A stretch of 64,000 nucleotides of DNA from Terriglobus roseus (GTDB lineage: Bacteria; Acidobacteriota; Terriglobia; Terriglobales; Acidobacteriaceae): NCBI RefSeq assembly GCF_900102185.1, contig NZ_LT629690.1, forward strand, positions 868,001 through 932,000. Direction: 5' to 3'. The position numbers and the translations under genes are program-made. Below, piece after piece: positions 1 through 64,000 of this stretch (positions are counted from its first letter, which is position 1; the number at the start of each line of letters is the position of its first letter). Under the pieces are notes generated by a model, which did no database searches, was not told where the DNA came from, and worked only from the letters and a program-made list of their open reading frames with translations.

Positions 1-2880
1 CAGACGAGCAACTATTCCGCAGAGTTTGGACACTCCGCCGGCGCTGTGATGAACGCCAGCATCAAGTCTGGAACGAACCAGCTCCACGGCAATTTCTGGG
101 AATACTTTCGTAGCGACAAGATGAATGCAAAGGATTGGAATGCCCTTTCCGTTCCGCGCTTTCATCAGAACCAGTTCGGTGCGACCATCGGGTTCCCGCT
201 TATCAAAAACAAGCTGTTCTACTTCGGTGACGTTGAGGCAAACCGGATCACTAATGCGCAGGTGAATCGGCTTATGGTGCCATCTGCGTTGGAGCGGCAG
301 GGCAACTTCACAGAGTTGCTGAATCCAACCGTCAGCGGTTTCAACCAGCCGATTCACCTGAAGCAACCGAACACCAACGGGGCGGCACCTTTGGGTGCTC
401 CATGCGGAAACGCAGAAAACGTAATGTGCGCCGCAGATATCGATCAGAACGCGTTGAAGATTTTGAATATGTATCCCACTCCGAATAACGGATCGGGACT
501 TCAACAGAACTATGTTCAGAATGTGCCGCGTCTGGACAGCACCACGCAATTTGATCAACGTGTCGACTGGAATGCTAGCCCAAAAGATCTGTTGTACGGA
601 CGCTTCAGCTATGTCCATCAGATCGTGAAGAGCGCCCTTCCTCTTGGTCCTGTTCTTGATGGCAGTGGTTACGGCGGATATATCCAGAGCAATCTTGCTG
701 AGAACGGTATGGGGTCTTATACGCATACCTTCACACCGTCGTTGATCAATGAATTCCGGTTTGGTTACAACTGGGGCGTCTTCAACTTCGACACACCGAA
801 CGGCTTCAACGGAACCATCGCTAGCTCGCTGGGTTTCGGCAATGTTCCTTGCGTTCCCGGATTCTGCGGTCTTCCGTTGGTGCAGATCGGCGGTGCCGTT
901 GGCCTGTCGCAATTCGGTTCCACCGGCACATCGCGCGAATCGCAGAACGTGTACCAGATTCTGGATAACCTGACCTACATCAAAGGCAAGCATTCGATGA
1001 AGTTCGGCGTGGCATTCCAGAATGTTCGTTTCTATTACACCTATGCGGACAGTCCTCGTGGGAACTTCACCTTCAACGGTCACTACACGAAGATCCCAGG
1101 AACGTCTTTGAGTTCCGGTGTCGCGGATTTCTTATCTCGACGTGTGGCCAGCGCGTACATCACGAACGCTCCAGGCATTCATGATCAGCAGTGGTACAAC
1201 TCCGCGTATGCGCAGGATGATTGGCGTCTTACGCCGAACCTAACACTCAACATCGGTTTGCGTTGGGACTTTTATCAACCTTTGGCGGAGTCGCGGGATC
1301 GTCAGGCGAACTTCATTCCCACTGCGATTGGACAGGGGACTGGGGCGGGCGTATTCCAGTTGCCAACGTCGCAGAAGAGCGTGACGCTTGCACCGGAATT
1401 CATCAACACTCTGGCTGCAAACAATGTGCAGATTCAGTATGTGGGGAATAATCGCCTAGTTACCTCGCAGAACACAAACTTCGCACCTCGTTTTGGATTC
1501 TCATACAAGGCGAATGAGAAGACTGTTCTGCGCGGTGGTGTAGGTATCTTCTATGGTGGATTGGAGAGCAACGGCAACGGAAATTTGGGAGCAAACTATC
1601 CCTATAGCCTTTCCCAGAGCTTTCCTGAGCAGAGCTGCACCGTAGGGAACTGCTCGACACCATTCCCCTACACGTTGGAAACAGGGTTGCCGACGTTGAC
1701 ACCTGTTACTGCGGCAACAGGTTTTCCTGGTTTCCATTCCACTCCTGCAAGCCTGCAGACGCCATACACGCAGAACTACAGCCTGTCAGTGCAGTATGCG
1801 TTGTCCAACAACTTGGTTAGCTCGATTGCGTACGTCGGCAATGAATCTCGCCATCTGACAACCTACTTCGCGCAAAACTCCAATGTCGCGCTGTATCAGG
1901 CAGGATTGAATACACAGCCGTATCAGCCCTTCCCAACATTGGGCGGCATTGGTGCGACGGTGTACACCGGTTACAGCAGTTACAACTCGCTTCAAGCCAA
2001 ACTGGAAAAGCGTTTTTCCAATGGGTTGAACTTCTTGGCCACTTATACCTGGGGCCATGCGATGGACAACACAAGTTCTTCAGGCGGCCTATCCACGGCT
2101 GTTGGAACCCGTACGTATTACCTGCTTGGTGGGCCTAAGTTCGAATACACCAACTCGTCGTACGACGTGCGCAATCGCGTCACGCTGAACGGTCATTACG
2201 AGCTTCCATTCGGACGTGGCCGGAAGTACATGAAGAGCAACCGCGCAGTGGATCTTGTGCTGGGTGGGTGGGAGATTAGCGACACCTTTACTGCACAAGG
2301 TGGAACGCCCTTCGGCATGGGAACAACTACATCCAATGTCGCCGGTGCAGGCTCTCGTCCGGTACTTGTAACCGATCCATTCCGTACGGGAGATCCAGGC
2401 ATTCCGGGAACACTGGGAAGTAGCAGTACGCCATGCCCCACGCAAACGAAGACCAAGGCGCATTGGTATAACCCATGCTCATTGGCGGAGCCAATGGGGA
2501 TGCTGAACGCGGGTAACTTGATCTGCGCTCCGGGATCGCCTGTTGGTACGGTGCAAAGCGGTGTGGCTTGCCGTTATGCATCGGGTGTAACTGATCCCAA
2601 CCTGGTGGCACAGTTCCTTGGCGGCAAACAGAACATCGTCTATGGCCCTGGCTATTGGCGGAATGACGTATCGCTGTTCAAGAACTTCACCATCTGGCGT
2701 GAGCAGAGTCTCCAGTTGCGCGCCGATGTTTTCAACGTATTCAACCACCCAACCTGGGGCAATCCGGGCGTCCAGAACGATGACCCAGTATCAGGTGGCC
2801 GCATTGACGGTCCCAAGAGCTTCGGTGCAAACACTCCGGATGCTCGCTTTATCCAGCTTGCGGCGAAGTTCTACTTCTAA
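1..2880 (+). CDS. Oar-like TonB-dependent outer-membrane receptor, 5' end outside window
   Basis: The reading frame is open from base 1, so the ATG at 46 is internal and the N-terminal signal, carboxypeptidase-regulatory-like domain and most of the plug lie left of the window. The first residues read YSAEFGHSAGAVMNASIKSG, the plug-to-barrel junction typical of acidobacterial Oar-like receptors. About 950 residues of beta-barrel follow, rich in Tyr/Phe/Asn and ending in the aromatic FYF, as outer-membrane barrels do. By family such receptors import oligosaccharides across the outer membrane using TonB energy; the substrate is not known. It precedes a GH97 enzyme and a galactosidase/fucosidase cluster, which suggests plant or microbial glycan fragments. 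It is closely paralogous to the receptor at 59876-63424 (shared blocks include QNQFG-TIGFP and QNVYQILDN) and less like the one at 18765-22133. Confidence 0.93.
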   Translation, partial: QTSNYSAEFGHSAGAVMNASIKSGTNQLHGNFWEYFRSDKMNAKDWNALSVPRFHQNQFGATIGFPLIKNKLFYFGDVEANRITNAQVNRLMVPSALERQGNFTELLNPTVSGFNQPIHLKQPNTNGAAPLGAPCGNAENVMCAADIDQNALKILNMYPTPNNGSGLQQNYVQNVPRLDSTTQFDQRVDWNASPKDLLYGRFSYVHQIVKSALPLGPVLDGSGYGGYIQSNLAENGMGSYTHTFTPSLINEFRFGYNWGVFNFDTPNGFNGTIASSLGFGNVPCVPGFCGLPLVQIGGAVGLSQFGSTGTSRESQNVYQILDNLTYIKGKHSMKFGVAFQNVRFYYTYADSPRGNFTFNGHYTKIPGTSLSSGVADFLSRRVASAYITNAPGIHDQQWYNSAYAQDDWRLTPNLTLNIGLRWDFYQPLAESRDRQANFIPTAIGQGTGAGVFQLPTSQKSVTLAPEFINTLAANNVQIQYVGNNRLVTSQNTNFAPRFGFSYKANEKTVLRGGVGIFYGGLESNGNGNLGANYPYSLSQSFPEQSCTVGNCSTPFPYTLETGLPTLTPVTAATGFPGFHSTPASLQTPYTQNYSLSVQYALSNNLVSSIAYVGNESRHLTTYFAQNSNVALYQAGLNTQPYQPFPTLGGIGATVYTGYSSYNSLQAKLEKRFSNGLNFLATYTWGHAMDNTSSSGGLSTAVGTRTYYLLGGPKFEYTNSSYDVRNRVTLNGHYELPFGRGRKYMKSNRAVDLVLGGWEISDTFTAQGGTPFGMGTTTSNVAGAGSRPVLVTDPFRTGDPGIPGTLGSSSTPCPTQTKTKAHWYNPCSLAEPMGMLNAGNLICAPGSPVGTVQSGVACRYASGVTDPNLVAQFLGGKQNIVYGPGYWRNDVSLFKNFTIWREQSLQLRADVFNVFNHPTWGNPGVQNDDPVSGGRIDGPKSFGANTPDARFIQLAAKFYF

Positions 2881-2900
2881 GCAGGAGTACCTCCAACTTG

Positions 2901-2930
2901 GGACAGAACGTAACGAGTTACGTTCTGTCC
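2901..2930 (+). terminator. Intrinsic terminator after the Oar-like receptor
   Basis: A perfect inverted repeat starts 20 bases after the receptor stop: GGACAGAACGTAAC pairs with its complement at 2917-2930 (13 bp stem with a CGAG loop). The tract TTTCTTTG follows directly. It separates the receptor from the downstream GH97 gene. Confidence 0.8.
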
Positions 2931-3011
2931 TTTCTTTGTGGTGGAATGCAAGTCAGTTTCTGCAACTGCTCCGACTTTATATAGCAACTGCGCAACGTGA
3001 GAGGACACGCA

Positions 3012-5021
3012 ATGACGAAACACTGGGTTTTGATTGGATTATTTGCCTTGGGGGCGGTGCAGCAGACACATGCCCAGGCCAATCGTTTGCAGTCACCCGA
3101 TGGGCGATTGGTTATGACGTTTTCTGTAAACACCTCGAAGCCGCTTTCAACGCAGGGAAGCGGACAGCTTCAGTATTCGGTTACGTTCAAGGGAAAGCCA
3201 ATCATCGATGCTTCGGCAATGGGACTTGCACTGGATGATCAGCTTTCGTTGGGAGAGAACGTAACAATTGCAGATACAAAGTCATCGAGTGGGATCGACG
3301 ACTATCCGCTCATGTTTTCAAAGGTGAGCCATGTTCACGATGCCTATAACGTGCTTTCGCTGACGGTGAGAGAACCCGGTTCGAACGGGCATGGCCGCAG
3401 TCTTGTTGTGGAGGCGCGCGCATACAACAGCGGTATTGCTTTCCGTTATCTGCTTCCCGCTCCGCCGCGTGGCAATACAGAGCTTCGTCTGCGGGATGAA
3501 GAGACGGAGTTTCGCTTTAGCCAGGACGACACCGCATGGGTATTGGCGCTACCGAATTATCGATCCAGCTACGAAAGCGAATATGTTCGCTACAACCTAT
3601 CCGCGCTGAGCAATCAGGGCGGCGTTTCTAGCCACTTCCTCATCGGCATGCCTACGTTGCTGCACCAACCGGGTGATGCATGGATTTCATTGATGGAAGC
3701 TGATTTGGAAGGGAACAGCTCAGCCTACGTTACAAATCCCACTGGGAATTGGGCGGGACATATGCTGCGTGTGAAGTTATCTCCGCGATGGGATGATCCG
3801 TCATTTGCTGTTACCGGAACGCTACCTCATCATTCCGCGTGGCGCGTGCTTGGTATCGCTGATACACCGGGAGAACTGCTGGAGAGCAATCTGCAAACAG
3901 ATTTGAATCCACCTAGCCGTGTGAAGGATACAAACTGGATCCAGCCAGGTAAGGCTTCGTGGAACTGGTGGGTTGATAACGTGAACGCCAAAGGCGAATC
4001 CGGAAATTCGCAGTTCACCACAGAGACGATGAAGTATTACGTGGATTTTGCTGCGAAGTCTGGCTTCCCGTATTTCTTTCTGGATGCAGGATGGTCTGGT
4101 GGAGACATCACCAAAATGAACGGAAAAGTCGATATCCCAGAGTTGGTGAAGTACGCAGCGACGAAGCACGTGAAGGTGTGGATCTGGCTCTACTCCACTG
4201 CTGTTATGGAACAGATGAAAGAAGCATTTCCTCTCTACGAGAAGTGGGGCGTTGCGGGCATGAAAATTGACTTTGTCAATCGTGACGATCAGGAAGGCAT
4301 TCAGTTCTTCTACGACGTGGCACGCGAAGCGGCCGCTCATCATCTGATGGTGGATTTTCATGGATGTCATACGCCGTGGGGTATTATGCGCACCTATCCC
4401 AACGTGATGAGCTATGAGGCAGTACTAGGACTCGAGAACAATAAGGTGGGCAGGCGCGACAGCCCCGTGGATCGATCAGTTTTTGCATGGACGCGAGCCC
4501 TAGTGGGCCCCTTGGACTACACAGCGGGCGCATTCGACAGCCAGACAGAAGCCAGCTTTGTTGCACGCAATGCATCGCCTCAGGTGATGGGAACGCGTGC
4601 GCAGCAGCTTGCGTTGTATGTCGTGTATGAAAATCCTGTACCGATGGTGTCCGACAGCCCACAAAACTATGAAGGCGAAGCCGCTGCCGCGTTCCAGTTT
4701 TTGAAGGATGTTCCTACAACGTGGGATGAAACTCGCGTTTTAGGTGGAGATGTTGGCGAATACTCTATCGTTGCGCGACGCCACGGCAGCGAGTGGTATC
4801 TGGGCAGCACGACCAACTGGACACCGCGAGAGCTGAAGGTGCCACTGAAGTTTCTTGGCAACGGCAACTATACGGCTGAGGTGTACGAAGATGGCGCCGA
4901 TGCGGCAACGCAACCGAAGCATGTCAACATCCGCAAGGCTTCCGTCGCATCGAATTCAACGCTCAATCTGAACCTTGCGCCAGGTGGCGGAGCGGCAATA
5001 CGCTTCATTCCTGCAAAGTGA
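3012..5021 (+). CDS. GH97 family glycosidase, probably retaining alpha-galactosidase
   Basis: Secreted glycoside hydrolase of family GH97, whose members cleave alpha-galactosides (retaining) or alpha-glucosides (inverting). I chose ATG 3012 over the in-frame GTG at 2997 because AGAGGA lies six bases upstream and the product then begins with a normal signal peptide (MTKHWVLIGLFALGAVQQ, cleavage near HAQA). The N-terminal beta-sandwich runs to about residue 270, then a TIM barrel and a C-terminal all-beta domain, total 669 residues, normal for the family. Asp420 in MKIDFVNRDD and Glu469 in SYEAVLG sit where the nucleophile (Asp415) and acid/base (Glu470) of the Bacteroides GH97 alpha-galactosidase are found; the nucleophile Asp favours the retaining galactosidase branch. 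It is a single gene between two terminators and faces the GH36/GH95 pair convergently. Confidence 0.92.
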   Translation: MTKHWVLIGLFALGAVQQTHAQANRLQSPDGRLVMTFSVNTSKPLSTQGSGQLQYSVTFKGKPIIDASAMGLALDDQLSLGENVTIADTKSSSGIDDYPLMFSKVSHVHDAYNVLSLTVREPGSNGHGRSLVVEARAYNSGIAFRYLLPAPPRGNTELRLRDEETEFRFSQDDTAWVLALPNYRSSYESEYVRYNLSALSNQGGVSSHFLIGMPTLLHQPGDAWISLMEADLEGNSSAYVTNPTGNWAGHMLRVKLSPRWDDPSFAVTGTLPHHSAWRVLGIADTPGELLESNLQTDLNPPSRVKDTNWIQPGKASWNWWVDNVNAKGESGNSQFTTETMKYYVDFAAKSGFPYFFLDAGWSGGDITKMNGKVDIPELVKYAATKHVKVWIWLYSTAVMEQMKEAFPLYEKWGVAGMKIDFVNRDDQEGIQFFYDVAREAAAHHLMVDFHGCHTPWGIMRTYPNVMSYEAVLGLENNKVGRRDSPVDRSVFAWTRALVGPLDYTAGAFDSQTEASFVARNASPQVMGTRAQQLALYVVYENPVPMVSDSPQNYEGEAAAAFQFLKDVPTTWDETRVLGGDVGEYSIVARRHGSEWYLGSTTNWTPRELKVPLKFLGNGNYTAEVYEDGADAATQPKHVNIRKASVASNSTLNLNLAPGGGAAIRFIPAK

Positions 5022-5036
5022 AGTTAGAGTGCCACG

Positions 5037-5072
5037 ACAGAAAAGCGCGGCTTTAGGGCCGCGCTTTTCTGT
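5037..5072. terminator. Bidirectional terminator between GH97 and GH95 genes
   Basis: A 15-bp perfect stem (ACAGAAAAGCGCGGC, 5037-5051, with its complement at 5058-5072) encloses a six-base loop. The arm ends are A-rich and T-rich, so the hairpin can work for both convergent genes; it touches the stop codon of the GH95 gene. Confidence 0.8.
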
Positions 5073-7444
5073 TACTTGAACATCGTGGGACGCAGTCGTA
5101 GCGTCTCGTTTGCCGTTATATTGAACGATTTCACTGAGTCACGATAGCGAACGGGGATAGCTTCAGGAAAGCGGCTGCGAATGGCTGCATGGATCAGCGC
5201 GCCGTTCTGCCACGCAATGTCGACGGTATAACCTCCGCGTGCACATAGCCCTCGCACTTCGCCGTCGGGCCATGCGTCTGGCAGAGCGGGCAGAAGTTCA
5301 ATTTCGCCTCGTTGCGATTGCATCAGCATCTCTGCCATTGCGGCTGTTCCACCGGTATTGCCATCGATTGCGAAAATGTTTTGTTCAGCCCCAGCGACAC
5401 CGCCCTGAGAGAAGGTCAGCAAGTTATTGCCCGTGGCATGCGAGAGCAAATCGTTAAGATAGTGAACTGACTCATCACCCTTCAACAGCCGAGCATAGAA
5501 CGCCATGAAATTGGCGCGACCCCATTCCGTCTGTTCCCAGTCTGGCGCCGCGACACGACGTTGAATTGTTATTTCTGCTGCGTGCGCCAGCGCGGGAGTG
5601 GTTCGAACATCCACTTGCGATTCCGGATAGAGAGACGTCAAGTGCGATGTATGGCGATGATTCGGATAGGCATCCTCAACGTCATGCAACCATTCTTGCA
5701 ATTGACCATGGCTGCCAATTTGGAGCGGAGGTAGCTTTGCCTTTGCAGTCTTTACCCGTTCGGCGAGTGGCATATCGAAATTAAGAACCTTGCATGTTTG
5801 CTCGCAGATATCGAAGAGCGCAAACGTCATCACTCGATCCACAGTGGGCATCATGCTTTCACTGGCGTTGCCGCCACGCGGGTCTTTGAAAGCGTTTTCT
5901 GGCGATTCAGATGGTCCTGTTACCAGCCATCCATGCGTTGGCTCTGTAGCCATATATGCCAGGAAGAATTCGGCTGCGTCGCGAAAGATAGGGAAGGCCG
6001 TTTGCCGCAGGAACATTTTGTCATTAGTGAAGCGATAGTGTTCCCACAGTTGCAGCGAAAGCCAGATACCCGCAACAGGAAAATTGCCCCATCCCACGTC
6101 GCCCGGAGCAGTGTAGCCCCATGGGTTGGTAACGGTATGTGCAATCCAGCCAGGAGCGTCATACATCTCTCTTGCCGGTTTCTGACCCGCGCTGCGCAGG
6201 AACTCGAGGAAGCGGAAGAGCGGCGCCTGACACTCTGATAGATTGCAGACTTCCGCGGCCCAGTAATTCTGTTCTGTATTGATATCCAGGTGGAAGTCAT
6301 CGGTCCACCCCATCGCAGCAGCGAGACCGTCATTCCAGATGCCCTGCAGAGCCAGCGGAAGATGTGAGTCAGCACGTGATCCTGCGATTGTGAGATAGCG
6401 CCCAAATTGAAAGAAGAGTGCGTGCAATCCAGGATCGCTTGCTCCCTTCTTCACATTGCTGATTCGCATATCTGTGGGCTTGTTGGCGTTTGGATCGTTG
6501 CCCAAGCGGAACGACATCCGTCGGAAGAGCGGCGCATAATCTGCGATGTGTGCTTCTTTCAGCTTCTCGTATGACAAGCTGCGCGCGGCTGTCAGAGTTT
6601 GTCGGCAGGCTGCGTTTGGATCGTTGCCACGGAAGGAAGTTGCGATCGCGATAAGGATGGTTGCAGTACGGGCTTCCTTGACCGTTATGCCATTGGTGTT
6701 ACGTTCGGTATGTCCGTCTTGTGTGATGACTTCTACATGGATTTCGAAATCAACGCCAGACTTTCCGTCGCTATGCTTGGTTTCAACCGCCCTGCCGAGC
6801 AAGACCAAACGATTGCCTTCGGTGTGCGCCGTGAACGGGAGTTGTGACGCGGCGAAGTGAACGCGGAACGAGCTAGGATGCGCGATGCGATAGGCAATCA
6901 GCCTGTGAGCATGCGATGCAAATGCTTCTCGCGAGTGACTCTGTCCTCCCGATCGGAAGGATACTTCTGCCACGGCATCATGCAGAGTGAGTGTGCGGCG
7001 GTAATCCGTAATGGGATGAGACGGCGATTCGAAGTCGATTAACACATCGGGAAGCGGTAAGTTCGTGCCGAAGTTTGTAGCGCGGCCTGCGATATATTTG
7101 CGGCTTAGCTGCGTCGCTTCGACATATTTCCCATCAAACAGCAGCTGCCTAATCTCAGCAATATGCGCCTTCGCTTCTTGATTGACAGAATGCTCGTTAG
7201 GAGCCCCGGACCAAGCAGTGGAGTCGGAAAGCGCAAGCCGCTCTGTCGTTACGCCGCCGAAGATCATGGCGCCTTGATTGCCATTGCCCAGCGGCAAAGC
7301 CTCCAGCCACTGTTTTGCTTCCTGGCTGTACCAAAGGGTAGTTGCTGGGTTTGCGCTGGATGATGCTGGCGCTTGAAATGGCTTACCTGTGGCAATTGCG
7401 GCCGTAGCCGCAGCGCCTGCAATGAATTCGCGGCGCGTACTCAA
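5072..7444 (-). CDS. GH95 family alpha-L-fucosidase (or alpha-L-galactosidase), Tat-exported
   Basis: GH95 enzymes remove terminal alpha-1,2-L-fucose, or in some branches L-galactose, with inversion. The protein of 790 residues starts with a twin-arginine signal (STRREFIAG followed by an Ala-rich segment). The family N-terminal block LPLGNGNQGAMIFGGV is present, as are Glu516 in PSESPEN (general acid position) and Asp694 in AIDGN (partner of the water-activating site). The motif usually read as HLNIN is HLDIN here: Asp387 replaces the first Asn, while Asn389 is kept. The start codon overlaps the GH36 stop by four bases (ATGA), so the two are translationally coupled and GH36 is translated first. 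The pair would remove terminal galactose and fucose from one glycan, for example xyloglucan-like side chains, which is inference. Confidence 0.9.
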   Translation of the reverse strand: MSTRREFIAGAAATAAIATGKPFQAPASSSANPATTLWYSQEAKQWLEALPLGNGNQGAMIFGGVTTERLALSDSTAWSGAPNEHSVNQEAKAHIAEIRQLLFDGKYVEATQLSRKYIAGRATNFGTNLPLPDVLIDFESPSHPITDYRRTLTLHDAVAEVSFRSGGQSHSREAFASHAHRLIAYRIAHPSSFRVHFAASQLPFTAHTEGNRLVLLGRAVETKHSDGKSGVDFEIHVEVITQDGHTERNTNGITVKEARTATILIAIATSFRGNDPNAACRQTLTAARSLSYEKLKEAHIADYAPLFRRMSFRLGNDPNANKPTDMRISNVKKGASDPGLHALFFQFGRYLTIAGSRADSHLPLALQGIWNDGLAAAMGWTDDFHLDINTEQNYWAAEVCNLSECQAPLFRFLEFLRSAGQKPAREMYDAPGWIAHTVTNPWGYTAPGDVGWGNFPVAGIWLSLQLWEHYRFTNDKMFLRQTAFPIFRDAAEFFLAYMATEPTHGWLVTGPSESPENAFKDPRGGNASESMMPTVDRVMTFALFDICEQTCKVLNFDMPLAERVKTAKAKLPPLQIGSHGQLQEWLHDVEDAYPNHRHTSHLTSLYPESQVDVRTTPALAHAAEITIQRRVAAPDWEQTEWGRANFMAFYARLLKGDESVHYLNDLLSHATGNNLLTFSQGGVAGAEQNIFAIDGNTGGTAAMAEMLMQSQRGEIELLPALPDAWPDGEVRGLCARGGYTVDIAWQNGALIHAAIRSRFPEAIPVRYRDSVKSFNITANETLRLRPTMFK

Positions 7445-9666
7445 TGGCTTACTCCCTGCAATACAAATGCAGCTGCTTGAAAGTCGCCACGCAGCTCAAT
7501 GTTGATTCCATGGTGCATCCAGTATGAACCCGTTGCTGATGCAGGCGTTTCGTCGCTAGCTTTGCCATAGATCGAACTAAGGCTATAAATACGATCCGGA
7601 TCCAGGCCACGAAGAAAGACGCGCGGATAGGGATAGAGTTCCGTGCTCGAATGCAAAAAGGTAAAGAGGACTGCCTGCTGCTTGTCGCGCGACACGGATT
7701 CGGTAACTGCTTCTTCGCTGCCATCGGTGGGGTATACCAGGCGATAAAGCTCGCCTCGCTGCGCGGTCTCGCGGATGTTTTTGTACTCGGCAATCATCTT
7801 CTGCGAAGTGTTTAACTCTTCGGGCGTGAACTTCGTAAGGTTCGCACCAATGCCAAGCGAACCTTGCATCGAAGAAAGGAAGCGATAGGGGAGCGATAGT
7901 GTGCGTTGGTTTACCCATGTGGGCGAATCCGTAACCCAGGCCATCATGATGCCAGGAGCATACGCTTGGGTGAACCCATTCTGAATCCGCAGACGGTCGA
8001 AAGCATCCGTGTTGTCCGAAGGCCAGACTTCATCTGTTAAGCCAATCACTCCCAGATCCACGCGACTGCCACCGCCGGAGCACGATTCGATCTCGACATT
8101 TGGATGCTTCTTCCTTAGTTCCGCGAGGATGCCATAAAAGTTGTGAATGAAGTCCACATAGACATTCTTCTGTTCCTCTGGAGCAACAGCGGGCCAGCCG
8201 GGCTCAGACCAATTGCGGTTGTAATCCCACTTAAGGAAGGCAATATCATTCTCTGTAAGCAGCTTGTCGAGAAATGTGAAGACATACTGCCGCACGTCTT
8301 CGCGTGCAAGATTCAACACAAGCTGATTGCGGCCTTCGGTACGTGGTCGTCCGGAAAAGTTCAACGCCCAGTCAGGATGTTTGCGATACAAATCGCTATC
8401 AGGATTCACCATCTCTGGCTCGACCCACAGCCCAAAGTCCATGTGCAGAGAATGAACCTTATCGATCAGCGGTTTCAGGCCGTTGGGAAACTTCTGCGGG
8501 TTCACTGTCCAATCGCCTAGCCCAGCATGATCGTTGTTACGCGCTCCGAACCAACCATCATCCATGACGAAGCGTTCCGCTCCTATGGCTGCAGCTTTCT
8601 CCGCGAGTGCTTCCTGTCCGGCTTCGTCCACCTTGAATTCGGTTGCTTCCCACGAGTTGTACAGCACCGGTCTCAGTTTCTCGTGCGGTGCATGAGGAAC
8701 CAGCGTATCCATCTCAAGACGGTGCATTCTTCGTGATGCATCGCCCAGTCCGTGTGAGGTATGACCCGCGTAGAACCACGGTGTTTCCAGTGTTGCGCCT
8801 GCCTTCAGGTGATAACCGAAGTCGAAGGGGTTATAGCCACCGGTGACGCGCACTTGTTGTACGGCATCCTGTTCCACCGCGATCTGCCACGAACCACCCC
8901 AGGCGAGGCCACCAAACCACACTTCGCCGTTCTCTTCCGTTGTGTCGTTCCTACGGATGGAAAACCACGGATTGTTCTGCGCACCGGTGGTCCCGCGACG
9001 GCTTTCGAGGATTGTCTTTCCTGGTTTTACATTCTGGTCGTTCACTGTCCACTCCCCAGCCCAGCGGCCAGAGAGATATCGCAGAATGTAGTTTGTCCCG
9101 CGTGGCAGGTTCCACGTCGCAGAGCTTGCAGATTCTATGATGAATGGCTTGCCCGTTCCGTTTTCAATGAGAGCGCGACGCCCCACAATGCCCGTTGCAT
9201 CATCCACCTTGTACTGCAGCGTAACGACTACTGTCAGAGAAATATCTTTCATCTGCACGGAGAGCACACCATCATGCATGCTATGGCTTACGTAGCGTAG
9301 GTCAAGGTCGCGATTGCCGTCCGGGAAGGTGATCTTCAGATCTGGTTCGACATAAAGTCCACCACCCCATGCACCGAATTCCTGAGGCGTGGTATTCCGC
9401 GACGAATCGAAGGACGACATTCCCTGGGACGCCTTCGGAGACTGCGGATGATCCTTCTCAGATAGATGCTCTCCCCAGTAGATCGTCTGGAGGCGCTTGT
9501 CTTCATTCACTCCGAACTCATATGTCATGTCTCCTGCGTCAATGCGAAAGACATGACTCACGTCGTCCACGTGAATGGCGTCGGTTGGGCGCTGAGCGCA
9601 TGCAGTGGTTGCAAGAGAGGCAAGGCAGGCAAAAGAGCAAAAACGGGCGGCAAATCTGCGGTGCAT
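7441..9666 (-). CDS. GH36 family alpha-galactosidase, secreted
   Basis: Clan GH-D alpha-galactosidase hydrolysing terminal alpha-D-galactose with retention. I chose ATG 9666, not the longer frame from 9720: AGGAG lies five bases upstream and a Sec signal follows (MHRRFAARFCSFACLASLAT, cleavage near ACAQ). The 741-residue product has the N-terminal beta-supersandwich, the barrel with nucleophile Asp481 in FLKWDYNRNW, and acid/base Asp551 in WPSDNTDAFDR. CSGGGSRVDLG at about 525-535 is the substrate-binding loop. Spacing of 70 residues between the two Asp matches characterised GH36 enzymes. It is first in the pair with GH95 and has the 15-bp operator candidate 40 bases upstream of its start. 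Confidence 0.94.
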   Translation of the reverse strand: MHRRFAARFCSFACLASLATTACAQRPTDAIHVDDVSHVFRIDAGDMTYEFGVNEDKRLQTIYWGEHLSEKDHPQSPKASQGMSSFDSSRNTTPQEFGAWGGGLYVEPDLKITFPDGNRDLDLRYVSHSMHDGVLSVQMKDISLTVVVTLQYKVDDATGIVGRRALIENGTGKPFIIESASSATWNLPRGTNYILRYLSGRWAGEWTVNDQNVKPGKTILESRRGTTGAQNNPWFSIRRNDTTEENGEVWFGGLAWGGSWQIAVEQDAVQQVRVTGGYNPFDFGYHLKAGATLETPWFYAGHTSHGLGDASRRMHRLEMDTLVPHAPHEKLRPVLYNSWEATEFKVDEAGQEALAEKAAAIGAERFVMDDGWFGARNNDHAGLGDWTVNPQKFPNGLKPLIDKVHSLHMDFGLWVEPEMVNPDSDLYRKHPDWALNFSGRPRTEGRNQLVLNLAREDVRQYVFTFLDKLLTENDIAFLKWDYNRNWSEPGWPAVAPEEQKNVYVDFIHNFYGILAELRKKHPNVEIESCSGGGSRVDLGVIGLTDEVWPSDNTDAFDRLRIQNGFTQAYAPGIMMAWVTDSPTWVNQRTLSLPYRFLSSMQGSLGIGANLTKFTPEELNTSQKMIAEYKNIRETAQRGELYRLVYPTDGSEEAVTESVSRDKQQAVLFTFLHSSTELYPYPRVFLRGLDPDRIYSLSSIYGKASDETPASATGSYWMHHGINIELRGDFQAAAFVLQGVSH

Positions 9667-9705
9667 GAAAGCTCCTGTACGATCGTTCCGCTTTTGCGTA
9701 AGAGG

Positions 9706-9720
9706 AACGGTAACGTACAC
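9706..9720. promoter_or_regulatory. Candidate LacI-family operator upstream of GH36/GH95
   Basis: The + strand word AACGGTAACGTACAC is identical, in opposite orientation, to 17051-17065 upstream of the DUF5107 gene. It lies 40 bases from the GH36 start, within the expected promoter. A LacI-type regulator is encoded between the two sites. The core GTA-N3-TAC is a short inverted repeat, but the full word is not a good palindrome, so the assignment is inference. Confidence 0.5.
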
Positions 9721-9918
9721 AATAATCCGACAGCATAACGCTAGACAACCACTTTCAGGTAAAAGTGCGTATGTCTGATATCACCGCTTCGTTTCGGCTA
9801 GCGGGCTTTCGAGTAATAGGTATCTCAAGCTTTCAGTGCTAGCCGTGTTCGTACACGATAAAGACCGAACTCTCGCGGTGGCTCTGGTGAAAAACAACCT
9901 GCCCAAAGGGTTATTTCA

Positions 9919-10863
9919 TCATTTTGGAAACCGCTCAGGAGTATTGCGCACACCGAACGAGATCGAAAACTTGAATGCTTCTCCCGGCCGGAGGGACTTC
10001 GCCGCTTGCGCCTGTTGAGCTGCATTCAGGCTGTTGTGTGGTGATGTAGTAGGTTCTAGTGCTACGGCATATTGACGGTTGTCGCTTGCATTGTCCGGCC
10101 ATCCACCATAGCAGAGCCAGATGCCAAGATAGGGAAGCGTTCCCGGATCGAACAGAACTTCAAGTGACTGTCCTGTGGAGTGGCGAAGGATGCTGCAGAT
10201 CCCGTTGTCTACGGGCTCCGTGTAGAGCATGTCAGCGTGTCCTGTGTCTGCACTGCCGACTCGATCCAGCCTGACTCCTGATGCTGTAACGGGCCACGAA
10301 ACCACATCGCCGCGGTTTCCCAGTCTGTTGCCGCGCGAGTAATCGAGCCGCAATGAGTGGACTCCAGTTGGCAACACGATGTGGTCACCTTGGTCCACCG
10401 CAAACAAGGGGTGGCAAGCGTAAACGAAGGATTGTGACCTACTGCCGACGTTCGTTACGAAATAGTCCACACGGAGCGTATCGTCGTTGACCGCAAGATG
10501 CTTCGTGAAACGCAGTGTGCGGCTGAAGCCGTCGGCAGAAAGCGTGATGCTGCGGTCGTCGGTATGTTTCACATCCCAAGGGAGCTGCCAGAAGTCGCCA
10601 TGGTCAGGGGCAGCTCCTCCTTCCGTGGAAGCATCGCAACGAGCTACCGTAGGAAGGCATTCCTCAATTCCGGCGCATGGACCATTGCGAAATTCCGCAT
10701 TCAGGCTTGGCTCAGGCGGTATGTGGTCCGGCTGCGTTTGCGTAAGAAATTCCAGCCCGGAGTAGGGGCTGCGCAATGATGCGATACGACCACCTTCTCG
10801 CGGTCGCACTTCGATTGCGAGGTGATCCGATTGCAGTATGTGGCGATCGACTTGAGATGGCAT
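9919..10863 (-). CDS. Aldose 1-epimerase-like protein (galactose mutarotase fold)
   Basis: A 314-residue cytoplasmic protein with no signal peptide. The N-terminal LAIEVRPREGGRIASLRSPY is the usual opening strand pair of the aldose epimerase/YeaD fold, CHPLFAVDQGD near residue 160 holds the conserved His, and VALEPTTSPHNSL near 280 contains the Glu that acts as general base in the family. Mutarotases interconvert alpha and beta anomers of free sugars, which fits galactose released by the neighbouring GH36 enzyme. It lies 59 bases downstream of the LacI gene on the same strand and is probably cotranscribed. Which sugar it takes cannot be read from the sequence. Confidence 0.82.
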   Translation of the reverse strand: MPSQVDRHILQSDHLAIEVRPREGGRIASLRSPYSGLEFLTQTQPDHIPPEPSLNAEFRNGPCAGIEECLPTVARCDASTEGGAAPDHGDFWQLPWDVKHTDDRSITLSADGFSRTLRFTKHLAVNDDTLRVDYFVTNVGSRSQSFVYACHPLFAVDQGDHIVLPTGVHSLRLDYSRGNRLGNRGDVVSWPVTASGVRLDRVGSADTGHADMLYTEPVDNGICSILRHSTGQSLEVLFDPGTLPYLGIWLCYGGWPDNASDNRQYAVALEPTTSPHNSLNAAQQAQAAKSLRPGEAFKFSISFGVRNTPERFPK

Positions 10864-10922
10864 GGAGAGCTTTCACATACAGATGGCTGAACACAGCGAC
10901 AGCCCGGTTACGACGTGAAGTA

Positions 10923-12011
10923 TTACGGCAATTCGCTTTCGATCTCTTCGTCAATATCGACAATGTGGCCGGAGAAGAGCGGGAGATTGCTGCGGAAGAC
11001 TACATGCGGAGCAAGTCGCACATATGGGTGTGACTTGTCATCGCCTCGTAGATAGCGGAGCAGCGCTTCAAATGCGACTTTGCCTTGTGTATAGGGGCGT
11101 TGGTAGAGCGTGGCCATTACCTTGCCAAACTCGATCAGCGGGATCAATTCCTGAAACAGATCCGTTGTAACGATCTGCACCTTGCCGAGCAGATTCAATT
11201 CGTCAAGCGCCTTAAGCACGGGCATGCTGTTCGCCGTGCTGAGATAGATACCCTGCGGATGATCCTTGCCGCGCATCAATGCAAGCGCTTGCTGGTACGC
11301 CTGCTTTGGTTGTTCATGGCTTTCCAATGCTGGCAGCAGCATCAAATGCGGAGCCTGTACCGCGAGCGTTGCTGCAAATCCGCGCAACTTCTCTGCGTGA
11401 TCCATCGTGAACAAGTCGCCACTGAAAACCGCTACATTAGAGCGTTGTGGCAGTTTCATCGCCAGTAACTCTGCTGCGATGGAGCCGCTAACGTAAGCGT
11501 GTGCAGCTACCGATCCCATGCGGTCTGTGTTCGGGGCATCGCTCCCCACGCACATCATGGCAGTGCCACTACGCGAGAGCGTACGGATTAGCGAATCGAA
11601 CTTGCGCGTGTCGCCAGGGAGAAAGATGATGCCATCGTAGTGGCGTTTCAGAGCACCTTCAAATGCTTCCACATCGCCTACGCCCAGCCGTGGATACTCG
11701 TGGAACTCAACGGAAACCTGAACGCCAACCGTCGCTGCCGCAGCAGCGCGAATACCTGCACGCACAGGGTCGAAGAAGTGCGAAATATGTTTAGGAAGAA
11801 TCGCTGCAATGGAAAGTTTGCGATTTAGCTTCAACGCCTGTGCGGCGAGATTGGGCGTGTAGCCCATACGCTCCGCCATCTGCAACACGCGTGTCTTTGT
11901 CTTTTCACTAACGCCGGTTCGGCCGTGCAATGCGCGGTCCACCGTGCCGATGGACACATTGAGTGCTCGCGCAATTTCTTTGATTCCGGCTGTTCCTTTT
12001 GATTCAGACAT
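10923..12011 (-). CDS. LacI/GalR-family transcriptional regulator
   Basis: A 362-residue repressor with an N-terminal LacI helix-turn-helix (GIKEIARALNVSIGTVDRAL, about residues 10-29; hinge near ALKLNRKLSIAAILP) and a periplasmic-binding-protein-like C-terminal domain that senses a small ligand, usually a sugar. The VDRALHGRTGVSEKTKTRVL segment is typical of the family. It sits among galactoside/fucoside genes and is followed by the epimerase gene. I infer that it controls the two transcription units that share the 15-bp word at 9706-9720 and 17051-17065. The 111 bases before its start could carry its own promoter. Confidence 0.95.
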   Translation of the reverse strand: MSESKGTAGIKEIARALNVSIGTVDRALHGRTGVSEKTKTRVLQMAERMGYTPNLAAQALKLNRKLSIAAILPKHISHFFDPVRAGIRAAAAATVGVQVSVEFHEYPRLGVGDVEAFEGALKRHYDGIIFLPGDTRKFDSLIRTLSRSGTAMMCVGSDAPNTDRMGSVAAHAYVSGSIAAELLAMKLPQRSNVAVFSGDLFTMDHAEKLRGFAATLAVQAPHLMLLPALESHEQPKQAYQQALALMRGKDHPQGIYLSTANSMPVLKALDELNLLGKVQIVTTDLFQELIPLIEFGKVMATLYQRPYTQGKVAFEALLRYLRGDDKSHPYVRLAPHVVFRSNLPLFSGHIVDIDEEIESELP

Positions 12012-12122
12012 GCTCTTCCTTGCTTACATAGCAATTGACAGGATGGGTGACATTGTCTCATTCCGCCAGAGAAGATATCTCGAAATTTCGATTCCCGAGA
12101 TCTAAAGTGCCAAGGGCGATTC

Positions 12123-13556
12123 TCACTGTCGGGCCAGCGCCTGCTCAATCTGTTCCAGGCTGCGTCCTCTGGTTTCAGGGACGAAGAAAAACACCAGCGC
12201 CCATCCCAGAAGGCAGATCACGCCGTAGGTCCGGAAGATGCCGCCCGTCCCCAATGCCCGGTTCAACAAAGGGAAGGTATACGTCAAGGCGAAGGAGGCA
12301 AGCCATAGCGCGCTGACTGCTATGGAGACAGCCTGCGAGCGAACACGATTCGGGAAGATTTCTGCGATCAAGACCCAAGTTACTGGGGCAAGGGTCAGAG
12401 CATAACAAGCGATGGCGCTGAGTGTCAGAAACAAAATTGCGATGGCGGGCCAATGAGCCGTGTACGCGAACGAACATGCCAGGTGCGATATGCCGATGCC
12501 GACGCAGCCAAACAGCATCAACCAACGGCGTCCCACACGGTCTACCAACAGCATCGCGATGATGGTAAACACCAGATTGATTGCACCTGTGATGACGATG
12601 TTCAGCAGAATGTCATTCGCGCCATAACCTGCACTCTTGTAAACATCTGCTGCGTAGTTGAAAAGGACGTTGATACCTGTCCACTGCTGCAGAACGGCTA
12701 ACGCGATGCCAATGAAAACAATGCGACGCACAGAACTATGGAGGAGTTCACTCCAGGTGGAAGGTCCGGCTGCACTTTCTTGCTTGATGGCAGTCTGAAT
12801 GTTGAAACATTCAGCTTCTGCGTATGATCTGCCACCGATCTTCGCGAGTGTCTCCAGTACTTCTTTGTTGCGTCCACGAGTCAGCAGCCAGCGCGGGCTC
12901 TCCGGTATAACGAGCGATGCTACGGTGAACACCAACGACGGTATCACCACTGCCGTAAACATCCATCGCCAGCCATACTGAACATTCCATGAGGTCATCA
13001 GTTGTGCTGCGCTCAAGCCCGCGGGAATGGGACGAGCGATGCGCCAGTTCACGATCTGCGCTAGCAGAATGCCGATGACAATCGCAAATTGGTTGAGGCT
13101 CACCAATCTGCCGCGGAGGTGCGCGGGGCTGATCTCAGCGATGTACAGCGGCGAAACATTGGAGGCGAGACCAATGGCAACGCCACCTACGATGCGCCAC
13201 GTGATGAAGGCCGACAGTGAATAAGACCATCCGGTTAGGGCAGACGAGACTGCGAACAGCACCGCTGCGACAAGGAGAAGGGGTTTGCGTCCCAGCCGCT
13301 CAGCGAGGGAACCTGCTGCAAGCGAGCCGATGAGGCATCCTACAAGTGCACAACTGTTCACCCATCCAATCAGCGAAGGGGATACGAGATGGAAGTACAT
13401 CTCGTAGAACTCGCGTGCGCCACCAATGACAACCCAGTCATAGCCAAAGAGAAGTCCGCCAAGCGCCGCAACGATCGCAATAACCCAGACGTAGATGCTA
13501 CGTGCCGCTGGTACAAGGATGGAAGACTCTGTTGTGTGTATGGCGGGACCTTGCAT
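12123..13556 (-). CDS. MFS sugar porter (sugar:H+ symporter type)
   Basis: A 477-residue inner-membrane carrier with 12 predicted helices. Sugar-porter signatures are visible: GLLFGYDWVVIGGA after helix 1, AERLGRKPLL in loop 2-3, PESPRWLLTRGR before the central loop, and PETRGRSLEQIE at the C terminus. Such proteins move monosaccharides into the cytoplasm with a proton. The gene begins two bases after the DUF5107 stop, with GAAGAAGG inside the end of that gene serving as ribosome site, so the two are one operon. It probably takes up a monosaccharide released by the local hydrolases; galactose or fucose are the obvious candidates but the sequence does not decide. Confidence 0.93.
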   Translation of the reverse strand: MQGPAIHTTESSILVPAARSIYVWVIAIVAALGGLLFGYDWVVIGGAREFYEMYFHLVSPSLIGWVNSCALVGCLIGSLAAGSLAERLGRKPLLLVAAVLFAVSSALTGWSYSLSAFITWRIVGGVAIGLASNVSPLYIAEISPAHLRGRLVSLNQFAIVIGILLAQIVNWRIARPIPAGLSAAQLMTSWNVQYGWRWMFTAVVIPSLVFTVASLVIPESPRWLLTRGRNKEVLETLAKIGGRSYAEAECFNIQTAIKQESAAGPSTWSELLHSSVRRIVFIGIALAVLQQWTGINVLFNYAADVYKSAGYGANDILLNIVITGAINLVFTIIAMLLVDRVGRRWLMLFGCVGIGISHLACSFAYTAHWPAIAILFLTLSAIACYALTLAPVTWVLIAEIFPNRVRSQAVSIAVSALWLASFALTYTFPLLNRALGTGGIFRTYGVICLLGWALVFFFVPETRGRSLEQIEQALARQ

Positions 13557-13558
13557 AC

Positions 13559-16500
13559 TCAGCCTTCTTCCGATGCAAGGGTTGCAAGAAGATCAATTGC
13601 ACCAGAGTGCGCACGATCTTTTGCGAGAACTTCTTCTAAAAGATGTTTTGCTTGCGCCTTGTTGCCCAATCCAAGCTGTGCTTGCGCATGCAGAAACTGT
13701 GCCGTGATGTTCTGGCGTTCCTTCAAATCTTCCTCAAAGAGCAGCATTGCCGGAAGTGAAGTTGCGAAGTAATCGATCTTCGGCGTCTCTGACTCGAGCT
13801 TCGTCGCATAGCCATCGATTGAATGAAAGATGTTGGCTGCCTCTCGCTCGCGTCCCAGCTCACACAATGCATTGGCAGTCCAGTATGTTGTTTCAGAGAT
13901 GGATTGCACCTGCATTTGTTGGAAGTCACCCTTGTGATTCGCTGCTCGTTCCAGTGCGCAGGTTGCGCGTGCGGTATCTCCCGCAGCCGCCAGCGCAATG
14001 CCCATCCAGTAATCGATCATGCTCAGGTTCATCAACAGATGCTTGGCTTCACTCAGATTTTGCGGCGGGTTTGCTGCGAGTTCCAGCAGAGCGACTGCAG
14101 TGGAAGCCTTCCCATCGTTGAGGGCTTGTTTCGCCAACAGAAGGTTGGAGCGGACGTACTGCGTCAGCACCTGGCCTTCGCCACCCTCCCAAGGGCCGAA
14201 GCTACGACCCAGTAACAGATCGAGTGCACGCGTGGGGTGGCCGGTACTGTTTAGCAGCGTGGCTAACTCGTTGGAAAGGTCATCGCGCTGCTCTACCAGA
14301 TCTGTGTGATCGAGAAGATTCTTCAGGCGTTCTTCCAACGGTGTGCCGATACGCTTCCACAACTGATCCTGCTCGTATGCGATACGAGCATCGTGGGGTG
14401 CTAGCGCACGGGCGTGCGCAAATGCGTTAACCGCACCCGCAGCGTCATGCTTCACGTTGAATCGTGCGAAGCCAAGGTTGCGCCAGGAAGTCGGAAACAC
14501 AGGATCAAACTCCGTAGCGCGTTCCCAATGTGCGATCGCTTCGTCGTAACGGCGACGGTCATATAGAAAATTGCCAAGATAGTAGTAGGCATGCGCATTA
14601 ACAGGGTTTTCAGCGATGACGCGCTGAAAGAGGAGCAGCTCTTCCAAGCGATTAGGGAAGACATAAGAAGGATCAGCGAGAGCTGCGTGCAGACTTGTTG
14701 CTTTCGCTTCGTCCTCACGGCCAAGTTGTCGGAGAATATCTGCACGCAGATACAGGCGAAGCGTGGAGCCGCCGTCGAAGTGATCCGGAACGTCTTCGTT
14801 GATTACTCGAAGAGCTTCTTCTAAGAGGCCAGCGCGCATCCAGTCGAATGCCAGATCGATCTGGCGTTGTGCGTCGGATGGTGCATGCCCGGATTGCAGA
14901 AAGCGGCTTGTTTCATCCAATGGATCGAGCGAACGTACCTGCGCAATGAGTGCCGCGGCTTCGTCAGAGCGGTTCAATCGCTGCAGTACGACAGCTTTTA
15001 GATTGAGCGCGTTTAGATTGTCACCTTCGGCAAGCAAGGAACGGTCAAGATGATCCAGCGCCTTTGCCCATTCCTTCCGAGTGCAATCGATCTCCGCCAG
15101 ACGAAGATAGCCCGGACCGCGCCATGCTGCATTCCAGGTGCTCTTATAGAAGGCATCATAGGCTTCGTTGGTTCGGTCCTGGTATCGCAGCGTAAGTCCC
15201 AGGTTGTAGAAAGGCTCGCTATCACCTGGATTTGGGTTGCGTTTGGTTAAGCGAGCAATCGAGGTGCGCAGATATGCTTCTGCACGTTCAAACTCGCCGC
15301 GGCGCATGCAGGAACGACCAAGCGCGTGATTTGAGCGGCTGTCGCCGGGATCGCGCCGGATAGCTTCCAGCCAATATGGTTCAGCAGCACGTGTGGGATG
15401 ACGATACTGTTCCAGGTGAAGGCCATTCAGAAAGAGTTCGTCACTGCTGATTACGTCTTGCGGTAGCGGTGGTTCCGTGGCAACGTCTGGTTGTTCTACC
15501 GGAACAATTTCTGCCGGGGCATACCGCATGAAGACGTTGTTGCTTTGCGATACGCGGACCTCAAGTGCATCGACAGCACCGTCTACTGCGGAGTGAAAGT
15601 GTCGGGGCTTTGTCGTGAGAAGATCAGCATCCCAGGCTGCTAATTCGACACCTTCTCGAAGCACGGAGATTCTGCTTGCAGGACGATCGGAAGTCACTTG
15701 CACATGAACGGTGACATTCTGGAGGTTCGTTTCCAGACGCAACGCTCCGTCGAGATTTGCAAGGTCCGGTGTGCCGATTTCGCTGATGGGATACCAGAAC
15801 TGGCTAAAGGTTTTCGTCTCCCCGGGAGCGAGAAAGCTGAAGTCTGGTTGGTTGTCGGTATACACGCCTGACATTAATTCGATGTACGGCCCATCGCTAT
15901 TCGTCAAGCTGCGATCCCACGCATATCCGAATTCGTGATTGCCCCACGTCCACTGCTTTTTACCGGGAGAGATATGGTGATTCGCGTAGGCCACGGTGCC
16001 TGTGTCTTCGGAATGGTCGTAGCCTCCGAAGAAGTCTTCGCGCGATCCTACGATCATGTAACTGGTAGGAACTGGGATGTTGGCATACCAGCCGAGATCG
16101 TTCGGAGGGTATGAGCCATCTGGTATGAACTGCGAGGGAAGTTCGTCAACGGGAACACCATTGCGTGCTCGCTCTGCGTAATCCACACCGTAGTAATGGC
16201 CTTTGCTGAGTGGATATTCCGTGATGGCGCGTTTGGCGTGGTCTGCAGCAAATCGCACATCGTGCGGAAAGAACGATTGATACTTCTCGTGCACACGCGT
16301 GGCCACGTTTGCCCACCACAAGAATGTCTGCGTGTCCTGCGTGCGGTTATAAAGACGAACCTTGACCTCAACATATGCCTTGCCAGGATGAAGGCAGATA
16401 CCGTGTATACCCTTCATTCGTGCCATGGGGTCATGGTCACTGCACCAGATGGTCACTGAGCCGTCGTCGGACCGTTCGATGGAAACTTCCACCGGCATGA

Positions 16501-16969
16501 AGGTGGCAGGGCGGTGATGCTGTGGCCAGTTGAACTCCACGCCGCCGGAAATCCATGGGCCTGCAAGTCCCACGAGGGCAGGTTTGATCACATTCTGGCG
16601 ATAGAAGAAGTCGTAGCCTGTGCGTTTGTCCAGACCGACGTGGATACGACCGCCGATCTCCGGCATGACCATCAAGCGCAGAAATTCGTTCTCGATGTGA
16701 ACAGCCTGCCAGGATCGCATCTCCGGCTTCGTTGAGACGGAGTCAATCACGGGCAGGGGATACACACGTCCGCTGCTGCCTTGATACACGCGCTTCTCAA
16801 GGAATAGTGGATTGGTATCTGGCTTTGCCGGGAGATAGGTGAGCATGTCGACCGGCTCACTCCAAGCCTTCACCTTGCCTTGCTCTGATGATGGGGCGAG
16901 GGGCAGTTCAAGCTTTCCCGCAGTAATGGAGTCAGGCGACATCTCCTGGTTGAAGATCCGTTGCGTCAT
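13559..16969 (-). CDS. DUF5107-domain protein with C-terminal TPR repeats
   Basis: A 1136-residue protein with no signal peptide or membrane segment. Residues about 30-430 form a DUF5107 domain, recognised from LRLMVMPEIGGRIHVGLDKRTGYDFFY and GGVEFNWPQHHRP; the EIGGRI strand resembles the sugar-binding fold of aldose epimerases. From about 510 to the C terminus there are many tetratricopeptide repeats (for example NHALGRSCMRRGEFERAEAYL and YYLGNFLYDRRRYDEAIAHW). The function of this architecture is not established to my knowledge. It heads the operon with the sugar porter (2-base spacing), and AAGG about ten bases upstream supports the ATG at 16969. A role in binding or processing an incoming sugar is inference. 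Confidence 0.85.
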   Translation of the reverse strand: MTQRIFNQEMSPDSITAGKLELPLAPSSEQGKVKAWSEPVDMLTYLPAKPDTNPLFLEKRVYQGSSGRVYPLPVIDSVSTKPEMRSWQAVHIENEFLRLMVMPEIGGRIHVGLDKRTGYDFFYRQNVIKPALVGLAGPWISGGVEFNWPQHHRPATFMPVEVSIERSDDGSVTIWCSDHDPMARMKGIHGICLHPGKAYVEVKVRLYNRTQDTQTFLWWANVATRVHEKYQSFFPHDVRFAADHAKRAITEYPLSKGHYYGVDYAERARNGVPVDELPSQFIPDGSYPPNDLGWYANIPVPTSYMIVGSREDFFGGYDHSEDTGTVAYANHHISPGKKQWTWGNHEFGYAWDRSLTNSDGPYIELMSGVYTDNQPDFSFLAPGETKTFSQFWYPISEIGTPDLANLDGALRLETNLQNVTVHVQVTSDRPASRISVLREGVELAAWDADLLTTKPRHFHSAVDGAVDALEVRVSQSNNVFMRYAPAEIVPVEQPDVATEPPLPQDVISSDELFLNGLHLEQYRHPTRAAEPYWLEAIRRDPGDSRSNHALGRSCMRRGEFERAEAYLRTSIARLTKRNPNPGDSEPFYNLGLTLRYQDRTNEAYDAFYKSTWNAAWRGPGYLRLAEIDCTRKEWAKALDHLDRSLLAEGDNLNALNLKAVVLQRLNRSDEAAALIAQVRSLDPLDETSRFLQSGHAPSDAQRQIDLAFDWMRAGLLEEALRVINEDVPDHFDGGSTLRLYLRADILRQLGREDEAKATSLHAALADPSYVFPNRLEELLLFQRVIAENPVNAHAYYYLGNFLYDRRRYDEAIAHWERATEFDPVFPTSWRNLGFARFNVKHDAAGAVNAFAHARALAPHDARIAYEQDQLWKRIGTPLEERLKNLLDHTDLVEQRDDLSNELATLLNSTGHPTRALDLLLGRSFGPWEGGEGQVLTQYVRSNLLLAKQALNDGKASTAVALLELAANPPQNLSEAKHLLMNLSMIDYWMGIALAAAGDTARATCALERAANHKGDFQQMQVQSISETTYWTANALCELGREREAANIFHSIDGYATKLESETPKIDYFATSLPAMLLFEEDLKERQNITAQFLHAQAQLGLGNKAQAKHLLEEVLAKDRAHSGAIDLLATLASEEG

Positions 16970-17050
16970 CGTTCAGAGACCTTCCCAAGTGCCAAAATCA
17001 ATCCAGCCAGTTTCCAAGAAAGTACTCGGAAACGCACGTTATTCCAGAGC

Positions 17051-17065
17051 GTGTACGTTACCGTT
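17051..17065. promoter_or_regulatory. Candidate LacI-family operator upstream of DUF5107/porter/repressor unit
   Basis: GTGTACGTTACCGTT on the + strand is the exact reverse complement of 9706-9720. It lies 82 bases upstream of the DUF5107 start. The shared word in only these two promoter regions of one locus suggests joint control, likely by the LacI-type protein at 10923-12011. Confidence 0.5.
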
Positions 17066-17178
17066 AGCTGACTATAGGAGGTGGTCGTCGCACGTGTCAA
17101 GAAGAAAGCAGGGGCTTCCCATATTTCCTACGGGCGTTATCTGAACATGGATTGAAGAAATCTTTGTTTCTAAAGGCG

Positions 17179-17207
17179 AAAAGGAACGCACCCCATGCGT
17201 TCCTTTT
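17179..17207. terminator. Terminator downstream of the sulfatase gene
   Basis: AAAAGGAACGCA (17179-17190) pairs perfectly with TGCGTTCCTTTT (17196-17207) around a five-base loop. T-rich tails occur in both directions. It lies 8 bases beyond the sulfatase stop on the minus strand. Confidence 0.8.
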
Positions 17208-17215
17208 TTCGTTTC

Positions 17216-18688
17216 TCAATCACGACGGTTTTCTGGCTCCCATGCCCATGATGGCAATGGACCTTTTACGATTCTCGGAACGGCTCCCGGGGGGGTCGTA
17301 ACACTGCATACGCGGCCTTGCATCTCTTGCCACGCTTTGATGACATCGTCCGGGAATGTTGGGATAAGCGACTTTAACTCTCCCTGCAATCGCGCGACCA
17401 CATCGGGGTGCTTCTTCGCCACGTCGTACGCTTCTGTTGGATCCAGATCAAGGTTGTACAACTCCGGATGAGGTAGCAGATAGTTTGTTGTAGAGCCGGG
17501 CCGGTCATTGATGTAAATCTGGCCGTCCGACTGCGCTACCCGCAGCTTCCACGATCCCACGCGGATGCAGTGAATATTCGCGTTCCCCACGGTTGAGAAG
17601 TAGATCACTGGCTTCTCTGGAGCAGGCGCACCGTGCAGGAAGAGTGCACTCGAATCCACGCCATCCAGTGGCAATTTTGGCTTTTGTAGGCCGCACCACG
17701 CACTCAACGTAGGCAGCAGGTTCAAGTGATTCGACCACTCCTGACTTACTGCTCCCGATGGTACATGCCCTTTCCATCGCATTAGGAAGGGAACTCGTGA
17801 GCCGCCTTCGAATGTAGAGGCTTTACGACCGCGTACCAGCCCCGGATTGCCTTGAAACCACGGTCCATGATCACTGGTGAAGATCACCACGGTGTTGTCG
17901 AGTTGGCCGTTGGTCTTCAATGTGTTCATCAATTGGCCCACACTCCAGTCGATCTCTTCGATTGAGTCTCCGACATCGCCAAAGTTCGATTTGCCGCGAA
18001 ACGCCTTCGATCCGCGTGCGGGATCATGCGGATAGGAATATGCAAGATAGAGGAAGAATGGGCTTTTGCCTGTTTGGTTTAGGAGCTTTACAGCCTCTTC
18101 TGTGTAACGCGGCGTCAACTCATCACGATCGGTATCGGCCTCCAGTGATGTGGTGCCTCGCACGAGGGGTAGCGGCTGCATGTCGTCGCTGTAGGGAACG
18201 CCATAGAAGCTGTCGAAGCCGCGATCTGTCGGCCAGTGCCCGGCGATATCTCCCAGATGCCACTTGCCGATGCAATGTGTCTTGTATCCGCCTGCGCGAA
18301 ATAGGTCGGCCATGGTTTGTTCTTCGCGATCCATGCCTGCCTGTTTCGGGAACAATGCACCCTTGGTGTGGCTTCGCGTGGCATAACGTCCTGTCAGCAA
18401 CGAGGCCCGTGATGCTGAGCAGATGGGATGACCCGAGTTATGCCGCATGCAACGCATGCCGTCTGCGGCGAGGCGGTCCAGATTCGGCGTCGGGATTTTT
18501 GACCCATAACATCCCAAATCGCCGTAGCCAAGATCGTCACAGATCATCAGCAGCACGTTGGGTCGCGCCTTCGGCTTTGTTGCCTGTGCGGCGGCTCCCA
18601 GCGTGGGGGAAACGGCAACAGCGGCCATCGCTGGCGACACTATCCCCGCGGCCATTGTTTTTAGAAACGTACGTCGATCGTTGCTCAT
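17216..18688 (-). CDS. Type I sulfatase, Tat-exported
   Basis: Arylsulfatase-superfamily enzyme that hydrolyses sulfate esters, here 490 residues. I chose ATG 18688 (not 18754) because it gives a twin-arginine signal, SNDRRTFLKTMAAG, with GAGGA just upstream. The metal site opens with NVLLMICDDLGYGDLGCYG, and Cys90 in CSASRASLLTG is the residue expected to be converted to formylglycine; the motif is C-x-A-x-R, an accepted variant of C-x-P-x-R. TSDHGPWFQG near 270 supplies further metal ligands. No formylglycine-generating enzyme gene is in this window, so maturation would need one elsewhere. It lies downstream of the second Oar-like receptor on the same strand, so that receptor may import fragments of a sulfated glycan. 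Confidence 0.93.
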   Translation of the reverse strand: MSNDRRTFLKTMAAGIVSPAMAAVAVSPTLGAAAQATKPKARPNVLLMICDDLGYGDLGCYGSKIPTPNLDRLAADGMRCMRHNSGHPICSASRASLLTGRYATRSHTKGALFPKQAGMDREEQTMADLFRAGGYKTHCIGKWHLGDIAGHWPTDRGFDSFYGVPYSDDMQPLPLVRGTTSLEADTDRDELTPRYTEEAVKLLNQTGKSPFFLYLAYSYPHDPARGSKAFRGKSNFGDVGDSIEEIDWSVGQLMNTLKTNGQLDNTVVIFTSDHGPWFQGNPGLVRGRKASTFEGGSRVPFLMRWKGHVPSGAVSQEWSNHLNLLPTLSAWCGLQKPKLPLDGVDSSALFLHGAPAPEKPVIYFSTVGNANIHCIRVGSWKLRVAQSDGQIYINDRPGSTTNYLLPHPELYNLDLDPTEAYDVAKKHPDVVARLQGELKSLIPTFPDDVIKAWQEMQGRVCSVTTPPGAVPRIVKGPLPSWAWEPENRRD

Positions 18689-18723
18689 GCATCCTCGAAA
18701 ATTCGACAACAGGAAACGGTGCA

Positions 18724-18747
18724 GGCCCGCGCAAACTAGCACGGGCC
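18724..18747 (-). terminator. Hairpin between receptor and sulfatase, possible attenuator
   Basis: GGCCCGCGC (18724-18732) and GCACGGGCC (18739-18747) pair with one G-T type mismatch around a six-base loop. It follows the receptor stop by 17 bases and precedes the sulfatase start by 35. There is no clear T-tract, so partial termination that lowers sulfatase expression relative to the receptor is more likely than full termination. Confidence 0.4.
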
Positions 18748-18764
18748 CACGCACTCCTTTGTTA

Positions 18765-21700
18765 TTAGAAGGTCAGCTTCGCGGCAAATTGGAACTGTCG
18801 CGCAGCGGAACCTGCAGCAGTCGATGTGGTTACGCCAAAGTTTCCGCTTCCAGTGGCTACGTAATTGCCAGATGCATCCGGTGTCGAAGCATAGCTGGTA
18901 ATTGTGCCGCCGGGCAGAGCAAAGTTCGCCGTGTTGGAGATGTTGAAACACTCCGCACGAAACTGTAACGCAAGCGCCTCATGAAGAGGGATCGTCTTAA
19001 AGAGTGACAGGTCGGCGCGACGCTGATTCGGTCCATACACCACATTGCGACCCACGTTTCCAGCCGTGCCAATTGGCTGCCGTGCAAACGCTGCCGGATT
19101 GAGGAAACCGGTCAGGACATTGCGGCTGGACGAATACAGCGACACGCCCTTGACCCGGTTGGGACGATCGGAAGTCACTGTCGGCAGGTTGATGTAGGCT
19201 CGTCCATTCTGTGTCACGTTGCTGGTGATCGCAAGTGGAGTTCCCGTCTGCCAGAACACGAGTGCGTTCACCTGCCAGTTTCCAAGGAACATATTTGCTA
19301 CTTTGCCGCCACGGAACGGAATGGCGTAATTCGCGGTGGCAGCAATGCGGTGACGCACATCCAGTGTGGAGTTGCCATAGTCATACGTGCTGATGAGTGC
19401 TGGCTGTAGACCGTATCCGCCATCGCCTTCAGTGCCCTGGTTATTGGTGTTGTCCATCGCGTGTGCCAAGGTATAGTTCGCGTTCAAAGTAAGACCGTGG
19501 CTCAGGCGTCGCTCGAAACTGGTTTGCAATGAGTGATACGCCGAGACTGCAAAACTGCCGAAATACTGGATGGTATTTACGTTCGGCAACTGTGTTGCGT
19601 ATCGCAGTGCGGGCACGATGCTGCTGCCGCTTGGAGCAGGCAGGTCATAGTTGCCAATCTGTGCATTCAGATGCCGGCCAAGCTCACCCACGTAACCCAC
19701 CGTAATGACATTGCCGCCCAGGTCTTTCTGGAGAAGCAGATTGAACTGCTCCACATAAGCGTTGCGATAGTTGTATGGTTTGGCCCACACCGCGCCAGAC
19801 AACGCAGTCGTGGAGACTGTGCTGGGGAATGCCTGAACTCCTTGTGACACTGGTGTGGTGCTGGTCAACGTTCCTGTAGCGAATGCGTATGGCGGATTCT
19901 GCAGATAGAAAGCGTTCTGCACGTCGTTTGCGTAGAAGCTCATGCCGAAACCGCCGCGCAGCACGAGTGTGGGTCTTGCCGTGTAGGCGAAGCCAAATCG
20001 AGGGGATACATTCGAGTAGTTCGTGCGAATGCCGCCTGTGCTGTTTACCGTCAATGTTGCTGTGTTCAGATCCAGATTGCTGAAGTAGCCGTCCTTCTCG
20101 TTCGGTGCAGTGAAGATGTCATACCGCACGCCCATGTTGAACGTGAGATTCGGCAACGCACGCCAGTCGTCCTGCACGAATGCGCTTTCTTCCCACGTCC
20201 GTACATGCGGACGCCGCGTTAGACCCTGGCGCTGATAGTTGAATGGCTGACCGTGGAAGAAGTTGGTGAGCGTGGCAATCGGTGTCGATCCGTTAAAGCT
20301 GATGGCTGGTTTGCCGTAGTTCTGTTGCAGGTTGCTCACCTGTCGACGAATGAGCGCATCACCAAATTTGATGGTGTGATTGCCGCGTACCCAAGTGACA
20401 TTGCCAGCGTACTGATACGCACCTTCGTTTAACAATATGGGAAGGAATGTGGCGTCGCCCAGTCCTGTCCATCCGCCACCCGGCGAAACGGGAGCCAAAC
20501 CATCGCAGCCGATGCAGCCATTTGCGTTGGGAATGTTATACGCGCCGCCGGTATTCAGGTTCTGTCCAGCGTTCAACTGGTTTACGTGATCGCGGAACAG
20601 AGTATAGCCAGCTCGCAGTTCTAACAGAAGATTTGGCGTGAAGGCATGGGTATAACCCAACTGACCGTTGTGCGTCGTGATCTCTGAGAGTCCCGGATAG
20701 GTCCCAGCCTGTCCGCCTGGACCAATGTTTCCGACCGCGGGTAATTGGCCAGGCATGAACGTGTTCACCTTGTTGTAGCTGTATCGGCCAAACAGAGTAT
20801 CGCCGTTGTGGAAGTGCTGGTCGATGCGCAGGTCACCAAGCGTTGTATTTTGCGTTCTTGCAGGGTTGTAGAGGTAGTTGTTGGTTGGCACGCTGGTGCC
20901 GGGGATGAAGCTGGTGCCTGCCTGATTCGGCTTTGGATACAGCTTGAAATAAGCCAGCGCCGTTGAATCCAGTCCTGTCACTACAGGGCCGCCTACGTCA
21001 GAAAGATCGCCAGGATGGTCAATCTGATAAGCCGTGGGCACTGTGGAGGTATACACGGTTCCAGTGGCATCCACTTGCCGAAACTCCTCTAGATCCGCGA
21101 AGAAGAATGTCCGATCCTTGAAGATGGGACCGCCTACACTGCCACCGAACTGGTTCTGTCGCAGCTCTGGCTTGCGCGGCAACACGTTGGTCCGAGCAAA
21201 GTAGTTGCGTGCGTCGGTCTTGTCGTTGCGGAAGAACTCATATACCGAGCCGTGAAATTTGTTCGTTCCGCTCTTCGTCAGGATGGTGATCGCTGCGCCC
21301 GCCGTACGTCCGACTTCTGCCGTGTAAGTGTTTGTGTCCACACGTACGGTTTGGATGGCTTCTACCGAGGGCCGCAGAAGGATCAATCCCTTGAAACGCT
21401 CGTTATTATCCAGGCCATCGATCAGGTTGTTGTTCACCAGCTCGTATTGACCGTTTGCGGAAACTGATGATGATTGCCGCCGGTCATCCGGTCGCGTTCC
21501 GCTTGTCAGTGAGTTCGGTGCGCCCGCGTTCACACCAGGAGCTACCTGTACCAGTCCATAGACGTTGCGCCCGTTCAGCGGCAGCTCAGCCACCGCTTTG
21601 CTGTCGATGGTCGAGCCTACGTTCGTGCTGTCGGTCTGTAGAGCGGAGGGCTGGGTGGTAACCTCTATCGTCTCGCTGCTGCCGCCCGTTGCCATGGCTG

Positions 21701-22133
21701 CATCGACGCGAGCGCGATCTCCAGCGACCAGATCCAGGGACGAGTTGCTGAAGGTCTTGAAGCCCTGCACCGTTACCGTGAGTTTGTAGTTGCCCGGCTG
21801 AAGATGGGTGAAGATGTACCCGCCATTGTCGCCGGACTTCGCCTCCTGTGCGGCGTGCGTCCCGGTGTTCTCAATGCGTACCGTCGCATTCGGGATCACG
21901 GCTCCCGTGGAGTCGGTTACGGTGCCAAGGATGTCGCCGGTGACGACCTGTCCTGCTGCGCTCAGGGCGGCGGCGGACATGAGACATACGGTTGATAGCG
22001 GGAGGTAGATACGACGTGCTAATGTCAGTGCCACTGCCATTCGGGTGGCTTGATTCACGATTCGGGATGAAATTGGTCTACGGGTCAACACAGCCTCCAA
22101 GGGGTAAAGAGTTACGTCTGCCGGAACTTCCAT
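18765..22133 (-). CDS. Oar-like TonB-dependent receptor with carboxypeptidase-regulatory-like N-terminal domain
   Basis: Complete outer-membrane receptor. The start is uncertain: the frame opens at ATG 22133, but GGAGG lies five bases before a TTG at 22088, and an ATG at 22040 begins nearer the signal segment (LPLSTVCLMSAAALSAAGQ). After the signal comes the Ig-like carboxypeptidase-regulatory domain (GDILGTVTDSTGAVIPNATV to about residue 150), then the plug with LPLNGRNVYGLVQVAPG and TAGAAITILTKSGTNKFHG, then the barrel ending FAAKLTF. Total about 1100 residues. By family it imports glycan fragments with TonB energy. It is divergent from the membrane-bound winged-helix regulator at 22296 and precedes the sulfatase, so a sulfated substrate is likely, by inference. 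It is the most divergent of the three receptors here. Confidence 0.94.
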   Translation of the reverse strand: MEVPADVTLYPLEAVLTRRPISSRIVNQATRMAVALTLARRIYLPLSTVCLMSAAALSAAGQVVTGDILGTVTDSTGAVIPNATVRIENTGTHAAQEAKSGDNGGYIFTHLQPGNYKLTVTVQGFKTFSNSSLDLVAGDRARVDAAMATGGSSETIEVTTQPSALQTDSTNVGSTIDSKAVAELPLNGRNVYGLVQVAPGVNAGAPNSLTSGTRPDDRRQSSSVSANGQYELVNNNLIDGLDNNERFKGLILLRPSVEAIQTVRVDTNTYTAEVGRTAGAAITILTKSGTNKFHGSVYEFFRNDKTDARNYFARTNVLPRKPELRQNQFGGSVGGPIFKDRTFFFADLEEFRQVDATGTVYTSTVPTAYQIDHPGDLSDVGGPVVTGLDSTALAYFKLYPKPNQAGTSFIPGTSVPTNNYLYNPARTQNTTLGDLRIDQHFHNGDTLFGRYSYNKVNTFMPGQLPAVGNIGPGGQAGTYPGLSEITTHNGQLGYTHAFTPNLLLELRAGYTLFRDHVNQLNAGQNLNTGGAYNIPNANGCIGCDGLAPVSPGGGWTGLGDATFLPILLNEGAYQYAGNVTWVRGNHTIKFGDALIRRQVSNLQQNYGKPAISFNGSTPIATLTNFFHGQPFNYQRQGLTRRPHVRTWEESAFVQDDWRALPNLTFNMGVRYDIFTAPNEKDGYFSNLDLNTATLTVNSTGGIRTNYSNVSPRFGFAYTARPTLVLRGGFGMSFYANDVQNAFYLQNPPYAFATGTLTSTTPVSQGVQAFPSTVSTTALSGAVWAKPYNYRNAYVEQFNLLLQKDLGGNVITVGYVGELGRHLNAQIGNYDLPAPSGSSIVPALRYATQLPNVNTIQYFGSFAVSAYHSLQTSFERRLSHGLTLNANYTLAHAMDNTNNQGTEGDGGYGLQPALISTYDYGNSTLDVRHRIAATANYAIPFRGGKVANMFLGNWQVNALVFWQTGTPLAITSNVTQNGRAYINLPTVTSDRPNRVKGVSLYSSSRNVLTGFLNPAAFARQPIGTAGNVGRNVVYGPNQRRADLSLFKTIPLHEALALQFRAECFNISNTANFALPGGTITSYASTPDASGNYVATGSGNFGVTTSTAAGSAARQFQFAAKLTF

Positions 22134-22295
22134 GAAGGAGTTGCGGATCTCACGACGGAAATACGTTCGTTTGCGAAGCGATATGAAGTCTTCGTGAACA
22201 GCATTGGGATGTGGAATGGGAAGAAGAGGAGAATTAAAGAAGTTCTCGGGGAAGAGCAGGGAAGTGTTTGTTATTAAGGGAGATAGCGGCCAAGT
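22134..22295. promoter_or_regulatory. Divergent promoter region, receptor versus membrane regulator
   Basis: These 162 bases contain no gene and must hold the start signals of both the leftward receptor gene and the rightward regulator gene. I see no convincing -35/-10 pair. AAGAAGTTCT near 22238 resembles the AGAGAAGTTC repeat found upstream of the mannoside operon at 31310 and 31340. Confidence 0.45.
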
Positions 22296-23606
22296 ATGAG
22301 TGTCACAAGTGACGCCGTTTCCCCGGGAAAACTGCAGCCGGAGCAGAAAGAGGCCATGCTCAGGTTGGTTGGAAGCAGCACGTTTGCTTCAGCCCCTCGC
22401 CTGCGATCGGTTCTGGAGTATCTTCTGCAGATCATGGACGAGGGTTCCAGTGAAGATGTCACGGAGCAGACAATCGGGCAGGCGGTCTTCCACCGTCCGG
22501 CGGGTTACAACGCCAGCGAAGACAACATTGTGCGTGTCACGATCCGGCACCTGCGTACTCGCCTGGACGAGTTCTATGCGAGTGAAGGTGCGTCGGAGAC
22601 TCTGGTTCTAATCATCCCGAAAGGGAAGTATGTCCCTTCATTCGTCCAGCGCGATGTGGTGGCTATTCCGCAACCTGTTGCTGAATCTTTATCCCTTCCA
22701 GACCAAGTAGCCTCTGCGCCGCCGCCTTCTACCGATGTGAGGATTCCTCATCGACCGAGCCGTATGGTTTGGACATTTGCGGCGAGTGTGATCCTCGCGT
22801 TCGCGATTGGCTTTGGCGTGCGCTCTCTCTACGTGCAGAGCACACCCACGCAGGGCATCCTAGGTGCTCTTCTCCATAAGGGTGATACCGTCACCGTTGT
22901 CGCCGTTGACGGAAACCTCCAGGCGTATCGCGGTATCTTCGGACATCAGATAACGCTGGACGACTATATCCATCGCATTTATTCCCTGCCTGAGGAAACG
23001 GACTCCAATCCTATCCTTACGGGCGCTCGTCATATGGCGACGAACTCAGACCAGACAAACATCTCCTCTGCGATCATCGGTGTCGCTATACAGAAAAGTC
23101 TCGTCCAGCAACGCGTATTGATTCGGCATCCACACGACCTCTCTGTTCGTAATTTCCAGGGACCAGGAACGGTCATTCTGCTTGGTGGTCCGTGGAGCGA
23201 TCCCTGGGGCCAGCTTTTTGAGAGCCGCTTCAACTTCCGGCTGGTCCCGCAGGCAAAGAACCCGGCAACGCCGGACGTCCAAAATCTGCACCCAGCATCC
23301 GGCGAGTCGACACTCTATCACCCGCATCAGGATGGCGCGTTGACTGTCAATTACGTTCGCATTGCCATCATTCCCAATCTGGATGGCGCAGGCAATGTCA
23401 TCCTTCTGAGTGCTACTAGCGCGGAGTCGCTAGAGGCCGCGGGAAGTTATCTGCTCTCTACTGATTCCAAAGAAGAGTTACTGCAGCACCTTGGTGTGCG
23501 TTCTGCTTCGGAGCTTCCCCCTTCAGAATTCCTTCTGGAGGTGAGTGGCCTTAACTCAGTGCCTGAGAGCCACCGCATTATCGCTTTCAGGTTAGTTCAC
23601 TCGTAG
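22296..23606 (+). CDS. Membrane-anchored winged-helix-type regulator, family unnamed
   Basis: A 436-residue protein in three parts. Residues about 15-115 form a helical/winged DNA-binding-like domain; its end, DNIVRVTIRHLRTRLDEFYA then IIPKGKYVPSF, is a pattern I know from many acidobacterial proteins, where it often precedes TPR or cyclase modules. A single membrane helix follows at about 149-170 (VWTFAASVILAFAIGFGV), and the last 265 residues would lie outside the cytoplasm. The layout resembles CadC/ToxR-type one-component transmembrane regulators, but the sensor part is not a family I recognise. It is divergent from the Oar-like receptor, 162 bases apart, the position expected for a dedicated regulator. 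DNA binding is inference. Confidence 0.7.
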   Translation: MSVTSDAVSPGKLQPEQKEAMLRLVGSSTFASAPRLRSVLEYLLQIMDEGSSEDVTEQTIGQAVFHRPAGYNASEDNIVRVTIRHLRTRLDEFYASEGASETLVLIIPKGKYVPSFVQRDVVAIPQPVAESLSLPDQVASAPPPSTDVRIPHRPSRMVWTFAASVILAFAIGFGVRSLYVQSTPTQGILGALLHKGDTVTVVAVDGNLQAYRGIFGHQITLDDYIHRIYSLPEETDSNPILTGARHMATNSDQTNISSAIIGVAIQKSLVQQRVLIRHPHDLSVRNFQGPGTVILLGGPWSDPWGQLFESRFNFRLVPQAKNPATPDVQNLHPASGESTLYHPHQDGALTVNYVRIAIIPNLDGAGNVILLSATSAESLEAAGSYLLSTDSKEELLQHLGVRSASELPPSEFLLEVSGLNSVPESHRIIAFRLVHS

Positions 23607-23667
23607 TACTTACCCGACCAGCGCGCCTTGATTCTTTGTCGTACGGCTAGCTCTCTTTGGGTCTGTT

Positions 23668-24471
23668 ATGCTCACCGAAATGCCAAGAACATCGGACAAA
23701 CTGCTCATTCGCCAAGATAAGATACTGAAACTTCTCCATGCGAACCGATCTGTCACGGTGGAAGAGCTTTGCCGAAGCCTGGAAGCATCCCTCGCGACGG
23801 TTCGTCGCGATCTGGAGCAACTGGAAAGTCGCTCGCTTTTGAAACGAACGAGAGGCGGCGCTATTCCGATTGGCCCGTTATTCTATGAGCCTTTTCGGAA
23901 TGACCAGTCCTTTCAGGACAAGATCAGCAGCTTCGCAGAGGAGAAGCGCCGTATCGCCGCCGCGGCCGCGCAGCTTGTTTCGCGCGGCCAGACGATCGTG
24001 TTGAGCGGTGGAACCACAACGACCGAAGTGGTGCGAAGCCTGAAGACGCTTAGTGGCATCACCATTGTGACTAATGCCGTCAATGTTGCTATGGAGCTAA
24101 GCAATCACAAGGACATTGACGTCATTCTTACGGGCGGCTATCTCCGCGGTAACTGGTTCACACTTGTTGGTCCGATTGCGAATCAGGGAAGTGAGATGAT
24201 CTTCTCCGACATCATGATCCTTGGAGTAGATGGCATCGATGCAAAGCTCGGTCTGACCTGCACGAACGCTGCGGAGGCTGAGCTTCTTCGTCGCTTGGCG
24301 AGTCATGCGAAGCAGAAGGTTGTGGTGTGCGATCGATCCAAGCTCGGTAATGTGAGTCAGTGGAGTTTGTGTGACACAAAGGAAATCCAACACATCATTA
24401 CTGACTCGGGTGCATCCGATGATGCTGTCGCTCCCTTTGAAAAGCTTGGGATTCGAGTCAGCCGCGTCTAG
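23668..24471 (+). CDS. DeoR/GlpR-family transcriptional regulator
   Basis: A 267-residue regulator. The N-terminal DeoR helix-turn-helix is clear (ILKLLHANRSVTVEELCRSL, then SLATVRRDLEQLESRSLLKR, about residues 18-63), followed by the sugar-phosphate-sensing DeoR C-terminal domain with VLSGGTTTTEVVRSL and ILGVDGIDAKLGLTC. A second ATG four codons in (23680) is an equally good start. Members usually repress sugar catabolic genes and respond to a phosphorylated intermediate. The gene converges on the ROK kinase gene with a four-base overlap of their 3' ends, so it most likely controls the adjacent mannoside operon, for which mannose-6-phosphate or fructose-6-phosphate would be a natural effector (inference). 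Confidence 0.94.
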   Translation: MLTEMPRTSDKLLIRQDKILKLLHANRSVTVEELCRSLEASLATVRRDLEQLESRSLLKRTRGGAIPIGPLFYEPFRNDQSFQDKISSFAEEKRRIAAAAAQLVSRGQTIVLSGGTTTTEVVRSLKTLSGITIVTNAVNVAMELSNHKDIDVILTGGYLRGNWFTLVGPIANQGSEMIFSDIMILGVDGIDAKLGLTCTNAAEAELLRRLASHAKQKVVVCDRSKLGNVSQWSLCDTKEIQHIITDSGASDDAVAPFEKLGIRVSRV

Positions 24472-25418
24472 CGACCTCTGCTAAGTTCCTCAAGTAAAGG
24501 AATGGCTGCGTAGAGCGGTGATCGGTTGCCGAGTTGAGCCTGAACAATCTTCACGTCTCCGGCTGGCGCCCATGCATGTCGCTGCACGTAAGCGTGGATT
24601 GCGGGCAACACATCGCCAGCCCGCGTAGAAACGCCTCCTCCGAAGACCATCAATTCCGGGCCATAGGCATGGACGAGACCTACGGCACCGACGCTCCACA
24701 CATGGATGCAGTGTTGCAAAAGTTGTTGCGCCAACTCATCTCCTGCATCACTGTGTCGGAAGACAGTTTCGAAATCGATTGTTGTTTCGCGCGACAAGGC
24801 GCTCAGGTGGAAATCTGCTCTCTCACGTGCGATGAGCGGCAATGCCCAACCGGAAGCTTCGGACTCCATGCATCCAATAGCGCCGCACGTGCATGGTCTT
24901 CCGTCCAGGCGGACTGGAATATGCCCACCCAAATTGCCGCCCTGTGGTGCCGCCGTCCGCATCAACTTGCCGTTCAACATCACGGCACAGCCGACGCCTG
25001 TCCCCAGGGTAAGCATCACGACATCTTTACTTTGTTGCGCCGACCCCGCTACAGCCTCTCCCAGCAGTGCCATCCGGGCATCATTTTCCACTGCGATCGG
25101 CAGACCGAAAGCCTCGTTGCACCATGCTTCCAGATTGATTGTCTGCGCATCCGGATACTTATCGTTTACAGATGCGATTTTCCTCGCATAGAAATCAACG
25201 AGGCTGGGGAGACTCAATGCAATTCCCATGCAGTCGCTGGGCAGTAGTGCCACTTCTTGAAGCAGGGAGAGAACGGTATTGCGTATATCCGGCAGTAGCG
25301 GTGCCAAACCTCTAGTGGCTTTTACGGGTATGTCGCGCGATGTCAGAAGGCTGTGCTCGCGAACAATCCCAATCGAGACATGTGAGCCGCCCAGATCGAT
25401 TCCAATTGCGTGCCGCAT
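24468..25418 (-). CDS. ROK-family sugar kinase
   Basis: ATP-dependent hexokinase-type enzyme of 316 residues. I chose ATG 25418, which puts the ATP-binding opening MRHAIGIDLGGSHVSIGIV at the N terminus, rather than the ATG at 25457, which lies inside the transporter gene. The zinc motif C-x-C-G-x2-G-C-x-E is present (CTCGAIGCME, Cys176, Cys178, Cys183), and VENDARMALLGEA holds the catalytic Asp. ALTLGTGVG-like phosphate-binding residues read MLTLGTGVGCAV. It is last of four tightly packed genes (4-base gap after the transporter). With a mannosidase and a mannose-6-phosphate isomerase in the same operon, mannose (or fructose) is the likely substrate; this is inference, since ROK kinases vary widely. 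Confidence 0.92.
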   Translation of the reverse strand: MRHAIGIDLGGSHVSIGIVREHSLLTSRDIPVKATRGLAPLLPDIRNTVLSLLQEVALLPSDCMGIALSLPSLVDFYARKIASVNDKYPDAQTINLEAWCNEAFGLPIAVENDARMALLGEAVAGSAQQSKDVVMLTLGTGVGCAVMLNGKLMRTAAPQGGNLGGHIPVRLDGRPCTCGAIGCMESEASGWALPLIARERADFHLSALSRETTIDFETVFRHSDAGDELAQQLLQHCIHVWSVGAVGLVHAYGPELMVFGGGVSTRAGDVLPAIHAYVQRHAWAPAGDVKIVQAQLGNRSPLYAAIPLLEELSRGR

Positions 25419-25422
25419 TCCT

Positions 25423-26427
25423 CTACACCGCCTTTGAGAACAAAAGGACCGCCACAATAAGCATTATGATTCCTGCGATCTGTGTTCGCAGCGGGCGCGA
25501 TCCTGATCCGGCCCACTCGCCCGCGAACCATCCCAGAAACGAAGCCATGATGACGACGATTGACATGAAAGCCGGCCATCCCAGCACCGCTCCCAAGCCA
25601 CCAAGCATGGTGCTGGCAACGCCATAGAGTATGGTGCTTCCAAACCACAGCACTGCCATGATGACGGTCATGAGCCAATAACCACCGGTTCCTTGCGTTC
25701 GGAAGTTATCTGCAGTGCGGTTCCTACGCAGGCGAAATGCGCTGTAAAGAATATTTGGCAGCGCCCCGCCAAGCAAAAGGGGAAGCCAGATCGCTATGAG
25801 TGATCCCGGTTGGCTAGCGCCATGCCTTGTGGCCATACCTTTCAGCTCATCAGAAAATGAAAAGCCGATATTCATTGCGCTCGCACAGAGACCGCTGAGA
25901 ATGGCGAGAGATAATCCGCGTGAGAAAGATTTGGTAGCAGACGTCTGATCGAGTGCGGTTTCACGCAAGACTCCGGCCCATCCGCACAGAACCATGCCTA
26001 ACGTCAGCACGGCTAATCCCGCGAAAAGGTACCCTCCGGCACGTGTCGACAATAGCGCAGCGTGCAACGAAAGAAACGGAACCAACGCACCCATTGCAGC
26101 TGAGATGCCCAGCACCAGAGAGAACGTTAAGGCAATGCCTATCGCATCGACACTCAGGCCGAAGAACACTTGGGCGACGCCCCAGGCCATGCCGCTTAAC
26201 GCAACAACAGCCAACCTACTTAAGGGAACTTCTAATAAGCCTGAAAGAACATGAGGCACATAACACAGTGCTGTTACGCAGGGTAAGACGACGAGCGCGA
26301 CGACTGACCAGACAAACCAGATGTTCTCCCACCGCCAGTGTGGCATGCGTTTCATTGGCAGCGCGAAGCTGCCGTTCATCACGCCTGCAATCACTAAAAG
26401 CAAGCCGCCGTGCCACGCATCCTGCAT
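25423..26427 (-). CDS. RhaT-family sugar/H+ symporter
   Basis: A 334-residue inner-membrane protein with about ten helices, matching the L-rhamnose-proton symporter family: the opening GVMNGSFALPMKRM and WENIWFVWSVVALVVLP are family hallmarks, as is ASAMNIGFSFSDELK in the middle. Known members import L-rhamnose or related sugars with protons. Here it sits between GH38 and a ROK kinase (15 bases after GH38, 4 before the kinase) with no rhamnose genes nearby, so it probably carries mannose or a mannoside instead. That change of substrate is inference from context only. Confidence 0.9.
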   Translation of the reverse strand: MQDAWHGGLLLVIAGVMNGSFALPMKRMPHWRWENIWFVWSVVALVVLPCVTALCYVPHVLSGLLEVPLSRLAVVALSGMAWGVAQVFFGLSVDAIGIALTFSLVLGISAAMGALVPFLSLHAALLSTRAGGYLFAGLAVLTLGMVLCGWAGVLRETALDQTSATKSFSRGLSLAILSGLCASAMNIGFSFSDELKGMATRHGASQPGSLIAIWLPLLLGGALPNILYSAFRLRRNRTADNFRTQGTGGYWLMTVIMAVLWFGSTILYGVASTMLGGLGAVLGWPAFMSIVVIMASFLGWFAGEWAGSGSRPLRTQIAGIIMLIVAVLLFSKAV

Positions 26428-26442
26428 CTTCGTTTTCCTGGC

Positions 26443-29328
26443 CTAGACGTTGCGTTCCACGCGAATGGTGACTAACTGCCAACCGTAGATCGGAATGGAG
26501 GCATCGACGGCTTGAACAGTCTCTTCAGAAAGATTGCTGATCCATGTCTTGCCTGCATGGGCTCTGTCCGCCCACGTAAGCGTTGCTTGTTGCTTCTCTC
26601 CCGAAGAACAAAAGAGTCGAACGATCCAGGCTTTACCGTCATCACTTGGCTTCAGGCTCTGTACCAGTACTTCTTGCGGTGATACATGCAGCATCGGCTC
26701 AGAGGCAGACGCCGATCCTGATGCAGGCGCGGCAATTAGCGGCTGTGTCAGCCCTGTAGCGAAACGCTCCGTTTCGCTGCTGCTATTGCCCCGATGTGGG
26801 CGCAATGCATAACGGAACGTGACAGGTCCCTGCTGATACGCACGATAGTTTGTGCCCCAGTGATTGTTCATAACCCACGAATAAAACGTCTGCGTGGCCT
26901 CAATATGTTTACGCCACACAGCCGGATTCTTTTGGGATCCAAGCATCGTTGCAGTGATGCCACCAACCTCGAGCAAAGGCGCGTCGAGGGTCGCCCAGGT
27001 CACACCACGCACCTGAGAACTCAAATCCACCCAACGCCCTACAGGCAACCAGTTTTTGCAACTCCCCGAAAGCTGGTCGACTTCTGGTTGCATCACTGCA
27101 AGCGGAACATCGAGGGTCATCTTTCCATCAGGCACCTGCATGGGAAAGCCGAACTGAATGCTTTCCTTGCTGCCACGCTGAGCGAACTCACCACCTTGAC
27201 CACCCTTGCCGGGATTCGGGTTCAACGCAGCGCGCTGTTTGTCTACAGTATTCTCCAGCGCAACGAAATCCATTCCAGCGACCAATCGAACACGCCGGGT
27301 GAGTCCGTTGCATGACGGAGCTGTTGTGCGAATGAGAACTGTCGCAACGAGAGGGCCAGGGTCTTCCACTGTGATCGTGGCTTTTCCGCTATGACCCAAA
27401 CGCTCCGTGTCGTTGCCAGCCATGAAGAGGAACTGATTTGCAGCACCATTCTTTGTGTCAACGAGGTTTGCGGCATCGCCATGCTGCATGAGTTCTACGA
27501 TGTCGCCTGTGTCTGGATGCAATTTCACACGCAGCTTCTCGTTTTCCAGCACATCTCCGCGCACGCTTACGGCATGGGCAGGTCGAGCAGGCTTCTTGCT
27601 GGATAAGCGGAAGCGCCGCTTGGTGTACGGAGCGATGCTTTCAACCCAGAGCGCTAATTCACCGGAAGCAAGACGTTGCGATGGCACTGCTTGACCATGC
27701 GCGTTCTCTACGTGATCTCCAGCGTGGGATTGCTCTTTTGTAAGCAACACTACTTCTGATCGAGACCATGAAGTGGCGTTGTATACATCGACTTCTGCGG
27801 CACTCGTTGTTGTGGATCCACTTCCGAGTGCGTCCGCCAGAAGCGTATCTGCATCTTTCGCGGCATCTACTGCGAAGGCTCGTTTCACGGCCCACTGCTT
27901 CAACGTGAACGGATTCTCAGAGTCGGACACGCTGCAGTAAGCACCCCAAGTGTGTTCTGAGTAGAGCAACACGTTGCGCCATGCTTCGTTGTACTTGTCG
28001 GGCGCATACGATTCTGGATGAAATGCTGCGGCCAACGCTGCGGCCTGCGTGATGCGTTCTGCCGCGTTGCGGCTCATCGCCGTCTCTAATGCAGACGACG
28101 CCGCACCATCTTCCCAATAGGGTGTTAAATCGCCGCGGTGCTCAGGTAGTTTGTCGCCATAGGCCTTCTCAAAAGCAGAGAAGGCTGTCTCCGTGGAAGA
28201 GATGTGGAACTTCGGCCACTCATACGTTTCGTTCCAACGCTTGATCCAGGGGCTCAGCTCCGGATCAGGTACAGCATTGTCACCATGACCAGACCAGCGA
28301 ATGCACGAGATGTCATAGGGAAAGCCCACTTCATCCATGCGGTCCTGATACTTGTCGACCCACTCGTCGCCCAGCTTCATCACATGCGACATGGCATAGC
28401 CGGTCCACGGAACCCAGAACAGAATCCGCTCTTTGCCTGAAGGCGACACCCACCAAAATGGCTTGTCCTGCCACTCCACCATGAAGGTGCCAATGCGATC
28501 GAAGTAGTTGGGCGCTGCGGAGAAGTATCGGATACCTGCTTGTGCCATCGCCGTGACGGTGCCCCATGAGAAGCCAGGAACGTCGCTCATCATCGCGCTG
28601 CGCACGGGCACACCGCATGCTTTGCCAAGTTGCGTGCCAAAGCGAAACAACTCAACCAGCTCTTCTGGTCTGCACAAGCCAGTCAGCTCATTTGCGTACG
28701 ATCCGTTGAGAGCGATCCACCCTTTCTTAATTGCGTCGATGAGAGCGGTACGATCACTCGCAGACCGGCGCTTCATAAATAAATCGGCGCCCCAAAGCAC
28801 TTCGAGATTCCAGACGAAGCGAGAGCCTTCGGGGTACTCCGATGTCTTCCGTGCAAGCTCGATTCCTTGCACGATGTTATTGATCTGCTTTTCCTCAACG
28901 GCAGCCTGGAGATCCGTATAGCCCAGATCATGGTGCGAGTGTGGCAACACATACACCTTCATCTGACGAACAGGCTTCCGCTCGATCTCAGCGGCATGCT
29001 CCACACCGTCGATAGTTAATGAGACTCGGGTGCGTTGCGGCTTACTTACGGGTTCGACGAAGATCTCGAACGCCTGATCAGCACTCGCAAGCTTGCGACG
29101 GTCATGCTCTTCGCCGTCAATCTTCACTACAACTTCCGCACCCGCGCGTGCTGACGGAAGGGTAATGCGAACAGGCTGCATAAGCTTGCTGTTCTTACGA
29201 ACGTAACCACGGATCGGCACAGCGATTGGCGGAGCGCTTTGTTCCAGCCCACGAGCCCATCCTTGCTGAGTTATCAGAGCGCTGCCCATCGCTGCCGTGA
29301 AGCCCTTCAACACATCACGTCGTTGCAT
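26443..29328 (-). CDS. GH38 family alpha-mannosidase, Tat-exported
   Basis: A 961-residue glycosidase of family GH38, which hydrolyses alpha-mannosides using zinc and a retaining mechanism. The N terminus has a twin-arginine signal (QRRDVLKGFTAAMGS). After a beta domain to about residue 120, the catalytic GH38 domain opens with LPHSHHDLGYTD (His130 and Asp134 as zinc ligands), and Asp249 in MSDVPGFSWG is the expected nucleophile. SEHTWGAYCSVS near 470 is another conserved active-site stretch. The C-terminal beta domains run to the end. ATG 29328 follows the isomerase stop by two bases, with AAGGAGAG within the isomerase end as ribosome site. Linkage and substrate are undetermined. Confidence 0.92.
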   Translation of the reverse strand: MQRRDVLKGFTAAMGSALITQQGWARGLEQSAPPIAVPIRGYVRKNSKLMQPVRITLPSARAGAEVVVKIDGEEHDRRKLASADQAFEIFVEPVSKPQRTRVSLTIDGVEHAAEIERKPVRQMKVYVLPHSHHDLGYTDLQAAVEEKQINNIVQGIELARKTSEYPEGSRFVWNLEVLWGADLFMKRRSASDRTALIDAIKKGWIALNGSYANELTGLCRPEELVELFRFGTQLGKACGVPVRSAMMSDVPGFSWGTVTAMAQAGIRYFSAAPNYFDRIGTFMVEWQDKPFWWVSPSGKERILFWVPWTGYAMSHVMKLGDEWVDKYQDRMDEVGFPYDISCIRWSGHGDNAVPDPELSPWIKRWNETYEWPKFHISSTETAFSAFEKAYGDKLPEHRGDLTPYWEDGAASSALETAMSRNAAERITQAAALAAAFHPESYAPDKYNEAWRNVLLYSEHTWGAYCSVSDSENPFTLKQWAVKRAFAVDAAKDADTLLADALGSGSTTTSAAEVDVYNATSWSRSEVVLLTKEQSHAGDHVENAHGQAVPSQRLASGELALWVESIAPYTKRRFRLSSKKPARPAHAVSVRGDVLENEKLRVKLHPDTGDIVELMQHGDAANLVDTKNGAANQFLFMAGNDTERLGHSGKATITVEDPGPLVATVLIRTTAPSCNGLTRRVRLVAGMDFVALENTVDKQRAALNPNPGKGGQGGEFAQRGSKESIQFGFPMQVPDGKMTLDVPLAVMQPEVDQLSGSCKNWLPVGRWVDLSSQVRGVTWATLDAPLLEVGGITATMLGSQKNPAVWRKHIEATQTFYSWVMNNHWGTNYRAYQQGPVTFRYALRPHRGNSSSETERFATGLTQPLIAAPASGSASASEPMLHVSPQEVLVQSLKPSDDGKAWIVRLFCSSGEKQQATLTWADRAHAGKTWISNLSEETVQAVDASIPIYGWQLVTIRVERNV

Positions 29329-29330
29329 CC

Positions 29331-31115
29331 CTATCTCTCCTTCACTCGCGATTGCTGTATGTCGTTACGCTCTCGGTCGGTACGCACATAAGCCTGTATT
29401 GTTGCCAGAGGTTTGTCGGTCTCCTGAAGTGGTCGCAGGGTGTATTCGCCTGCCGCGGCAGGAACGATGAAGGTTTCGCCGTAGTGCACGATCATCGGAT
29501 CGAATGCTCCCGTCGGACTTTCCACGATCGCAGAATCGCCTTCGACAAGGTTCAGTACATGAAGATTGTTCCGCGTGTTGTGGGTGACGGGTTTGGTGAA
29601 CCAATGCCGCCGTGTCTCGAGGAATTCCAGGGAATGAAGTCCCGTCCGTTCCTCCCGCCAGCCGTCACCTTCGGATATCTTCTGCGCAGGTTGCAGAAGT
29701 TCATCATTGACCCACTGCGTATCACGATTCCACTGGATATTCGCTAGCCCATGACGCAGATGAACTGGCCGTGGCTTTCCGTCGAGCCCGAGCCTCCCCC
29801 AGTCCCACAGCTTGAACGTGAAGATGTAGGGCGTGGCTGAAATCTCGAGTACAACATTGTCACGCCCAGAACAGTGGACTGTTCCGGCTGGAATCGAAAA
29901 GTGATCATGACGATGTGTTGGAATAACGTTTACCCACTGTTCTGCTTCCAGTGGCCTCTCGCCATCGTTCGCATCTTGTAGAGCGTGCGCAAATTCGTCA
30001 CGGTCAACGCCCGTTCGCAGACCAAGAAACATGTGTGATCCTGGCTTACTCTCGAAGATGTAATAACTTTCATCCTGCGTGTAACTCATCCCAAAGTGCT
30101 CACGAATGTATTCGCGCAATGGATGCACCTGCAAGGAGAGATTGCCGCCGTCGACCGTATCAAGGAAGTCGAATCGGATAGGGAACTCAGCTCCAAATTC
30201 GTTGAAAACAACTGGTCCCAACAGTCCTTCTGGTTCCTCTGCGACCACGATTTGCGCTGGCACGCTGAGATGTTGTCCGCCGAAGTTCAGAAGAACGCTA
30301 TTCTCCTCCGGAACGCAGTCGAAGCCCCAGGCATAGTTCTTGGGGCCTGCTGGCAGACCGAACTTCTCGCGCATCCATTGGCCACCCCATGGCCCCGGAT
30401 CAAAAAACGGCACCACACGAAATGGCCTCCGAACGATGTCTTTCATCGCCTTACGCAACACATCACCACTCACCATGCGAGGCGTAGACGGATCATCGAG
30501 ATCAACGAACCAGTCCATCGCAGCAAAGATTTCATGCCGCAGTGCATCACCAGCTCGCCAGTCAAGGAAGAACGCATTCTTGTAGAGCAGGCCAGGTGAG
30601 TCCGTTGCATTTTTAAAGCCAAGGTTGCCAACCTGATGAGCACGCTGCCGTGCCTGAAGCACCCAACGAGTGGTACTGAGATAGACCAGCAGATCACTTT
30701 TTGCCGCGACGCGCGAAGCTCCAGGACCGATGATGACAACCGGGCCCAGGTGATTGTCCACCCGTGCCTGAGCTTCCCGTAGCTTCGCTTCATCGAAGTA
30801 GGCATCAATCGTCCACGGACGCATGTATGCAAAGACTGGATCTTCTCCAAGAGTCTGAGCAAACTTCTCCCGCAACTTGTCGGGATGAAGAAATACTTCT
30901 TCGCTTCGTACGACGAGAGCCTGCGGGATAGCTTCGTGCAACGCTCGCAGAAGTTCATCCGCAATCACCCCGGGATAGCACTCGAGAACAATTGTGCTTT
31001 TAGCGGCAGACGTTGCAGACGCGAGCTTACTGACAACATCCGCGACTCCTTGCACGCATGAGCCAAGGGGCGCGTCGATATCGATCGTTGGGTTGAGTTC
31101 GTAGAAAGTTCTCAT
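29331..31115 (-). CDS. Class I mannose-6-phosphate isomerase fused to an N-terminal kinase-like domain
   Basis: A 594-residue two-domain protein. Residues from about 225 to the end are a cupin-type class I phosphomannose isomerase converting mannose-6-phosphate to fructose-6-phosphate: LSLQVHPLREY (Gln329, His331) and Glu349 in YTQDESYYIFE supply zinc ligands, and HRHDHFSIPAGTVHCSG contains another. Ordinary class I enzymes are about 310-400 residues. The extra N-terminal 220 residues resemble a nucleoside-kinase/phosphoribulokinase fold (STIVLECYPGVIADELLRAL; a later GPVVIIGPGAS strand) but lack a P-loop GxxGxGKS, so kinase activity is doubtful. It is first gene of the four-gene operon; the start is supported by position rather than a strong ribosome site. 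Confidence 0.88.
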   Translation of the reverse strand: MRTFYELNPTIDIDAPLGSCVQGVADVVSKLASATSAAKSTIVLECYPGVIADELLRALHEAIPQALVVRSEEVFLHPDKLREKFAQTLGEDPVFAYMRPWTIDAYFDEAKLREAQARVDNHLGPVVIIGPGASRVAAKSDLLVYLSTTRWVLQARQRAHQVGNLGFKNATDSPGLLYKNAFFLDWRAGDALRHEIFAAMDWFVDLDDPSTPRMVSGDVLRKAMKDIVRRPFRVVPFFDPGPWGGQWMREKFGLPAGPKNYAWGFDCVPEENSVLLNFGGQHLSVPAQIVVAEEPEGLLGPVVFNEFGAEFPIRFDFLDTVDGGNLSLQVHPLREYIREHFGMSYTQDESYYIFESKPGSHMFLGLRTGVDRDEFAHALQDANDGERPLEAEQWVNVIPTHRHDHFSIPAGTVHCSGRDNVVLEISATPYIFTFKLWDWGRLGLDGKPRPVHLRHGLANIQWNRDTQWVNDELLQPAQKISEGDGWREERTGLHSLEFLETRRHWFTKPVTHNTRNNLHVLNLVEGDSAIVESPTGAFDPMIVHYGETFIVPAAAGEYTLRPLQETDKPLATIQAYVRTDRERNDIQQSRVKER

Positions 31116-31150
31116 CCGCCCTCAGAGTCGTTCTATTGCCTCGTAAGCAT

Positions 31151-31162
31151 CTCATATATGAG
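31151..31162. promoter_or_regulatory. Palindrome in the mannoside-operon promoter region
   Basis: CTCATATATGAG is a perfect 12-bp palindrome 36-47 bases upstream of the isomerase start, overlapping an AT-rich stretch that could serve as -10 on the minus strand. It is a candidate operator, most simply for the DeoR-type protein at 23668-24471, but no second copy was found near that gene. Confidence 0.4.
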
Positions 31163-31309
31163 TGAAATACGCTATTTCGATCTAATGTTTTGCGTAAGCG
31201 ATCATTTGCGCAAATGGGAAATGAGGACGAGGGTAAAACGGAATCAATGATGGTTTCGCAAGGGTAGATTTGGGAATTCGCATCGGTGAAATCCAGAGCG
31301 AATGCCTTG

Positions 31310-31349
31310 AGAGAAGTTCCGTTTCTTTCAGGAAAGATCAGAGAAGTTC
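31310..31349. repeat. Two 10-bp direct repeats 30 bp apart
   Basis: AGAGAAGTTC occurs at 31310-31319 and 31340-31349, about three helical turns apart. The gap 31116-31439 otherwise holds no gene: only the palindrome at 31151, these repeats and the dps terminator. They may bind a regulator of the mannoside operon or be chance. Confidence 0.3.
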
Positions 31350-31376
31350 TGATTCTCTTCGGGGTGAGAAGGGCGC

Positions 31377-31417
31377 AGAAAATGGCCTGGACTATCTTAT
31401 GAACGAGTCCAGGCCAT
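31377..31417 (-). terminator. Terminator of the dps gene
   Basis: ATGGCCTGGACT (31382-31393) pairs with AGTCCAGGCCAT (31406-31417), a perfect 12-bp stem with a 12-base loop, 22 bases beyond the dps stop. On the minus strand a TTTT run follows. Confidence 0.75.
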
Positions 31418-31439
31418 ACCGATCATCAATCTTCTTAAA

Positions 31440-31955
31440 TTAGTCGCGTGTTGCTTCGAACAGGAACCAGCTACGGCGTTGAGATTGATCAATCCAATTT
31501 TCTAGAAGGCTTGCAGTAGCGACATCACCAGCATCGTCACATAGCGCATGTACCGCTCGCATCGATAGAGTGAAGGCTTTCTCATCCTCATGCAATTCGC
31601 TCAGCATGTCTTTGGGCGTTACGAAGTCCGCATCGTTGTCCGGAATGCGGGCCAGGCGCGCAATGTGGCCGATTGATCGGATCGTCGTCCCTCCGAGTTT
31701 TCTGACACGCTCAGCAACGTCGTCTGTCATTGCAAAGATCTGATCACCATGATCGTCAAGCAGCAGATGGTAGTCACGGAAGTGCGGGCCACTCATATGC
31801 CAATGAAAATTCTTCGTCTTGAGATAGAGGCTGAAGGTATCAGCGAGAAGCGCGTTTAGTGCTCCGGTGATCTGTTTAACAGATTCGTGATCAATGTCCG
31901 AAGGTGTTTTTAACGGAGAGATTTGACGGTCTACAAGATCGCTTTTCTTTGACAT
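31440..31955 (-). CDS. dps: Dps-type ferritin-like DNA-protection protein
   Basis: A 171-residue four-helix-bundle protein that assembles into dodecamers, oxidises Fe(II) with peroxide and shields DNA. I chose ATG 31955 (MSKKSDLVD) over 31997 because GAGGAA lies four bases upstream. The ferroxidase motif is intact: FHWHMSG with the first His, FRDYHLLLDDHGDQI with the second His and Asp, then MTDDVAERVRKLGG with Asp and Glu. A hairpin (31975-31993) and the 12-bp palindrome at 32014 lie in the leader. It is followed by its own terminator and is a single-gene unit. A link to the peroxidase cluster 4 kb away is possible but not shown. Confidence 0.95.
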   Translation of the reverse strand: MSKKSDLVDRQISPLKTPSDIDHESVKQITGALNALLADTFSLYLKTKNFHWHMSGPHFRDYHLLLDDHGDQIFAMTDDVAERVRKLGGTTIRSIGHIARLARIPDNDADFVTPKDMLSELHEDEKAFTLSMRAVHALCDDAGDVATASLLENWIDQSQRRSWFLFEATRD

Positions 31956-32013
31956 TGGGTTCCTCGCAATATGGGGCCAGAAAATCTCTGGCCTCACAGC
32001 ATCTTAAATAATT

Positions 32014-32025
32014 TGTTTGCAAACA
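32014..32025. promoter_or_regulatory. Palindrome TGTTTGCAAACA upstream of dps
   Basis: A perfect 12-bp palindrome about 59 bases before the dps start, next to an AT-rich stretch (AAATTATTTAA on the minus strand). It is well placed for a repressor or activator of dps; the regulator is not identified. Confidence 0.4.
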
Positions 32026-32107
32026 GAATGATTCCGTCTCTCACGACTTGCCGTCTGAATGAGATGGCTCGCAGGTGCCTCAAATTCGATGTTGAGGCGG
32101 TTGAGTC

Positions 32108-33064
32108 TTAGACTCCGGCGTACACGAGTGTTGTGAAGAAGGACGGAGTGATCAGGAATTGTCCGAACTTCGCATCGTATGCCGCCGTTGGTTTTGCAGC
32201 TATTGTTTCCTGAAGAGAGCGGCCTTCTTTCTTCAGTTTTGCCACATTGTTCCTGATAGTCACGAGCATGGTGTGAAACTCTACAAGCCCAGCTTTATTG
32301 CCAATTGGGCCATGTCCTGGGACGACGATCATCTTGTCTGTCGCAGTCGCTACATTCCTTTCGGCAGCGCGGATCATTCCATCGATGCTGCCGCCGGTCG
32401 AATAGTCGATGAACGGGTAGATGCCATTCCACCACGTGTCTCCTACGTGAATGACGTCCGCCTGCTCAAAGACCACAGAGACATCACTGTCAGTATGAGC
32501 AGGCCCATAGTACTTCAGCGCGATATTGGTGCCATTGTGATGTTCGCTACGCTCAGTGCTGAATGTAGTTGTAGGAAGAGCGCCCGCGGGTGCCGGAGGA
32601 AAGGTCCACTGCCATCCCTCGACTCGTGTGGCAGTAGCTAAATGCTTCTTGGTATTTACGTGAGCGGTGATCTCAGCTCCAGCGGAATGCACCCAGTCAT
32701 TGCCGTCCGTGTGGTCCGTGTGCCAATGCGTATTGATTAAGCGTGTGATGGGATCGGGGCTCAGGCTCTTGAGAGCTGCTGCAATGCGCTGTTTCGAAAC
32801 AGTGAATCCAGAATCGATCAGAAGCTTTCCGTCCTTCCCCGTAAGAACTGCTATATTCCCACCCGAGCCTTCCAGAACGCTAATGTTTCCGCGGAGGGCG
32901 TGGACCTTGATCTCGGCCTTAGCGGCTTCCTCGATCATCGTCGGCACGATGCCTTTCTTCTGAGCGAAGACAAGGTGCGGTGCGAAGGCTGTAGCTGCTA
33001 TGCCCGTTCCAGTTGAAGCAAGGAAGCGGCGCCGTGAGATGAGTAATCGCCTTTGATTGTTCAT
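32108..33064 (-). CDS. Metallo-beta-lactamase-fold hydrolase, Tat-exported
   Basis: A 318-residue hydrolase with an N-terminal twin-arginine signal (SRRRFLASTGTGIAATAFA, cleavage near VFAQ). The di-zinc motif HxHxDH is present as THWHTDHTDG (His113, His115, Asp117, His118); further ligands are in YGPAHTDSDVSV and VVPGHGPIG. The extended C-terminal region and overall layout match the periplasmic quinoprotein-relay-related MBL proteins rather than true lactamases. Substrate unknown. It is a single gene between dps and an apparently empty stretch; no operon partner is evident. Confidence 0.9.
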   Translation of the reverse strand: MNNQRRLLISRRRFLASTGTGIAATAFAPHLVFAQKKGIVPTMIEEAAKAEIKVHALRGNISVLEGSGGNIAVLTGKDGKLLIDSGFTVSKQRIAAALKSLSPDPITRLINTHWHTDHTDGNDWVHSAGAEITAHVNTKKHLATATRVEGWQWTFPPAPAGALPTTTFSTERSEHHNGTNIALKYYGPAHTDSDVSVVFEQADVIHVGDTWWNGIYPFIDYSTGGSIDGMIRAAERNVATATDKMIVVPGHGPIGNKAGLVEFHTMLVTIRNNVAKLKKEGRSLQETIAAKPTAAYDAKFGQFLITPSFFTTLVYAGV

Positions 33065-33603
33065 TGTTTTCTCTCTCAGATGATTTGTTGACGCTATTCC
33101 ACGATGACAATCTTGTTAAGAAACCACGTTATTGCTTGGTCTCGTCTATACAGCTTTTGAGGGGCGTAGCCGCGACATCCGTCTTGGGAAGAACGGACTT
33201 CATGTGCAGAACGCAGGAATATCGCGGGAAGTTTAAGCGACCATCTCGATGTACGTGATCTGCTGTTTGTTATCGAGAAGCCTTTGATTGTGCACGCTAC
33301 TGCTAATAGACCAAAGACCTCATATCTGTCATCACAAAAGTTATTCGCTGGAGTGCCGAATCCTTGAGGGATGCGAGCTGCTCTATCATTCGCGATGACC
33401 AGGATGCACACGCGCCGGTGCGAGTTTTGTTTAGTAGCCCGTCGGCCGATATTTCGCGACGAAAACTCCCCGCATCGTTATAAAGAGCGATCCCGGCCCA
33501 AGCGAATTTCGCTCTGGAGCCGGGATCGCTATCTTGACTGAAGTGTTCTCTTGAAATGAAGAGCGTTCAAGAGCCTGTAATTTAATTCATCCACGACTCA
33601 GAA
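33065..33603. other. 539-bp stretch without a supported gene
   Basis: This gap must contain the promoter of the metallo-hydrolase gene near 33065-33200. A minus-strand frame of 105 codons (33094-33411) shows no recognisable motif or ribosome site and I do not call it. The only clear structure is the hairpin at 33486-33530. Confidence 0.5.
33486..33530 (-). terminator. Hairpin downstream of the TIGR03118-type gene
   Basis: AGCGATCCCGGC (33486-33497) pairs perfectly with GCCGGGATCGCT (33519-33530); the loop itself contains AGCGAATTTCGCT, a second small stem. It lies about 75 bases beyond the stop of the leftward gene. The following T-run is short. Confidence 0.6.
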
Positions 33604-35265
33604 TTACTTCACGGTGAGTGCCACCGATGTCTGCTGTGTCACCGAGCCCGCTGTGGCAGCGATGGTGATGTTGGATGTTCCCGCTGGAGTTACCGGCGCT
33701 GGCGTCGGCGTTGTGCTCATTTGCGGTGAACTTCCGCTGGAACAGCCTCCGGCTGCTAGTCCGGACAACAACACCACGACCGTCAGCGCAGCAAGGCGCG
33801 ATGCATTTGTGAGGCGGAGACGCTTGCTGATACCTAGCAGTGATGCGAACGGTAGAAGGAATGCGGCGAAGATTCCTGCGACTACAGGTTGCATCCCGCG
33901 TCTTTGTAGCGGCTGAAGAGCAGCAGTTTTGGTGTTGGTGGTGATGGTCGCAGTGACGATGGACGGAACCGTTGACGACACGCTGGCTTGCGATGGTGAG
34001 AAGCTGCAGGTGGCATTGGCGGGAAGGCCGGAGCAGGCCAGCGATACGTTGCCCGAGAAACCGTTCACGGATGCCAGACTGAGTTGAACCTGCGCAGTGC
34101 TACCAGCGGTTACCGTCGCAGACGGCGAAGCGGAACTGAAACCGAAGGTTGGTGTGGCGCCTGCGGTCGTTGCATTCGTAATCGTTGCGAACAGGCCGTG
34201 CTGTTCCTGATCAAGACCAGCAGTGAAGTAGACCGTGCTGGTGTCCCCACCCGCCACTGCAGTTGTACCGGTTACGGAAGTTCCGCCCGTCAATAGTTCC
34301 CAAAGGCTGGCGTACTTTAGGGCTTTACCGGTGCTGTCAATCAATTGTCCCTGGTATGCGAAGGTCTTCGGATCAAAGACGTTGATGATGCCGTCGCCGA
34401 AATTACCGATCAGCAAATCATTCGAAAAGATGCCGAAGTTTGCTGGCGCGTACGCGATTCCCCATGGAGCATTCAGGTTCCCGCCGGTTGCGACGCGACT
34501 TACAAAGTTGCCGGAGGTATCGAATACGCTGACTGCACCGTTGCCCGCTCCGTTGACGCTCAGATATGGTGCGCTGGCGGAGCGAAGTGCGTAGTTCACA
34601 AACACCTGCGTTCCGAGAACGTGGACAGAGAATGGAGCATATCCCGCTGGCAACGTGGGATCAACGAAATTACCTGCAAGCTTGGTCGGTGCGAATGTGC
34701 TGTCGTAGACCTCGATGGCGTTGCCGGTCCCGAAGTTTGCGGCAAGGATATAGCTCTTGCTGGTGACGCCACCGGAAGCAATATTCAGAATGGCGAGTCC
34801 TGGATAGGACGCACCGGCTGCGTTGTTGTTGATGGCGACCGTTGAAATTGCATTCGCCGTGCCCAGCTTCGAATTCCAACCAGAGATGGTGCCATCGAGA
34901 GTTGAAAAGAGGAAGCTGGCCTTGGTGCCGTTTGCCAACAACATACCAACTGCTCCACCCGTTGTGACAGAACCCGCAGGCAACCCTGGAGCGGTGTTCG
35001 GAGCAGCAGCGGAAGGCACAATCACCTTGAACGAAACAGTCCCCGCTGGTGGAACAACGTAGTTGTATCCGGTGTTCGCAGCGCTAATCCAGAACGTTCC
35101 GCTTGCACTAATGGCCCAGGGATTCTTGAAGTTGGGATCAGTATTGGTGGCCGTGACGGAACCGTCCGACAAGAGATTTGTAACTTTATAGGACTGACCG
35201 GCGATTGGAAGTGTGGCGGCAAGAATAGCGGCGGTGTGCAGCAAAAACTTTCGGATCATTTGCAT
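33604..35265 (-). CDS. TIGR03118-family secreted repeat protein
   Basis: A 553-residue exported protein. I chose ATG 35265 (MQMIRKFLLHTAAILAA), giving a standard signal peptide with cleavage near IAGQ, instead of the frame start at 35316. The body (residues 25-370) is a six-bladed-propeller-like sequence typical of TIGR03118: TNLLSDG, DPNFKNPWAISASGTFWIS, FSTLDGTISGWN, LNAPWGIAYAP and WELLTGG. An Ig-like Ser/Thr-rich domain follows (about 385-460), then a hydrophobic helix (AGIFAAFLLPFASLLGI) with basic residues after it and a Cys near AAGGCSSGSS, and another short Thr/Pro-rich tail. Function is unknown; surface attachment is likely. Confidence 0.8.
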   Translation of the reverse strand: MQMIRKFLLHTAAILAATLPIAGQSYKVTNLLSDGSVTATNTDPNFKNPWAISASGTFWISAANTGYNYVVPPAGTVSFKVIVPSAAAPNTAPGLPAGSVTTGGAVGMLLANGTKASFLFSTLDGTISGWNSKLGTANAISTVAINNNAAGASYPGLAILNIASGGVTSKSYILAANFGTGNAIEVYDSTFAPTKLAGNFVDPTLPAGYAPFSVHVLGTQVFVNYALRSASAPYLSVNGAGNGAVSVFDTSGNFVSRVATGGNLNAPWGIAYAPANFGIFSNDLLIGNFGDGIINVFDPKTFAYQGQLIDSTGKALKYASLWELLTGGTSVTGTTAVAGGDTSTVYFTAGLDQEQHGLFATITNATTAGATPTFGFSSASPSATVTAGSTAQVQLSLASVNGFSGNVSLACSGLPANATCSFSPSQASVSSTVPSIVTATITTNTKTAALQPLQRRGMQPVVAGIFAAFLLPFASLLGISKRLRLTNASRLAALTVVVLLSGLAAGGCSSGSSPQMSTTPTPAPVTPAGTSNITIAATAGSVTQQTSVALTVK

Positions 35266-35406
35266 GGAGACACCTTTTCGTTCGCATATAGCGACCAGAG
35301 AAAGGTAGGCCCGCACACGGCGCGAAGTGTCGCTATCGTGTCACACATACGTCATTTGAGCGTCATGTCATTGCAGGGAAGCAGGAACACGAGTCAGTTT
35401 ATGTGC

Positions 35407-35436
35407 GCGAGGACTGACAGAATTGCCAGTCCTCGC
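35407..35436 (-). terminator. Hairpin after the receptor relic
   Basis: GCGAGGACTG (35407-35416) pairs with CAGTCCTCGC (35427-35436) around a 10-base loop. It sits 8 bases past the stop codon of the relic at 35444-35575 and is probably the old gene's terminator. Confidence 0.6.
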
Positions 35437-35443
35437 ACATCTG

Positions 35444-35575
35444 CTAGAAGCTGTAGCGGAGGCTTGCCTGCATAGAACGCTGGCCGGTTTTGCTGGTCAA
35501 AGGTGGAACTGGTGGGGTTAACGTCAGGAGCGGACCGGTCTCGAGTGGCGGCATGATTGGATTGTCGAACCCAAT
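35444..35575 (-). pseudogene. Relic of the C terminus of an Oar-like TonB receptor
   Basis: Minus-strand translation from 35575 down to the TAG at 35444-35446 gives about 43 residues ending TGQRSMQASLRYSF. That ending (RSMQ-x-x-LRYSF then stop) is the classic last beta-strand of Oar-like receptors, with a terminal Phe. The frame is closed by a TAG directly upstream (35576-35578) and there is no start, so this is a fragment left by a deletion, not a gene. It was a fourth receptor locus in this window. Confidence 0.65.
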
Positions 35576-35724
35576 CTATTTCAACTTTCATCCGCAGTTC
35601 TAATCTCGGAGCTTACGGCACTCCTCATGTTATCTATTCTCAAGAGGCCAGCTTTGAATTGGCCTCTTTCATTGCGAGAGCAAACGATGTCGGCCATTTA
35701 AGTAAGAACGGCAGATTCCACTTG

Positions 35725-37209
35725 TTATTCGCGAGATTGTCCAATCGCCGTTAGGTAACGCAACGTGGCTAGCGAAGGTAGAAAGAAGTATGCACCACCA
35801 CGTACGCGTACGAAACGGGGAATTCCCCCGACAGTTCTACGTTCCCCCAATTGTTCCGATGGCAGAGTGAAACTATCAGGCGGTGCAGCACCTTCAATGC
35901 GTTCGCGGCTACCCAGTAGCGGATCGCTTTCATCTGTGAGTGCGTCAAACTTTGTGCTCATCAACCAGGCACTTTGTAGGAACTCGAACTGCCGCGCGAG
36001 GTTGGCATTCAGGCACATGAAATGAATTCCTTCGTGTGTACTCGTTTCGTCTGTCTGTGTCGAAATAGGAGTGTTTTTGAATTCGCGACCGCGTCGAAGG
36101 ATGCGGTGGAATCTTGACGAGGCCTTGGCATCAGAGTTCAAGGTTTTCTCGCCGAGGCCTAAAAGAGTGAGCAGCCGTTTAATGCCGCTGACCGGAGGTG
36201 AAGGCAGGTCCCCATTGCGCGGGTTTGCTCGGCGAATGTGCGCGCCAAACGGGCACTTCAGGCCGTCAGGGTCCGAAGCAAAATCAAAATGATTGCGATT
36301 ATCATTCGTATCAACACCTGGAATGGGACTGCTGGATAGCGGCACCAATGGCGTGCCATCCTTTCTGCGTCCAACCATTGCTTCGGCCATCATTTCCGCA
36401 GTTGCTTCATCCTCAGAGTGTCCACGAATGAAACGCCAGAATTCGTCTACGTTTTGTTCCAGCGTACGAAGCACGAGATACGATCCGTTGCGCCCGAAGT
36501 CGCGCATGTTTGGCTGATCCTCTGCGACGGGAAGCAGATCGGCTGACGATGCGTCAGAAGGTAACAGTGGCCTATCGGTGTAGCGGTTGTATTCGTTGGG
36601 ATAACCGAGCAGAACCTCGCCGAGAGTGATGCGGTTGGTGTAAGTATCCTCAATCTGTTGAGGAACTCGCGATCGCTCCCAATCGAGTTCCGGCTGACTC
36701 ACTCCGTCTGTAAATCCGAACGGCTCTGTACCGCCGAGGTACGAAGTGTTGAGTTCACTGACAACGCGAAATGCTTCGTTCCACCCGCCTGACTGAATGG
36801 CTTCTTTCCACGCATCCAGTCCGCCTGGGCGGGCGTAGAGCATCACAAGCACATCGACCTTGTTGTTCTCAGATCCCCAGAACCACTGCTCAGGTGCGCT
36901 CTCGCCGACATCGCCCAATAACCGTGCACGAGCGTTGTTGTTCAAACCCGTTTTGAATTCAGTTGAGAATTGCGACAGCAAAGCGGATGAGCATCCAAGC
37001 TTCGTTAATCCCTCATACGTGAACGCAACCTGAAGCGCAGTCTGTGGAGCGTCAGAGAGTGCGACCGCATTGGTCACGGGAGCTGTTTCGATCCAGCCCC
37101 GCGTCTTCTCCGCGTCCTTGATCGTGGCCAGAAGGAAACAGCAGTCTGTTAATTTGCCGTAGCCAAAACGCACAATGCCTTGAATGGCTTCAAACTCAAC
37201 CGAACCCAT
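35725..37209 (-). CDS. DyP-type heme peroxidase
   Basis: A 494-residue dye-decolourising-type peroxidase, which uses hydrogen peroxide to oxidise aromatic or other bulky substrates through heme. The GxxDG motif is at 165-169 (FGFTDGVSQP, catalytic Asp168) and the proximal heme ligand is His324 in CPFGAHIRRANPR. Length and the long insert with EATAEMMAEAMVGRRKDGTPL match the larger DyP branch. No signal peptide or Tat motif is visible, so it should be cytoplasmic or exported with a partner. It is the last gene of a minus-strand operon, 15 bases after the membrane protein gene, together with a catalase relative and a GMC oxidoreductase, which could supply peroxide. Natural substrate unknown. 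Confidence 0.94.
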   Translation of the reverse strand: MGSVEFEAIQGIVRFGYGKLTDCCFLLATIKDAEKTRGWIETAPVTNAVALSDAPQTALQVAFTYEGLTKLGCSSALLSQFSTEFKTGLNNNARARLLGDVGESAPEQWFWGSENNKVDVLVMLYARPGGLDAWKEAIQSGGWNEAFRVVSELNTSYLGGTEPFGFTDGVSQPELDWERSRVPQQIEDTYTNRITLGEVLLGYPNEYNRYTDRPLLPSDASSADLLPVAEDQPNMRDFGRNGSYLVLRTLEQNVDEFWRFIRGHSEDEATAEMMAEAMVGRRKDGTPLVPLSSSPIPGVDTNDNRNHFDFASDPDGLKCPFGAHIRRANPRNGDLPSPPVSGIKRLLTLLGLGEKTLNSDAKASSRFHRILRRGREFKNTPISTQTDETSTHEGIHFMCLNANLARQFEFLQSAWLMSTKFDALTDESDPLLGSRERIEGAAPPDSFTLPSEQLGERRTVGGIPRFVRVRGGAYFFLPSLATLRYLTAIGQSRE

Positions 37210-37224
37210 ACGTCCTCGCTCACC

Positions 37225-38517
37225 TTAGATCAACGCTAGCCAAGCTGCTGCCTCTTTTTCGCTCATAGATTGTTTTTCCAGGCCCGCACGAATCAGCAGG
37301 TTGCGATGTTTATTCGCCGCCGTAAGTCCGGGATGCGCGTTGAACCAAACTTCGGTTGGCAACTGGTGTCTACGCAAAACACGCTTGAATGTTTGTTCGT
37401 CCTGACACCCATCCAGCAGCAACCATCTGGTGCGTGGATAGCCGATACCGTTGCTGAAAGTTATGTTCAGACCAAAGCCGACTTTATTGATGAAGTCGTC
37501 CATGTAGCTTTCCAGACTGCCGTCGTAGATGCTGGAAAATAGCATGCGCTGACCGCCATCCATGAAGACCCAACGTGCAAAGTGAATTGTGGAAACACGG
37601 GCAAGATTTCCGCTGTGGTAAAGATGACGCGCAGCGTAGTCAGTAAACAGAAGAAGAAGCCGAACAACCCACAGTCGCAACCGGCCAGGCTTCAAGCTAC
37701 CGAAGACGTTGAATTGATTTGTAACGTCTTGGTTTTCCATCTCCAGAAGCTTTTCTGAATGATTCGGGTCGACCGGAGGCGCTATAGCGGGATCGTTCTT
37801 TTCCCAGTGCCGTATTTGCAGGATCAAGAAGGGAAGAAGAATCAGTAGAAGTGGCGAGAAGAGAAGAAAAACGACGGGAACGAGAATAAGATTCAATGCG
37901 TTTTGAATGCGCCACGCGATGGGAGTTGGTATAGGAGACGTAAGCCGAAGCTCACCCTGCGCCTTGGATCTATCTACTGTGGCTTGGAGAGCAAGTCGAA
38001 CATTCTCTGCGGAATCCGCGCGCATGTCTTCCTTTAGCTTTTGCTTCAGAAATCGTCGCAGCGTTTCTTCTTCTCTTACCTGAACGACAGTGCGACCGCG
38101 CCAGTTTACGTAGGTTGCGGCTGCATCCGTCCGACTTGCATTGAGCCAGTCTCCTAAATCAGATCCATCTTTGTAGGTGGAGCAGTTGGTGAATAGCTTT
38201 ACCAAGCCTGCTCGTGCTACGCGAACGAGATCGTTGCGAAACGTCGACTCTTCACCATCGATTTCAGCAAGAAAGACGAGATATTCAGGCAAACCGGTTG
38301 TGGGCAGACCATAGACTGCTCGGTCTGCGTTAGCAAGATCCTGCACTACGAGCAAACGTGCAAAGTGAAGCTGTGGGAAGGTGTGAAGCGGAATGAGATC
38401 GTTCTGCGGATCGTAGACACCTGGTTTCTTGTTCATACCGCAGAGAAGCTGATGAACTACCGCCGCAGCTCCGGGCCGAAGCGGCGCGGCGTACATTACG
38501 CTGGCCTGAGGCGTCAT
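37225..38517 (-). CDS. Membrane protein of unknown family in the peroxidase operon
   Basis: I do not recognise a named family. The 430-residue protein has a soluble N-terminal part (residues 1-210), a strong double-length hydrophobic segment at about 213-245 (LILVPVVFLLFSPLLLILLP) that could span the membrane twice or as a hairpin, and a second soluble part with a weaker hydrophobic stretch near 290 (LWVVRLLLLFTDYAARH). Residues HFARWVFMDGGQRMLFSS and SNGIGYPRTRWLLLDG look like conserved cores. The ATG overlaps the stop of the catalase-like gene by four bases, so the two are coupled, and the DyP gene follows 15 bases later. It may anchor the redox proteins at the membrane; this is inference. 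Confidence 0.75.
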   Translation of the reverse strand: MTPQASVMYAAPLRPGAAAVVHQLLCGMNKKPGVYDPQNDLIPLHTFPQLHFARLLVVQDLANADRAVYGLPTTGLPEYLVFLAEIDGEESTFRNDLVRVARAGLVKLFTNCSTYKDGSDLGDWLNASRTDAAATYVNWRGRTVVQVREEETLRRFLKQKLKEDMRADSAENVRLALQATVDRSKAQGELRLTSPIPTPIAWRIQNALNLILVPVVFLLFSPLLLILLPFLILQIRHWEKNDPAIAPPVDPNHSEKLLEMENQDVTNQFNVFGSLKPGRLRLWVVRLLLLFTDYAARHLYHSGNLARVSTIHFARWVFMDGGQRMLFSSIYDGSLESYMDDFINKVGFGLNITFSNGIGYPRTRWLLLDGCQDEQTFKRVLRRHQLPTEVWFNAHPGLTAANKHRNLLIRAGLEKQSMSEKEAAAWLALI

Positions 38518-39779
38518 GGCAGATCACTCGGCGTCGGCTCAAAATGGGGCTCCGAATTCATGCGGTGCCGTAGCTCTGAAAGAGTGGCGTACATCACCTT
38601 GCGCGCTCGGCTTTGATTGCCAAGTGGACGATGGTCCGCGATACAGTGCCAGGGATTGAAGGAGAGAAGCCGCGCCATTTGTATGGCGTATGCGAAGCTG
38701 ACGGCCTGCTGCGGTAAGCGCAATGTCGCCACCGTAACCCGCGGAGAGAGTTTTTCCGGCCACAACACACCTGCATTTTCCAGAGGCATTCGAAACGAAT
38801 CGGTCTGAACTTGCACCTTCATTTCGAAGTCGACTGTTTCACTCGAAAGCCGACTTTCCAAGGCGAGGCGGAGATAGTCGTCGGGCGGTCGCCGAGGGAG
38901 GCGCGGAACCGGTGTACGGTGATTCGACGCAGGCCAGAATGAGTACTGCATCGCTTGGCCTTCGCCCATGAGGTAAGGGACACAACTGAAGTACGGCGCC
39001 TCCAATGGGCTACTTTGCGTCTTTGTCCACAGGCCTTGCATGAGCAGATCGAGGATATGGCTCTGCGTGAAATTCAGGAAGTGGTAGATGGATGCATTCT
39101 GTAGGCTGGCACGTTGAAGGTTTGCATTCGACTTTATGTCGCCTGTAACAAAGGTGGGTGTGCAGACCGCGAGAAAGTCCTGGGTGAACTTTTCTTCCTG
39201 CATCAGCTTTGGCCCCGGAACATCCATGAGCTTTACGCTAATGCTCATGAAACCTACGTCATCGATGTCGGGTGTGATGTAAGGGCCTGGTCCTGAAAAA
39301 CGCACAAAGGCAGGGAAGGTACGGGCCTCGCCAAAGATGCCTTTCGCAAGATGAGTTGGCAATGCGTCGTGCACGATGAATTCACCGCGAACGATGCCAT
39401 GAGTTTTTGTATTTCCTCCCCGCTCAAAACGTCCGGGTTTCCAGAGGCCAGTCATTTGTTGACGAAAGCTGGCGATAACATCCTGGTTAAATTCGTTTTC
39501 GTGGGGCAATAGCTTTTCTTCGGCCAGTGCCAGATGTTCGTTGACACGACGCGCGTTCATGAATGCTGTGGTCAAGCGCGCAACTGGGTCTCGCAGTGTC
39601 GCGTCGAATGCGGGGCGGAACCAAGGGTCGACACGCCGCTCTATCTGGATAAGACGGGTCAACACATCCGCTGTGATGTCTTTGATCCGTGAACCAGTTT
39701 GGGCCTTTGGGATTGGTTGGTCTGGATTGGCTTCGGCACGGGGATCAACCATCCACATACTCCCGAAACAGCGTTTCAA
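38514..39779 (-). CDS. Catalase-related heme protein, y4iL-like branch
   Basis: A 421-residue protein of the catalase superfamily but far from a typical catalase. NTKTHGIVRGEFIVHD near residue 125 supplies the distal His, and FPAFVRFSGPGPYITPDIDD is the usual heme-pocket strand. At the C terminus the normal R-x-F-S-Y proximal motif is replaced by SFNPWHCIADHRPLGNQSRA followed by RKVMY; the R-x3-Y spacing there matches the proximal Arg/Tyr pair of catalase-related enzymes. Such proteins include hydroperoxide-converting enzymes as well as catalases, so peroxide removal is not assured. The first ATG (39779) is used; ATGs at residues 8 and 10 are alternatives. It lies 42 bases after the 146-residue gene and overlaps the next gene by four bases. 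Confidence 0.85.
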   Translation of the reverse strand: MKRCFGSMWMVDPRAEANPDQPIPKAQTGSRIKDITADVLTRLIQIERRVDPWFRPAFDATLRDPVARLTTAFMNARRVNEHLALAEEKLLPHENEFNQDVIASFRQQMTGLWKPGRFERGGNTKTHGIVRGEFIVHDALPTHLAKGIFGEARTFPAFVRFSGPGPYITPDIDDVGFMSISVKLMDVPGPKLMQEEKFTQDFLAVCTPTFVTGDIKSNANLQRASLQNASIYHFLNFTQSHILDLLMQGLWTKTQSSPLEAPYFSCVPYLMGEGQAMQYSFWPASNHRTPVPRLPRRPPDDYLRLALESRLSSETVDFEMKVQVQTDSFRMPLENAGVLWPEKLSPRVTVATLRLPQQAVSFAYAIQMARLLSFNPWHCIADHRPLGNQSRARKVMYATLSELRHRMNSEPHFEPTPSDLP

Positions 39780-39821
39780 GTTGTCCTGAATCTGAGAGGA
39801 CAGGCGGGTTTAGATAAGGAC

Positions 39822-40262
39822 TTATGCCGCAGGAAATTGGAGCGAGAAATGAATCGTCCTCTTCGTGTCCCAATAGACGAGGCCAAGGTAAAGCTGCGGG
39901 GCAATGAGACGAATTTCATCGCGCACATGCTTCGCCAAGAGCGATGTCTTCGAATAATCGAGGATGATGCAGTCCTTCCCGTCGAAAAGGCTCGGGCCAA
40001 CGTAGACCTGCGCAACGATTGCATTCACTCCCAGAGACGAGATGCGATTGGTCAACGTTCCGTGCTTGGCATCAAAGGTTTTTCCCTGCCAGGCAAAGAT
40101 ATTAACGATCGACGCAATGTCATGCGTGAACTTCGTACCGGGCGCAAGAATAGCCCTGCCATCGGCCTCACCATTGGGTATGGGGCCGACAGTGCCGCCT
40201 TTGAAGGCGTCGTCCAACTCACTGTCAGAAAGATTCAGAAGATCAGATGCGGAATAAGACAT
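39822..40262 (-). CDS. Small conserved-looking protein of unknown family
   Basis: No family name can be given. The 146-residue soluble product starts at ATG 40262, where AAGGTGG lies five bases upstream (the frame's GTG at 40271 is less likely). Well-formed motifs include NIFAWQGKTFDAKHGTLTNR, DGKDCIILDYSKTSLLAKHV and LYLGLVYWDTKRTIHFSLQF, which look like a compact lipocalin- or START-like alpha/beta fold. I recall similar sequences beside catalase-like genes in other soil bacteria but cannot cite one. It sits in the middle of the oxidoreductase operon, 42 bases before the catalase-like gene, and could bind a lipid-like or aromatic substrate; that is speculation. Confidence 0.8.
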   Translation of the reverse strand: MSYSASDLLNLSDSELDDAFKGGTVGPIPNGEADGRAILAPGTKFTHDIASIVNIFAWQGKTFDAKHGTLTNRISSLGVNAIVAQVYVGPSLFDGKDCIILDYSKTSLLAKHVRDEIRLIAPQLYLGLVYWDTKRTIHFSLQFPAA

Positions 40263-40395
40263 GCACACCACCTTGTTGCCCTATGGCAAACTCGCTACGA
40301 ATGCGGCTGTGGGGACTGCTCAGGCAACACTATTCGCTTGATCCTTCTGTATGTCAATAAAAAACGGGATGACCACGCGGCCGGAGCTGAACAAT

Positions 40396-42285
40396 CTATG
40401 ACGAAGACGTGTGTGCATCCTGCAGGATGTCGGCTGCGGCTTTCTCTCCGATCATGTAAACCGGGCATGCCAGAAAGAAGCCCGGGATGCGTGGAAAGAT
40501 TGACGCATCCACTACGCGTAGCCCTGCAGTCCCGTGCACTCTGAAGCGACTGTCAATAACGCCACCGCTTTCTGCATCTCCTATAGGACAAGTGCAGGAT
40601 GCGTGATGCCCCCAGGCCTGCGCTCGAATATATTCACGAATCCGATCGGGTGTATCGATCGCTGTACCGGGAAATTCCTCTTTCTCAATTAGCCCTTTGT
40701 CTACTAACGACGAACTGATCGAACGTACGAATTCAAGTCCTTCAACAACCGCATTGAGATCTTCATCATTATCCGGAGTGCCTTCCTCGAAGTAGGCGAA
40801 ATCGATCAACGGAGTGTCTTTGGGGTTGGCTGATCGTAGAGAAACGGTACCGGCGCGGTTGTTGGTGTGCGCCTTTAACACGGCCCATGTGAGGCAGTTT
40901 GAATCGGTAATGAATTCGCGAGAGTATCCGGGGAAGTAGCCTTTGAAGCTGCCGAGAAATGCAACACAGAAGAGGTCTGGAGCAATTCGATCACCGGAGC
41001 GGCGGAACACCGCAAGCACAGCGCCGTTTGTCGCATAGGCGCCACTGCGGCAACGTTTCCACTTAGCGAACTGCGGATCGGTGGTGTCAAACCGAGCATC
41101 CTTCAGGATGTGCCAAGCAGAGAATTTCATCCGGTACACAACGCTGATCTCGTACCTGTCTTGAAGATTCTTCCCCACGCCCGCAAGATGTTTTCGTAAT
41201 GGGATTCCGAAGTGAGCGAGATGCTCCTGAGGTCCCACACCAGAAAGCATTAGTAGCTGCGGTGTATTGAATGCACCACCGCTTAGAATCACTTCACGGC
41301 TCGCGAAGATCGACTTACGCTCTCCTGTGGAGTCATTGGGATTGGCATGTGCGCGGTACAGCTTCTCGCCCTTCAGATATTCGACTCCGATGGCGCGATT
41401 CTCATCATCAAAAAGGATACGAGTCGCAAGAGCGTTCAACTCCACACGAAGCCGATCGGGATAACGCTTCTGCACATCAAGAAGTCGTTCACGTGTGCCA
41501 TTCCGCGCGTGGCCATGTGTCGTTAATGGAAGATACCGAAGGCCAAATGCATCTTCTCCGCACGTCCGTGAGTCGTTCGGATCGAGCAGACTTTGCAGGA
41601 ACCATCGCAGACGCTGCCTGAAATGGCCAAGCTCCTGATTAGCATTTTGCGCAGAAAATAGAATGGTATTCAGCAGGTCGCGGTTGGCGAGGGACAACAT
41701 CGGGATAGCTTTTTCCGTGTGGAGCCATCCATTGAATCCGTGGCGAGAGGGGTTGAAACCGAAGAGAGCTGCGAACCGCAGAAGCGGAAGATAATGACAG
41801 TTCTCCAACTTCTGAAAGTGGCGGCGCATTGTTTTCGGATTCCAACCAGGGTCGCCCGTTAGAGCTTCAATGGCCGCCCAATCTTCATCTGCGGGATACA
41901 CAAAGATCATCGCGTTGTGGGCTGTACATCCGCCCAGTGTTCCAGCCCGTGGATACAGGACTCCATCTACCGGCTTGCCGTCATAGTCCTTGCCGTATTT
42001 AGGATCTTTTTCCTGTTGCTGCTGATTCCGATAGTGTCGAACGAAGAAGTCCCAACGGAGCGCTTCATTCTCAGAGGCGAATGGATGAAAGCAAGGGACA
42101 TCGTAGGTCGTGGGGAGTCGAGCAGCATCTGCATAAGCAGGATCTCCGCCCTGTAGCAATCGAGGGTCACCACCGGCTTCCAGTAACACCACCGTGTGCC
42201 CTGCCTCAGCCAGTCGTGCTGCCACAGTGCCGCCTCCGGCTCCAGAACCAACAACGATGTACTCTGCTTCGGCAATCTGGTCCAT
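40396..42285 (-). CDS. GMC-family FAD oxidoreductase
   Basis: A 629-residue flavoprotein of the glucose-methanol-choline family. I chose ATG 42285, preceded by GAGGAG, instead of the frame start 42390. The FAD dinucleotide motif begins near residue 10 (YIVVGSGAGGGTVAARLAEAG), and GCTAHNAMIFVYP, GAFNTPQLLMLSGVGP and GLRVVDASIFPRIPG are the usual GMC blocks. The catalytic His is kept in WGHHASCTCPIG, but where the second catalytic His/Asn is expected (before P-x3-I-x-EKAA) the text is FFLACPVYMIGEKAA, with Ala or Cys. No signal peptide. It heads the minus-strand operon and is divergent from the di-heme cytochrome, a possible electron acceptor. It oxidises an unknown alcohol, sterol or sugar. 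Confidence 0.9.
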   Translation of the reverse strand: MDQIAEAEYIVVGSGAGGGTVAARLAEAGHTVVLLEAGGDPRLLQGGDPAYADAARLPTTYDVPCFHPFASENEALRWDFFVRHYRNQQQQEKDPKYGKDYDGKPVDGVLYPRAGTLGGCTAHNAMIFVYPADEDWAAIEALTGDPGWNPKTMRRHFQKLENCHYLPLLRFAALFGFNPSRHGFNGWLHTEKAIPMLSLANRDLLNTILFSAQNANQELGHFRQRLRWFLQSLLDPNDSRTCGEDAFGLRYLPLTTHGHARNGTRERLLDVQKRYPDRLRVELNALATRILFDDENRAIGVEYLKGEKLYRAHANPNDSTGERKSIFASREVILSGGAFNTPQLLMLSGVGPQEHLAHFGIPLRKHLAGVGKNLQDRYEISVVYRMKFSAWHILKDARFDTTDPQFAKWKRCRSGAYATNGAVLAVFRRSGDRIAPDLFCVAFLGSFKGYFPGYSREFITDSNCLTWAVLKAHTNNRAGTVSLRSANPKDTPLIDFAYFEEGTPDNDEDLNAVVEGLEFVRSISSSLVDKGLIEKEEFPGTAIDTPDRIREYIRAQAWGHHASCTCPIGDAESGGVIDSRFRVHGTAGLRVVDASIFPRIPGFFLACPVYMIGEKAAADILQDAHTSSS

Positions 42286-42508
42286 CGGTCTCCTCAAGAC
42301 AATCGTTGCTAATGCTAGCCTCGTGCATCCGGCCGGGAACGCAAGTATGTAAAACACAGGAATTTGGGTATCAGGGAACTGCCGGTGCAATTCAGATTGT
42401 TGATTACATTGCGCTCTGCGTGTGGTAAAAAGTACACCTTCCTGGTTCGTTTCACTTCGTGGCGTTGAATAAGGCAGTATCCCCTACTTAGCCAGGTCCG
42501 GAGATCGC
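42286..42508. promoter_or_regulatory. Divergent promoter region, GMC operon versus cytochrome
   Basis: A 223-bp gap between divergent starts; it must carry both promoters. I see no strong inverted repeat or consensus pair. The shared position suggests common control of the redox operon and the cytochrome. Confidence 0.45.
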
Positions 42509-44959
42509 ATGAGCGTACTGAAGCGTCTTGCGTGGGTAATCGTTGCTCTGGTTGTTTGCGCGTTGATTGTGGTGTACTTCTTTATCCACCCAATCATCCT
42601 CTTCCATCCCAAAGATGAAGCCATGCGCGCAGGTCGCGCCGCTGCATCGTTTCCGGCTGCGGATGAAGATTACTACCACGATATGGACGGCGCCATATCC
42701 CTTACTCCTGAAGAGATCAAGGGACGCAACATGTGGATCGCCTGGACGGGAGGCGACGACCGCCTCTGGGACACGCTGGCTACCACCAGCTTAGGCACGC
42801 TTGATTTTTTGAAGACCCTTTCTTCGCGTCCAGGGCTCAAAGCATCTCGCAGCAATCGGTGGGACTACTTGGGTCTTGTGAATGAGCCATGCTATATCCA
42901 GGCGACCGGACCCGATCCGAAACGATATGGGCTATGGCTCGATACGCGCGATCCCGCGTGCGGTCCCGAGCCTTTTGAAAACGAGGCCAAGTATCCCGGT
43001 GTGCAGCTTGGAGCGCGTGGCAAGAACATTCCAGCCGGTTCGTTTTATGGATACGCCACGGGCATCGTTGGCCTCAGACTCTTTCCCAACCCCGAGTTCG
43101 ACGAAAAGGCGGCGAAGCACTGGGACCCGGTACGCTATTACACCGATCCCACGTACTACAACGACAAGAACCTCGTAAGGCCGTACCGAGTGGGTATGTC
43201 TTGCGGCTTTTGCCATGTGGGTCCGAATCCGCTTAAGCCACCAGCCGATCCAGAAAATCCCAAATGGGAGAACCTGAGCTCTAACGTCGGCGCGCAGTAC
43301 TTCTGGATCGACCGTATCTTTGCGTGGCAGTCCGATATGAGCAGTTTTCCCGTGCAACTGTTTCATGCTTCACGCCCGGGAACGCTGGATACTTCGCTCA
43401 TCTCGACCGACAACATCAACAACCCGCGAAGCATGAACGCGGTGTACGATCTGCCGTCGCGCATGGCAGCGGCGCAACGCTGGGGACGCGAGACGTTGCG
43501 AGGCGGTGAACAGGACAACAAACAATTAAACGACTTCATTTCGTCTGGTCCTCTGACGAACTTCTACCAGGCCCCGGACCTGGTAGAGACGCCACGCGTG
43601 CTGAAGGACGGAGCCGACTCAGTAGGTGTTCTTGGCGCGCTAAATCGTGTCTATCTCAACATCGGACTCTACAGCGAAGAGTGGACGAAGCATTTCCGTC
43701 CGCTTGTCGGAGGTCAGGATGTTAGTCCAATCCTGATCAAGACGGCGAATGAGAAGTCGGTGTACTGGCAGGTGACACAACAACAAACGCCCAACATGGC
43801 GTTGTTCTTCCTGAAGAGCACTGCGGGACATCATTTGAAAGATGCTCCTGGTGGCGAGGCTTACCTGACGAAGGATCAAGCTCAACTGGAGCATGGCAAG
43901 ACTGTATTTGCAGATCGCTGCGCACGCTGCCATTCCAGCAAGATTCCTCAGCCCGCTCCGGGACTTGATCCGAACGGGTGCTCTGGTAAGGATTACCTCA
44001 ACTGTTGGAATCGTTACTGGGCGTGGACGAAGACCGATGATTTTAAGACGAAGATGCAGGCCATCGTGCATCAGCCTGACTTCCTTGAGAACAACTATTT
44101 ATCCACAGACCAGCGTGTTCCTGTAACGCTACTCAAGACCAACGCATGCAGTCCATTAGCCACCAACGCAATCGCGGGAAATATCTGGGATAACTTCTCC
44201 TCCAGTACGTACAAGGATCTTCCGTCTGCTGGAACCATCACCGTGTATCACCCATACACGGGTGAGCCGAGCCAGTATGTGCTTCCCGCAGGTGGGCGTG
44301 GATACACCAGGCCGCCTTCGTTGATAAGCGCATGGTCGACCGCACCGTTCCTACTGAATAACAGTGTCGGAACCTTTGACCCAAGCCCGTCGGTTGAAGC
44401 ACGTATGCGATCGTTCCAGGATTCGATTGAAAAGATGCTGTGGCCAGAGCGTCGTGACAAAGACACTTTGCTCCCGGACAAGGTTCCAGGCGTGATTGAC
44501 CGTACAACGCAGGAAAGCTATCTATCGGTCCCGGCCGGGTTCATTCCTCCTGCATTGCGACCATTGCTCAGTCCGGGCAGCAGGCTCTTGCCCGCCGTCT
44601 TTGGTGAAGATTCGATTCGTATCGGTCCTATTCCAGCCGGCACTCCTGTTGATCTGCTTGCAAACCTGGATCTGCTCGGCGAGGGTGTGAGCCCGGCGGA
44701 ACGTCCGGCACGGCAGGAGCGAGTCGTGAAGCTATTGGTGAAGCTGAAGCTTGATCTTGCGAAACTGCCCGCTGGAGCTACCAACGAGCAGGCACAACAG
44801 GTATTCGCAAACCTGCTGCCGGAGATGCTCGCCCTTAGCAAGTGCCCAGACTACGTTTCCAACCGTGGGCACTACTTCGGCACAAGTTATGCGCACGAAG
44901 AGCCAGCTCTTACGGATGCGGACAAACGAGCACTGATCGAATTTATCAAGACCTTTTGA
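42509..44959 (+). CDS. Membrane-anchored di-heme c-type cytochrome, possible oxygenase/peroxidase
   Basis: An 816-residue protein with one N-terminal membrane helix (residues 7-29, WVIVALVVCALIVVYFFIHP) and a large periplasmic part. Two heme-binding CxxCH motifs are present: CGFCH (Cys232, Cys235, His236) and CARCH (Cys471, Cys474, His475). The 240-residue spacing and size resemble the RoxA/di-heme peroxidase group rather than simple electron carriers, but RoxA-like enzymes are shorter (about 650-700 residues), so I name only the architecture. MNAVYDLPSRMAAAQRWGR and TRPPSLISAWSTAPFLLNNS look conserved; the latter recalls di-heme cytochromes that coordinate substrate near heme. Start ATG 42509 gives the anchor directly. 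It is divergent from the GMC operon and followed by a strong terminator. Confidence 0.88.
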   Translation: MSVLKRLAWVIVALVVCALIVVYFFIHPIILFHPKDEAMRAGRAAASFPAADEDYYHDMDGAISLTPEEIKGRNMWIAWTGGDDRLWDTLATTSLGTLDFLKTLSSRPGLKASRSNRWDYLGLVNEPCYIQATGPDPKRYGLWLDTRDPACGPEPFENEAKYPGVQLGARGKNIPAGSFYGYATGIVGLRLFPNPEFDEKAAKHWDPVRYYTDPTYYNDKNLVRPYRVGMSCGFCHVGPNPLKPPADPENPKWENLSSNVGAQYFWIDRIFAWQSDMSSFPVQLFHASRPGTLDTSLISTDNINNPRSMNAVYDLPSRMAAAQRWGRETLRGGEQDNKQLNDFISSGPLTNFYQAPDLVETPRVLKDGADSVGVLGALNRVYLNIGLYSEEWTKHFRPLVGGQDVSPILIKTANEKSVYWQVTQQQTPNMALFFLKSTAGHHLKDAPGGEAYLTKDQAQLEHGKTVFADRCARCHSSKIPQPAPGLDPNGCSGKDYLNCWNRYWAWTKTDDFKTKMQAIVHQPDFLENNYLSTDQRVPVTLLKTNACSPLATNAIAGNIWDNFSSSTYKDLPSAGTITVYHPYTGEPSQYVLPAGGRGYTRPPSLISAWSTAPFLLNNSVGTFDPSPSVEARMRSFQDSIEKMLWPERRDKDTLLPDKVPGVIDRTTQESYLSVPAGFIPPALRPLLSPGSRLLPAVFGEDSIRIGPIPAGTPVDLLANLDLLGEGVSPAERPARQERVVKLLVKLKLDLAKLPAGATNEQAQQVFANLLPEMLALSKCPDYVSNRGHYFGTSYAHEEPALTDADKRALIEFIKTF

Positions 44960-44969
44960 ACCCGATGCG

Positions 44970-44999
44970 AAACGGCCATTGCACGCACAATGGCCGTTT
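44970..44999 (+). terminator. Terminator after the di-heme cytochrome
   Basis: AAACGGCCATTG (44970-44981) and CAATGGCCGTTT (44988-44999) form a perfect 12-bp stem with a six-base loop, followed by TTTGTG. The next 180 bases up to 45180 show nothing else. Confidence 0.85.
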
Positions 45000-45180
45000 T
45001 GTGTCTTGGTGTGAGCTGTATGAACGGCACTGTCTAGGCACGCCACCACTCGATGCCTCGGAGTGGCTCTGCCGATACGGTCTTCCTCATTCCGGCCGGT
45101 TTATTGCATACGAGGACGATTTCTCTCGATTGACGATGCCTTTTAAGCCTCGCTTAAGGTTTGAAAAGTACCGTTGCATT

Positions 45181-46521
45181 ATGGAGTTCCGCGCGAAAGT
45201 TTCTTCAGGGATTGGCACCGTACTGATTGCCCTCAGTTCGATCAGTGTCGCCCAACAGGTGCAGGTAACAACGCCGAGGCATTTGACGCTGCCAGATGCC
45301 ATCCAGCTGGCTAAAGCGAATGAGCCTACCTTCGCCACGGCGTTGGCTACGCAACAGAGCGCAAAGATCGATGCCTACCTTGCGAAGGCGGCGCTGTTGC
45401 CTTCCGCCACGTACCACAACCAAATGCTCTACACCCAGCCGAATGGGCAAACAAATCAGGGCGGGCAAGTGGGTGCGCAGGCTTCGCCGATATTTATTGC
45501 AAACAACGCGGTTCATGAGTACGTGAGCCAGGCTGTTGTCGACGAGAAGGTCGGCTGGAAGGGCATCGCAGATGCCCAGGTAGCGTCTGCGAATTCCGCT
45601 CGTGCGGCGGCAGAGCTTGAGGTCGCACGGCGTGGCCTCGTTGCAACAGTTGTTTCGCTTTATTACGCCGTAAGTTCTTCAGCGGCAAAAGCTCGGGTTC
45701 AGACAGAAGCCTTTGCAGAAGCGAAGGACTTCACCACAACGACACAGCAGCGAGAAGCTGCCCGTGAGGTTGCGCATGCAGATGTTGTGAAGGCCCAGTT
45801 GCAGATGCAGCAGAAGCAGCGAGACTTGAGCGATGCCAAGGTCGCAGAGCAAAAAGCCACGCTGGAGCTTGCTGTGCTCATGTTTCCTGATCCGCGCACT
45901 CCGTATACGACAGACCCGCCACCAGTATCACGCAACCTTCCCACCAAGGAAGAGGTTGATCAGGCAGCATCAACGAACAATCCGGAGATACGAAGCGCGC
46001 TGGCTGGATTACGAGCGGCGAATGCGGGTGTGACTTCTGCGAGGGCGGCGTATTTACCGGATCTGGGGTTGAACTTCACCTACGGAATCGATGCGCCTCA
46101 ATTTGCAAAGCGGGGCCCGGATGATGTTCGCAATCTTGGATATTCCATCAGTGGCACCATCGATATCCCCGTGTGGGATTGGTTCTCAACTCAAAAGCGA
46201 GTGAAACAGAGTGAGATTCAACGCGACGCTGCGAAAGTGACACTAACAGCCGCACAACGACGACTCATCGCAACACTTGAGGAAAGCTATACGGAAGCGG
46301 CTGCAGCGCGTGATCAGCTCGATCTGCTGGACCAGAGTGTGGTGACTGCGGAAGAGAGTCTTCGACTTACCAAGTTGCGTTATTCGGCCGGAGAATCAAG
46401 CGCTCTGGAAGTTGTGGATGCGCAAAACTCGTTTCTTGCGGCGCGCACGGCACAGGCGGATGGCGTCGTGCGATACGAAGCTGCCCTTGCTTCACTTCAA
46501 ATTCTTACAGGAACCCTCTGA
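45181..46521 (+). CDS. TolC-like outer-membrane efflux protein
   Basis: A 446-residue outer-membrane factor of a tripartite pump. I chose ATG 45181, which gives a signal peptide (MEFRAKVSSGIGTVLIALSS, cleavage near VAQQ); the frame is open far upstream but that part overlaps the terminator. The product shows the TolC duplicated pattern of long alpha-helices: DAIQLAKANEP and NPEIRSALAGLRAANAGVTS at the start of each half, and the typical ending LRYSAGESSALEVVDAQNSF then LASLQILTGTL. It forms the channel through which the RND pump expels substrate. Its stop is followed one base later by the adaptor start, so the three genes form one operon. Confidence 0.93.
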   Translation: MEFRAKVSSGIGTVLIALSSISVAQQVQVTTPRHLTLPDAIQLAKANEPTFATALATQQSAKIDAYLAKAALLPSATYHNQMLYTQPNGQTNQGGQVGAQASPIFIANNAVHEYVSQAVVDEKVGWKGIADAQVASANSARAAAELEVARRGLVATVVSLYYAVSSSAAKARVQTEAFAEAKDFTTTTQQREAAREVAHADVVKAQLQMQQKQRDLSDAKVAEQKATLELAVLMFPDPRTPYTTDPPPVSRNLPTKEEVDQAASTNNPEIRSALAGLRAANAGVTSARAAYLPDLGLNFTYGIDAPQFAKRGPDDVRNLGYSISGTIDIPVWDWFSTQKRVKQSEIQRDAAKVTLTAAQRRLIATLEESYTEAAAARDQLDLLDQSVVTAEESLRLTKLRYSAGESSALEVVDAQNSFLAARTAQADGVVRYEAALASLQILTGTL

Positions 46522-46522
46522 C

Positions 46523-47785
46523 ATGATCTGCCGTTCATTCAAGCCAATTAAGCTCGTTGTTTCGTTGCTCTGTGTTGCGTCGATAGGTGGCTGCAAGAAG
46601 GCTGTGGACGAAGCACCTCCTGCAGTTGTTACCGTGGAAGCAGAGAAGCCCGAACGCGGAGAGATTTCCGAACATATTGCTGCAGATGCGACCCTATCGC
46701 CTCTGGCGCAAGCAGCCATTTCGCCCAAGATCACAGCGCCTGTGCGGACGTTTTATGTGCAACGTGGTTCAAAGGTGAAGGCTGGGCAGCTGCTTGCGGT
46801 ATTGGAGAATCGAGATCTCGCAGGGCAGGCACTGGACAACCAGGGACAATACACAGCAGCGCAGGCTTCATTTCAGATGCAGACGCAGGCCCAGGTACCG
46901 GAAGACTATGCCAAAGCCGAGTTGGACGTTGCTCAGGCGAAAGCACAGTTGAAGTTGCAGGGAGAGATTGTTGCGGCGCGCCAAAAGCTGTTGCAGGAGG
47001 GGGCAATTGCCGGACGCGATTACGATACCGCGGTGGCGGCGCTTGCGCAGGCGCAGGTTGCATACGACACTGCGTCCAATCATCTTCATTCACTGAAGAG
47101 TGTTTCCAGCGAAGCCACGAAACGGCAGGCGCAAGGTCAGCTTTCATCCGCTAAAGGAAAGTATGAAGCCGCAGAAGCGCAGGTGTCGTACTCACAGATT
47201 CATACGCCAATTTCCGGTGTGGTGACAGATCGTCCTTTGTTTCCGGGAGAAACAGCCAATACAGGTACACCGCTGATCACGGTGATGGATACGTCATCCC
47301 TTTTAGCAAAAGTTCATCTTTCGCAGATCGTCGCACAGAGACTCAGTTTGGGAGATGGAGCATCAGTCACAGTACCGGGTGTTGATGAGCCTGTCACCGG
47401 CAAGGTCAATCTGATCAGCCCTGCGCTTGACCCTGGGAGCACGACGGTTGAGGTGTGGTTGAAGATCGACAATACCGCAGGAAAGTACAAGGCGGGAACT
47501 CCTGTTCACACATCCATCATCGGTCGCACCGTGCCGAACGCTGTGAAGATTCCGCTGGAAGCAGTTCTGACTGCTGAAGATGGCAGCAAGTCCGTCATGG
47601 TCGTAAACAATGACGGAACGGCGCACAAAGTAGCGGTACAGCTCGGAATAAATGATGGCGAAGATACGCAGGTAGTACAGGGGCTCAACGGCTCAGAAAC
47701 CGTGATTACGAAGGGCGCTTACGGACTGGATGAAGGAACCAAAGTAAAGGTCGGCAAGCCTGGGGCTGAGGGAGAGGACAAGTAA
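46523..47785 (+). CDS. RND efflux periplasmic adaptor (membrane-fusion lipoprotein)
   Basis: A 420-residue HlyD/RND-type adaptor joining the inner-membrane pump to the TolC-like channel. ATG 46523 gives a lipoprotein signal with lipobox LCVASIGGC, so the mature protein is tethered by Cys. Lipoyl half-motifs are visible in ISPKITAPVRTFYVQRGSKV and IHTPISGVVTDRPLFPGE, separated by a long coiled-coil (roughly residues 95-225, Gln/Ala rich), then beta-barrel and membrane-proximal domains. No Met/His-rich metal site is seen, against a copper or silver role. The TAA stop overlaps the next ATG by one base (TAATG). Confidence 0.93.
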   Translation: MICRSFKPIKLVVSLLCVASIGGCKKAVDEAPPAVVTVEAEKPERGEISEHIAADATLSPLAQAAISPKITAPVRTFYVQRGSKVKAGQLLAVLENRDLAGQALDNQGQYTAAQASFQMQTQAQVPEDYAKAELDVAQAKAQLKLQGEIVAARQKLLQEGAIAGRDYDTAVAALAQAQVAYDTASNHLHSLKSVSSEATKRQAQGQLSSAKGKYEAAEAQVSYSQIHTPISGVVTDRPLFPGETANTGTPLITVMDTSSLLAKVHLSQIVAQRLSLGDGASVTVPGVDEPVTGKVNLISPALDPGSTTVEVWLKIDNTAGKYKAGTPVHTSIIGRTVPNAVKIPLEAVLTAEDGSKSVMVVNNDGTAHKVAVQLGINDGEDTQVVQGLNGSETVITKGAYGLDEGTKVKVGKPGAEGEDK

Positions 47786-50700
47786 TGGAAGGTCGTCTTC
47801 TCGCAACAGATCAGAAGCCATACTGGCTCGTACGTTTTCGCGGACCGATCTTTTTCTTTCTGATCGTGCTGTCCCTTGCTGGAATCTATGCGGCGCAAAA
47901 GGTCCCGATCTCCGTGTTCCCGGACACCAATTTTCCGCGTGTAGTCATTGGTGTCGACAACGGTGTGATGCCCGTTGATCAGATGCAGGTAACTGTCACC
48001 AAGCCCATTGAAGATGCTGTAAATTCGGTGCCCGGCCTGGTAACAGTACGATCCAATACCAGCCGCGGATCAGCGGAAGTCAGCCTCTTCTTCGACTGGA
48101 ATGTGGATATGTTCCGCACGCTGCAGTTGGTGGACGCAGCGTTAAGCAAAGCTCGACAGACCCTACCTGCTACAGCCACAATCACGACTAATCGTCTTAC
48201 TTTTGCCACCTTTCCTATTCTTGGCTACAGCCTGACTTCAAACCGTCTTTCGCAGACGCAGCTATGGGAGCTGGCAACGTATCAACTAAAGCCCCCTATT
48301 AACCGTGTTGCCGGTGTGAGTACGGTCACGGTGCAAGGCGGTAAGGTCCCTGAGTTTCACATTGTGCCGAACATGGCACGTATGCAAACTGCCGGTGTCA
48401 CGATCCTTGATCTGGTGAATGCAGTCCAGGCGTCGAACATTATTGATTCACCTGGTCTCTACGAATCGAACCATCAACTTGTCTTAGGGCTTGTGGGAGC
48501 TCAGGCGCATGACGCCTCTGAGTTGGGCCGGCTTGTAGTGAAGAGCACTAACAACGGTGTAGCGGTGCGTGTGTCGGATGTTGCTGCGGTGCAGCCGGGT
48601 GTGCTGCCGGTGTATACCGCTGTCACGGCTGATGGTATTCCGGCTGTTCTAATCAACATCACGCGCCAGCCATCCAGTAACACGGTAGCGGTGACAGACG
48701 CGGTTGCGGCACAGATTGAGGCGTTAAAGAAGAATCTGCCGCAGGGTGTGCAGCTCAAACCGTACTACGACCAATCGGAGCTTGTGCGTGAAAGTATCGG
48801 CAGCGTACGCGACGCCATTCTGATTGGACTGGGCCTCGCCTGCATCATTCTGTTTCTCTTCCTCGGAGATTGGTCTTCGTCTCTCGTCGCAGCATTGGTC
48901 ATTCCCGTAACGGTGGCTCTTACGGTGCTTGTCTTGTGGGCGATTGGCGAGAGCTTCAATCTAATGACCCTTGGAGGACTTGCAGCTGCAATTGGCCTCG
49001 TCATCGACGATGCGATCGTGGTGGTCGAGAACATTGTTCTGCATCGAGATAACGGCGAGTCACGTGCAGAAGCGGCGCGGCTAGCGCTGAAAGAGATTGC
49101 GGTCCCACTTGTGGGCTCAACGATTACGCCAGTGGTCGTGTTCCTACCTCTCATTTCGGTCACTGGTGTTACGGGTAGCTTCTTTCGAGCACTCGCCATC
49201 ACCATGACGATCTCTCTCCTAACCTCGTTGTTGCTTGCCGTAACTTGGACACCGGCGTTGAGCCTTGTTCTGTTGCGTCACACCAAGAAGGAGAATGTTT
49301 CCAACGAACACGAACAGCATGGTCGCGTGATGCAGAAAGTGCTTCACTGGCACGAGCGCGGACTTTCATGGGCATTGAGCCGACCGTTCTGGCTACTAGC
49401 GCTCTGCGGCGTGCTCATCGTGGGAACGTACGTTGGCTATCAGGCGCTTGGCTCGGACCTATTGCCTGAGATGGACGAAGGCGGTTTCATTCTTGACTAC
49501 ATCATGCCTGCCGGAAGTTCTCTCACAGAGACGAATCGTGTACTGGAACACGTTGACCGGATTCTTCACTCCATGCCTGAAGTGGAAAGCACTTCGCGTC
49601 GCACCGGCCTGCAGATGGGACTCGCTGCGGTGACTGAGGCCAACACAGGCGATATGACGGTAAAGCTGAAGAAGAATCGCAGTCGCGGAATTGATGAAGT
49701 CATCGCAGATGCCAGGGCTGAAATCAAGAAGACGGAACCGGGACTTGATGTGGAGTTTGTTCAGGTCCTTCAGGATATGATCAACGATCTGTCCAATGCG
49801 CCGGAGCCAATTCAAATCAAGCTCTATGCGAATGATCCAGTATTGCTCTCTGATGTTGCATCGCGTGTCGGTGAAGAGATTGGCAAGATTCCCGGCGTGG
49901 TCAGTGTTGAGAACGGTATCGAGAACACGATCAGTGGCCCCGCTACAAATTTTCAGATTGATCCAACCGTAGCTGGCCGTATGGGGTTCACTCCACAGGA
50001 AGCAGCTGAAGACGCAACATCAATTCTCGATGGAGTCACAACAACCGATCCACTGATCGCCAACGGGCGGCCATACACGGTTCGCGTCCGCTTGGGCGAT
50101 GAAACCCGCAAGTCACTCGACGCCATTGAAAACACTGTATTCAACAGCGCCAGCGGCAAACTGGCAACGCTCGGCTCTCTGGCGCAGGTGACGCAGTTGC
50201 CACCGCAAAACGAGATTCGCCGTGAGAATCTACAGCGTCTGGTTGTGGTCACAGCACAGTTGCAAGGCTCTGATCTTGGCACTGCAATTTCAAAGGTGCA
50301 GCAGACGGTAGCGGCAATGCATCTGCCACCGACGGTCCACGTCGTGTATGGAGGGACTTACCAGGAGCAGCAACAATCGTTCCATGAACTGTTGCAAGTG
50401 CTGTTGATATCGCTTGCACTTGTTTTCGGAGTATTGCTAATCGAGTTTCGCAACTTTTCAGCTCCCATCGCGATTCTCTCGTCGTCGGTCCTTTCTGTTG
50501 GAGGAGTTGTACTTGCTCTGCTGATCACCGGAACAACGTTCAATGTGGCGTCGTTCATGGGCGTCATCATGGTGATTGGCATTGTGGCGAAGAACGGCAT
50601 TCTGCTGCTGGATGCCGATGAGCGCTATCGGCATGAGGGCACATCTCCACGCGAAGCCATGCTGCATGCGGCGCAGCGCAGGCTTCGCCCCATCTTGATG

Positions 50701-50901
50701 ACGGCGACAGCGGCAATTTGCGGTATGTTGCCCCTGGCGTTTGCCCTCGGCACGGGATCCCAGATGCTTCAACCTTTAGCGATTGCCGTCATCGGTGGTT
50801 TGGTGATCTCCATGGTGTTGAGCCTCATCGTCACACCAGTCATTTACTATCTGCTGACGGCAAAACGGCATGACAGCGAAGAACTGGAAGCCACGGCTTA
50901 A
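47785..50901 (+). CDS. RND efflux pump permease, AcrB/HAE-type proton relay
   Basis: A 1038-residue inner-membrane pump with 12 helices and two large periplasmic loops. The proton-relay pair Asp408-Asp409 in GLVIDDAIVVVENI sits at the same numbers as in AcrB (407, 408), which favours the hydrophobe/drug type; metal pumps of the CzcA group have different residues there. PISVFPDTNFPRVVI near the start and VAKNGILLLDADERYRHEG near residue 935 are RND hallmarks. Substrates are unknown. The gene ends the operon at a strong terminator and precedes a convergent YVTN protein and two-component system that may respond to the same stress. Confidence 0.94.
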   Translation: MEGRLLATDQKPYWLVRFRGPIFFFLIVLSLAGIYAAQKVPISVFPDTNFPRVVIGVDNGVMPVDQMQVTVTKPIEDAVNSVPGLVTVRSNTSRGSAEVSLFFDWNVDMFRTLQLVDAALSKARQTLPATATITTNRLTFATFPILGYSLTSNRLSQTQLWELATYQLKPPINRVAGVSTVTVQGGKVPEFHIVPNMARMQTAGVTILDLVNAVQASNIIDSPGLYESNHQLVLGLVGAQAHDASELGRLVVKSTNNGVAVRVSDVAAVQPGVLPVYTAVTADGIPAVLINITRQPSSNTVAVTDAVAAQIEALKKNLPQGVQLKPYYDQSELVRESIGSVRDAILIGLGLACIILFLFLGDWSSSLVAALVIPVTVALTVLVLWAIGESFNLMTLGGLAAAIGLVIDDAIVVVENIVLHRDNGESRAEAARLALKEIAVPLVGSTITPVVVFLPLISVTGVTGSFFRALAITMTISLLTSLLLAVTWTPALSLVLLRHTKKENVSNEHEQHGRVMQKVLHWHERGLSWALSRPFWLLALCGVLIVGTYVGYQALGSDLLPEMDEGGFILDYIMPAGSSLTETNRVLEHVDRILHSMPEVESTSRRTGLQMGLAAVTEANTGDMTVKLKKNRSRGIDEVIADARAEIKKTEPGLDVEFVQVLQDMINDLSNAPEPIQIKLYANDPVLLSDVASRVGEEIGKIPGVVSVENGIENTISGPATNFQIDPTVAGRMGFTPQEAAEDATSILDGVTTTDPLIANGRPYTVRVRLGDETRKSLDAIENTVFNSASGKLATLGSLAQVTQLPPQNEIRRENLQRLVVVTAQLQGSDLGTAISKVQQTVAAMHLPPTVHVVYGGTYQEQQQSFHELLQVLLISLALVFGVLLIEFRNFSAPIAILSSSVLSVGGVVLALLITGTTFNVASFMGVIMVIGIVAKNGILLLDADERYRHEGTSPREAMLHAAQRRLRPILMTATAAICGMLPLAFALGTGSQMLQPLAIAVIGGLVISMVLSLIVTPVIYYLLTAKRHDSEELEATA

Positions 50902-50919
50902 TGCTTAGTCTGAAAAGAG

Positions 50920-50945
50920 AAGAGTCCCGCTAATCGCGGGACTCT
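50920..50945. terminator. Bidirectional terminator after the RND operon
   Basis: AGAGTCCCGC (50921-50930) pairs with GCGGGACTCT (50936-50945) with a five-base loop, followed by TTTTTG on the + strand and a T-rich TTCTCTTTT on the minus strand. It serves both convergent units. Confidence 0.85.
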
Positions 50946-50969
50946 TTTTGTTGGTTGACTTGTATTTTC

Positions 50970-51980
50970 TTAACGTGAAATCACCAGGATCTCAAAACTT
51001 CCCGGAAGCACCGTCGGCCTTGGATGAGGTGTCGCTGCAGTTGGTGCGGGTGCCGCGCCGTATTTCGCTGCCGATAAGAATATGCGGCCTGTTGCGGCGT
51101 CATACGCCATGGTTCGTGCGCCTTTCACCGTGGTCACAGTTTGAATCGTCGGATAGTTCGGCTTGGATGTATCCACAACCGAGACTGTTCCTTGTCCATT
51201 CGAAGAGAAGGCAAGGTGCAGCTTCCCATCGAAGCCCGCAGCATCTGGGCCGTCGCCAATTGATGCAAGACCAAGGAGCTTGCCTGAGGCGTAATCCGAG
51301 ATGCCCATCTTGTTCCCGTCGCACACAGAAAAGAGGCGATGTTGGGCGCGATCAATTGCGAGACCCGAGGGAGATTCGCATCCGCTTAGTGGCCAAGTTC
51401 CAACAATCGTGTGGCTCTTAGCATCAAGCTTCACAATCTCGTTCTTGTCTTCAATGTTGACGTACACATATCCTTTTCCGTCACCCTGAGGGAACTCTGG
51501 CTTGCCGGGAAGTGCGATTGTTGCCACAACCTGATTGTTCGTCGCGCTCATCACGGACACATTCTTGCTTCGACCGTTAAATGCCCACACCGAATTCGTT
51601 ACTGGCTCATAGGCAATCCCATCGGGGTTTGTACCAACCGGAACCGTGGAAATGATGCTGAGTGACGTGCGATCAAACACCACGATTGCATTTCCGCCAC
51701 CATCGGAGATGTACCCAGTTTTCCCATCCGGGTTCAGTGCGACACCGTGAGTCCCCTTAAGACCGCTCACAGAGCCAATCAATTTGCCTGTGGTTGTGTC
51801 AAGAACCTCAACCTTCGGTCCGTGTGTCACGTACAGCCGATGAGCTGCATCGTCGCTAAGGAGATAATCCCACCCCCCCTCACCTCCAATGGCCCAATGA
51901 TTACTGACGTGGTAGTTCTGAGCGGTGCAGATGAGGGGAAATAGAAAACAGGCAACGGCCCCAGGTCTTGAGAAGCGCAT
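50970..51980 (-). CDS. YVTN/YncE-type beta-propeller protein, secreted
   Basis: A 336-residue exported propeller. I chose ATG 51980 (MRFSRPGAVACFLFPLIC, cleavage near TAQN) with GGAG seven bases upstream, rather than the frame start 52016. Repeats of the YVTN pattern follow: LYVTHGPKVEVLDTTTGKLI, TGYISDGGGNAIVVFDRTSL, GTNPDGIAYEPVTNSVWAFN and RLFSVCDGNKMGISDYASGK. The end is rich in Pro/Ala/Thr. Such proteins are found in the periplasm with varied or unknown functions. It lies 79 bases downstream of the histidine kinase gene on the same strand and may be its last operon member. Confidence 0.85.
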   Translation of the reverse strand: MRFSRPGAVACFLFPLICTAQNYHVSNHWAIGGEGGWDYLLSDDAAHRLYVTHGPKVEVLDTTTGKLIGSVSGLKGTHGVALNPDGKTGYISDGGGNAIVVFDRTSLSIISTVPVGTNPDGIAYEPVTNSVWAFNGRSKNVSVMSATNNQVVATIALPGKPEFPQGDGKGYVYVNIEDKNEIVKLDAKSHTIVGTWPLSGCESPSGLAIDRAQHRLFSVCDGNKMGISDYASGKLLGLASIGDGPDAAGFDGKLHLAFSSNGQGTVSVVDTSKPNYPTIQTVTTVKGARTMAYDAATGRIFLSAAKYGAAPAPTAATPHPRPTVLPGSFEILVISR

Positions 51981-52059
51981 GTGGTTACTCCGTAAGCAAG
52001 ATGCGCGCGACCACAAGGGCCGGCATCTTCGAGTGTTCTCCGCGCAACTTAATTCCTGC

Positions 52060-53463
52060 TTAAATCTCAGCCTGAATTGCGAGTAAAGGTAGTGTTACCG
52101 TGACCACGGCGCCTACATCTTTGTTGTTTGTAATGCGGATGCTTCCATGGGCGTGTTCACAGAGAGCCTTACAGATAGAAAGGCCCAGTCCGGTTCCTCC
52201 ACTTTTTCGGCTTCGGGACGCGTCCCCGCGGTAAAAGGGATCAAAGAGATACGGCAGATCCGCTTCCAAAATCCCTGGTCCATAATCTCGAAAGCTCATC
52301 GAAACGGATCCATCCGTGAGCGCGACATTAATCTCGACGCTTGAGTTCTCAGGCGCGTGTTGAAGCGCATTCATCAGGATGTTGGAACAGAGAAGCGATG
52401 CATCCTCATGAGCCATGCCGACAAAGGCGGCTTCCGAGAGGAGTGGCCGTGTAACCGATACCCTCTTTAGTTCTGCAAATGCTTTTGCTTGCTGAATGCT
52501 CTCGTCAAGTGCCTCGATCAGCTCGCAGGATTCGGTTTCAGCCTGTACGCTTTGCTCAAGCCGCGCCAGAGTCAGCATCTTGCCGACTGTGGCTTCAAGC
52601 CTGGCGATATCCTGCATTCCAGATGCTAAGCCCGATTGGTATTCCTCAACTGTTCGTTCCCGCAAACCCAACAACTGCACGGACGACTTGATAATGGCGA
52701 TGTCTGTCTTCAGTTCGTGCGCAGCATCACTTGTGAAGCGTCTTTGTTGTTCGAATGAGCGATGTAGACGTGCCACCGTTTTCTCGATTGCAGATGCGAG
52801 CGGCTGCAGTTCCGTGAAGCGCCTGCTGCTTTCTGGTGCAACAAATGCCCAGCGTTCCGTATCAATTTGATCCGCTTCTTCGGCGAGCTCACGGATTGGG
52901 AACAGGAACCGTCGTACCAGCCAGGATAAACAGAGCGCCGTGATGCCTAGCAGGGCAATGGTAGCGATCGCGAAGAATCGTGTCGCTTCAAACACGGCAT
53001 GCCAGGCCCGTCCTTCCGGCATTCCATATCGAATCACAACATGGTGCGTAATTGCTCGCGGGCTTTCGGGATCGATGATGCGCTCACCCTGCAACGTGTA
53101 AAAACGGAAGGGACGCTGATGTACTCGAACCTTTGTTACGCCGCCGGGGTTCTGAGGAAATGCGGGCATGTCCCCCTGCGAGCCTAGGGTCTTTGAATCG
53201 TCCGCAACAACGGAATAAATGGCTTGGTCCGGAATAGAGACACCATGAGCGTCTAACTTGACGCTTCCATTTTGTGTCTCTGCTTCTTGAACAGCGCCGA
53301 AGAGCGCATTGGATGTTGCTCGCAGATTTGCATCCATTGCCTCGAAGCGAACCTTACGTTCATGATTCGTGACAATTCCGATGAGAACGACCGCAGCGAG
53401 AAGCTCCAGAAGCAACACGGTGAGAGTGAGCCTGCGGCTTAGCGATACGCGCGAATTCATCAC
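52060..53463 (-). CDS. Two-component sensor histidine kinase
   Basis: A 467-residue inner-membrane kinase with a first helix at about 12-30 (LTVLLLELLAAVVLIGIV), a periplasmic loop of about 130 residues, a second helix near 160-180 (FFAIATIALLGITALCLSWL), a HAMP-like linker, the HisKA domain with phospho-acceptor His249 in DAAHELKTDIAIIK, and an HATPase domain with GTGLGLSICKALCE. In the H-box the usual Pro is Asp (HELKTD), a small departure. It overlaps the response regulator by four bases (ATGA) and is translated after it. What it senses cannot be read; envelope stress or an RND substrate would fit the setting. Confidence 0.94.
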   Translation of the reverse strand: MMNSRVSLSRRLTLTVLLLELLAAVVLIGIVTNHERKVRFEAMDANLRATSNALFGAVQEAETQNGSVKLDAHGVSIPDQAIYSVVADDSKTLGSQGDMPAFPQNPGGVTKVRVHQRPFRFYTLQGERIIDPESPRAITHHVVIRYGMPEGRAWHAVFEATRFFAIATIALLGITALCLSWLVRRFLFPIRELAEEADQIDTERWAFVAPESSRRFTELQPLASAIEKTVARLHRSFEQQRRFTSDAAHELKTDIAIIKSSVQLLGLRERTVEEYQSGLASGMQDIARLEATVGKMLTLARLEQSVQAETESCELIEALDESIQQAKAFAELKRVSVTRPLLSEAAFVGMAHEDASLLCSNILMNALQHAPENSSVEINVALTDGSVSMSFRDYGPGILEADLPYLFDPFYRGDASRSRKSGGTGLGLSICKALCEHAHGSIRITNNKDVGAVVTVTLPLLAIQAEI

Positions 53464-54140
53464 TGGCTCTCTTTGCCCCGGATTCGGTAGCCCCGATGCC
53501 GCACCGTTTCGATGATGGATTCTTTGCCTGGAATGGTGAGCTTACGTCGCAGGTTAAAGATATGCACTTCAATGACGTTATCGGTGTGTTCCCATTCGAA
53601 GTCGTAGAGATGCTCAAGTAAGACTCTTTTAGAGATGATCGACTTGGTGTGGTGAGCAAGGTATTCCAGAATGCGGTATTCGGTCGGAGACAAATCGATG
53701 ATCTCGCCAGCTCGTGTAACCGTCTGCTGCACCGTATCAATCGAGATGTCACCCACCTCTAAATTGGGAGTAGCCGTACCTTTTGAGCGTCGGATGAGTG
53801 CTTTTGAGCGGGCCATGAGTTCGCGAAGATCAAAAGGCTTGCCGATGTAATCATCTGCGCCGGCATTCAATAGTTCGATCAGGCTATCTTTGCCCTCTCG
53901 CGCCGTGAGGATTAGCACCGGTGTCTTGATGTTGGACCGGCGCATATTACGCAGAACAGTTGTGCCATCACGACCGGGAAGCATCAGGTCCAGAATGATC
54001 AAATCGTAGAGGTCTTGTTCTGCACAGTGCGATCCGTCGACTCCGTCCGCAGCATGGTCGACCGCGAAGCCCGCTTCTCGCAAAGCGGCCGCAATGTTTT
54101 CGGCAAGGCGCGGTTCGTCTTCTACTACGAGCACTCTCAT
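53460..54140 (-). CDS. OmpR-family response regulator
   Basis: A 226-residue regulator. I chose ATG 54140, giving the usual start MRVLVVEDEPRLAENIAAAL. The receiver has Asp51 in IILDLMLPG as phosphorylation site and GADDYIGKPFDLRELMAR near 95-112; the C-terminal winged helix includes LSPTEYRILEYLAHH and NVIEVHIFNLRRKL. Paired with the overlapping kinase gene. Likely targets are nearby envelope genes, by inference. Confidence 0.95.
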   Translation of the reverse strand: MRVLVVEDEPRLAENIAAALREAGFAVDHAADGVDGSHCAEQDLYDLIILDLMLPGRDGTTVLRNMRRSNIKTPVLILTAREGKDSLIELLNAGADDYIGKPFDLRELMARSKALIRRSKGTATPNLEVGDISIDTVQQTVTRAGEIIDLSPTEYRILEYLAHHTKSIISKRVLLEHLYDFEWEHTDNVIEVHIFNLRRKLTIPGKESIIETVRHRGYRIRGKESQ

Positions 54141-54287
54141 GAATCTCAGTCTAGACCGATATACCTTAAGCAACGCTGAAGTTTAGGTTCTGAGGGCGCG
54201 GACAGAATCGGGAACCTTAGGCCGAAATTCCGGCGCTGATTCCGAAGTTGTCGATGCTGCTGTGCGCGGAGCATACTATCTGCGACT

Positions 54288-55445
54288 ATGTTTCACCGAT
54301 CGATCCTGCCACAGCAAATTGCTGCTTCGCGGAGAGACTTTCTGCGCGGTGCCATTGGTGCGATTTCCGCCAGCACGGTGCGTAGCGGTTTTGCCGCTCC
54401 GTTGTCGGGCATAGTGCAGCCGACGCAAAAGACCATCGTAGTGACCTTTGGCGGTGGGGCACGCGATGAAGAGACGTTTGCAGAGGAAGGGCAGGAGAAC
54501 ATCCCGAATCTTCTTCACACTCTTCTGCCGCAGGGAACATTCTTTACACAGGTGCGTAACGGAGGAATCCTCGGCCATTATGTTGCTACGGCGAGCATTG
54601 TTACCGGAGTGTACGAGCGATTCAATAACTTCATCGCACAGCCACCGCCGAACCCCACTTTGTTTGAGTATTATCGTCGCGCGTTGAAGCGGCCAGTGAC
54701 GGACACATGGGTGATTGCGCCTAGCAATGGCTTCCAGAAGATTGGCGGCAGCAGCAATGCTCGCTTTGGACCGCAGTACGGTGCGGGCGTAATTCTACCC
54801 AAGCGTCTTCTCAGTACTGCCATGCAGAAGACGTCCACTGGAGCTGACCTGCAGCATCTGCTGCAGGATAACTACGAGATGCCCGAGTACCAGGTGCTGT
54901 CGACATCGCAGGATCGTGAGTTGCATCTGGAAGCACTCGAGTCCACCCTACGCCTCTCGGTGGCAGATTTTGTGAAGCATGCGCAGACGCTGGACAGTGC
55001 CGATGAACTCTCGTTGTTTATCACGCGACGGCTGATGGACCAGCAGGCGCCTTCGTTGATGATGTTGACGCTGCATGACATGGACGTGGCCCACTCTGGA
55101 GCCTATTCGTTGTACATCGACGCCATCCGCCGTGCAGACCGTCTATGCGCCGAGCTATGGCAGGCAGTGCAGTCGCACCCTGAATATCGCGACCGCACAA
55201 CGGTGTACATCATGCCGGACTTCGGGCGTGATGCAGACGATGATCCATCCGGCAACGGTTTTCAGCATCACCGGACCGGCAGCGATATGGCGCGGACCAC
55301 ATGGCTGTTGGCGATGGGCCCTCACGTCCGGCAGAACGTCGTCGTGGAACGGCCCATCGAATCAATCGATCTGGTACCGACGGTGGGGTGCCGTCTTGGA
55401 TTCAGTACGGACACACCCGGTCGCTGTATTGAGGAGCTGCGATGA
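54288..55445 (+). CDS. Tat-exported alkaline-phosphatase-superfamily protein lacking the canonical nucleophile
   Basis: A 385-residue exported protein with a twin-arginine signal (SRRDFLRGAIGAISAS). The fold is suggested by IVVTFGGGARDEETF (metal-site strand), ENIPNLLHTLLPQGTFFT, ASIVTGVYE and PDFGRDADDDPSGNGFQHHR, which together follow the order seen in sulfatases, phosphomutases and DUF1501 proteins. Where sulfatases have C-x-P-S-R before the LTG block, this protein reads GHYVATASIVTG, with His and Thr in place of Cys and Arg, so it is either inactive or uses another residue. The stop overlaps the next gene by four bases (ATGA). A function cannot be given. Confidence 0.7.
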   Translation: MFHRSILPQQIAASRRDFLRGAIGAISASTVRSGFAAPLSGIVQPTQKTIVVTFGGGARDEETFAEEGQENIPNLLHTLLPQGTFFTQVRNGGILGHYVATASIVTGVYERFNNFIAQPPPNPTLFEYYRRALKRPVTDTWVIAPSNGFQKIGGSSNARFGPQYGAGVILPKRLLSTAMQKTSTGADLQHLLQDNYEMPEYQVLSTSQDRELHLEALESTLRLSVADFVKHAQTLDSADELSLFITRRLMDQQAPSLMMLTLHDMDVAHSGAYSLYIDAIRRADRLCAELWQAVQSHPEYRDRTTVYIMPDFGRDADDDPSGNGFQHHRTGSDMARTTWLLAMGPHVRQNVVVERPIESIDLVPTVGCRLGFSTDTPGRCIEELR

Positions 55446-56647
55446 CGCCAGCGGATTTGCAGCCTGCAAATTTTGACAAGTATCCTCCTCTTGCACAGGC
55501 GTTCGCCATCCGGCATCTGGGATTGTTGCGTGAGTTGCCGATGAGCGTATGCCCATCATTCCTGGTGCAGATCATTGCGCTGGATACTCGTTTTCCCGTG
55601 GAGCGGGAGACGCTAGAGTGGCAGTGTGTTTCGCTGGAAGCCATGGAGCCTCAGCGTCGCGCTTCATTGCTGACCCCCTTACGAGTCATCACATTACCGC
55701 CGGAGCTTGAGCGAACAAATTGGGTGCATTCCCCCGGAACATTTGTGGAACAGATGACGGCTTCGCTTTGGTCCTCGGGGCAGATCAATGCCTTCCATGA
55801 GGCATCGCGTGCACTTTTCGAGGCGATTCCTGAAAAGACGGATACAACGGATAGGTTGTTATTCATTGTTCTGGGACAAGGAGCAGATGTCTCACGGTCA
55901 TCGCTCATGCGGAAACTTGCACGACAAGGTATCCGGCTGGAGGGAATCGACGCGGCAAGTGTGAAAGCTCAGATGCTGGCGGAAGTAGCTGACCGAGCCA
56001 AACGAACGTCCGCGCCATACACACACTGGTATATCGATGGCGGTGTTGCGTGGGACGTTCCGACCTCTTTTGACCCGGTGGTAAGTACAAGTTATGCGCA
56101 GCTTGAGCCGCTCCGGAATCAAGTGCTGGCACAGATGAAATCGATTCTGCAGAGCGGACAGTCTGGCGCGGAGCAGATGCGTACACAGCTCTCGGAAATA
56201 TCAGCACAAAGCTCTGGCAGTTCGCGCGTCACAACAGATCCGGTCTTACAGCGTTTCTATACAGAGCTATTCACTGAGGGCTCGGGAACGCAGATATTTA
56301 GCACGTCGTTCGTTCAATGGGCTGGCAGGGAACTGGCGCGTCGTGCGCAGCCTGCCACTGTGCTGTTACGGTATGGTCCGCGCCAACGCCACCGTGGATT
56401 GAACGAGATGGTCGAAGAGCCAGATTCGACGACGCCCGATCCAGAGGGCTCCCTGGTAGATGCAGAGATGAATGCGTTCTATAACTGGATCGCGATGAAG
56501 CGGATTACCGCACCGGGGCGCCTCACCACGTTAGCGTGGGCAGAGGGGAGTTCGCGTGCAGTGTTGATCAGTCCGGGCACGAAACCGAACACGATCTCGA
56601 GCCGCCCGCTGACCATATCGCAAGCGCTTCGTGCAAAGTACGTCTGA
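55442..56647 (+). CDS. Protein of no recognised family, coupled to the phosphatase-like gene
   Basis: A 401-residue soluble protein without signal peptide, membrane helix or known motif. The N-terminal part is Leu/Pro rich (LAQAFAIRHLGLLRELPMSV), the central segment reads LLFIVLGQGADVSRSSLMRK and ARQGIRLEGIDAASVKAQM (alpha/beta, perhaps a binding domain), and THWYIDGGVAWDVPTSFD near 195-212 looks like a conserved core. Residues 225-262 are predicted coiled (many Gln/Ser/Met). The ATGA overlap with the upstream gene implies translational coupling and a joint role. Because the first protein is Tat-exported and this one has no signal, they may act on opposite sides of the membrane or travel together through Tat. 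Confidence 0.72.
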   Translation: MTPADLQPANFDKYPPLAQAFAIRHLGLLRELPMSVCPSFLVQIIALDTRFPVERETLEWQCVSLEAMEPQRRASLLTPLRVITLPPELERTNWVHSPGTFVEQMTASLWSSGQINAFHEASRALFEAIPEKTDTTDRLLFIVLGQGADVSRSSLMRKLARQGIRLEGIDAASVKAQMLAEVADRAKRTSAPYTHWYIDGGVAWDVPTSFDPVVSTSYAQLEPLRNQVLAQMKSILQSGQSGAEQMRTQLSEISAQSSGSSRVTTDPVLQRFYTELFTEGSGTQIFSTSFVQWAGRELARRAQPATVLLRYGPRQRHRGLNEMVEEPDSTTPDPEGSLVDAEMNAFYNWIAMKRITAPGRLTTLAWAEGSSRAVLISPGTKPNTISSRPLTISQALRAKYV

Positions 56648-56682
56648 GATCAGGCACATACTCTGCACGAAGCGAATACAAG

Positions 56683-58311
56683 CTAGAAGGTTCCGAGCCG
56701 GATCTTCACAACAGTGTCGGCTCCGCGATGAAAGTTCAGACCACGGTCAGTCTGATCGCCATTCCACAGGCGCATTGGTTTCCATGTGCCGTTTTCGTAG
56801 CTACCTTCCTCAGCGGAAAGAATCTGCATACGGATGCCGGGCAGCTTTCCCTCTGTATGAAACGCGACGCTGCTCTCGATTCCCGTCACGAGGAACTCGT
56901 CAGGTCCAAGTTGGGCAACCAGCGCGCGGCCTTCATGGTTTGGCGTACCGGGGACACGCTGTCCATCTCGTTGCGGAAACCCAAACCGGACGGATGCTTT
57001 CCATTTGCCGAAGTCCAATTCCTGTTCCGGCCGCCCTGGCAGTTCCATTGCAGTTTTCAAGGCTCCCTGAAAGTTCAGCAGAGCAATCTGTCGTGCCATG
57101 GGATTCAACAGCGCATAGTTACGCGTGTGTGCTACCGGGCCTTCGCCTTCCTTGAAGGTCCATCCCGTGTCGTCAACGCCAAAGGGAGAGAAGCCGATGG
57201 CGCCATGTCCAAGTGCAAGGAAGAAGTACGGCGCATAATCGTCACCGTTACCTGTCTCCGGGATCCAGAGAGCGTTATCAGGTCTTGCGTATGTCTCCAG
57301 TACCTTCGTGTAGAACGCAGGATCAGAAGAGTAGACGTCAGGACCAATCGCATCGATCGATGGTGCCAGCGCCTTCCACAACGGAAGCATCCACTGCGTC
57401 GGCCCTCCAGATGGATATTGAATGCCCGGATTGCGTACCTGTCGTTCCGGAAGCTCTGCAATGGGATATGAGAGCCAAACGTTGCAATACATGGGAATGT
57501 TGAATTTCGCCTTGCCTGCCGCGGCGATTTCATTGATGTACTTCGCCTGGTGATAAGCCTGGAAGGTTTCGTCGGCGTCTCCGCCAAAGACTTCGCTCCA
57601 ACTACCGGACTTCGTATGCAGCGCACGCGTAAGGTCGGCTGGCACCGCGCCGGCAAACTCACGATTCGACGCAGCGGAAAAATCGCGCGGCGATCCTATG
57701 ATGCCGGACTCATTCTGCACCTGCACGAGAATGACGGTATGATCGCGCGCATCGATCTCGGCGAGATGCCCCATCAGGGCTTCAAAGGCATGTTTGTCGG
57801 CGTCGAGATTTGTCTGCGACTGCGCGGAAAGCACGTCGATGGGATCACCGCTCCGATTAAGCACGCGCGGATACTTTTGCGGATTCGTCTTCACCCACTC
57901 TGGAACGTAATGCATGTTTCCGTTCTTCCACGTTCCAAACCAAAGCACGACGAGGCGGAGATTGTGCTCGCGACTGCCTTTCACAAGCTGGTCGACAGAT
58001 GAGAAGTCAAACTGGCCGGGATGAGGCTCAAGTTGTTCCCAATAGATTGGCGCCTCGATCGTGTTCGCGTGCATGCGTTGCAGAGCGGGCCATACTTTCG
58101 GAAGGGTAGAAGGCCATGTGCTTGAGTTGTTGATCTGAGCTCCCAAAACTAGGTACGGAGCGCCGTCAACAAACAATGCATGATGACCATCGTGCTCCTC
58201 CATGTGAGGAGCCTGCGATGTTTGAGCCTGGCTTGCAAAAGTGAATGCGCAACATACGGCGGCAACCATGAACCGCATGGTAAAGCGTTGCAGGGCAGAG
58301 AACTGAATCAT
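56683..58311 (-). CDS. GH35 family beta-galactosidase, secreted
   Basis: A 542-residue exported glycosidase of family GH35, whose members release terminal beta-galactose with retention. I chose ATG 58311 (MIQFSALQRFTMRFMVAAVC, cleavage near SQAQ); an ATG at 58329 is in frame too. The catalytic barrel shows TIEAPIYWEQLEPHPGQFDF, acid/base Glu201 in VQVQNESGIIG, and nucleophile Glu352 in WIPETGNGDDY. The C-terminal part after 400 is a beta domain of the DUF5597 type common in this branch. It starts 24 bases after the TPR gene, so the two are one operon downstream of the third Oar-like receptor. Linkage is undetermined. Confidence 0.92.
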   Translation of the reverse strand: MIQFSALQRFTMRFMVAAVCCAFTFASQAQTSQAPHMEEHDGHHALFVDGAPYLVLGAQINNSSTWPSTLPKVWPALQRMHANTIEAPIYWEQLEPHPGQFDFSSVDQLVKGSREHNLRLVVLWFGTWKNGNMHYVPEWVKTNPQKYPRVLNRSGDPIDVLSAQSQTNLDADKHAFEALMGHLAEIDARDHTVILVQVQNESGIIGSPRDFSAASNREFAGAVPADLTRALHTKSGSWSEVFGGDADETFQAYHQAKYINEIAAAGKAKFNIPMYCNVWLSYPIAELPERQVRNPGIQYPSGGPTQWMLPLWKALAPSIDAIGPDVYSSDPAFYTKVLETYARPDNALWIPETGNGDDYAPYFFLALGHGAIGFSPFGVDDTGWTFKEGEGPVAHTRNYALLNPMARQIALLNFQGALKTAMELPGRPEQELDFGKWKASVRFGFPQRDGQRVPGTPNHEGRALVAQLGPDEFLVTGIESSVAFHTEGKLPGIRMQILSAEEGSYENGTWKPMRLWNGDQTDRGLNFHRGADTVVKIRLGTF

Positions 58312-58335
58312 CAAACCTATCCTTTCCATCGGTAG

Positions 58336-59787
58336 CTAGGGCTGTTTGTCCACAGTAAGGATGCGGACAATCTTCTGCATCCTCAGGCTGTTTGCGTCCT
58401 TATTTTCCTGGCGGTATTTCATCTCAAGCTTTACTTCTGCCACAGCCTCTTCGCGCCGTCCCATGCGGGTATATGCGCGCGATAGACGATAGTGCGCGTC
58501 AGCAAAATCGGGTTGCAGCGCGATGGCATGTTCCAACGATGTCGCACTTTCATTCCACTGATTGCGCGATTGCTGCAGAACTCCCATTTGATACCAGGCA
58601 TCTGCAAGCTTCGGGTCTGCATGTAGCGCACTCTGCAGCAGATGTTCAGCTGCTTCTGTATCGCGTGTTTCCGTGGGACGCTGAAGGATGGCTGTGGCCG
58701 CGTAAGTTGCTGCGACAGCGTTCTCAGGATGCTCCTTTGCGAAGCTCTCCAGAGCAGCGCACTCCTGCAACGACGCGGCAGTTGTATCAGCGCAGCTACG
58801 CCCAAGCATATCCGCGGCCAGTGTGTCGTTGGGCGAGCGTAAGAGCATTGCGTAGAACTCTGGAGCTGCCAACGGATACATCGCGTTGTTGAAATAAGCT
58901 GCGCCGAGCGCCAGATGCATGCGCTGGCTCTCAGGAAACTTCTCTGTGCCATACTTCAGGATTTCGATGGCTGGCCCAAACGTGCGATGCTGCAGTAGCT
59001 CATTTCCATAGGCGACAATCATTTGCTCGGAAGGATCGAGCCTTGCGGCGGCTTCAAAGGAGCGGGCAGCTTCTTCGTAATCACCAGCGGCTTCGGCGGC
59101 TTCACCGAGCAATGCCAGGGCAGGAGCGGATTGCTTCAGACCGTCAGCTGAACGCAGCACATCACGCGCTTCAGATGCACGATGAGCTTGCAGAAGCGCT
59201 GACGCCCAGTCCATGCTCAATTCCAGCGGCATAGCTTGGCCACCTGCCGTGAGCGTTGCACTTGCTTTTTGAAAAGCAACCGCCGCATCGGCAGGGCGCT
59301 TCGCTTGCATGAATGCCGCCGCAAGAGCCAACTGCACATCCGCCCGATTCGGACTGCGGGATGCGATCCTTTGAAGCACAGGTAGAGCCGAATCCGCATC
59401 TCCAGTCTTCAGTTCTGCTAGCGCAAGATTGAATGCAATGGCGTCATCTGTGGGACGAAGAGCGTGGGCCTTACGAAGGAACGGAATCGCAGTTGTGATG
59501 TTCTCAGTTTCAGCCAATGCCATGCCTGCGGCGGCTTGCAGTTCAAATCGGCAAGGGTATTTCTTTGCGAGCGCGATGAGATCCGGCTGAGCAGAAGCAA
59601 CATTATTGGCATCCAGATTTGCAAGCGCTGTGCGCTCTTTAGCCGCGTCTTCAGGTGTTATCGCCTTGGCTGCGCATGTTGATGCACTGGAGTGAGCGAC
59701 GTTGCTCTTTGTGGAGGAATTCTGCGCAGCAGCCTGCACGCCTATGAGCGTGAGTGCAACCGAAGAGATGAGTAAGATGCGGCGCAC
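58336..59787 (-). CDS. Secreted TPR protein
   Basis: A 483-residue exported protein built almost entirely of tetratricopeptide repeats. I chose GTG 59787, where GGAAGG lies three bases upstream and a signal peptide follows (RRILLISSVALTLIGVQAAA); the same frame stays open to 60156 but that stretch lies inside the receptor gene in another frame. Repeats include ALAKKYPCRFELQAAAGMAL, AFNLALAELKTGDADSALPV, HLALGAAYFNNAMYPLAAPE and ADAHYRLSRAYTRMGRREEA. TPR proteins bind other proteins; this one may organise receptor and hydrolase in the periplasm. It is 88 bases downstream of the receptor, with a hairpin between them, and 24 bases upstream of GH35. Confidence 0.87.
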   Translation of the reverse strand: MRRILLISSVALTLIGVQAAAQNSSTKSNVAHSSASTCAAKAITPEDAAKERTALANLDANNVASAQPDLIALAKKYPCRFELQAAAGMALAETENITTAIPFLRKAHALRPTDDAIAFNLALAELKTGDADSALPVLQRIASRSPNRADVQLALAAAFMQAKRPADAAVAFQKASATLTAGGQAMPLELSMDWASALLQAHRASEARDVLRSADGLKQSAPALALLGEAAEAAGDYEEAARSFEAAARLDPSEQMIVAYGNELLQHRTFGPAIEILKYGTEKFPESQRMHLALGAAYFNNAMYPLAAPEFYAMLLRSPNDTLAADMLGRSCADTTAASLQECAALESFAKEHPENAVAATYAATAILQRPTETRDTEAAEHLLQSALHADPKLADAWYQMGVLQQSRNQWNESATSLEHAIALQPDFADAHYRLSRAYTRMGRREEAVAEVKLEMKYRQENKDANSLRMQKIVRILTVDKQP

Positions 59788-59826
59788 GAACCTTCCGTAC
59801 AAAACAAGATAGTTGCTTAAGCAGGA

Positions 59827-59852
59827 AATGCAGCCGGTCTCCCGGCTGCATT
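59827..59852 (-). terminator. Hairpin between the third receptor and the TPR gene
   Basis: AATGCAGCCGG (59827-59837) pairs with CCGGCTGCATT (59842-59852) around a four-base loop, 23 bases past the receptor stop. The T-tract on the minus strand is weak (TTTCCTG), so it may allow read-through into the TPR and GH35 genes. Confidence 0.6.
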
Positions 59853-59875
59853 CCAGTGTAAGCAGAGCAGACGCG

Positions 59876-62800
59876 TTAGAAGTTGATCTTCGCTGCGAAC
59901 TGCCAGAATCGTGAGTCTGGATAGAACTGTCCCAGACTGCGGGCTGAGGTGATTTGTCCACCGCCGGTTCCGATGTTGGCATCGGGGTTGCCGTAGGCAG
60001 GGGTGTTGAGCAGGTTGAAGTAATCGGCACGCAGTTGCAGAGAAGTTTCACGCCAGATGGTGAAGTTCTTGAACAGCGAACCATTGATGCGCTCGTAGCC
60101 CGGACCATACACCGAGTTGCGTGGCGATCCGAGGTAGCGCAGGGCAGCAAGCCCACTGACTTGTGTACCCGCAGGGACGGCTGGTGGATTTACAAAGGCG
60201 CACGGGTTATACCAGTGCTTTGGTGTCCGCGTCTGTGTGGGGCAGGAGTACCCAGCCAGATCGGTACGGCTCGCATCAGGTGATCCGCCGCCTTTGAACG
60301 GATTGCCGATGAGGTACGGGTGCGTGGTTGCACCGGCTTGTGTGGTGACACTGCTGTTCATGCTGAACGGATTGCCCGTCTGCGCGATGAACGTCAGGCT
60401 GTTGGTCCAGCCGCCAAACACCAGATTCATGAAGCCAGGATGGTTACCAAACTGGCGTCCCACACCATATGGGATGGCATACGAACCATTGATGGTGAAG
60501 CGTTGACGAACGTCGATCGGAGAGTTGCTGTAATCAGCACCGATGCCGATCAGGTTCGGGTTGCGATACCCCGCATCGCCAGTGCTGCCCAGCGGTGTGG
60601 GAGAGTTATCGAGTGCATGTGCGTAGGTGTAGCTGGCCAGGAAGCTAAGGCCATTGTTCATACGTTTATCCAGCTTTGCCTGGATCGAGTTGTAGTTAGA
60701 GGCTCCCGCATACGAGCTATAGGATGTGCCGCCGATCGTCGGGAACGGACGATACGGTGTTACGTCCACGCCGGGTGCCAACAGAGACACGGGGCCATTC
60801 TTGTCGGGGAACACGATGAGGTGGCGCGAGTTCGATCCGACATAAGAAACGCTGGCAGCAAGCGTACGCGACAGCGAATATTCAAACGATACGTTGAACT
60901 GCTGGCTGTAAGGTGTCTTTACCTGTGCATCCGAACCACGAAGGGTGGGATTCGATACGGAGTTCTGTAGCCCTGCATTGATAGCGTCCGTGAAGCCTCG
61001 CTCCAACGTAATGCCGTTGTTCTGGCAATTTGTCGTGGTGCAGGCTCCGTGCAGGGTAGTGGAGTTATATCCAGACTCAAATTCGAATGGATAGTTGAGA
61101 CCAAGATTCGGGTAGTAGCCCGCGCTCTCGAGGCCACCGAAGAAGATACCGTACCCGGAACGCAGGACAAGGCGATCCGTAACCTTGTAGGCGAATCCGA
61201 CGCGCGGTGCAAAGTTCGTCTTCTGCGGTTGAACCAGGAAGCGGTTGCCGGTGTACTGGATACTGATTCGGTTAGCAGCCAATGTATTTGTGAAGCTAGG
61301 CGCTAACGTTGTTCCGGCTTGCGAAGTAGGCAAGAGATACGTGCCCGTACCAGAACTGGCGCCGATGCTATTCGCAATGAAAGCAGCCTGGTGATCGTGG
61401 CGTTCCAGATAGGGTTGCGCATATTCATAGCGCAGACCCAGGTTTAACGTGAAATTCGGCGTGATCTTCCAGTCGTCCTGGAAGTAACCCGCTCGGATCC
61501 AGCGAACGTCGTCTGTAGTAGCGATGTTGGTTACATACGCTGTGTCCATGTTGTTGGTAAGGAAGTCAGCAACGCCGGAGCCGCTGTATGCGACGCCACC
61601 CACCGTCGGAGAACCCTGTGCTGCCGTGAACTTACCGGTGAAGTTGTAAGCACCGCGAGGTTCAATTGGCTGCAAAGTAGAGAAGCGAATGCGTTGGAAA
61701 CTGACGCCGATACGCATGCTGTGGTTCCGAACGATCTTCGTGACGTTATCCAGGATCTGGTAAACGTTTTGATACTCGTTCGTGGGAGCCCATGTGGGTG
61801 AGCCGAAGGAGGAGATGCCGGTAACAGCAACGTTGGGCAAACCTCCGTTATTTGCACCACCGGGAATTCCGCCGAGGCCAATGCCGGCCGCAACGCCACT
61901 CGTGTTGGTGTTCGGAGGATTGAAACCGAAGTTGCCGTAGTTATAGCCAAACCGGATTTCGTTTACGAAATTCGGATTGAAAACGTGCGTTTCACTTGCC
62001 GCGAGTGCTTCGGACAGATTGACGATTGTGCCCGTGTCACCGAAGCCGCCGCCATCAAGTATGTTGCCGAACACCGGAGTGCGCGTGCCTGGCGTGTTGG
62101 AGTAGCTCGTACGAACAAACGCCTGGTCCTTCTGTGAAGCGTTGTAGTCCATACGGATGTCGAACTGCGTGGTGTTATCCACCGCGTTTCGGTTGCTGAA
62201 GAAGTTGTTGCTGATCAGACCATTCACGCTCTGATTGGGAGCCGGATACATCTTGAGGATGTTCAGAGCGGTCTGGTTGATCTGACCTGGGCATAGGACG
62301 TTGAGCTTGCCATTGCATGAAAGTGGAGTGGCAATGTTGCCGGAGTTGGGTTGTACAAGCTGCACGGGTGTGGCGCCGGTCAGGTTTGTGTTCAGTAGTT
62401 CCGAGAAATCGCCTTGCCGCATCAGCGCTGTCGGAACAGTGTAGTTTCCGCTCTCGCCAAAGATGATGCGGTTCGCTTCAGCATCGCCGAAGAGGAAGAG
62501 TTTGTCTTTGATGATGGGAAAGCCAATCGTTCCGCCAAACTGGTTCTGGCGATACTTCGGAACAACGCGATTGCCGAAGGATGCCCATTCGTGAATATCG
62601 AACGCATCGTTACGGATGTATTCCCATGCGGAACCGTGAATGCGATTGGTGCCTGACTTCACAGATACGTTGATGACTGCACCCGCAGAGTGTCCATATT
62701 CGGCACTGTAGGAGCCAGTCTGAACCTTGAACTCTGCCAGTGCTTCCGGTGGCGGCTTCACGCTGTAAGACGCACCGTTGAAGAAGTCCACCACGTTGAC

Positions 62801-63424
62801 GTTGTTATCGACGCCATCAAGCAGGAAGTTGTTTTGCTCAGAACGCATGCCGTTGGCAGAGAAGTCACCCTTACCAGAACCACGCGAACCGTTGCCCGGC
62901 GCGATACCTGCGGAAAGCTGCGCGATGAAGACGTAATTGCGACCATTCAGCGGCGTGTCCACGATGGTTTGTGCATCCACAACCTGGCCCGTCGAACCGT
63001 CTTCGGTCTGCAGTAGTGGAGCTTCGGTGGTTACCTGAACGGTCTCCTCGGAGCCAATCGCAAGGCCAATGTTCACACCGGTACGTTCGCCCACGTGAAG
63101 TTGCACATTGTCCTGCTGCTTTGTGATGAAGCCGGGGGCAGCCACCTTCACGCTATAGCGTCCGATCTTCAAAGGCGAGAAGGTGTAAATGCCTCCCGCG
63201 TCGGTCTTATCGGATTCGGTAAATCCCGTGTCCACGTTTGTGACGGTGACAGAGGCGTTGGGCACGACTGCGCCCGACGGATCGGTCACTGTTCCGGTGA
63301 TCGTGCCCTGATCCACTTGGGCATGAAGTGGGGGAATCGTGAGAAGTAGTGCTACTAGAAAAACAGCCCATATCCATTGCCTGTTTCCGCAATGGGTTTC
63401 TAAATAATCCCTGCTTGCTTTCAT
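59876..63424 (-). CDS. Oar-like TonB-dependent receptor, complete
   Basis: A 1182-residue outer-membrane receptor. I chose ATG 63424 with GAGG nine bases upstream (the frame start 63439 is TTG). Signal segment WAVFLVALLLTIPPLHAQ, then the carboxypeptidase-regulatory domain (GTITGTVTDSTGA-like: GTITGTVTDPSGAVVPNASV, residues about 45-125), the plug with TPLNGRNYVFIAQL and FSANGMRSEQNNFLLDGVDN, the junction YSAEYGHSAGAVINVSVKSG, and a large barrel ending FAAKINF. It is closely paralogous to the receptor at 1-2880. With TPR and GH35 genes downstream and a second GH35 upstream, a beta-galactoside-containing glycan is the likely substrate, by inference. Two 23-bp direct repeats lie 41-97 bases upstream. 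Confidence 0.95.
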   Translation of the reverse strand: MKASRDYLETHCGNRQWIWAVFLVALLLTIPPLHAQVDQGTITGTVTDPSGAVVPNASVTVTNVDTGFTESDKTDAGGIYTFSPLKIGRYSVKVAAPGFITKQQDNVQLHVGERTGVNIGLAIGSEETVQVTTEAPLLQTEDGSTGQVVDAQTIVDTPLNGRNYVFIAQLSAGIAPGNGSRGSGKGDFSANGMRSEQNNFLLDGVDNNVNVVDFFNGASYSVKPPPEALAEFKVQTGSYSAEYGHSAGAVINVSVKSGTNRIHGSAWEYIRNDAFDIHEWASFGNRVVPKYRQNQFGGTIGFPIIKDKLFLFGDAEANRIIFGESGNYTVPTALMRQGDFSELLNTNLTGATPVQLVQPNSGNIATPLSCNGKLNVLCPGQINQTALNILKMYPAPNQSVNGLISNNFFSNRNAVDNTTQFDIRMDYNASQKDQAFVRTSYSNTPGTRTPVFGNILDGGGFGDTGTIVNLSEALAASETHVFNPNFVNEIRFGYNYGNFGFNPPNTNTSGVAAGIGLGGIPGGANNGGLPNVAVTGISSFGSPTWAPTNEYQNVYQILDNVTKIVRNHSMRIGVSFQRIRFSTLQPIEPRGAYNFTGKFTAAQGSPTVGGVAYSGSGVADFLTNNMDTAYVTNIATTDDVRWIRAGYFQDDWKITPNFTLNLGLRYEYAQPYLERHDHQAAFIANSIGASSGTGTYLLPTSQAGTTLAPSFTNTLAANRISIQYTGNRFLVQPQKTNFAPRVGFAYKVTDRLVLRSGYGIFFGGLESAGYYPNLGLNYPFEFESGYNSTTLHGACTTTNCQNNGITLERGFTDAINAGLQNSVSNPTLRGSDAQVKTPYSQQFNVSFEYSLSRTLAASVSYVGSNSRHLIVFPDKNGPVSLLAPGVDVTPYRPFPTIGGTSYSSYAGASNYNSIQAKLDKRMNNGLSFLASYTYAHALDNSPTPLGSTGDAGYRNPNLIGIGADYSNSPIDVRQRFTINGSYAIPYGVGRQFGNHPGFMNLVFGGWTNSLTFIAQTGNPFSMNSSVTTQAGATTHPYLIGNPFKGGGSPDASRTDLAGYSCPTQTRTPKHWYNPCAFVNPPAVPAGTQVSGLAALRYLGSPRNSVYGPGYERINGSLFKNFTIWRETSLQLRADYFNLLNTPAYGNPDANIGTGGGQITSARSLGQFYPDSRFWQFAAKINF

Positions 63425-63464
63425 GCAAATTGACCTCAAACGGTAAGAGGAACAAGAAGTGATG

Positions 63465-63521
63465 CAGAGCCTCTGAATTCGTATACAAAAGGGCAGCTCA
63501 GAGCCTCTGAATTCGTATACA
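63465..63521. repeat. Two exact 23-bp direct repeats in the receptor promoter region
   Basis: Copies at 63465-63487 and 63499-63521, period 34 bases. Each contains the inverted repeat CAGAGCCTCTG and the palindromes GAATTC and GTATAC; GTATAC cores occur in GntR-type operators. Position and spacing (about three helical turns) suggest tandem binding sites for a regulator of the receptor, not yet identified. Confidence 0.55.
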
Positions 63522-63657
63522 TCTACGTGGCCAGAGAAACTACTCAGCCGAACGATACAGTGTCAAGTACATTATTTTGAGTCGTCTCAAAGGCTGAATG
63601 TGGGCTGTTGGCCTCTGTCAGGCAGGCGACTGTGCGTACACGACCAGCAAAAAACGG

Positions 63658-63682
63658 GGCGCACCCGAAAATGGGGTGCGCC
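63658..63682. terminator. Bidirectional terminator left of the second GH35 gene
   Basis: GGCGCACCC (63658-63666) pairs with GGGTGCGCC (63674-63682), loop of seven. TTTTTT runs occur on both strands just outside. It ends the minus-strand GH35 transcript 29 bases past its stop. Confidence 0.85.
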
Positions 63683-63711
63683 GCTAAGTTTTTTACTGTT
63701 TTCAGGTCGGT

Positions 63712-64000
63712 TTATTGCGACTCACGGCTATGCGTTACGGAGCCGTACACAGGGTCTTGAACCGTGGTCAGCGATTCGTGTTGGCTATCGCCCTCAAGGT
63801 CAAACCAGGTGATGCGATTCGCTCCTGTGTGTAGCCATGGGGCCGGCGTATACAGGGTGAATTGCGGACCAATTGACCAGAAGCGACCCTGGTTGTGGGT
63901 GCCTAGCCAGAGTTGTCCTTTGTGAAGTCCACGCGTGTCGAGGAATGTATCCGCAGGGCGGTCAACCGTCATAGCGGTTCGAAAGAAGCAGGGACCAATG
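63712..64000 (-). CDS. GH35 beta-galactosidase, C-terminal end only (continues beyond window)
   Basis: The frame is open through base 64000, so the ATG at 63972 is internal. The 95 visible residues read, in order, GPCFFRTAM, RPADTFLDTRGLHKGQLWLG, NQGRFWSIGPQFTLYTPAPW and LHTGANRITWFDLEG. This is the last jelly-roll domain of large GH35 beta-galactosidases (compare the family pattern DTFLD-GW-KG-VW-NG-N-GR-W-IGPQ-TLY-P-WL). No catalytic residue is in view. The stop at 63712 is followed by a strong terminator, so this is the end of its transcript. Confidence 0.85.
   Translation of the reverse strand, partial: IGPCFFRTAMTVDRPADTFLDTRGLHKGQLWLGTHNQGRFWSIGPQFTLYTPAPWLHTGANRITWFDLEGDSQHESLTTVQDPVYGSVTHSRESQ

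Follow-up and report, generated by a model that had tools for sequence, protein, structure and literature searches.

A conserved six-gene cluster around a DyP-type peroxidase in Terriglobus roseus and its possible role in bacterial lipid oxygenation

Results

Six adjoining genes at one locus

Six adjoining genes, four of which encode haem or flavin enzymes, lie in the window, the 64,000-nucleotide stretch of the Terriglobus roseus genome that we analyzed (Table 1). All six open reading frames are found where the original prediction had placed them. On the minus strand, the genes for DyP and MEM430 are separated by 15 nt, and those for MEM430 and CATL overlap by 4 nt (38514-38517). CATL may start at TTG 39779, ATG 39758 or ATG 39752, leaving 42, 63 or 69 nt to U146, respectively. 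U146 begins at ATG 40262 and is separated from GMC by 133 nt. For GMC, the better start is ATG 42285, which follows GAGGAG and yields 629 instead of 664 amino acids. Hence, the divergent gap between GMC and CYT (from 42509) is 223 nt. Promoter- and terminator-like sites in the window show no excess over shuffled sequences.

Table 1. The six genes of the cluster, with positions in the window
Gene	Position	Strand	Description
DyP-type haem peroxidase	35725..37209	-	494 aa; best solved relatives are DyPs; catalytic residues kept
MEM430	37225..38517	-	two homologous putative DyP-partner domains flanking a hydrophobic segment
CATL	38514..39758	-	haem protein related to catalases but lacking part of their signature (residue counts, PDB relatives); start uncertain
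U146	39822..40262	-	146 aa; family without a Pfam model
GMC flavin oxidoreductase	40396..42285	-	629 aa, begins at the FAD-binding motif (Pfam)
CYT	42509..44959	+	membrane-anchored di-haem cytochrome c; probable divergent relative of RoxA-like proteins

The gene set recurs in unrelated bacteria

To sample related loci, the DyP gene alone was used as query, its 80 closest relatives (12 phyla) were kept and neighbours were counted within 10 kb. MEM430 lies near 79 of the 80 relatives, U146 near 68, CATL near 67, CYT near 50 and GMC near 43. The original prediction had beforehand staked its redox system on the co-occurrence of the six families, and all six do occur together in 33 of these 80 DyP-selected loci. 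The commonest layout, CYT-GMC-U146-MEM430-DyP-CATL on a single strand, is found in 15 loci; locus G026 carries the same set in rearranged order. Variovorax and Methylomonas are among the carriers of the cluster. The families keep company in several phyla despite shuffled order and strand. Three fused frames in all join DyP with CATL and U146 with MEM430, the latter in two Amycolatopsis frames.

Since the set recurs across phyla, its presence in the window is more than chance. The six genes almost certainly form a conserved unit that recurs in unrelated bacteria. Its usual core is U146, MEM430, DyP and CATL, present together in eight named phyla. Recurrence, shuffled order and the three fusions strongly support a gene system, as originally predicted; the mechanism proposed for it needs changing at CATL and CYT. 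A search of the open-access literature (titles and the starts of abstracts) found no description of the six-gene cluster.

Other neighbour families, each judged from one or two representatives, recur in 6-12 loci: regulators, a GGDEF protein, ABC transporters and LysR regulators. A further family, k8, is seen in 5 loci and matches no Pfam model. We rejected lipoxygenase as a peroxide source, as it is absent among the annotated recurrent neighbour families besides the six and a haem peroxidase.

DyP and its partner proteins

The DyP assignment is secure, with solved DyPs as matches (best 1.7e-37). The match to TIGR01413 has a value of 2.8e-19, but its 69.6 bits lie below the cut-off of 100.5, and Pfam scores are close to their cut-offs. 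What we take to be the hallmarks of DyPs are the catalytic Asp in GxxDG, the proximal His and the distal Arg. Among the rows covering each position, Asp168, His324 and Arg326 are kept in 84 of 84 and Arg372 in 83 of 83, as befits a DyP-type enzyme. Fold family and catalytic residues are those of known DyP-type peroxidases such as PDB 8re3. Unlike these, the DyP of the cluster has MEM430 directly before it on the same strand (75 of 79 counted). No export signal is visible in DyP.

No Pfam or NCBIfam model matched MEM430, and its family is without a Pfam model. Hydropathy places a hydrophobic segment at about residues 202-237. The two halves of the protein are homologous to each other, and other DyPs are preceded by separate half-size genes related to the MEM430 domains. 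Judged by its sequence, MEM430 is a pair of related DyP-partner domains around the hydrophobic segment. The predicted structure (mean pLDDT 56, 4-row alignment) is fair only in parts of the first 130 residues, and the Foldseek matches of this model, to small alpha/beta-barrel proteins, are weak (E 0.015 at best). For the U146 protein of the window we find no Pfam or NCBIfam match, no convincing PDB relative and no export signal; its predicted structure has a mean pLDDT of 47 (4-row alignment).

The GMC flavoenzyme

The GMC assignment is also secure: both domains are present (PF00732, 1.2e-19; PF05199, 3.7e-28), the catalytic His596 is kept in 48 of 48 sequences and the FAD motif is retained. 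The position that we take, by eye, to be the second catalytic one (His or Asn) holds Ala in 32, Val in 14, Thr in 1 and Asn in 1 of the 48, so that it is replaced in 47. PDB alignments show that this second residue is not kept in all GMC enzymes. A photodecarboxylase-like function, suggested by one of the best PDB matches, is ruled out: aligned with the window GMC, the photodecarboxylase is without the active-site His that all 48 keep. GMC has no export signal; the protein begins directly at the FAD motif.

CATL is not a standard catalase

CATL was originally described as a catalase relative. The kinship holds, with the proximal Arg-x-x-x-Tyr haem ligand (Arg385 and Tyr389) in 36 of 36 members, whereas the signature of distal His plus Asn is lost. 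The distal position is His in 27, Gln in 7 and Tyr in 2 members. The position of the catalase Asn, checked against relatives that keep it, is Ser in 27, Cys in 7 and Val in 2. No Pfam or NCBIfam model matched the window protein, nor any Pfam family the 36 members. By residues and family model alike, CATL thus falls outside the heme catalases (PF00199), and the loss of conserved catalase residues rules out a standard catalase.

In a profile search of the PDB, coral allene oxide synthases (1u5u, 3dy5) are the sole relatives at E up to 1; the match to 1u5u (E 2.5e-4) spans only about 60 residues. Thr precedes the distal position in 36 of 36 members, and the coral enzyme presumably has Thr-His at these two positions. 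The profile match and this Thr make the catalase-related allene oxide synthase of corals a candidate relative of CATL, whose distal His is not invariant. Relatives of CATL adjoin RoxA-like genes in three loci (L124-L126). Because catalase residues are missing and relatives pair with oxygenase-type haem proteins, an organic hydroperoxide is a likelier substrate of CATL than H2O2. CATL has no export signal.

CYT is a probable relative of RoxA-like proteins

Family matches of CYT are weak (PF00034, 6.6e-5; NF040606, 36 bits where the cut-off is 150). An NF040606 search of its own genome found nothing, although the window CYT matches this model weakly. Two CxxCH motifs (53 of 53) and an N-terminal hydrophobic segment agree with the originally predicted membrane-anchored di-heme cytochrome. 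We add a probable RoxA-like kinship. As in RoxA-like/FadCcp proteins, a C-terminal His is kept as third ligand in all 49 rows that cover it. The three ligand His are those reported for the fatty-acid dioxygenase PA2077 in the excerpted text of PMC4496055. The MauG-type motif of PA2077 is PYFHNGSVP. The His of this motif is Leu in 40, His in 10 and Gln in 3 of the 53 CYT sequences. Since it is mostly replaced, we call CYT a relative and not a member of the RoxA-like/FadCcp proteins.

A profile of CYT against 13 RoxA-like proteins scores 130, and shuffles score at most 28 (trimmed alignments, 20 shuffles, one reversed control). Untrimmed alignments were set aside because 2 of 3 shuffles then reached the score of the true match. 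At E 0.01, the RoxA-like model PF21419 matches 2 of 29 CYT members (best E 0.0034) and not the window protein, and a RoxA structure is absent among the PDB matches listed (60 of 77). We place CYT, on profile evidence, with the RoxA-like di-haem proteins as a divergent relative, and it appears more likely than GMC to perform the first step.

As described in the excerpt of PMC4496055, PA2077/PA2078 (FadCcp, the oleate-diol synthase of Pseudomonas aeruginosa) and the rubber oxygenase RoxA are, like CYT, exported large di-haem c proteins. Their three ligand His come in the same order, with profile homology at the level of the RoxA-like class. CYT differs from PA2077 in the Leu that mostly replaces the MauG-motif His, and from both in its setting, a cluster of six genes that also holds GMC, DyP and CATL. 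We find nothing that favours the lignin or rubber substrate considered originally, except that CYT is akin to the rubber-oxygenase family.

Exchangeable front ends

Elsewhere, a haem peroxidase of the cyclooxygenase superfamily and a second CATL, whose distal position is Ile, Leu or Val in 10 of 11, stand in place of CYT and GMC. Among 52 long-flank loci, 33 carry CYT and/or GMC only, 14 the haem peroxidase only, 2 both and 3 neither. PF03098 is found in all 4 scanned of the 17 haem peroxidases. The motif YR[LM]H occurs in 15 of 17, which puts the catalytic Tyr and the proximal His three residues apart. The variant clusters thus have the animal haem peroxidase fold and the Tyr-x-x-His of cyclooxygenase-type dioxygenases (for the role of the motif, see the excerpt of PMC13049297); the window has no such gene. 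Clusters of this kind hence have at least two exchangeable front ends, of which CYT with GMC is one, although under kinship control the exchange is not significant (7 pairs, p about 0.25; underpowered).

Could the cluster simply serve peroxide defence? In that case, accidental lipid hydroperoxides or H2O2 would be destroyed by DyP, CATL and the partner protein, CYT would be a cytochrome c peroxidase and there would be no dedicated product. In favour of this reading, three of the six are haem proteins whose superfamilies are of the peroxidase or catalase type, and DyP keeps its catalytic residues. However, GMC and, in other bacteria, a peroxidase with Tyr-x-x-His are odd parts for scavenging, and CATL has lost conserved catalase residues. 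We regard defence as unlikely.

Spelled out, the pathway of the original prediction would have GMC produce H2O2 and DyP use it on a hydrophobic or polymeric substrate, with CATL, in our reading, clearing the excess. DyP is catalytically complete, GMC has its FAD motif and catalytic His, and the two occur together in 29 of the 52 long-flank loci. Yet GMC is missing in 23 of the 52, with DyP and MEM430 retained, and most haem-peroxidase clusters are without GMC while DyP stays. With the second catalytic residue of GMC replaced, CATL not a standard catalase and DyP showing no export signal that would take it to an outside polymer, this pathway seems quite improbable.

Alternatively, CYT and GMC may be a separate dehydrogenase-cytochrome pair, often parked beside the DyP core, in which the electrons that GMC takes from an alcohol go to CYT. 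The two are largely gained and lost jointly, and three loci (G131, G133, G052) have them without MEM430 and CATL. Against a separate pair, CYT is exported and GMC has no signal, all six genes share one order and strand in 15 loci, and CYT resembles oxygenase-type di-haem proteins. We doubt this explanation strongly.

Discussion

We favour a pathway in which exchangeable oxygenases carry out the dioxygenation of a lipid (a fatty acid or an isoprenoid) and a fixed core processes the hydroperoxide, and we give it an even chance of being right. It is favoured by the conservation of the unit, the fusions, the RoxA-like CYT, the front-end exchange, the CATL residues, the neighbours in L124-L126 and a precedent in Nostoc. 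The chemistry of its steps we infer as follows. CYT, anchored outside the inner membrane, would insert O2 into an unsaturated substrate and form a hydroperoxide, like di-haem fatty-acid oxygenases; alternatively, it may cleave the substrate, like rubber oxygenases. CATL has probably ceased to be a true catalase and would cleave or rearrange a hydroperoxide. DyP, tethered at the membrane by MEM430, would further oxidize the product with peroxide, perhaps the same hydroperoxide. GMC would oxidize the resulting alcohol or aldehyde, and U146 would act with MEM430, possibly in substrate handling.

Several observations count against the lipid-oxygenation pathway. CYT may not act like PA2077, as only 10 of 53 CYT have the MauG-motif His. 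The hydroperoxide would need to cross the membrane, since CYT is exported and CATL, DyP, U146 and GMC have no export signal. The distal His retained in 27 of 36 members speaks against CATL as a non-catalase. The sparse PF21419 matches, the lack of RoxA among the listed PDB matches and the p value of the exchange also weigh on this side.

In Nostoc punctiforme, a linoleate 10S-dioxygenase is accompanied by a hydroperoxide lyase related to catalases (Brash 2014, as cited in the excerpts of PMC13049297 and PMC9579011). This pair, so described, resembles the variant clusters, in which a dioxygenase of the cyclooxygenase superfamily sits beside a catalase relative. Unlike the Nostoc pair, the variant clusters combine this front end with a U146-MEM430-DyP-CATL core, and the window cluster uses a di-haem cytochrome and GMC. 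More tentatively, we propose a widespread, oxylipin-like bacterial pathway: a membrane-tethered core of DyP, MEM430, CATL and U146 would take hydroperoxides from unrelated, exchangeable dioxygenases. In some clusters a RoxA-derived di-haem cytochrome would fill this role, in others a cyclooxygenase-type enzyme.

If true, a common lipid-oxygenation pathway would be added to bacterial metabolism, with a core in eight named phyla and three families without a Pfam model. To our knowledge, few such pathways have been worked out in bacteria, and the natural roles of DyP peroxidases are mostly unclear. The product might serve as a signal, modify a membrane or form one step of hydrocarbon use. This branch of the DyPs would gain a partner protein conserved alongside it and a chemical context open to direct testing.

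Gene families in the window

All six genes named in the original prediction are present in the window, which corresponds to C1:868001-932000 of a 4.85 Mb single-contig genome (G000). The flavin oxidoreductase GMC is securely identified by Pfam, and its start is better placed at 42285. For the haem peroxidase DyP, solved structures make the identification secure, as does an NCBIfam superfamily model that it matches below the cut-off; the closest named relative of this DyP comes from an Edaphobacter MAG (Acidobacteriaceae). The window's membrane protein MEM430, catalase relative CATL and 146-residue protein U146 have no matches to Pfam or NCBIfam models. No family was found for 36 CATL members, and 31 U146 and 31 MEM430 members gave only stray single-member hits.

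Just downstream of the DyP gene lies a TIGR03118 family protein (250 bits) that also matches NF058595, a 'lipo-invert' C-terminal anchoring domain model. Directly after the di-haem cytochrome CYT, three genes resemble by eye the parts of an RND efflux system: an outer-membrane factor, a membrane-fusion protein and a transporter. A glycan-degradation region encodes GH95 and GH38 glycosidases, a TonB-type outer-membrane beta-barrel and a DUF5107/TPR protein, as well as a protein of 594 residues that matches no Pfam model.

Coordinates of features in the window and in other loci
Feature	Location	Strand	Remark
Glycan-degradation region	5072-31115
594-residue protein	29331-31115
TIGR03118 family protein	33604-35316
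DyP, MEM430, CATL, U146, GMC	35725-42285	-
CYT	42509..44959	+	divergent
Putative RND genes	44842-50901
k8	L089:3522-5468; L091; L022; L025; L032		adjoins long U146-like protein
LodA/GoxA frame	L016:5950-8976		Rhizobium leguminosarum plasmid pRlvC

Co-occurrence across bacteria

We scanned a database (genome_contigs, one genome per species, 84,980 species) with the DyP alignment and took the best 80 of at least 564 confirmed candidates. These loci were picked by DyP closeness, not neighbourhood; hence the sample is uninformative on more distant DyPs. One of them, L087, carries a DyP identical in sequence to that of G111, a genome of the window's class.

Counts by reading frame within 10 kb of these DyPs give MEM430 at 79/80 loci, U146 at 68/80, CATL at 67/80, CYT at 50/80 and GMC at 43/80. 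Counting fused domains adds two U146 and one CATL. The six genes had been proposed to form one redox system, with co-occurrence elsewhere as the test: all six occur together at 33/80 of these loci, in various phyla, and on one strand in 19 of the 33. At 52 loci the flanks extend for at least 8 kb before DyP and at least 5 kb after it; these long-flank loci have MEM430 in 52 cases, CATL in 49, U146 in 48, CYT in 35, GMC in 29 and all six in 26. As a small control, none of five stretches retrieved for unrelated purposes (L011-L014, L016) held CYT or GMC.

A same-strand MEM430 immediately precedes DyP in 75 of 79 counted cases, and the median distance from its end to the DyP domain is 32 nt (at most 60 nt in 69/79). 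The layout CYT-GMC-U146-MEM430-DyP-CATL occurs at 15 of the best 80 loci. Stop-to-stop reading, a mechanical procedure, also gives fused frames: DyP and CATL share a 1010-residue frame in a Nitrococcus MAG (L083), and two Amycolatopsis genomes each have a single frame in which MEM430 follows U146 (L096, L098).

Among the 80 loci 12 phyla are represented. At 59 of these loci the core of U146, MEM430, DyP and CATL is present, in eight named phyla and one locus without assigned phylum. All six genes occur in Acidobacteriota (6/14), Pseudomonadota (25/50), Myxococcota (1/1) and Verrucomicrobiota (1/3). Well-supported branches of the DyP tree force at least four changes each for Acidobacteriota and Pseudomonadota, and the tree is compatible with transfer between phyla without proving it.

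Within the class, 200 genomes were searched first with MEM430 (four long and two weak matches) and then with family profiles. Full-length MEM430 and full-length CATL occur in the same 4/200 genomes, and U146 in these four and G103. G163 (L008), of the same genus, has all six genes in unchanged order; in G026 (L010) the same six are kept, rearranged in order and strand; G111 (L009) has five up to a contig end, with the cytochrome near the end of another contig. At 1e-30 the CATL profile matches 13/200 genomes, nine through remoter relatives only. The CYT profile matches 14/200 at 1e-30 and 9/200 at E 0, including all four with full MEM430; the other five have the cytochrome but neither full MEM430 nor full CATL. 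Fetched stretches hold CYT and GMC in G131, G133 and G052, GMC, U146 and CYT in G103, and CYT alone in G177.

Exchangeable front ends

At ten of the best 80 of at least 564 loci the order is haem peroxidase-CATL2-U146-MEM430-DyP-CATL, where CATL2 is a second catalase relative. The haem peroxidase belongs to the cyclooxygenase superfamily: PF03098 matches 4/4 scanned, and 15/17 carry YR[LM]H. Among the 52 long-flank loci, 33 have CYT and/or GMC only, 14 the haem peroxidase only, two both and three neither. This is near mutual exclusion (Fisher p 4e-8 with kinship ignored; not significant in the 7 usable pairs with kinship controlled). In a third variant, at five loci from Nitrospira and three Proteobacteria, a long U146-like protein accompanies k8, a protein of 577-753 residues without Pfam match in the three scanned.

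MEM430 as a probable double partner of DyP

MEM430 appears to be a pair of DyP partners linked by a membrane segment, because one half is homologous to the other (probability 97.6 and E 3e-12 by hhalign, against E 0.13-0.27 in three shuffles), a hydrophobic stretch (~202-237) separates them, and separate half-like genes precede other DyPs. DyPs of another branch, from six other genomes of the class (L134-L139; G043, G183, G171, G066, G135, G194), have two small genes before them in 6/6 fetched loci, one resembling the second half of MEM430 and the other the first. This three-gene DyP-partner operon is apparently undescribed. A single half-like partner accompanies three more distant DyPs (L011, L012, L013); in L013, a Rhodococcus plasmid, a CATL follows DyP and partner. 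Weak modelling evidence points to a small alpha/beta barrel as the probable fold.

Catalase relatives and cytochromes

Across 36 aligned CATL the proximal Arg-x-x-x-Tyr and the distal Thr are invariant. The distal His position holds His in 27, Gln in 7 and Tyr in 2, and the catalase Asn is replaced by Ser, Cys or Val. Eight remoter relatives keep Asn in 7/8 and the distal His in 6/8. In the shorter CATL2 the distal residue is Ile, Leu or Val in 10/11. Coral allene oxide synthases are the sole PDB relatives of CATL at E ≤1, matching over ~60 residues. A catalase-relative domain (residues 55-341) also opens a 1008-residue frame annotated as a LodA/GoxA quinone-cofactor oxidase, a possible fusion of peroxide maker and peroxide user.

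Both CxxCH motifs are present in 53/53 CYT, and each of the 49 sequences that cover the site has a third His, in GHxFG; the MauG-motif His position is Leu in 40, His in 10 and Gln in 3 of 53. The ligand His come in the same order as H130, H375 and H611, reported for PA2077 (PMC4496055). In a profile comparison with 13 RoxA-like proteins from the class, CYT obtains a score of 130 across 177 columns, and 20 shuffles reach at most 28; this control replaced a version on untrimmed alignments, which failed. The direct evidence tying CYT to RoxA itself is weaker: PF21419 matches 2/29 CYT members, and RoxA is absent among the 60 PDB matches listed of 77. In three genomes (L124 in G192, L125 in G080, L126 in G139) a RoxA-like di-haem cytochrome forms a two-gene pair with an adjoining catalase relative, the other four families not being nearby. 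RoxA-like genes adjoin CYT in L099 and L102, and one lies near a CYT-like gene in L127.

Proposed mechanism

From co-occurrence, conserved residues, profile matches and the exchange of front ends, we infer the cluster's chemistry in all its steps. CYT would replace a cyclooxygenase-type dioxygenase and make the hydroperoxide of an unsaturated lipid, which CATL proteins would convert. DyP with MEM430 may act on the peroxide or a product thereof. GMC may oxidise an alcohol or aldehyde, and U146 may work with MEM430. The closest worked example for the CYT to CATL route is in Nostoc, where a 10S-dioxygenase is paired with a catalase-related lyase (PMC13049297, PMC9579011), and an alkene-cleaving fungal DyP is known (PMC7181223). 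No description of the cluster came up in full-text searches of an open-access collection. The enzyme classes are known already. What appears to be new is the gene combination, together with U146, the DyP-partner family MEM430 and the swapping of oxygenases.
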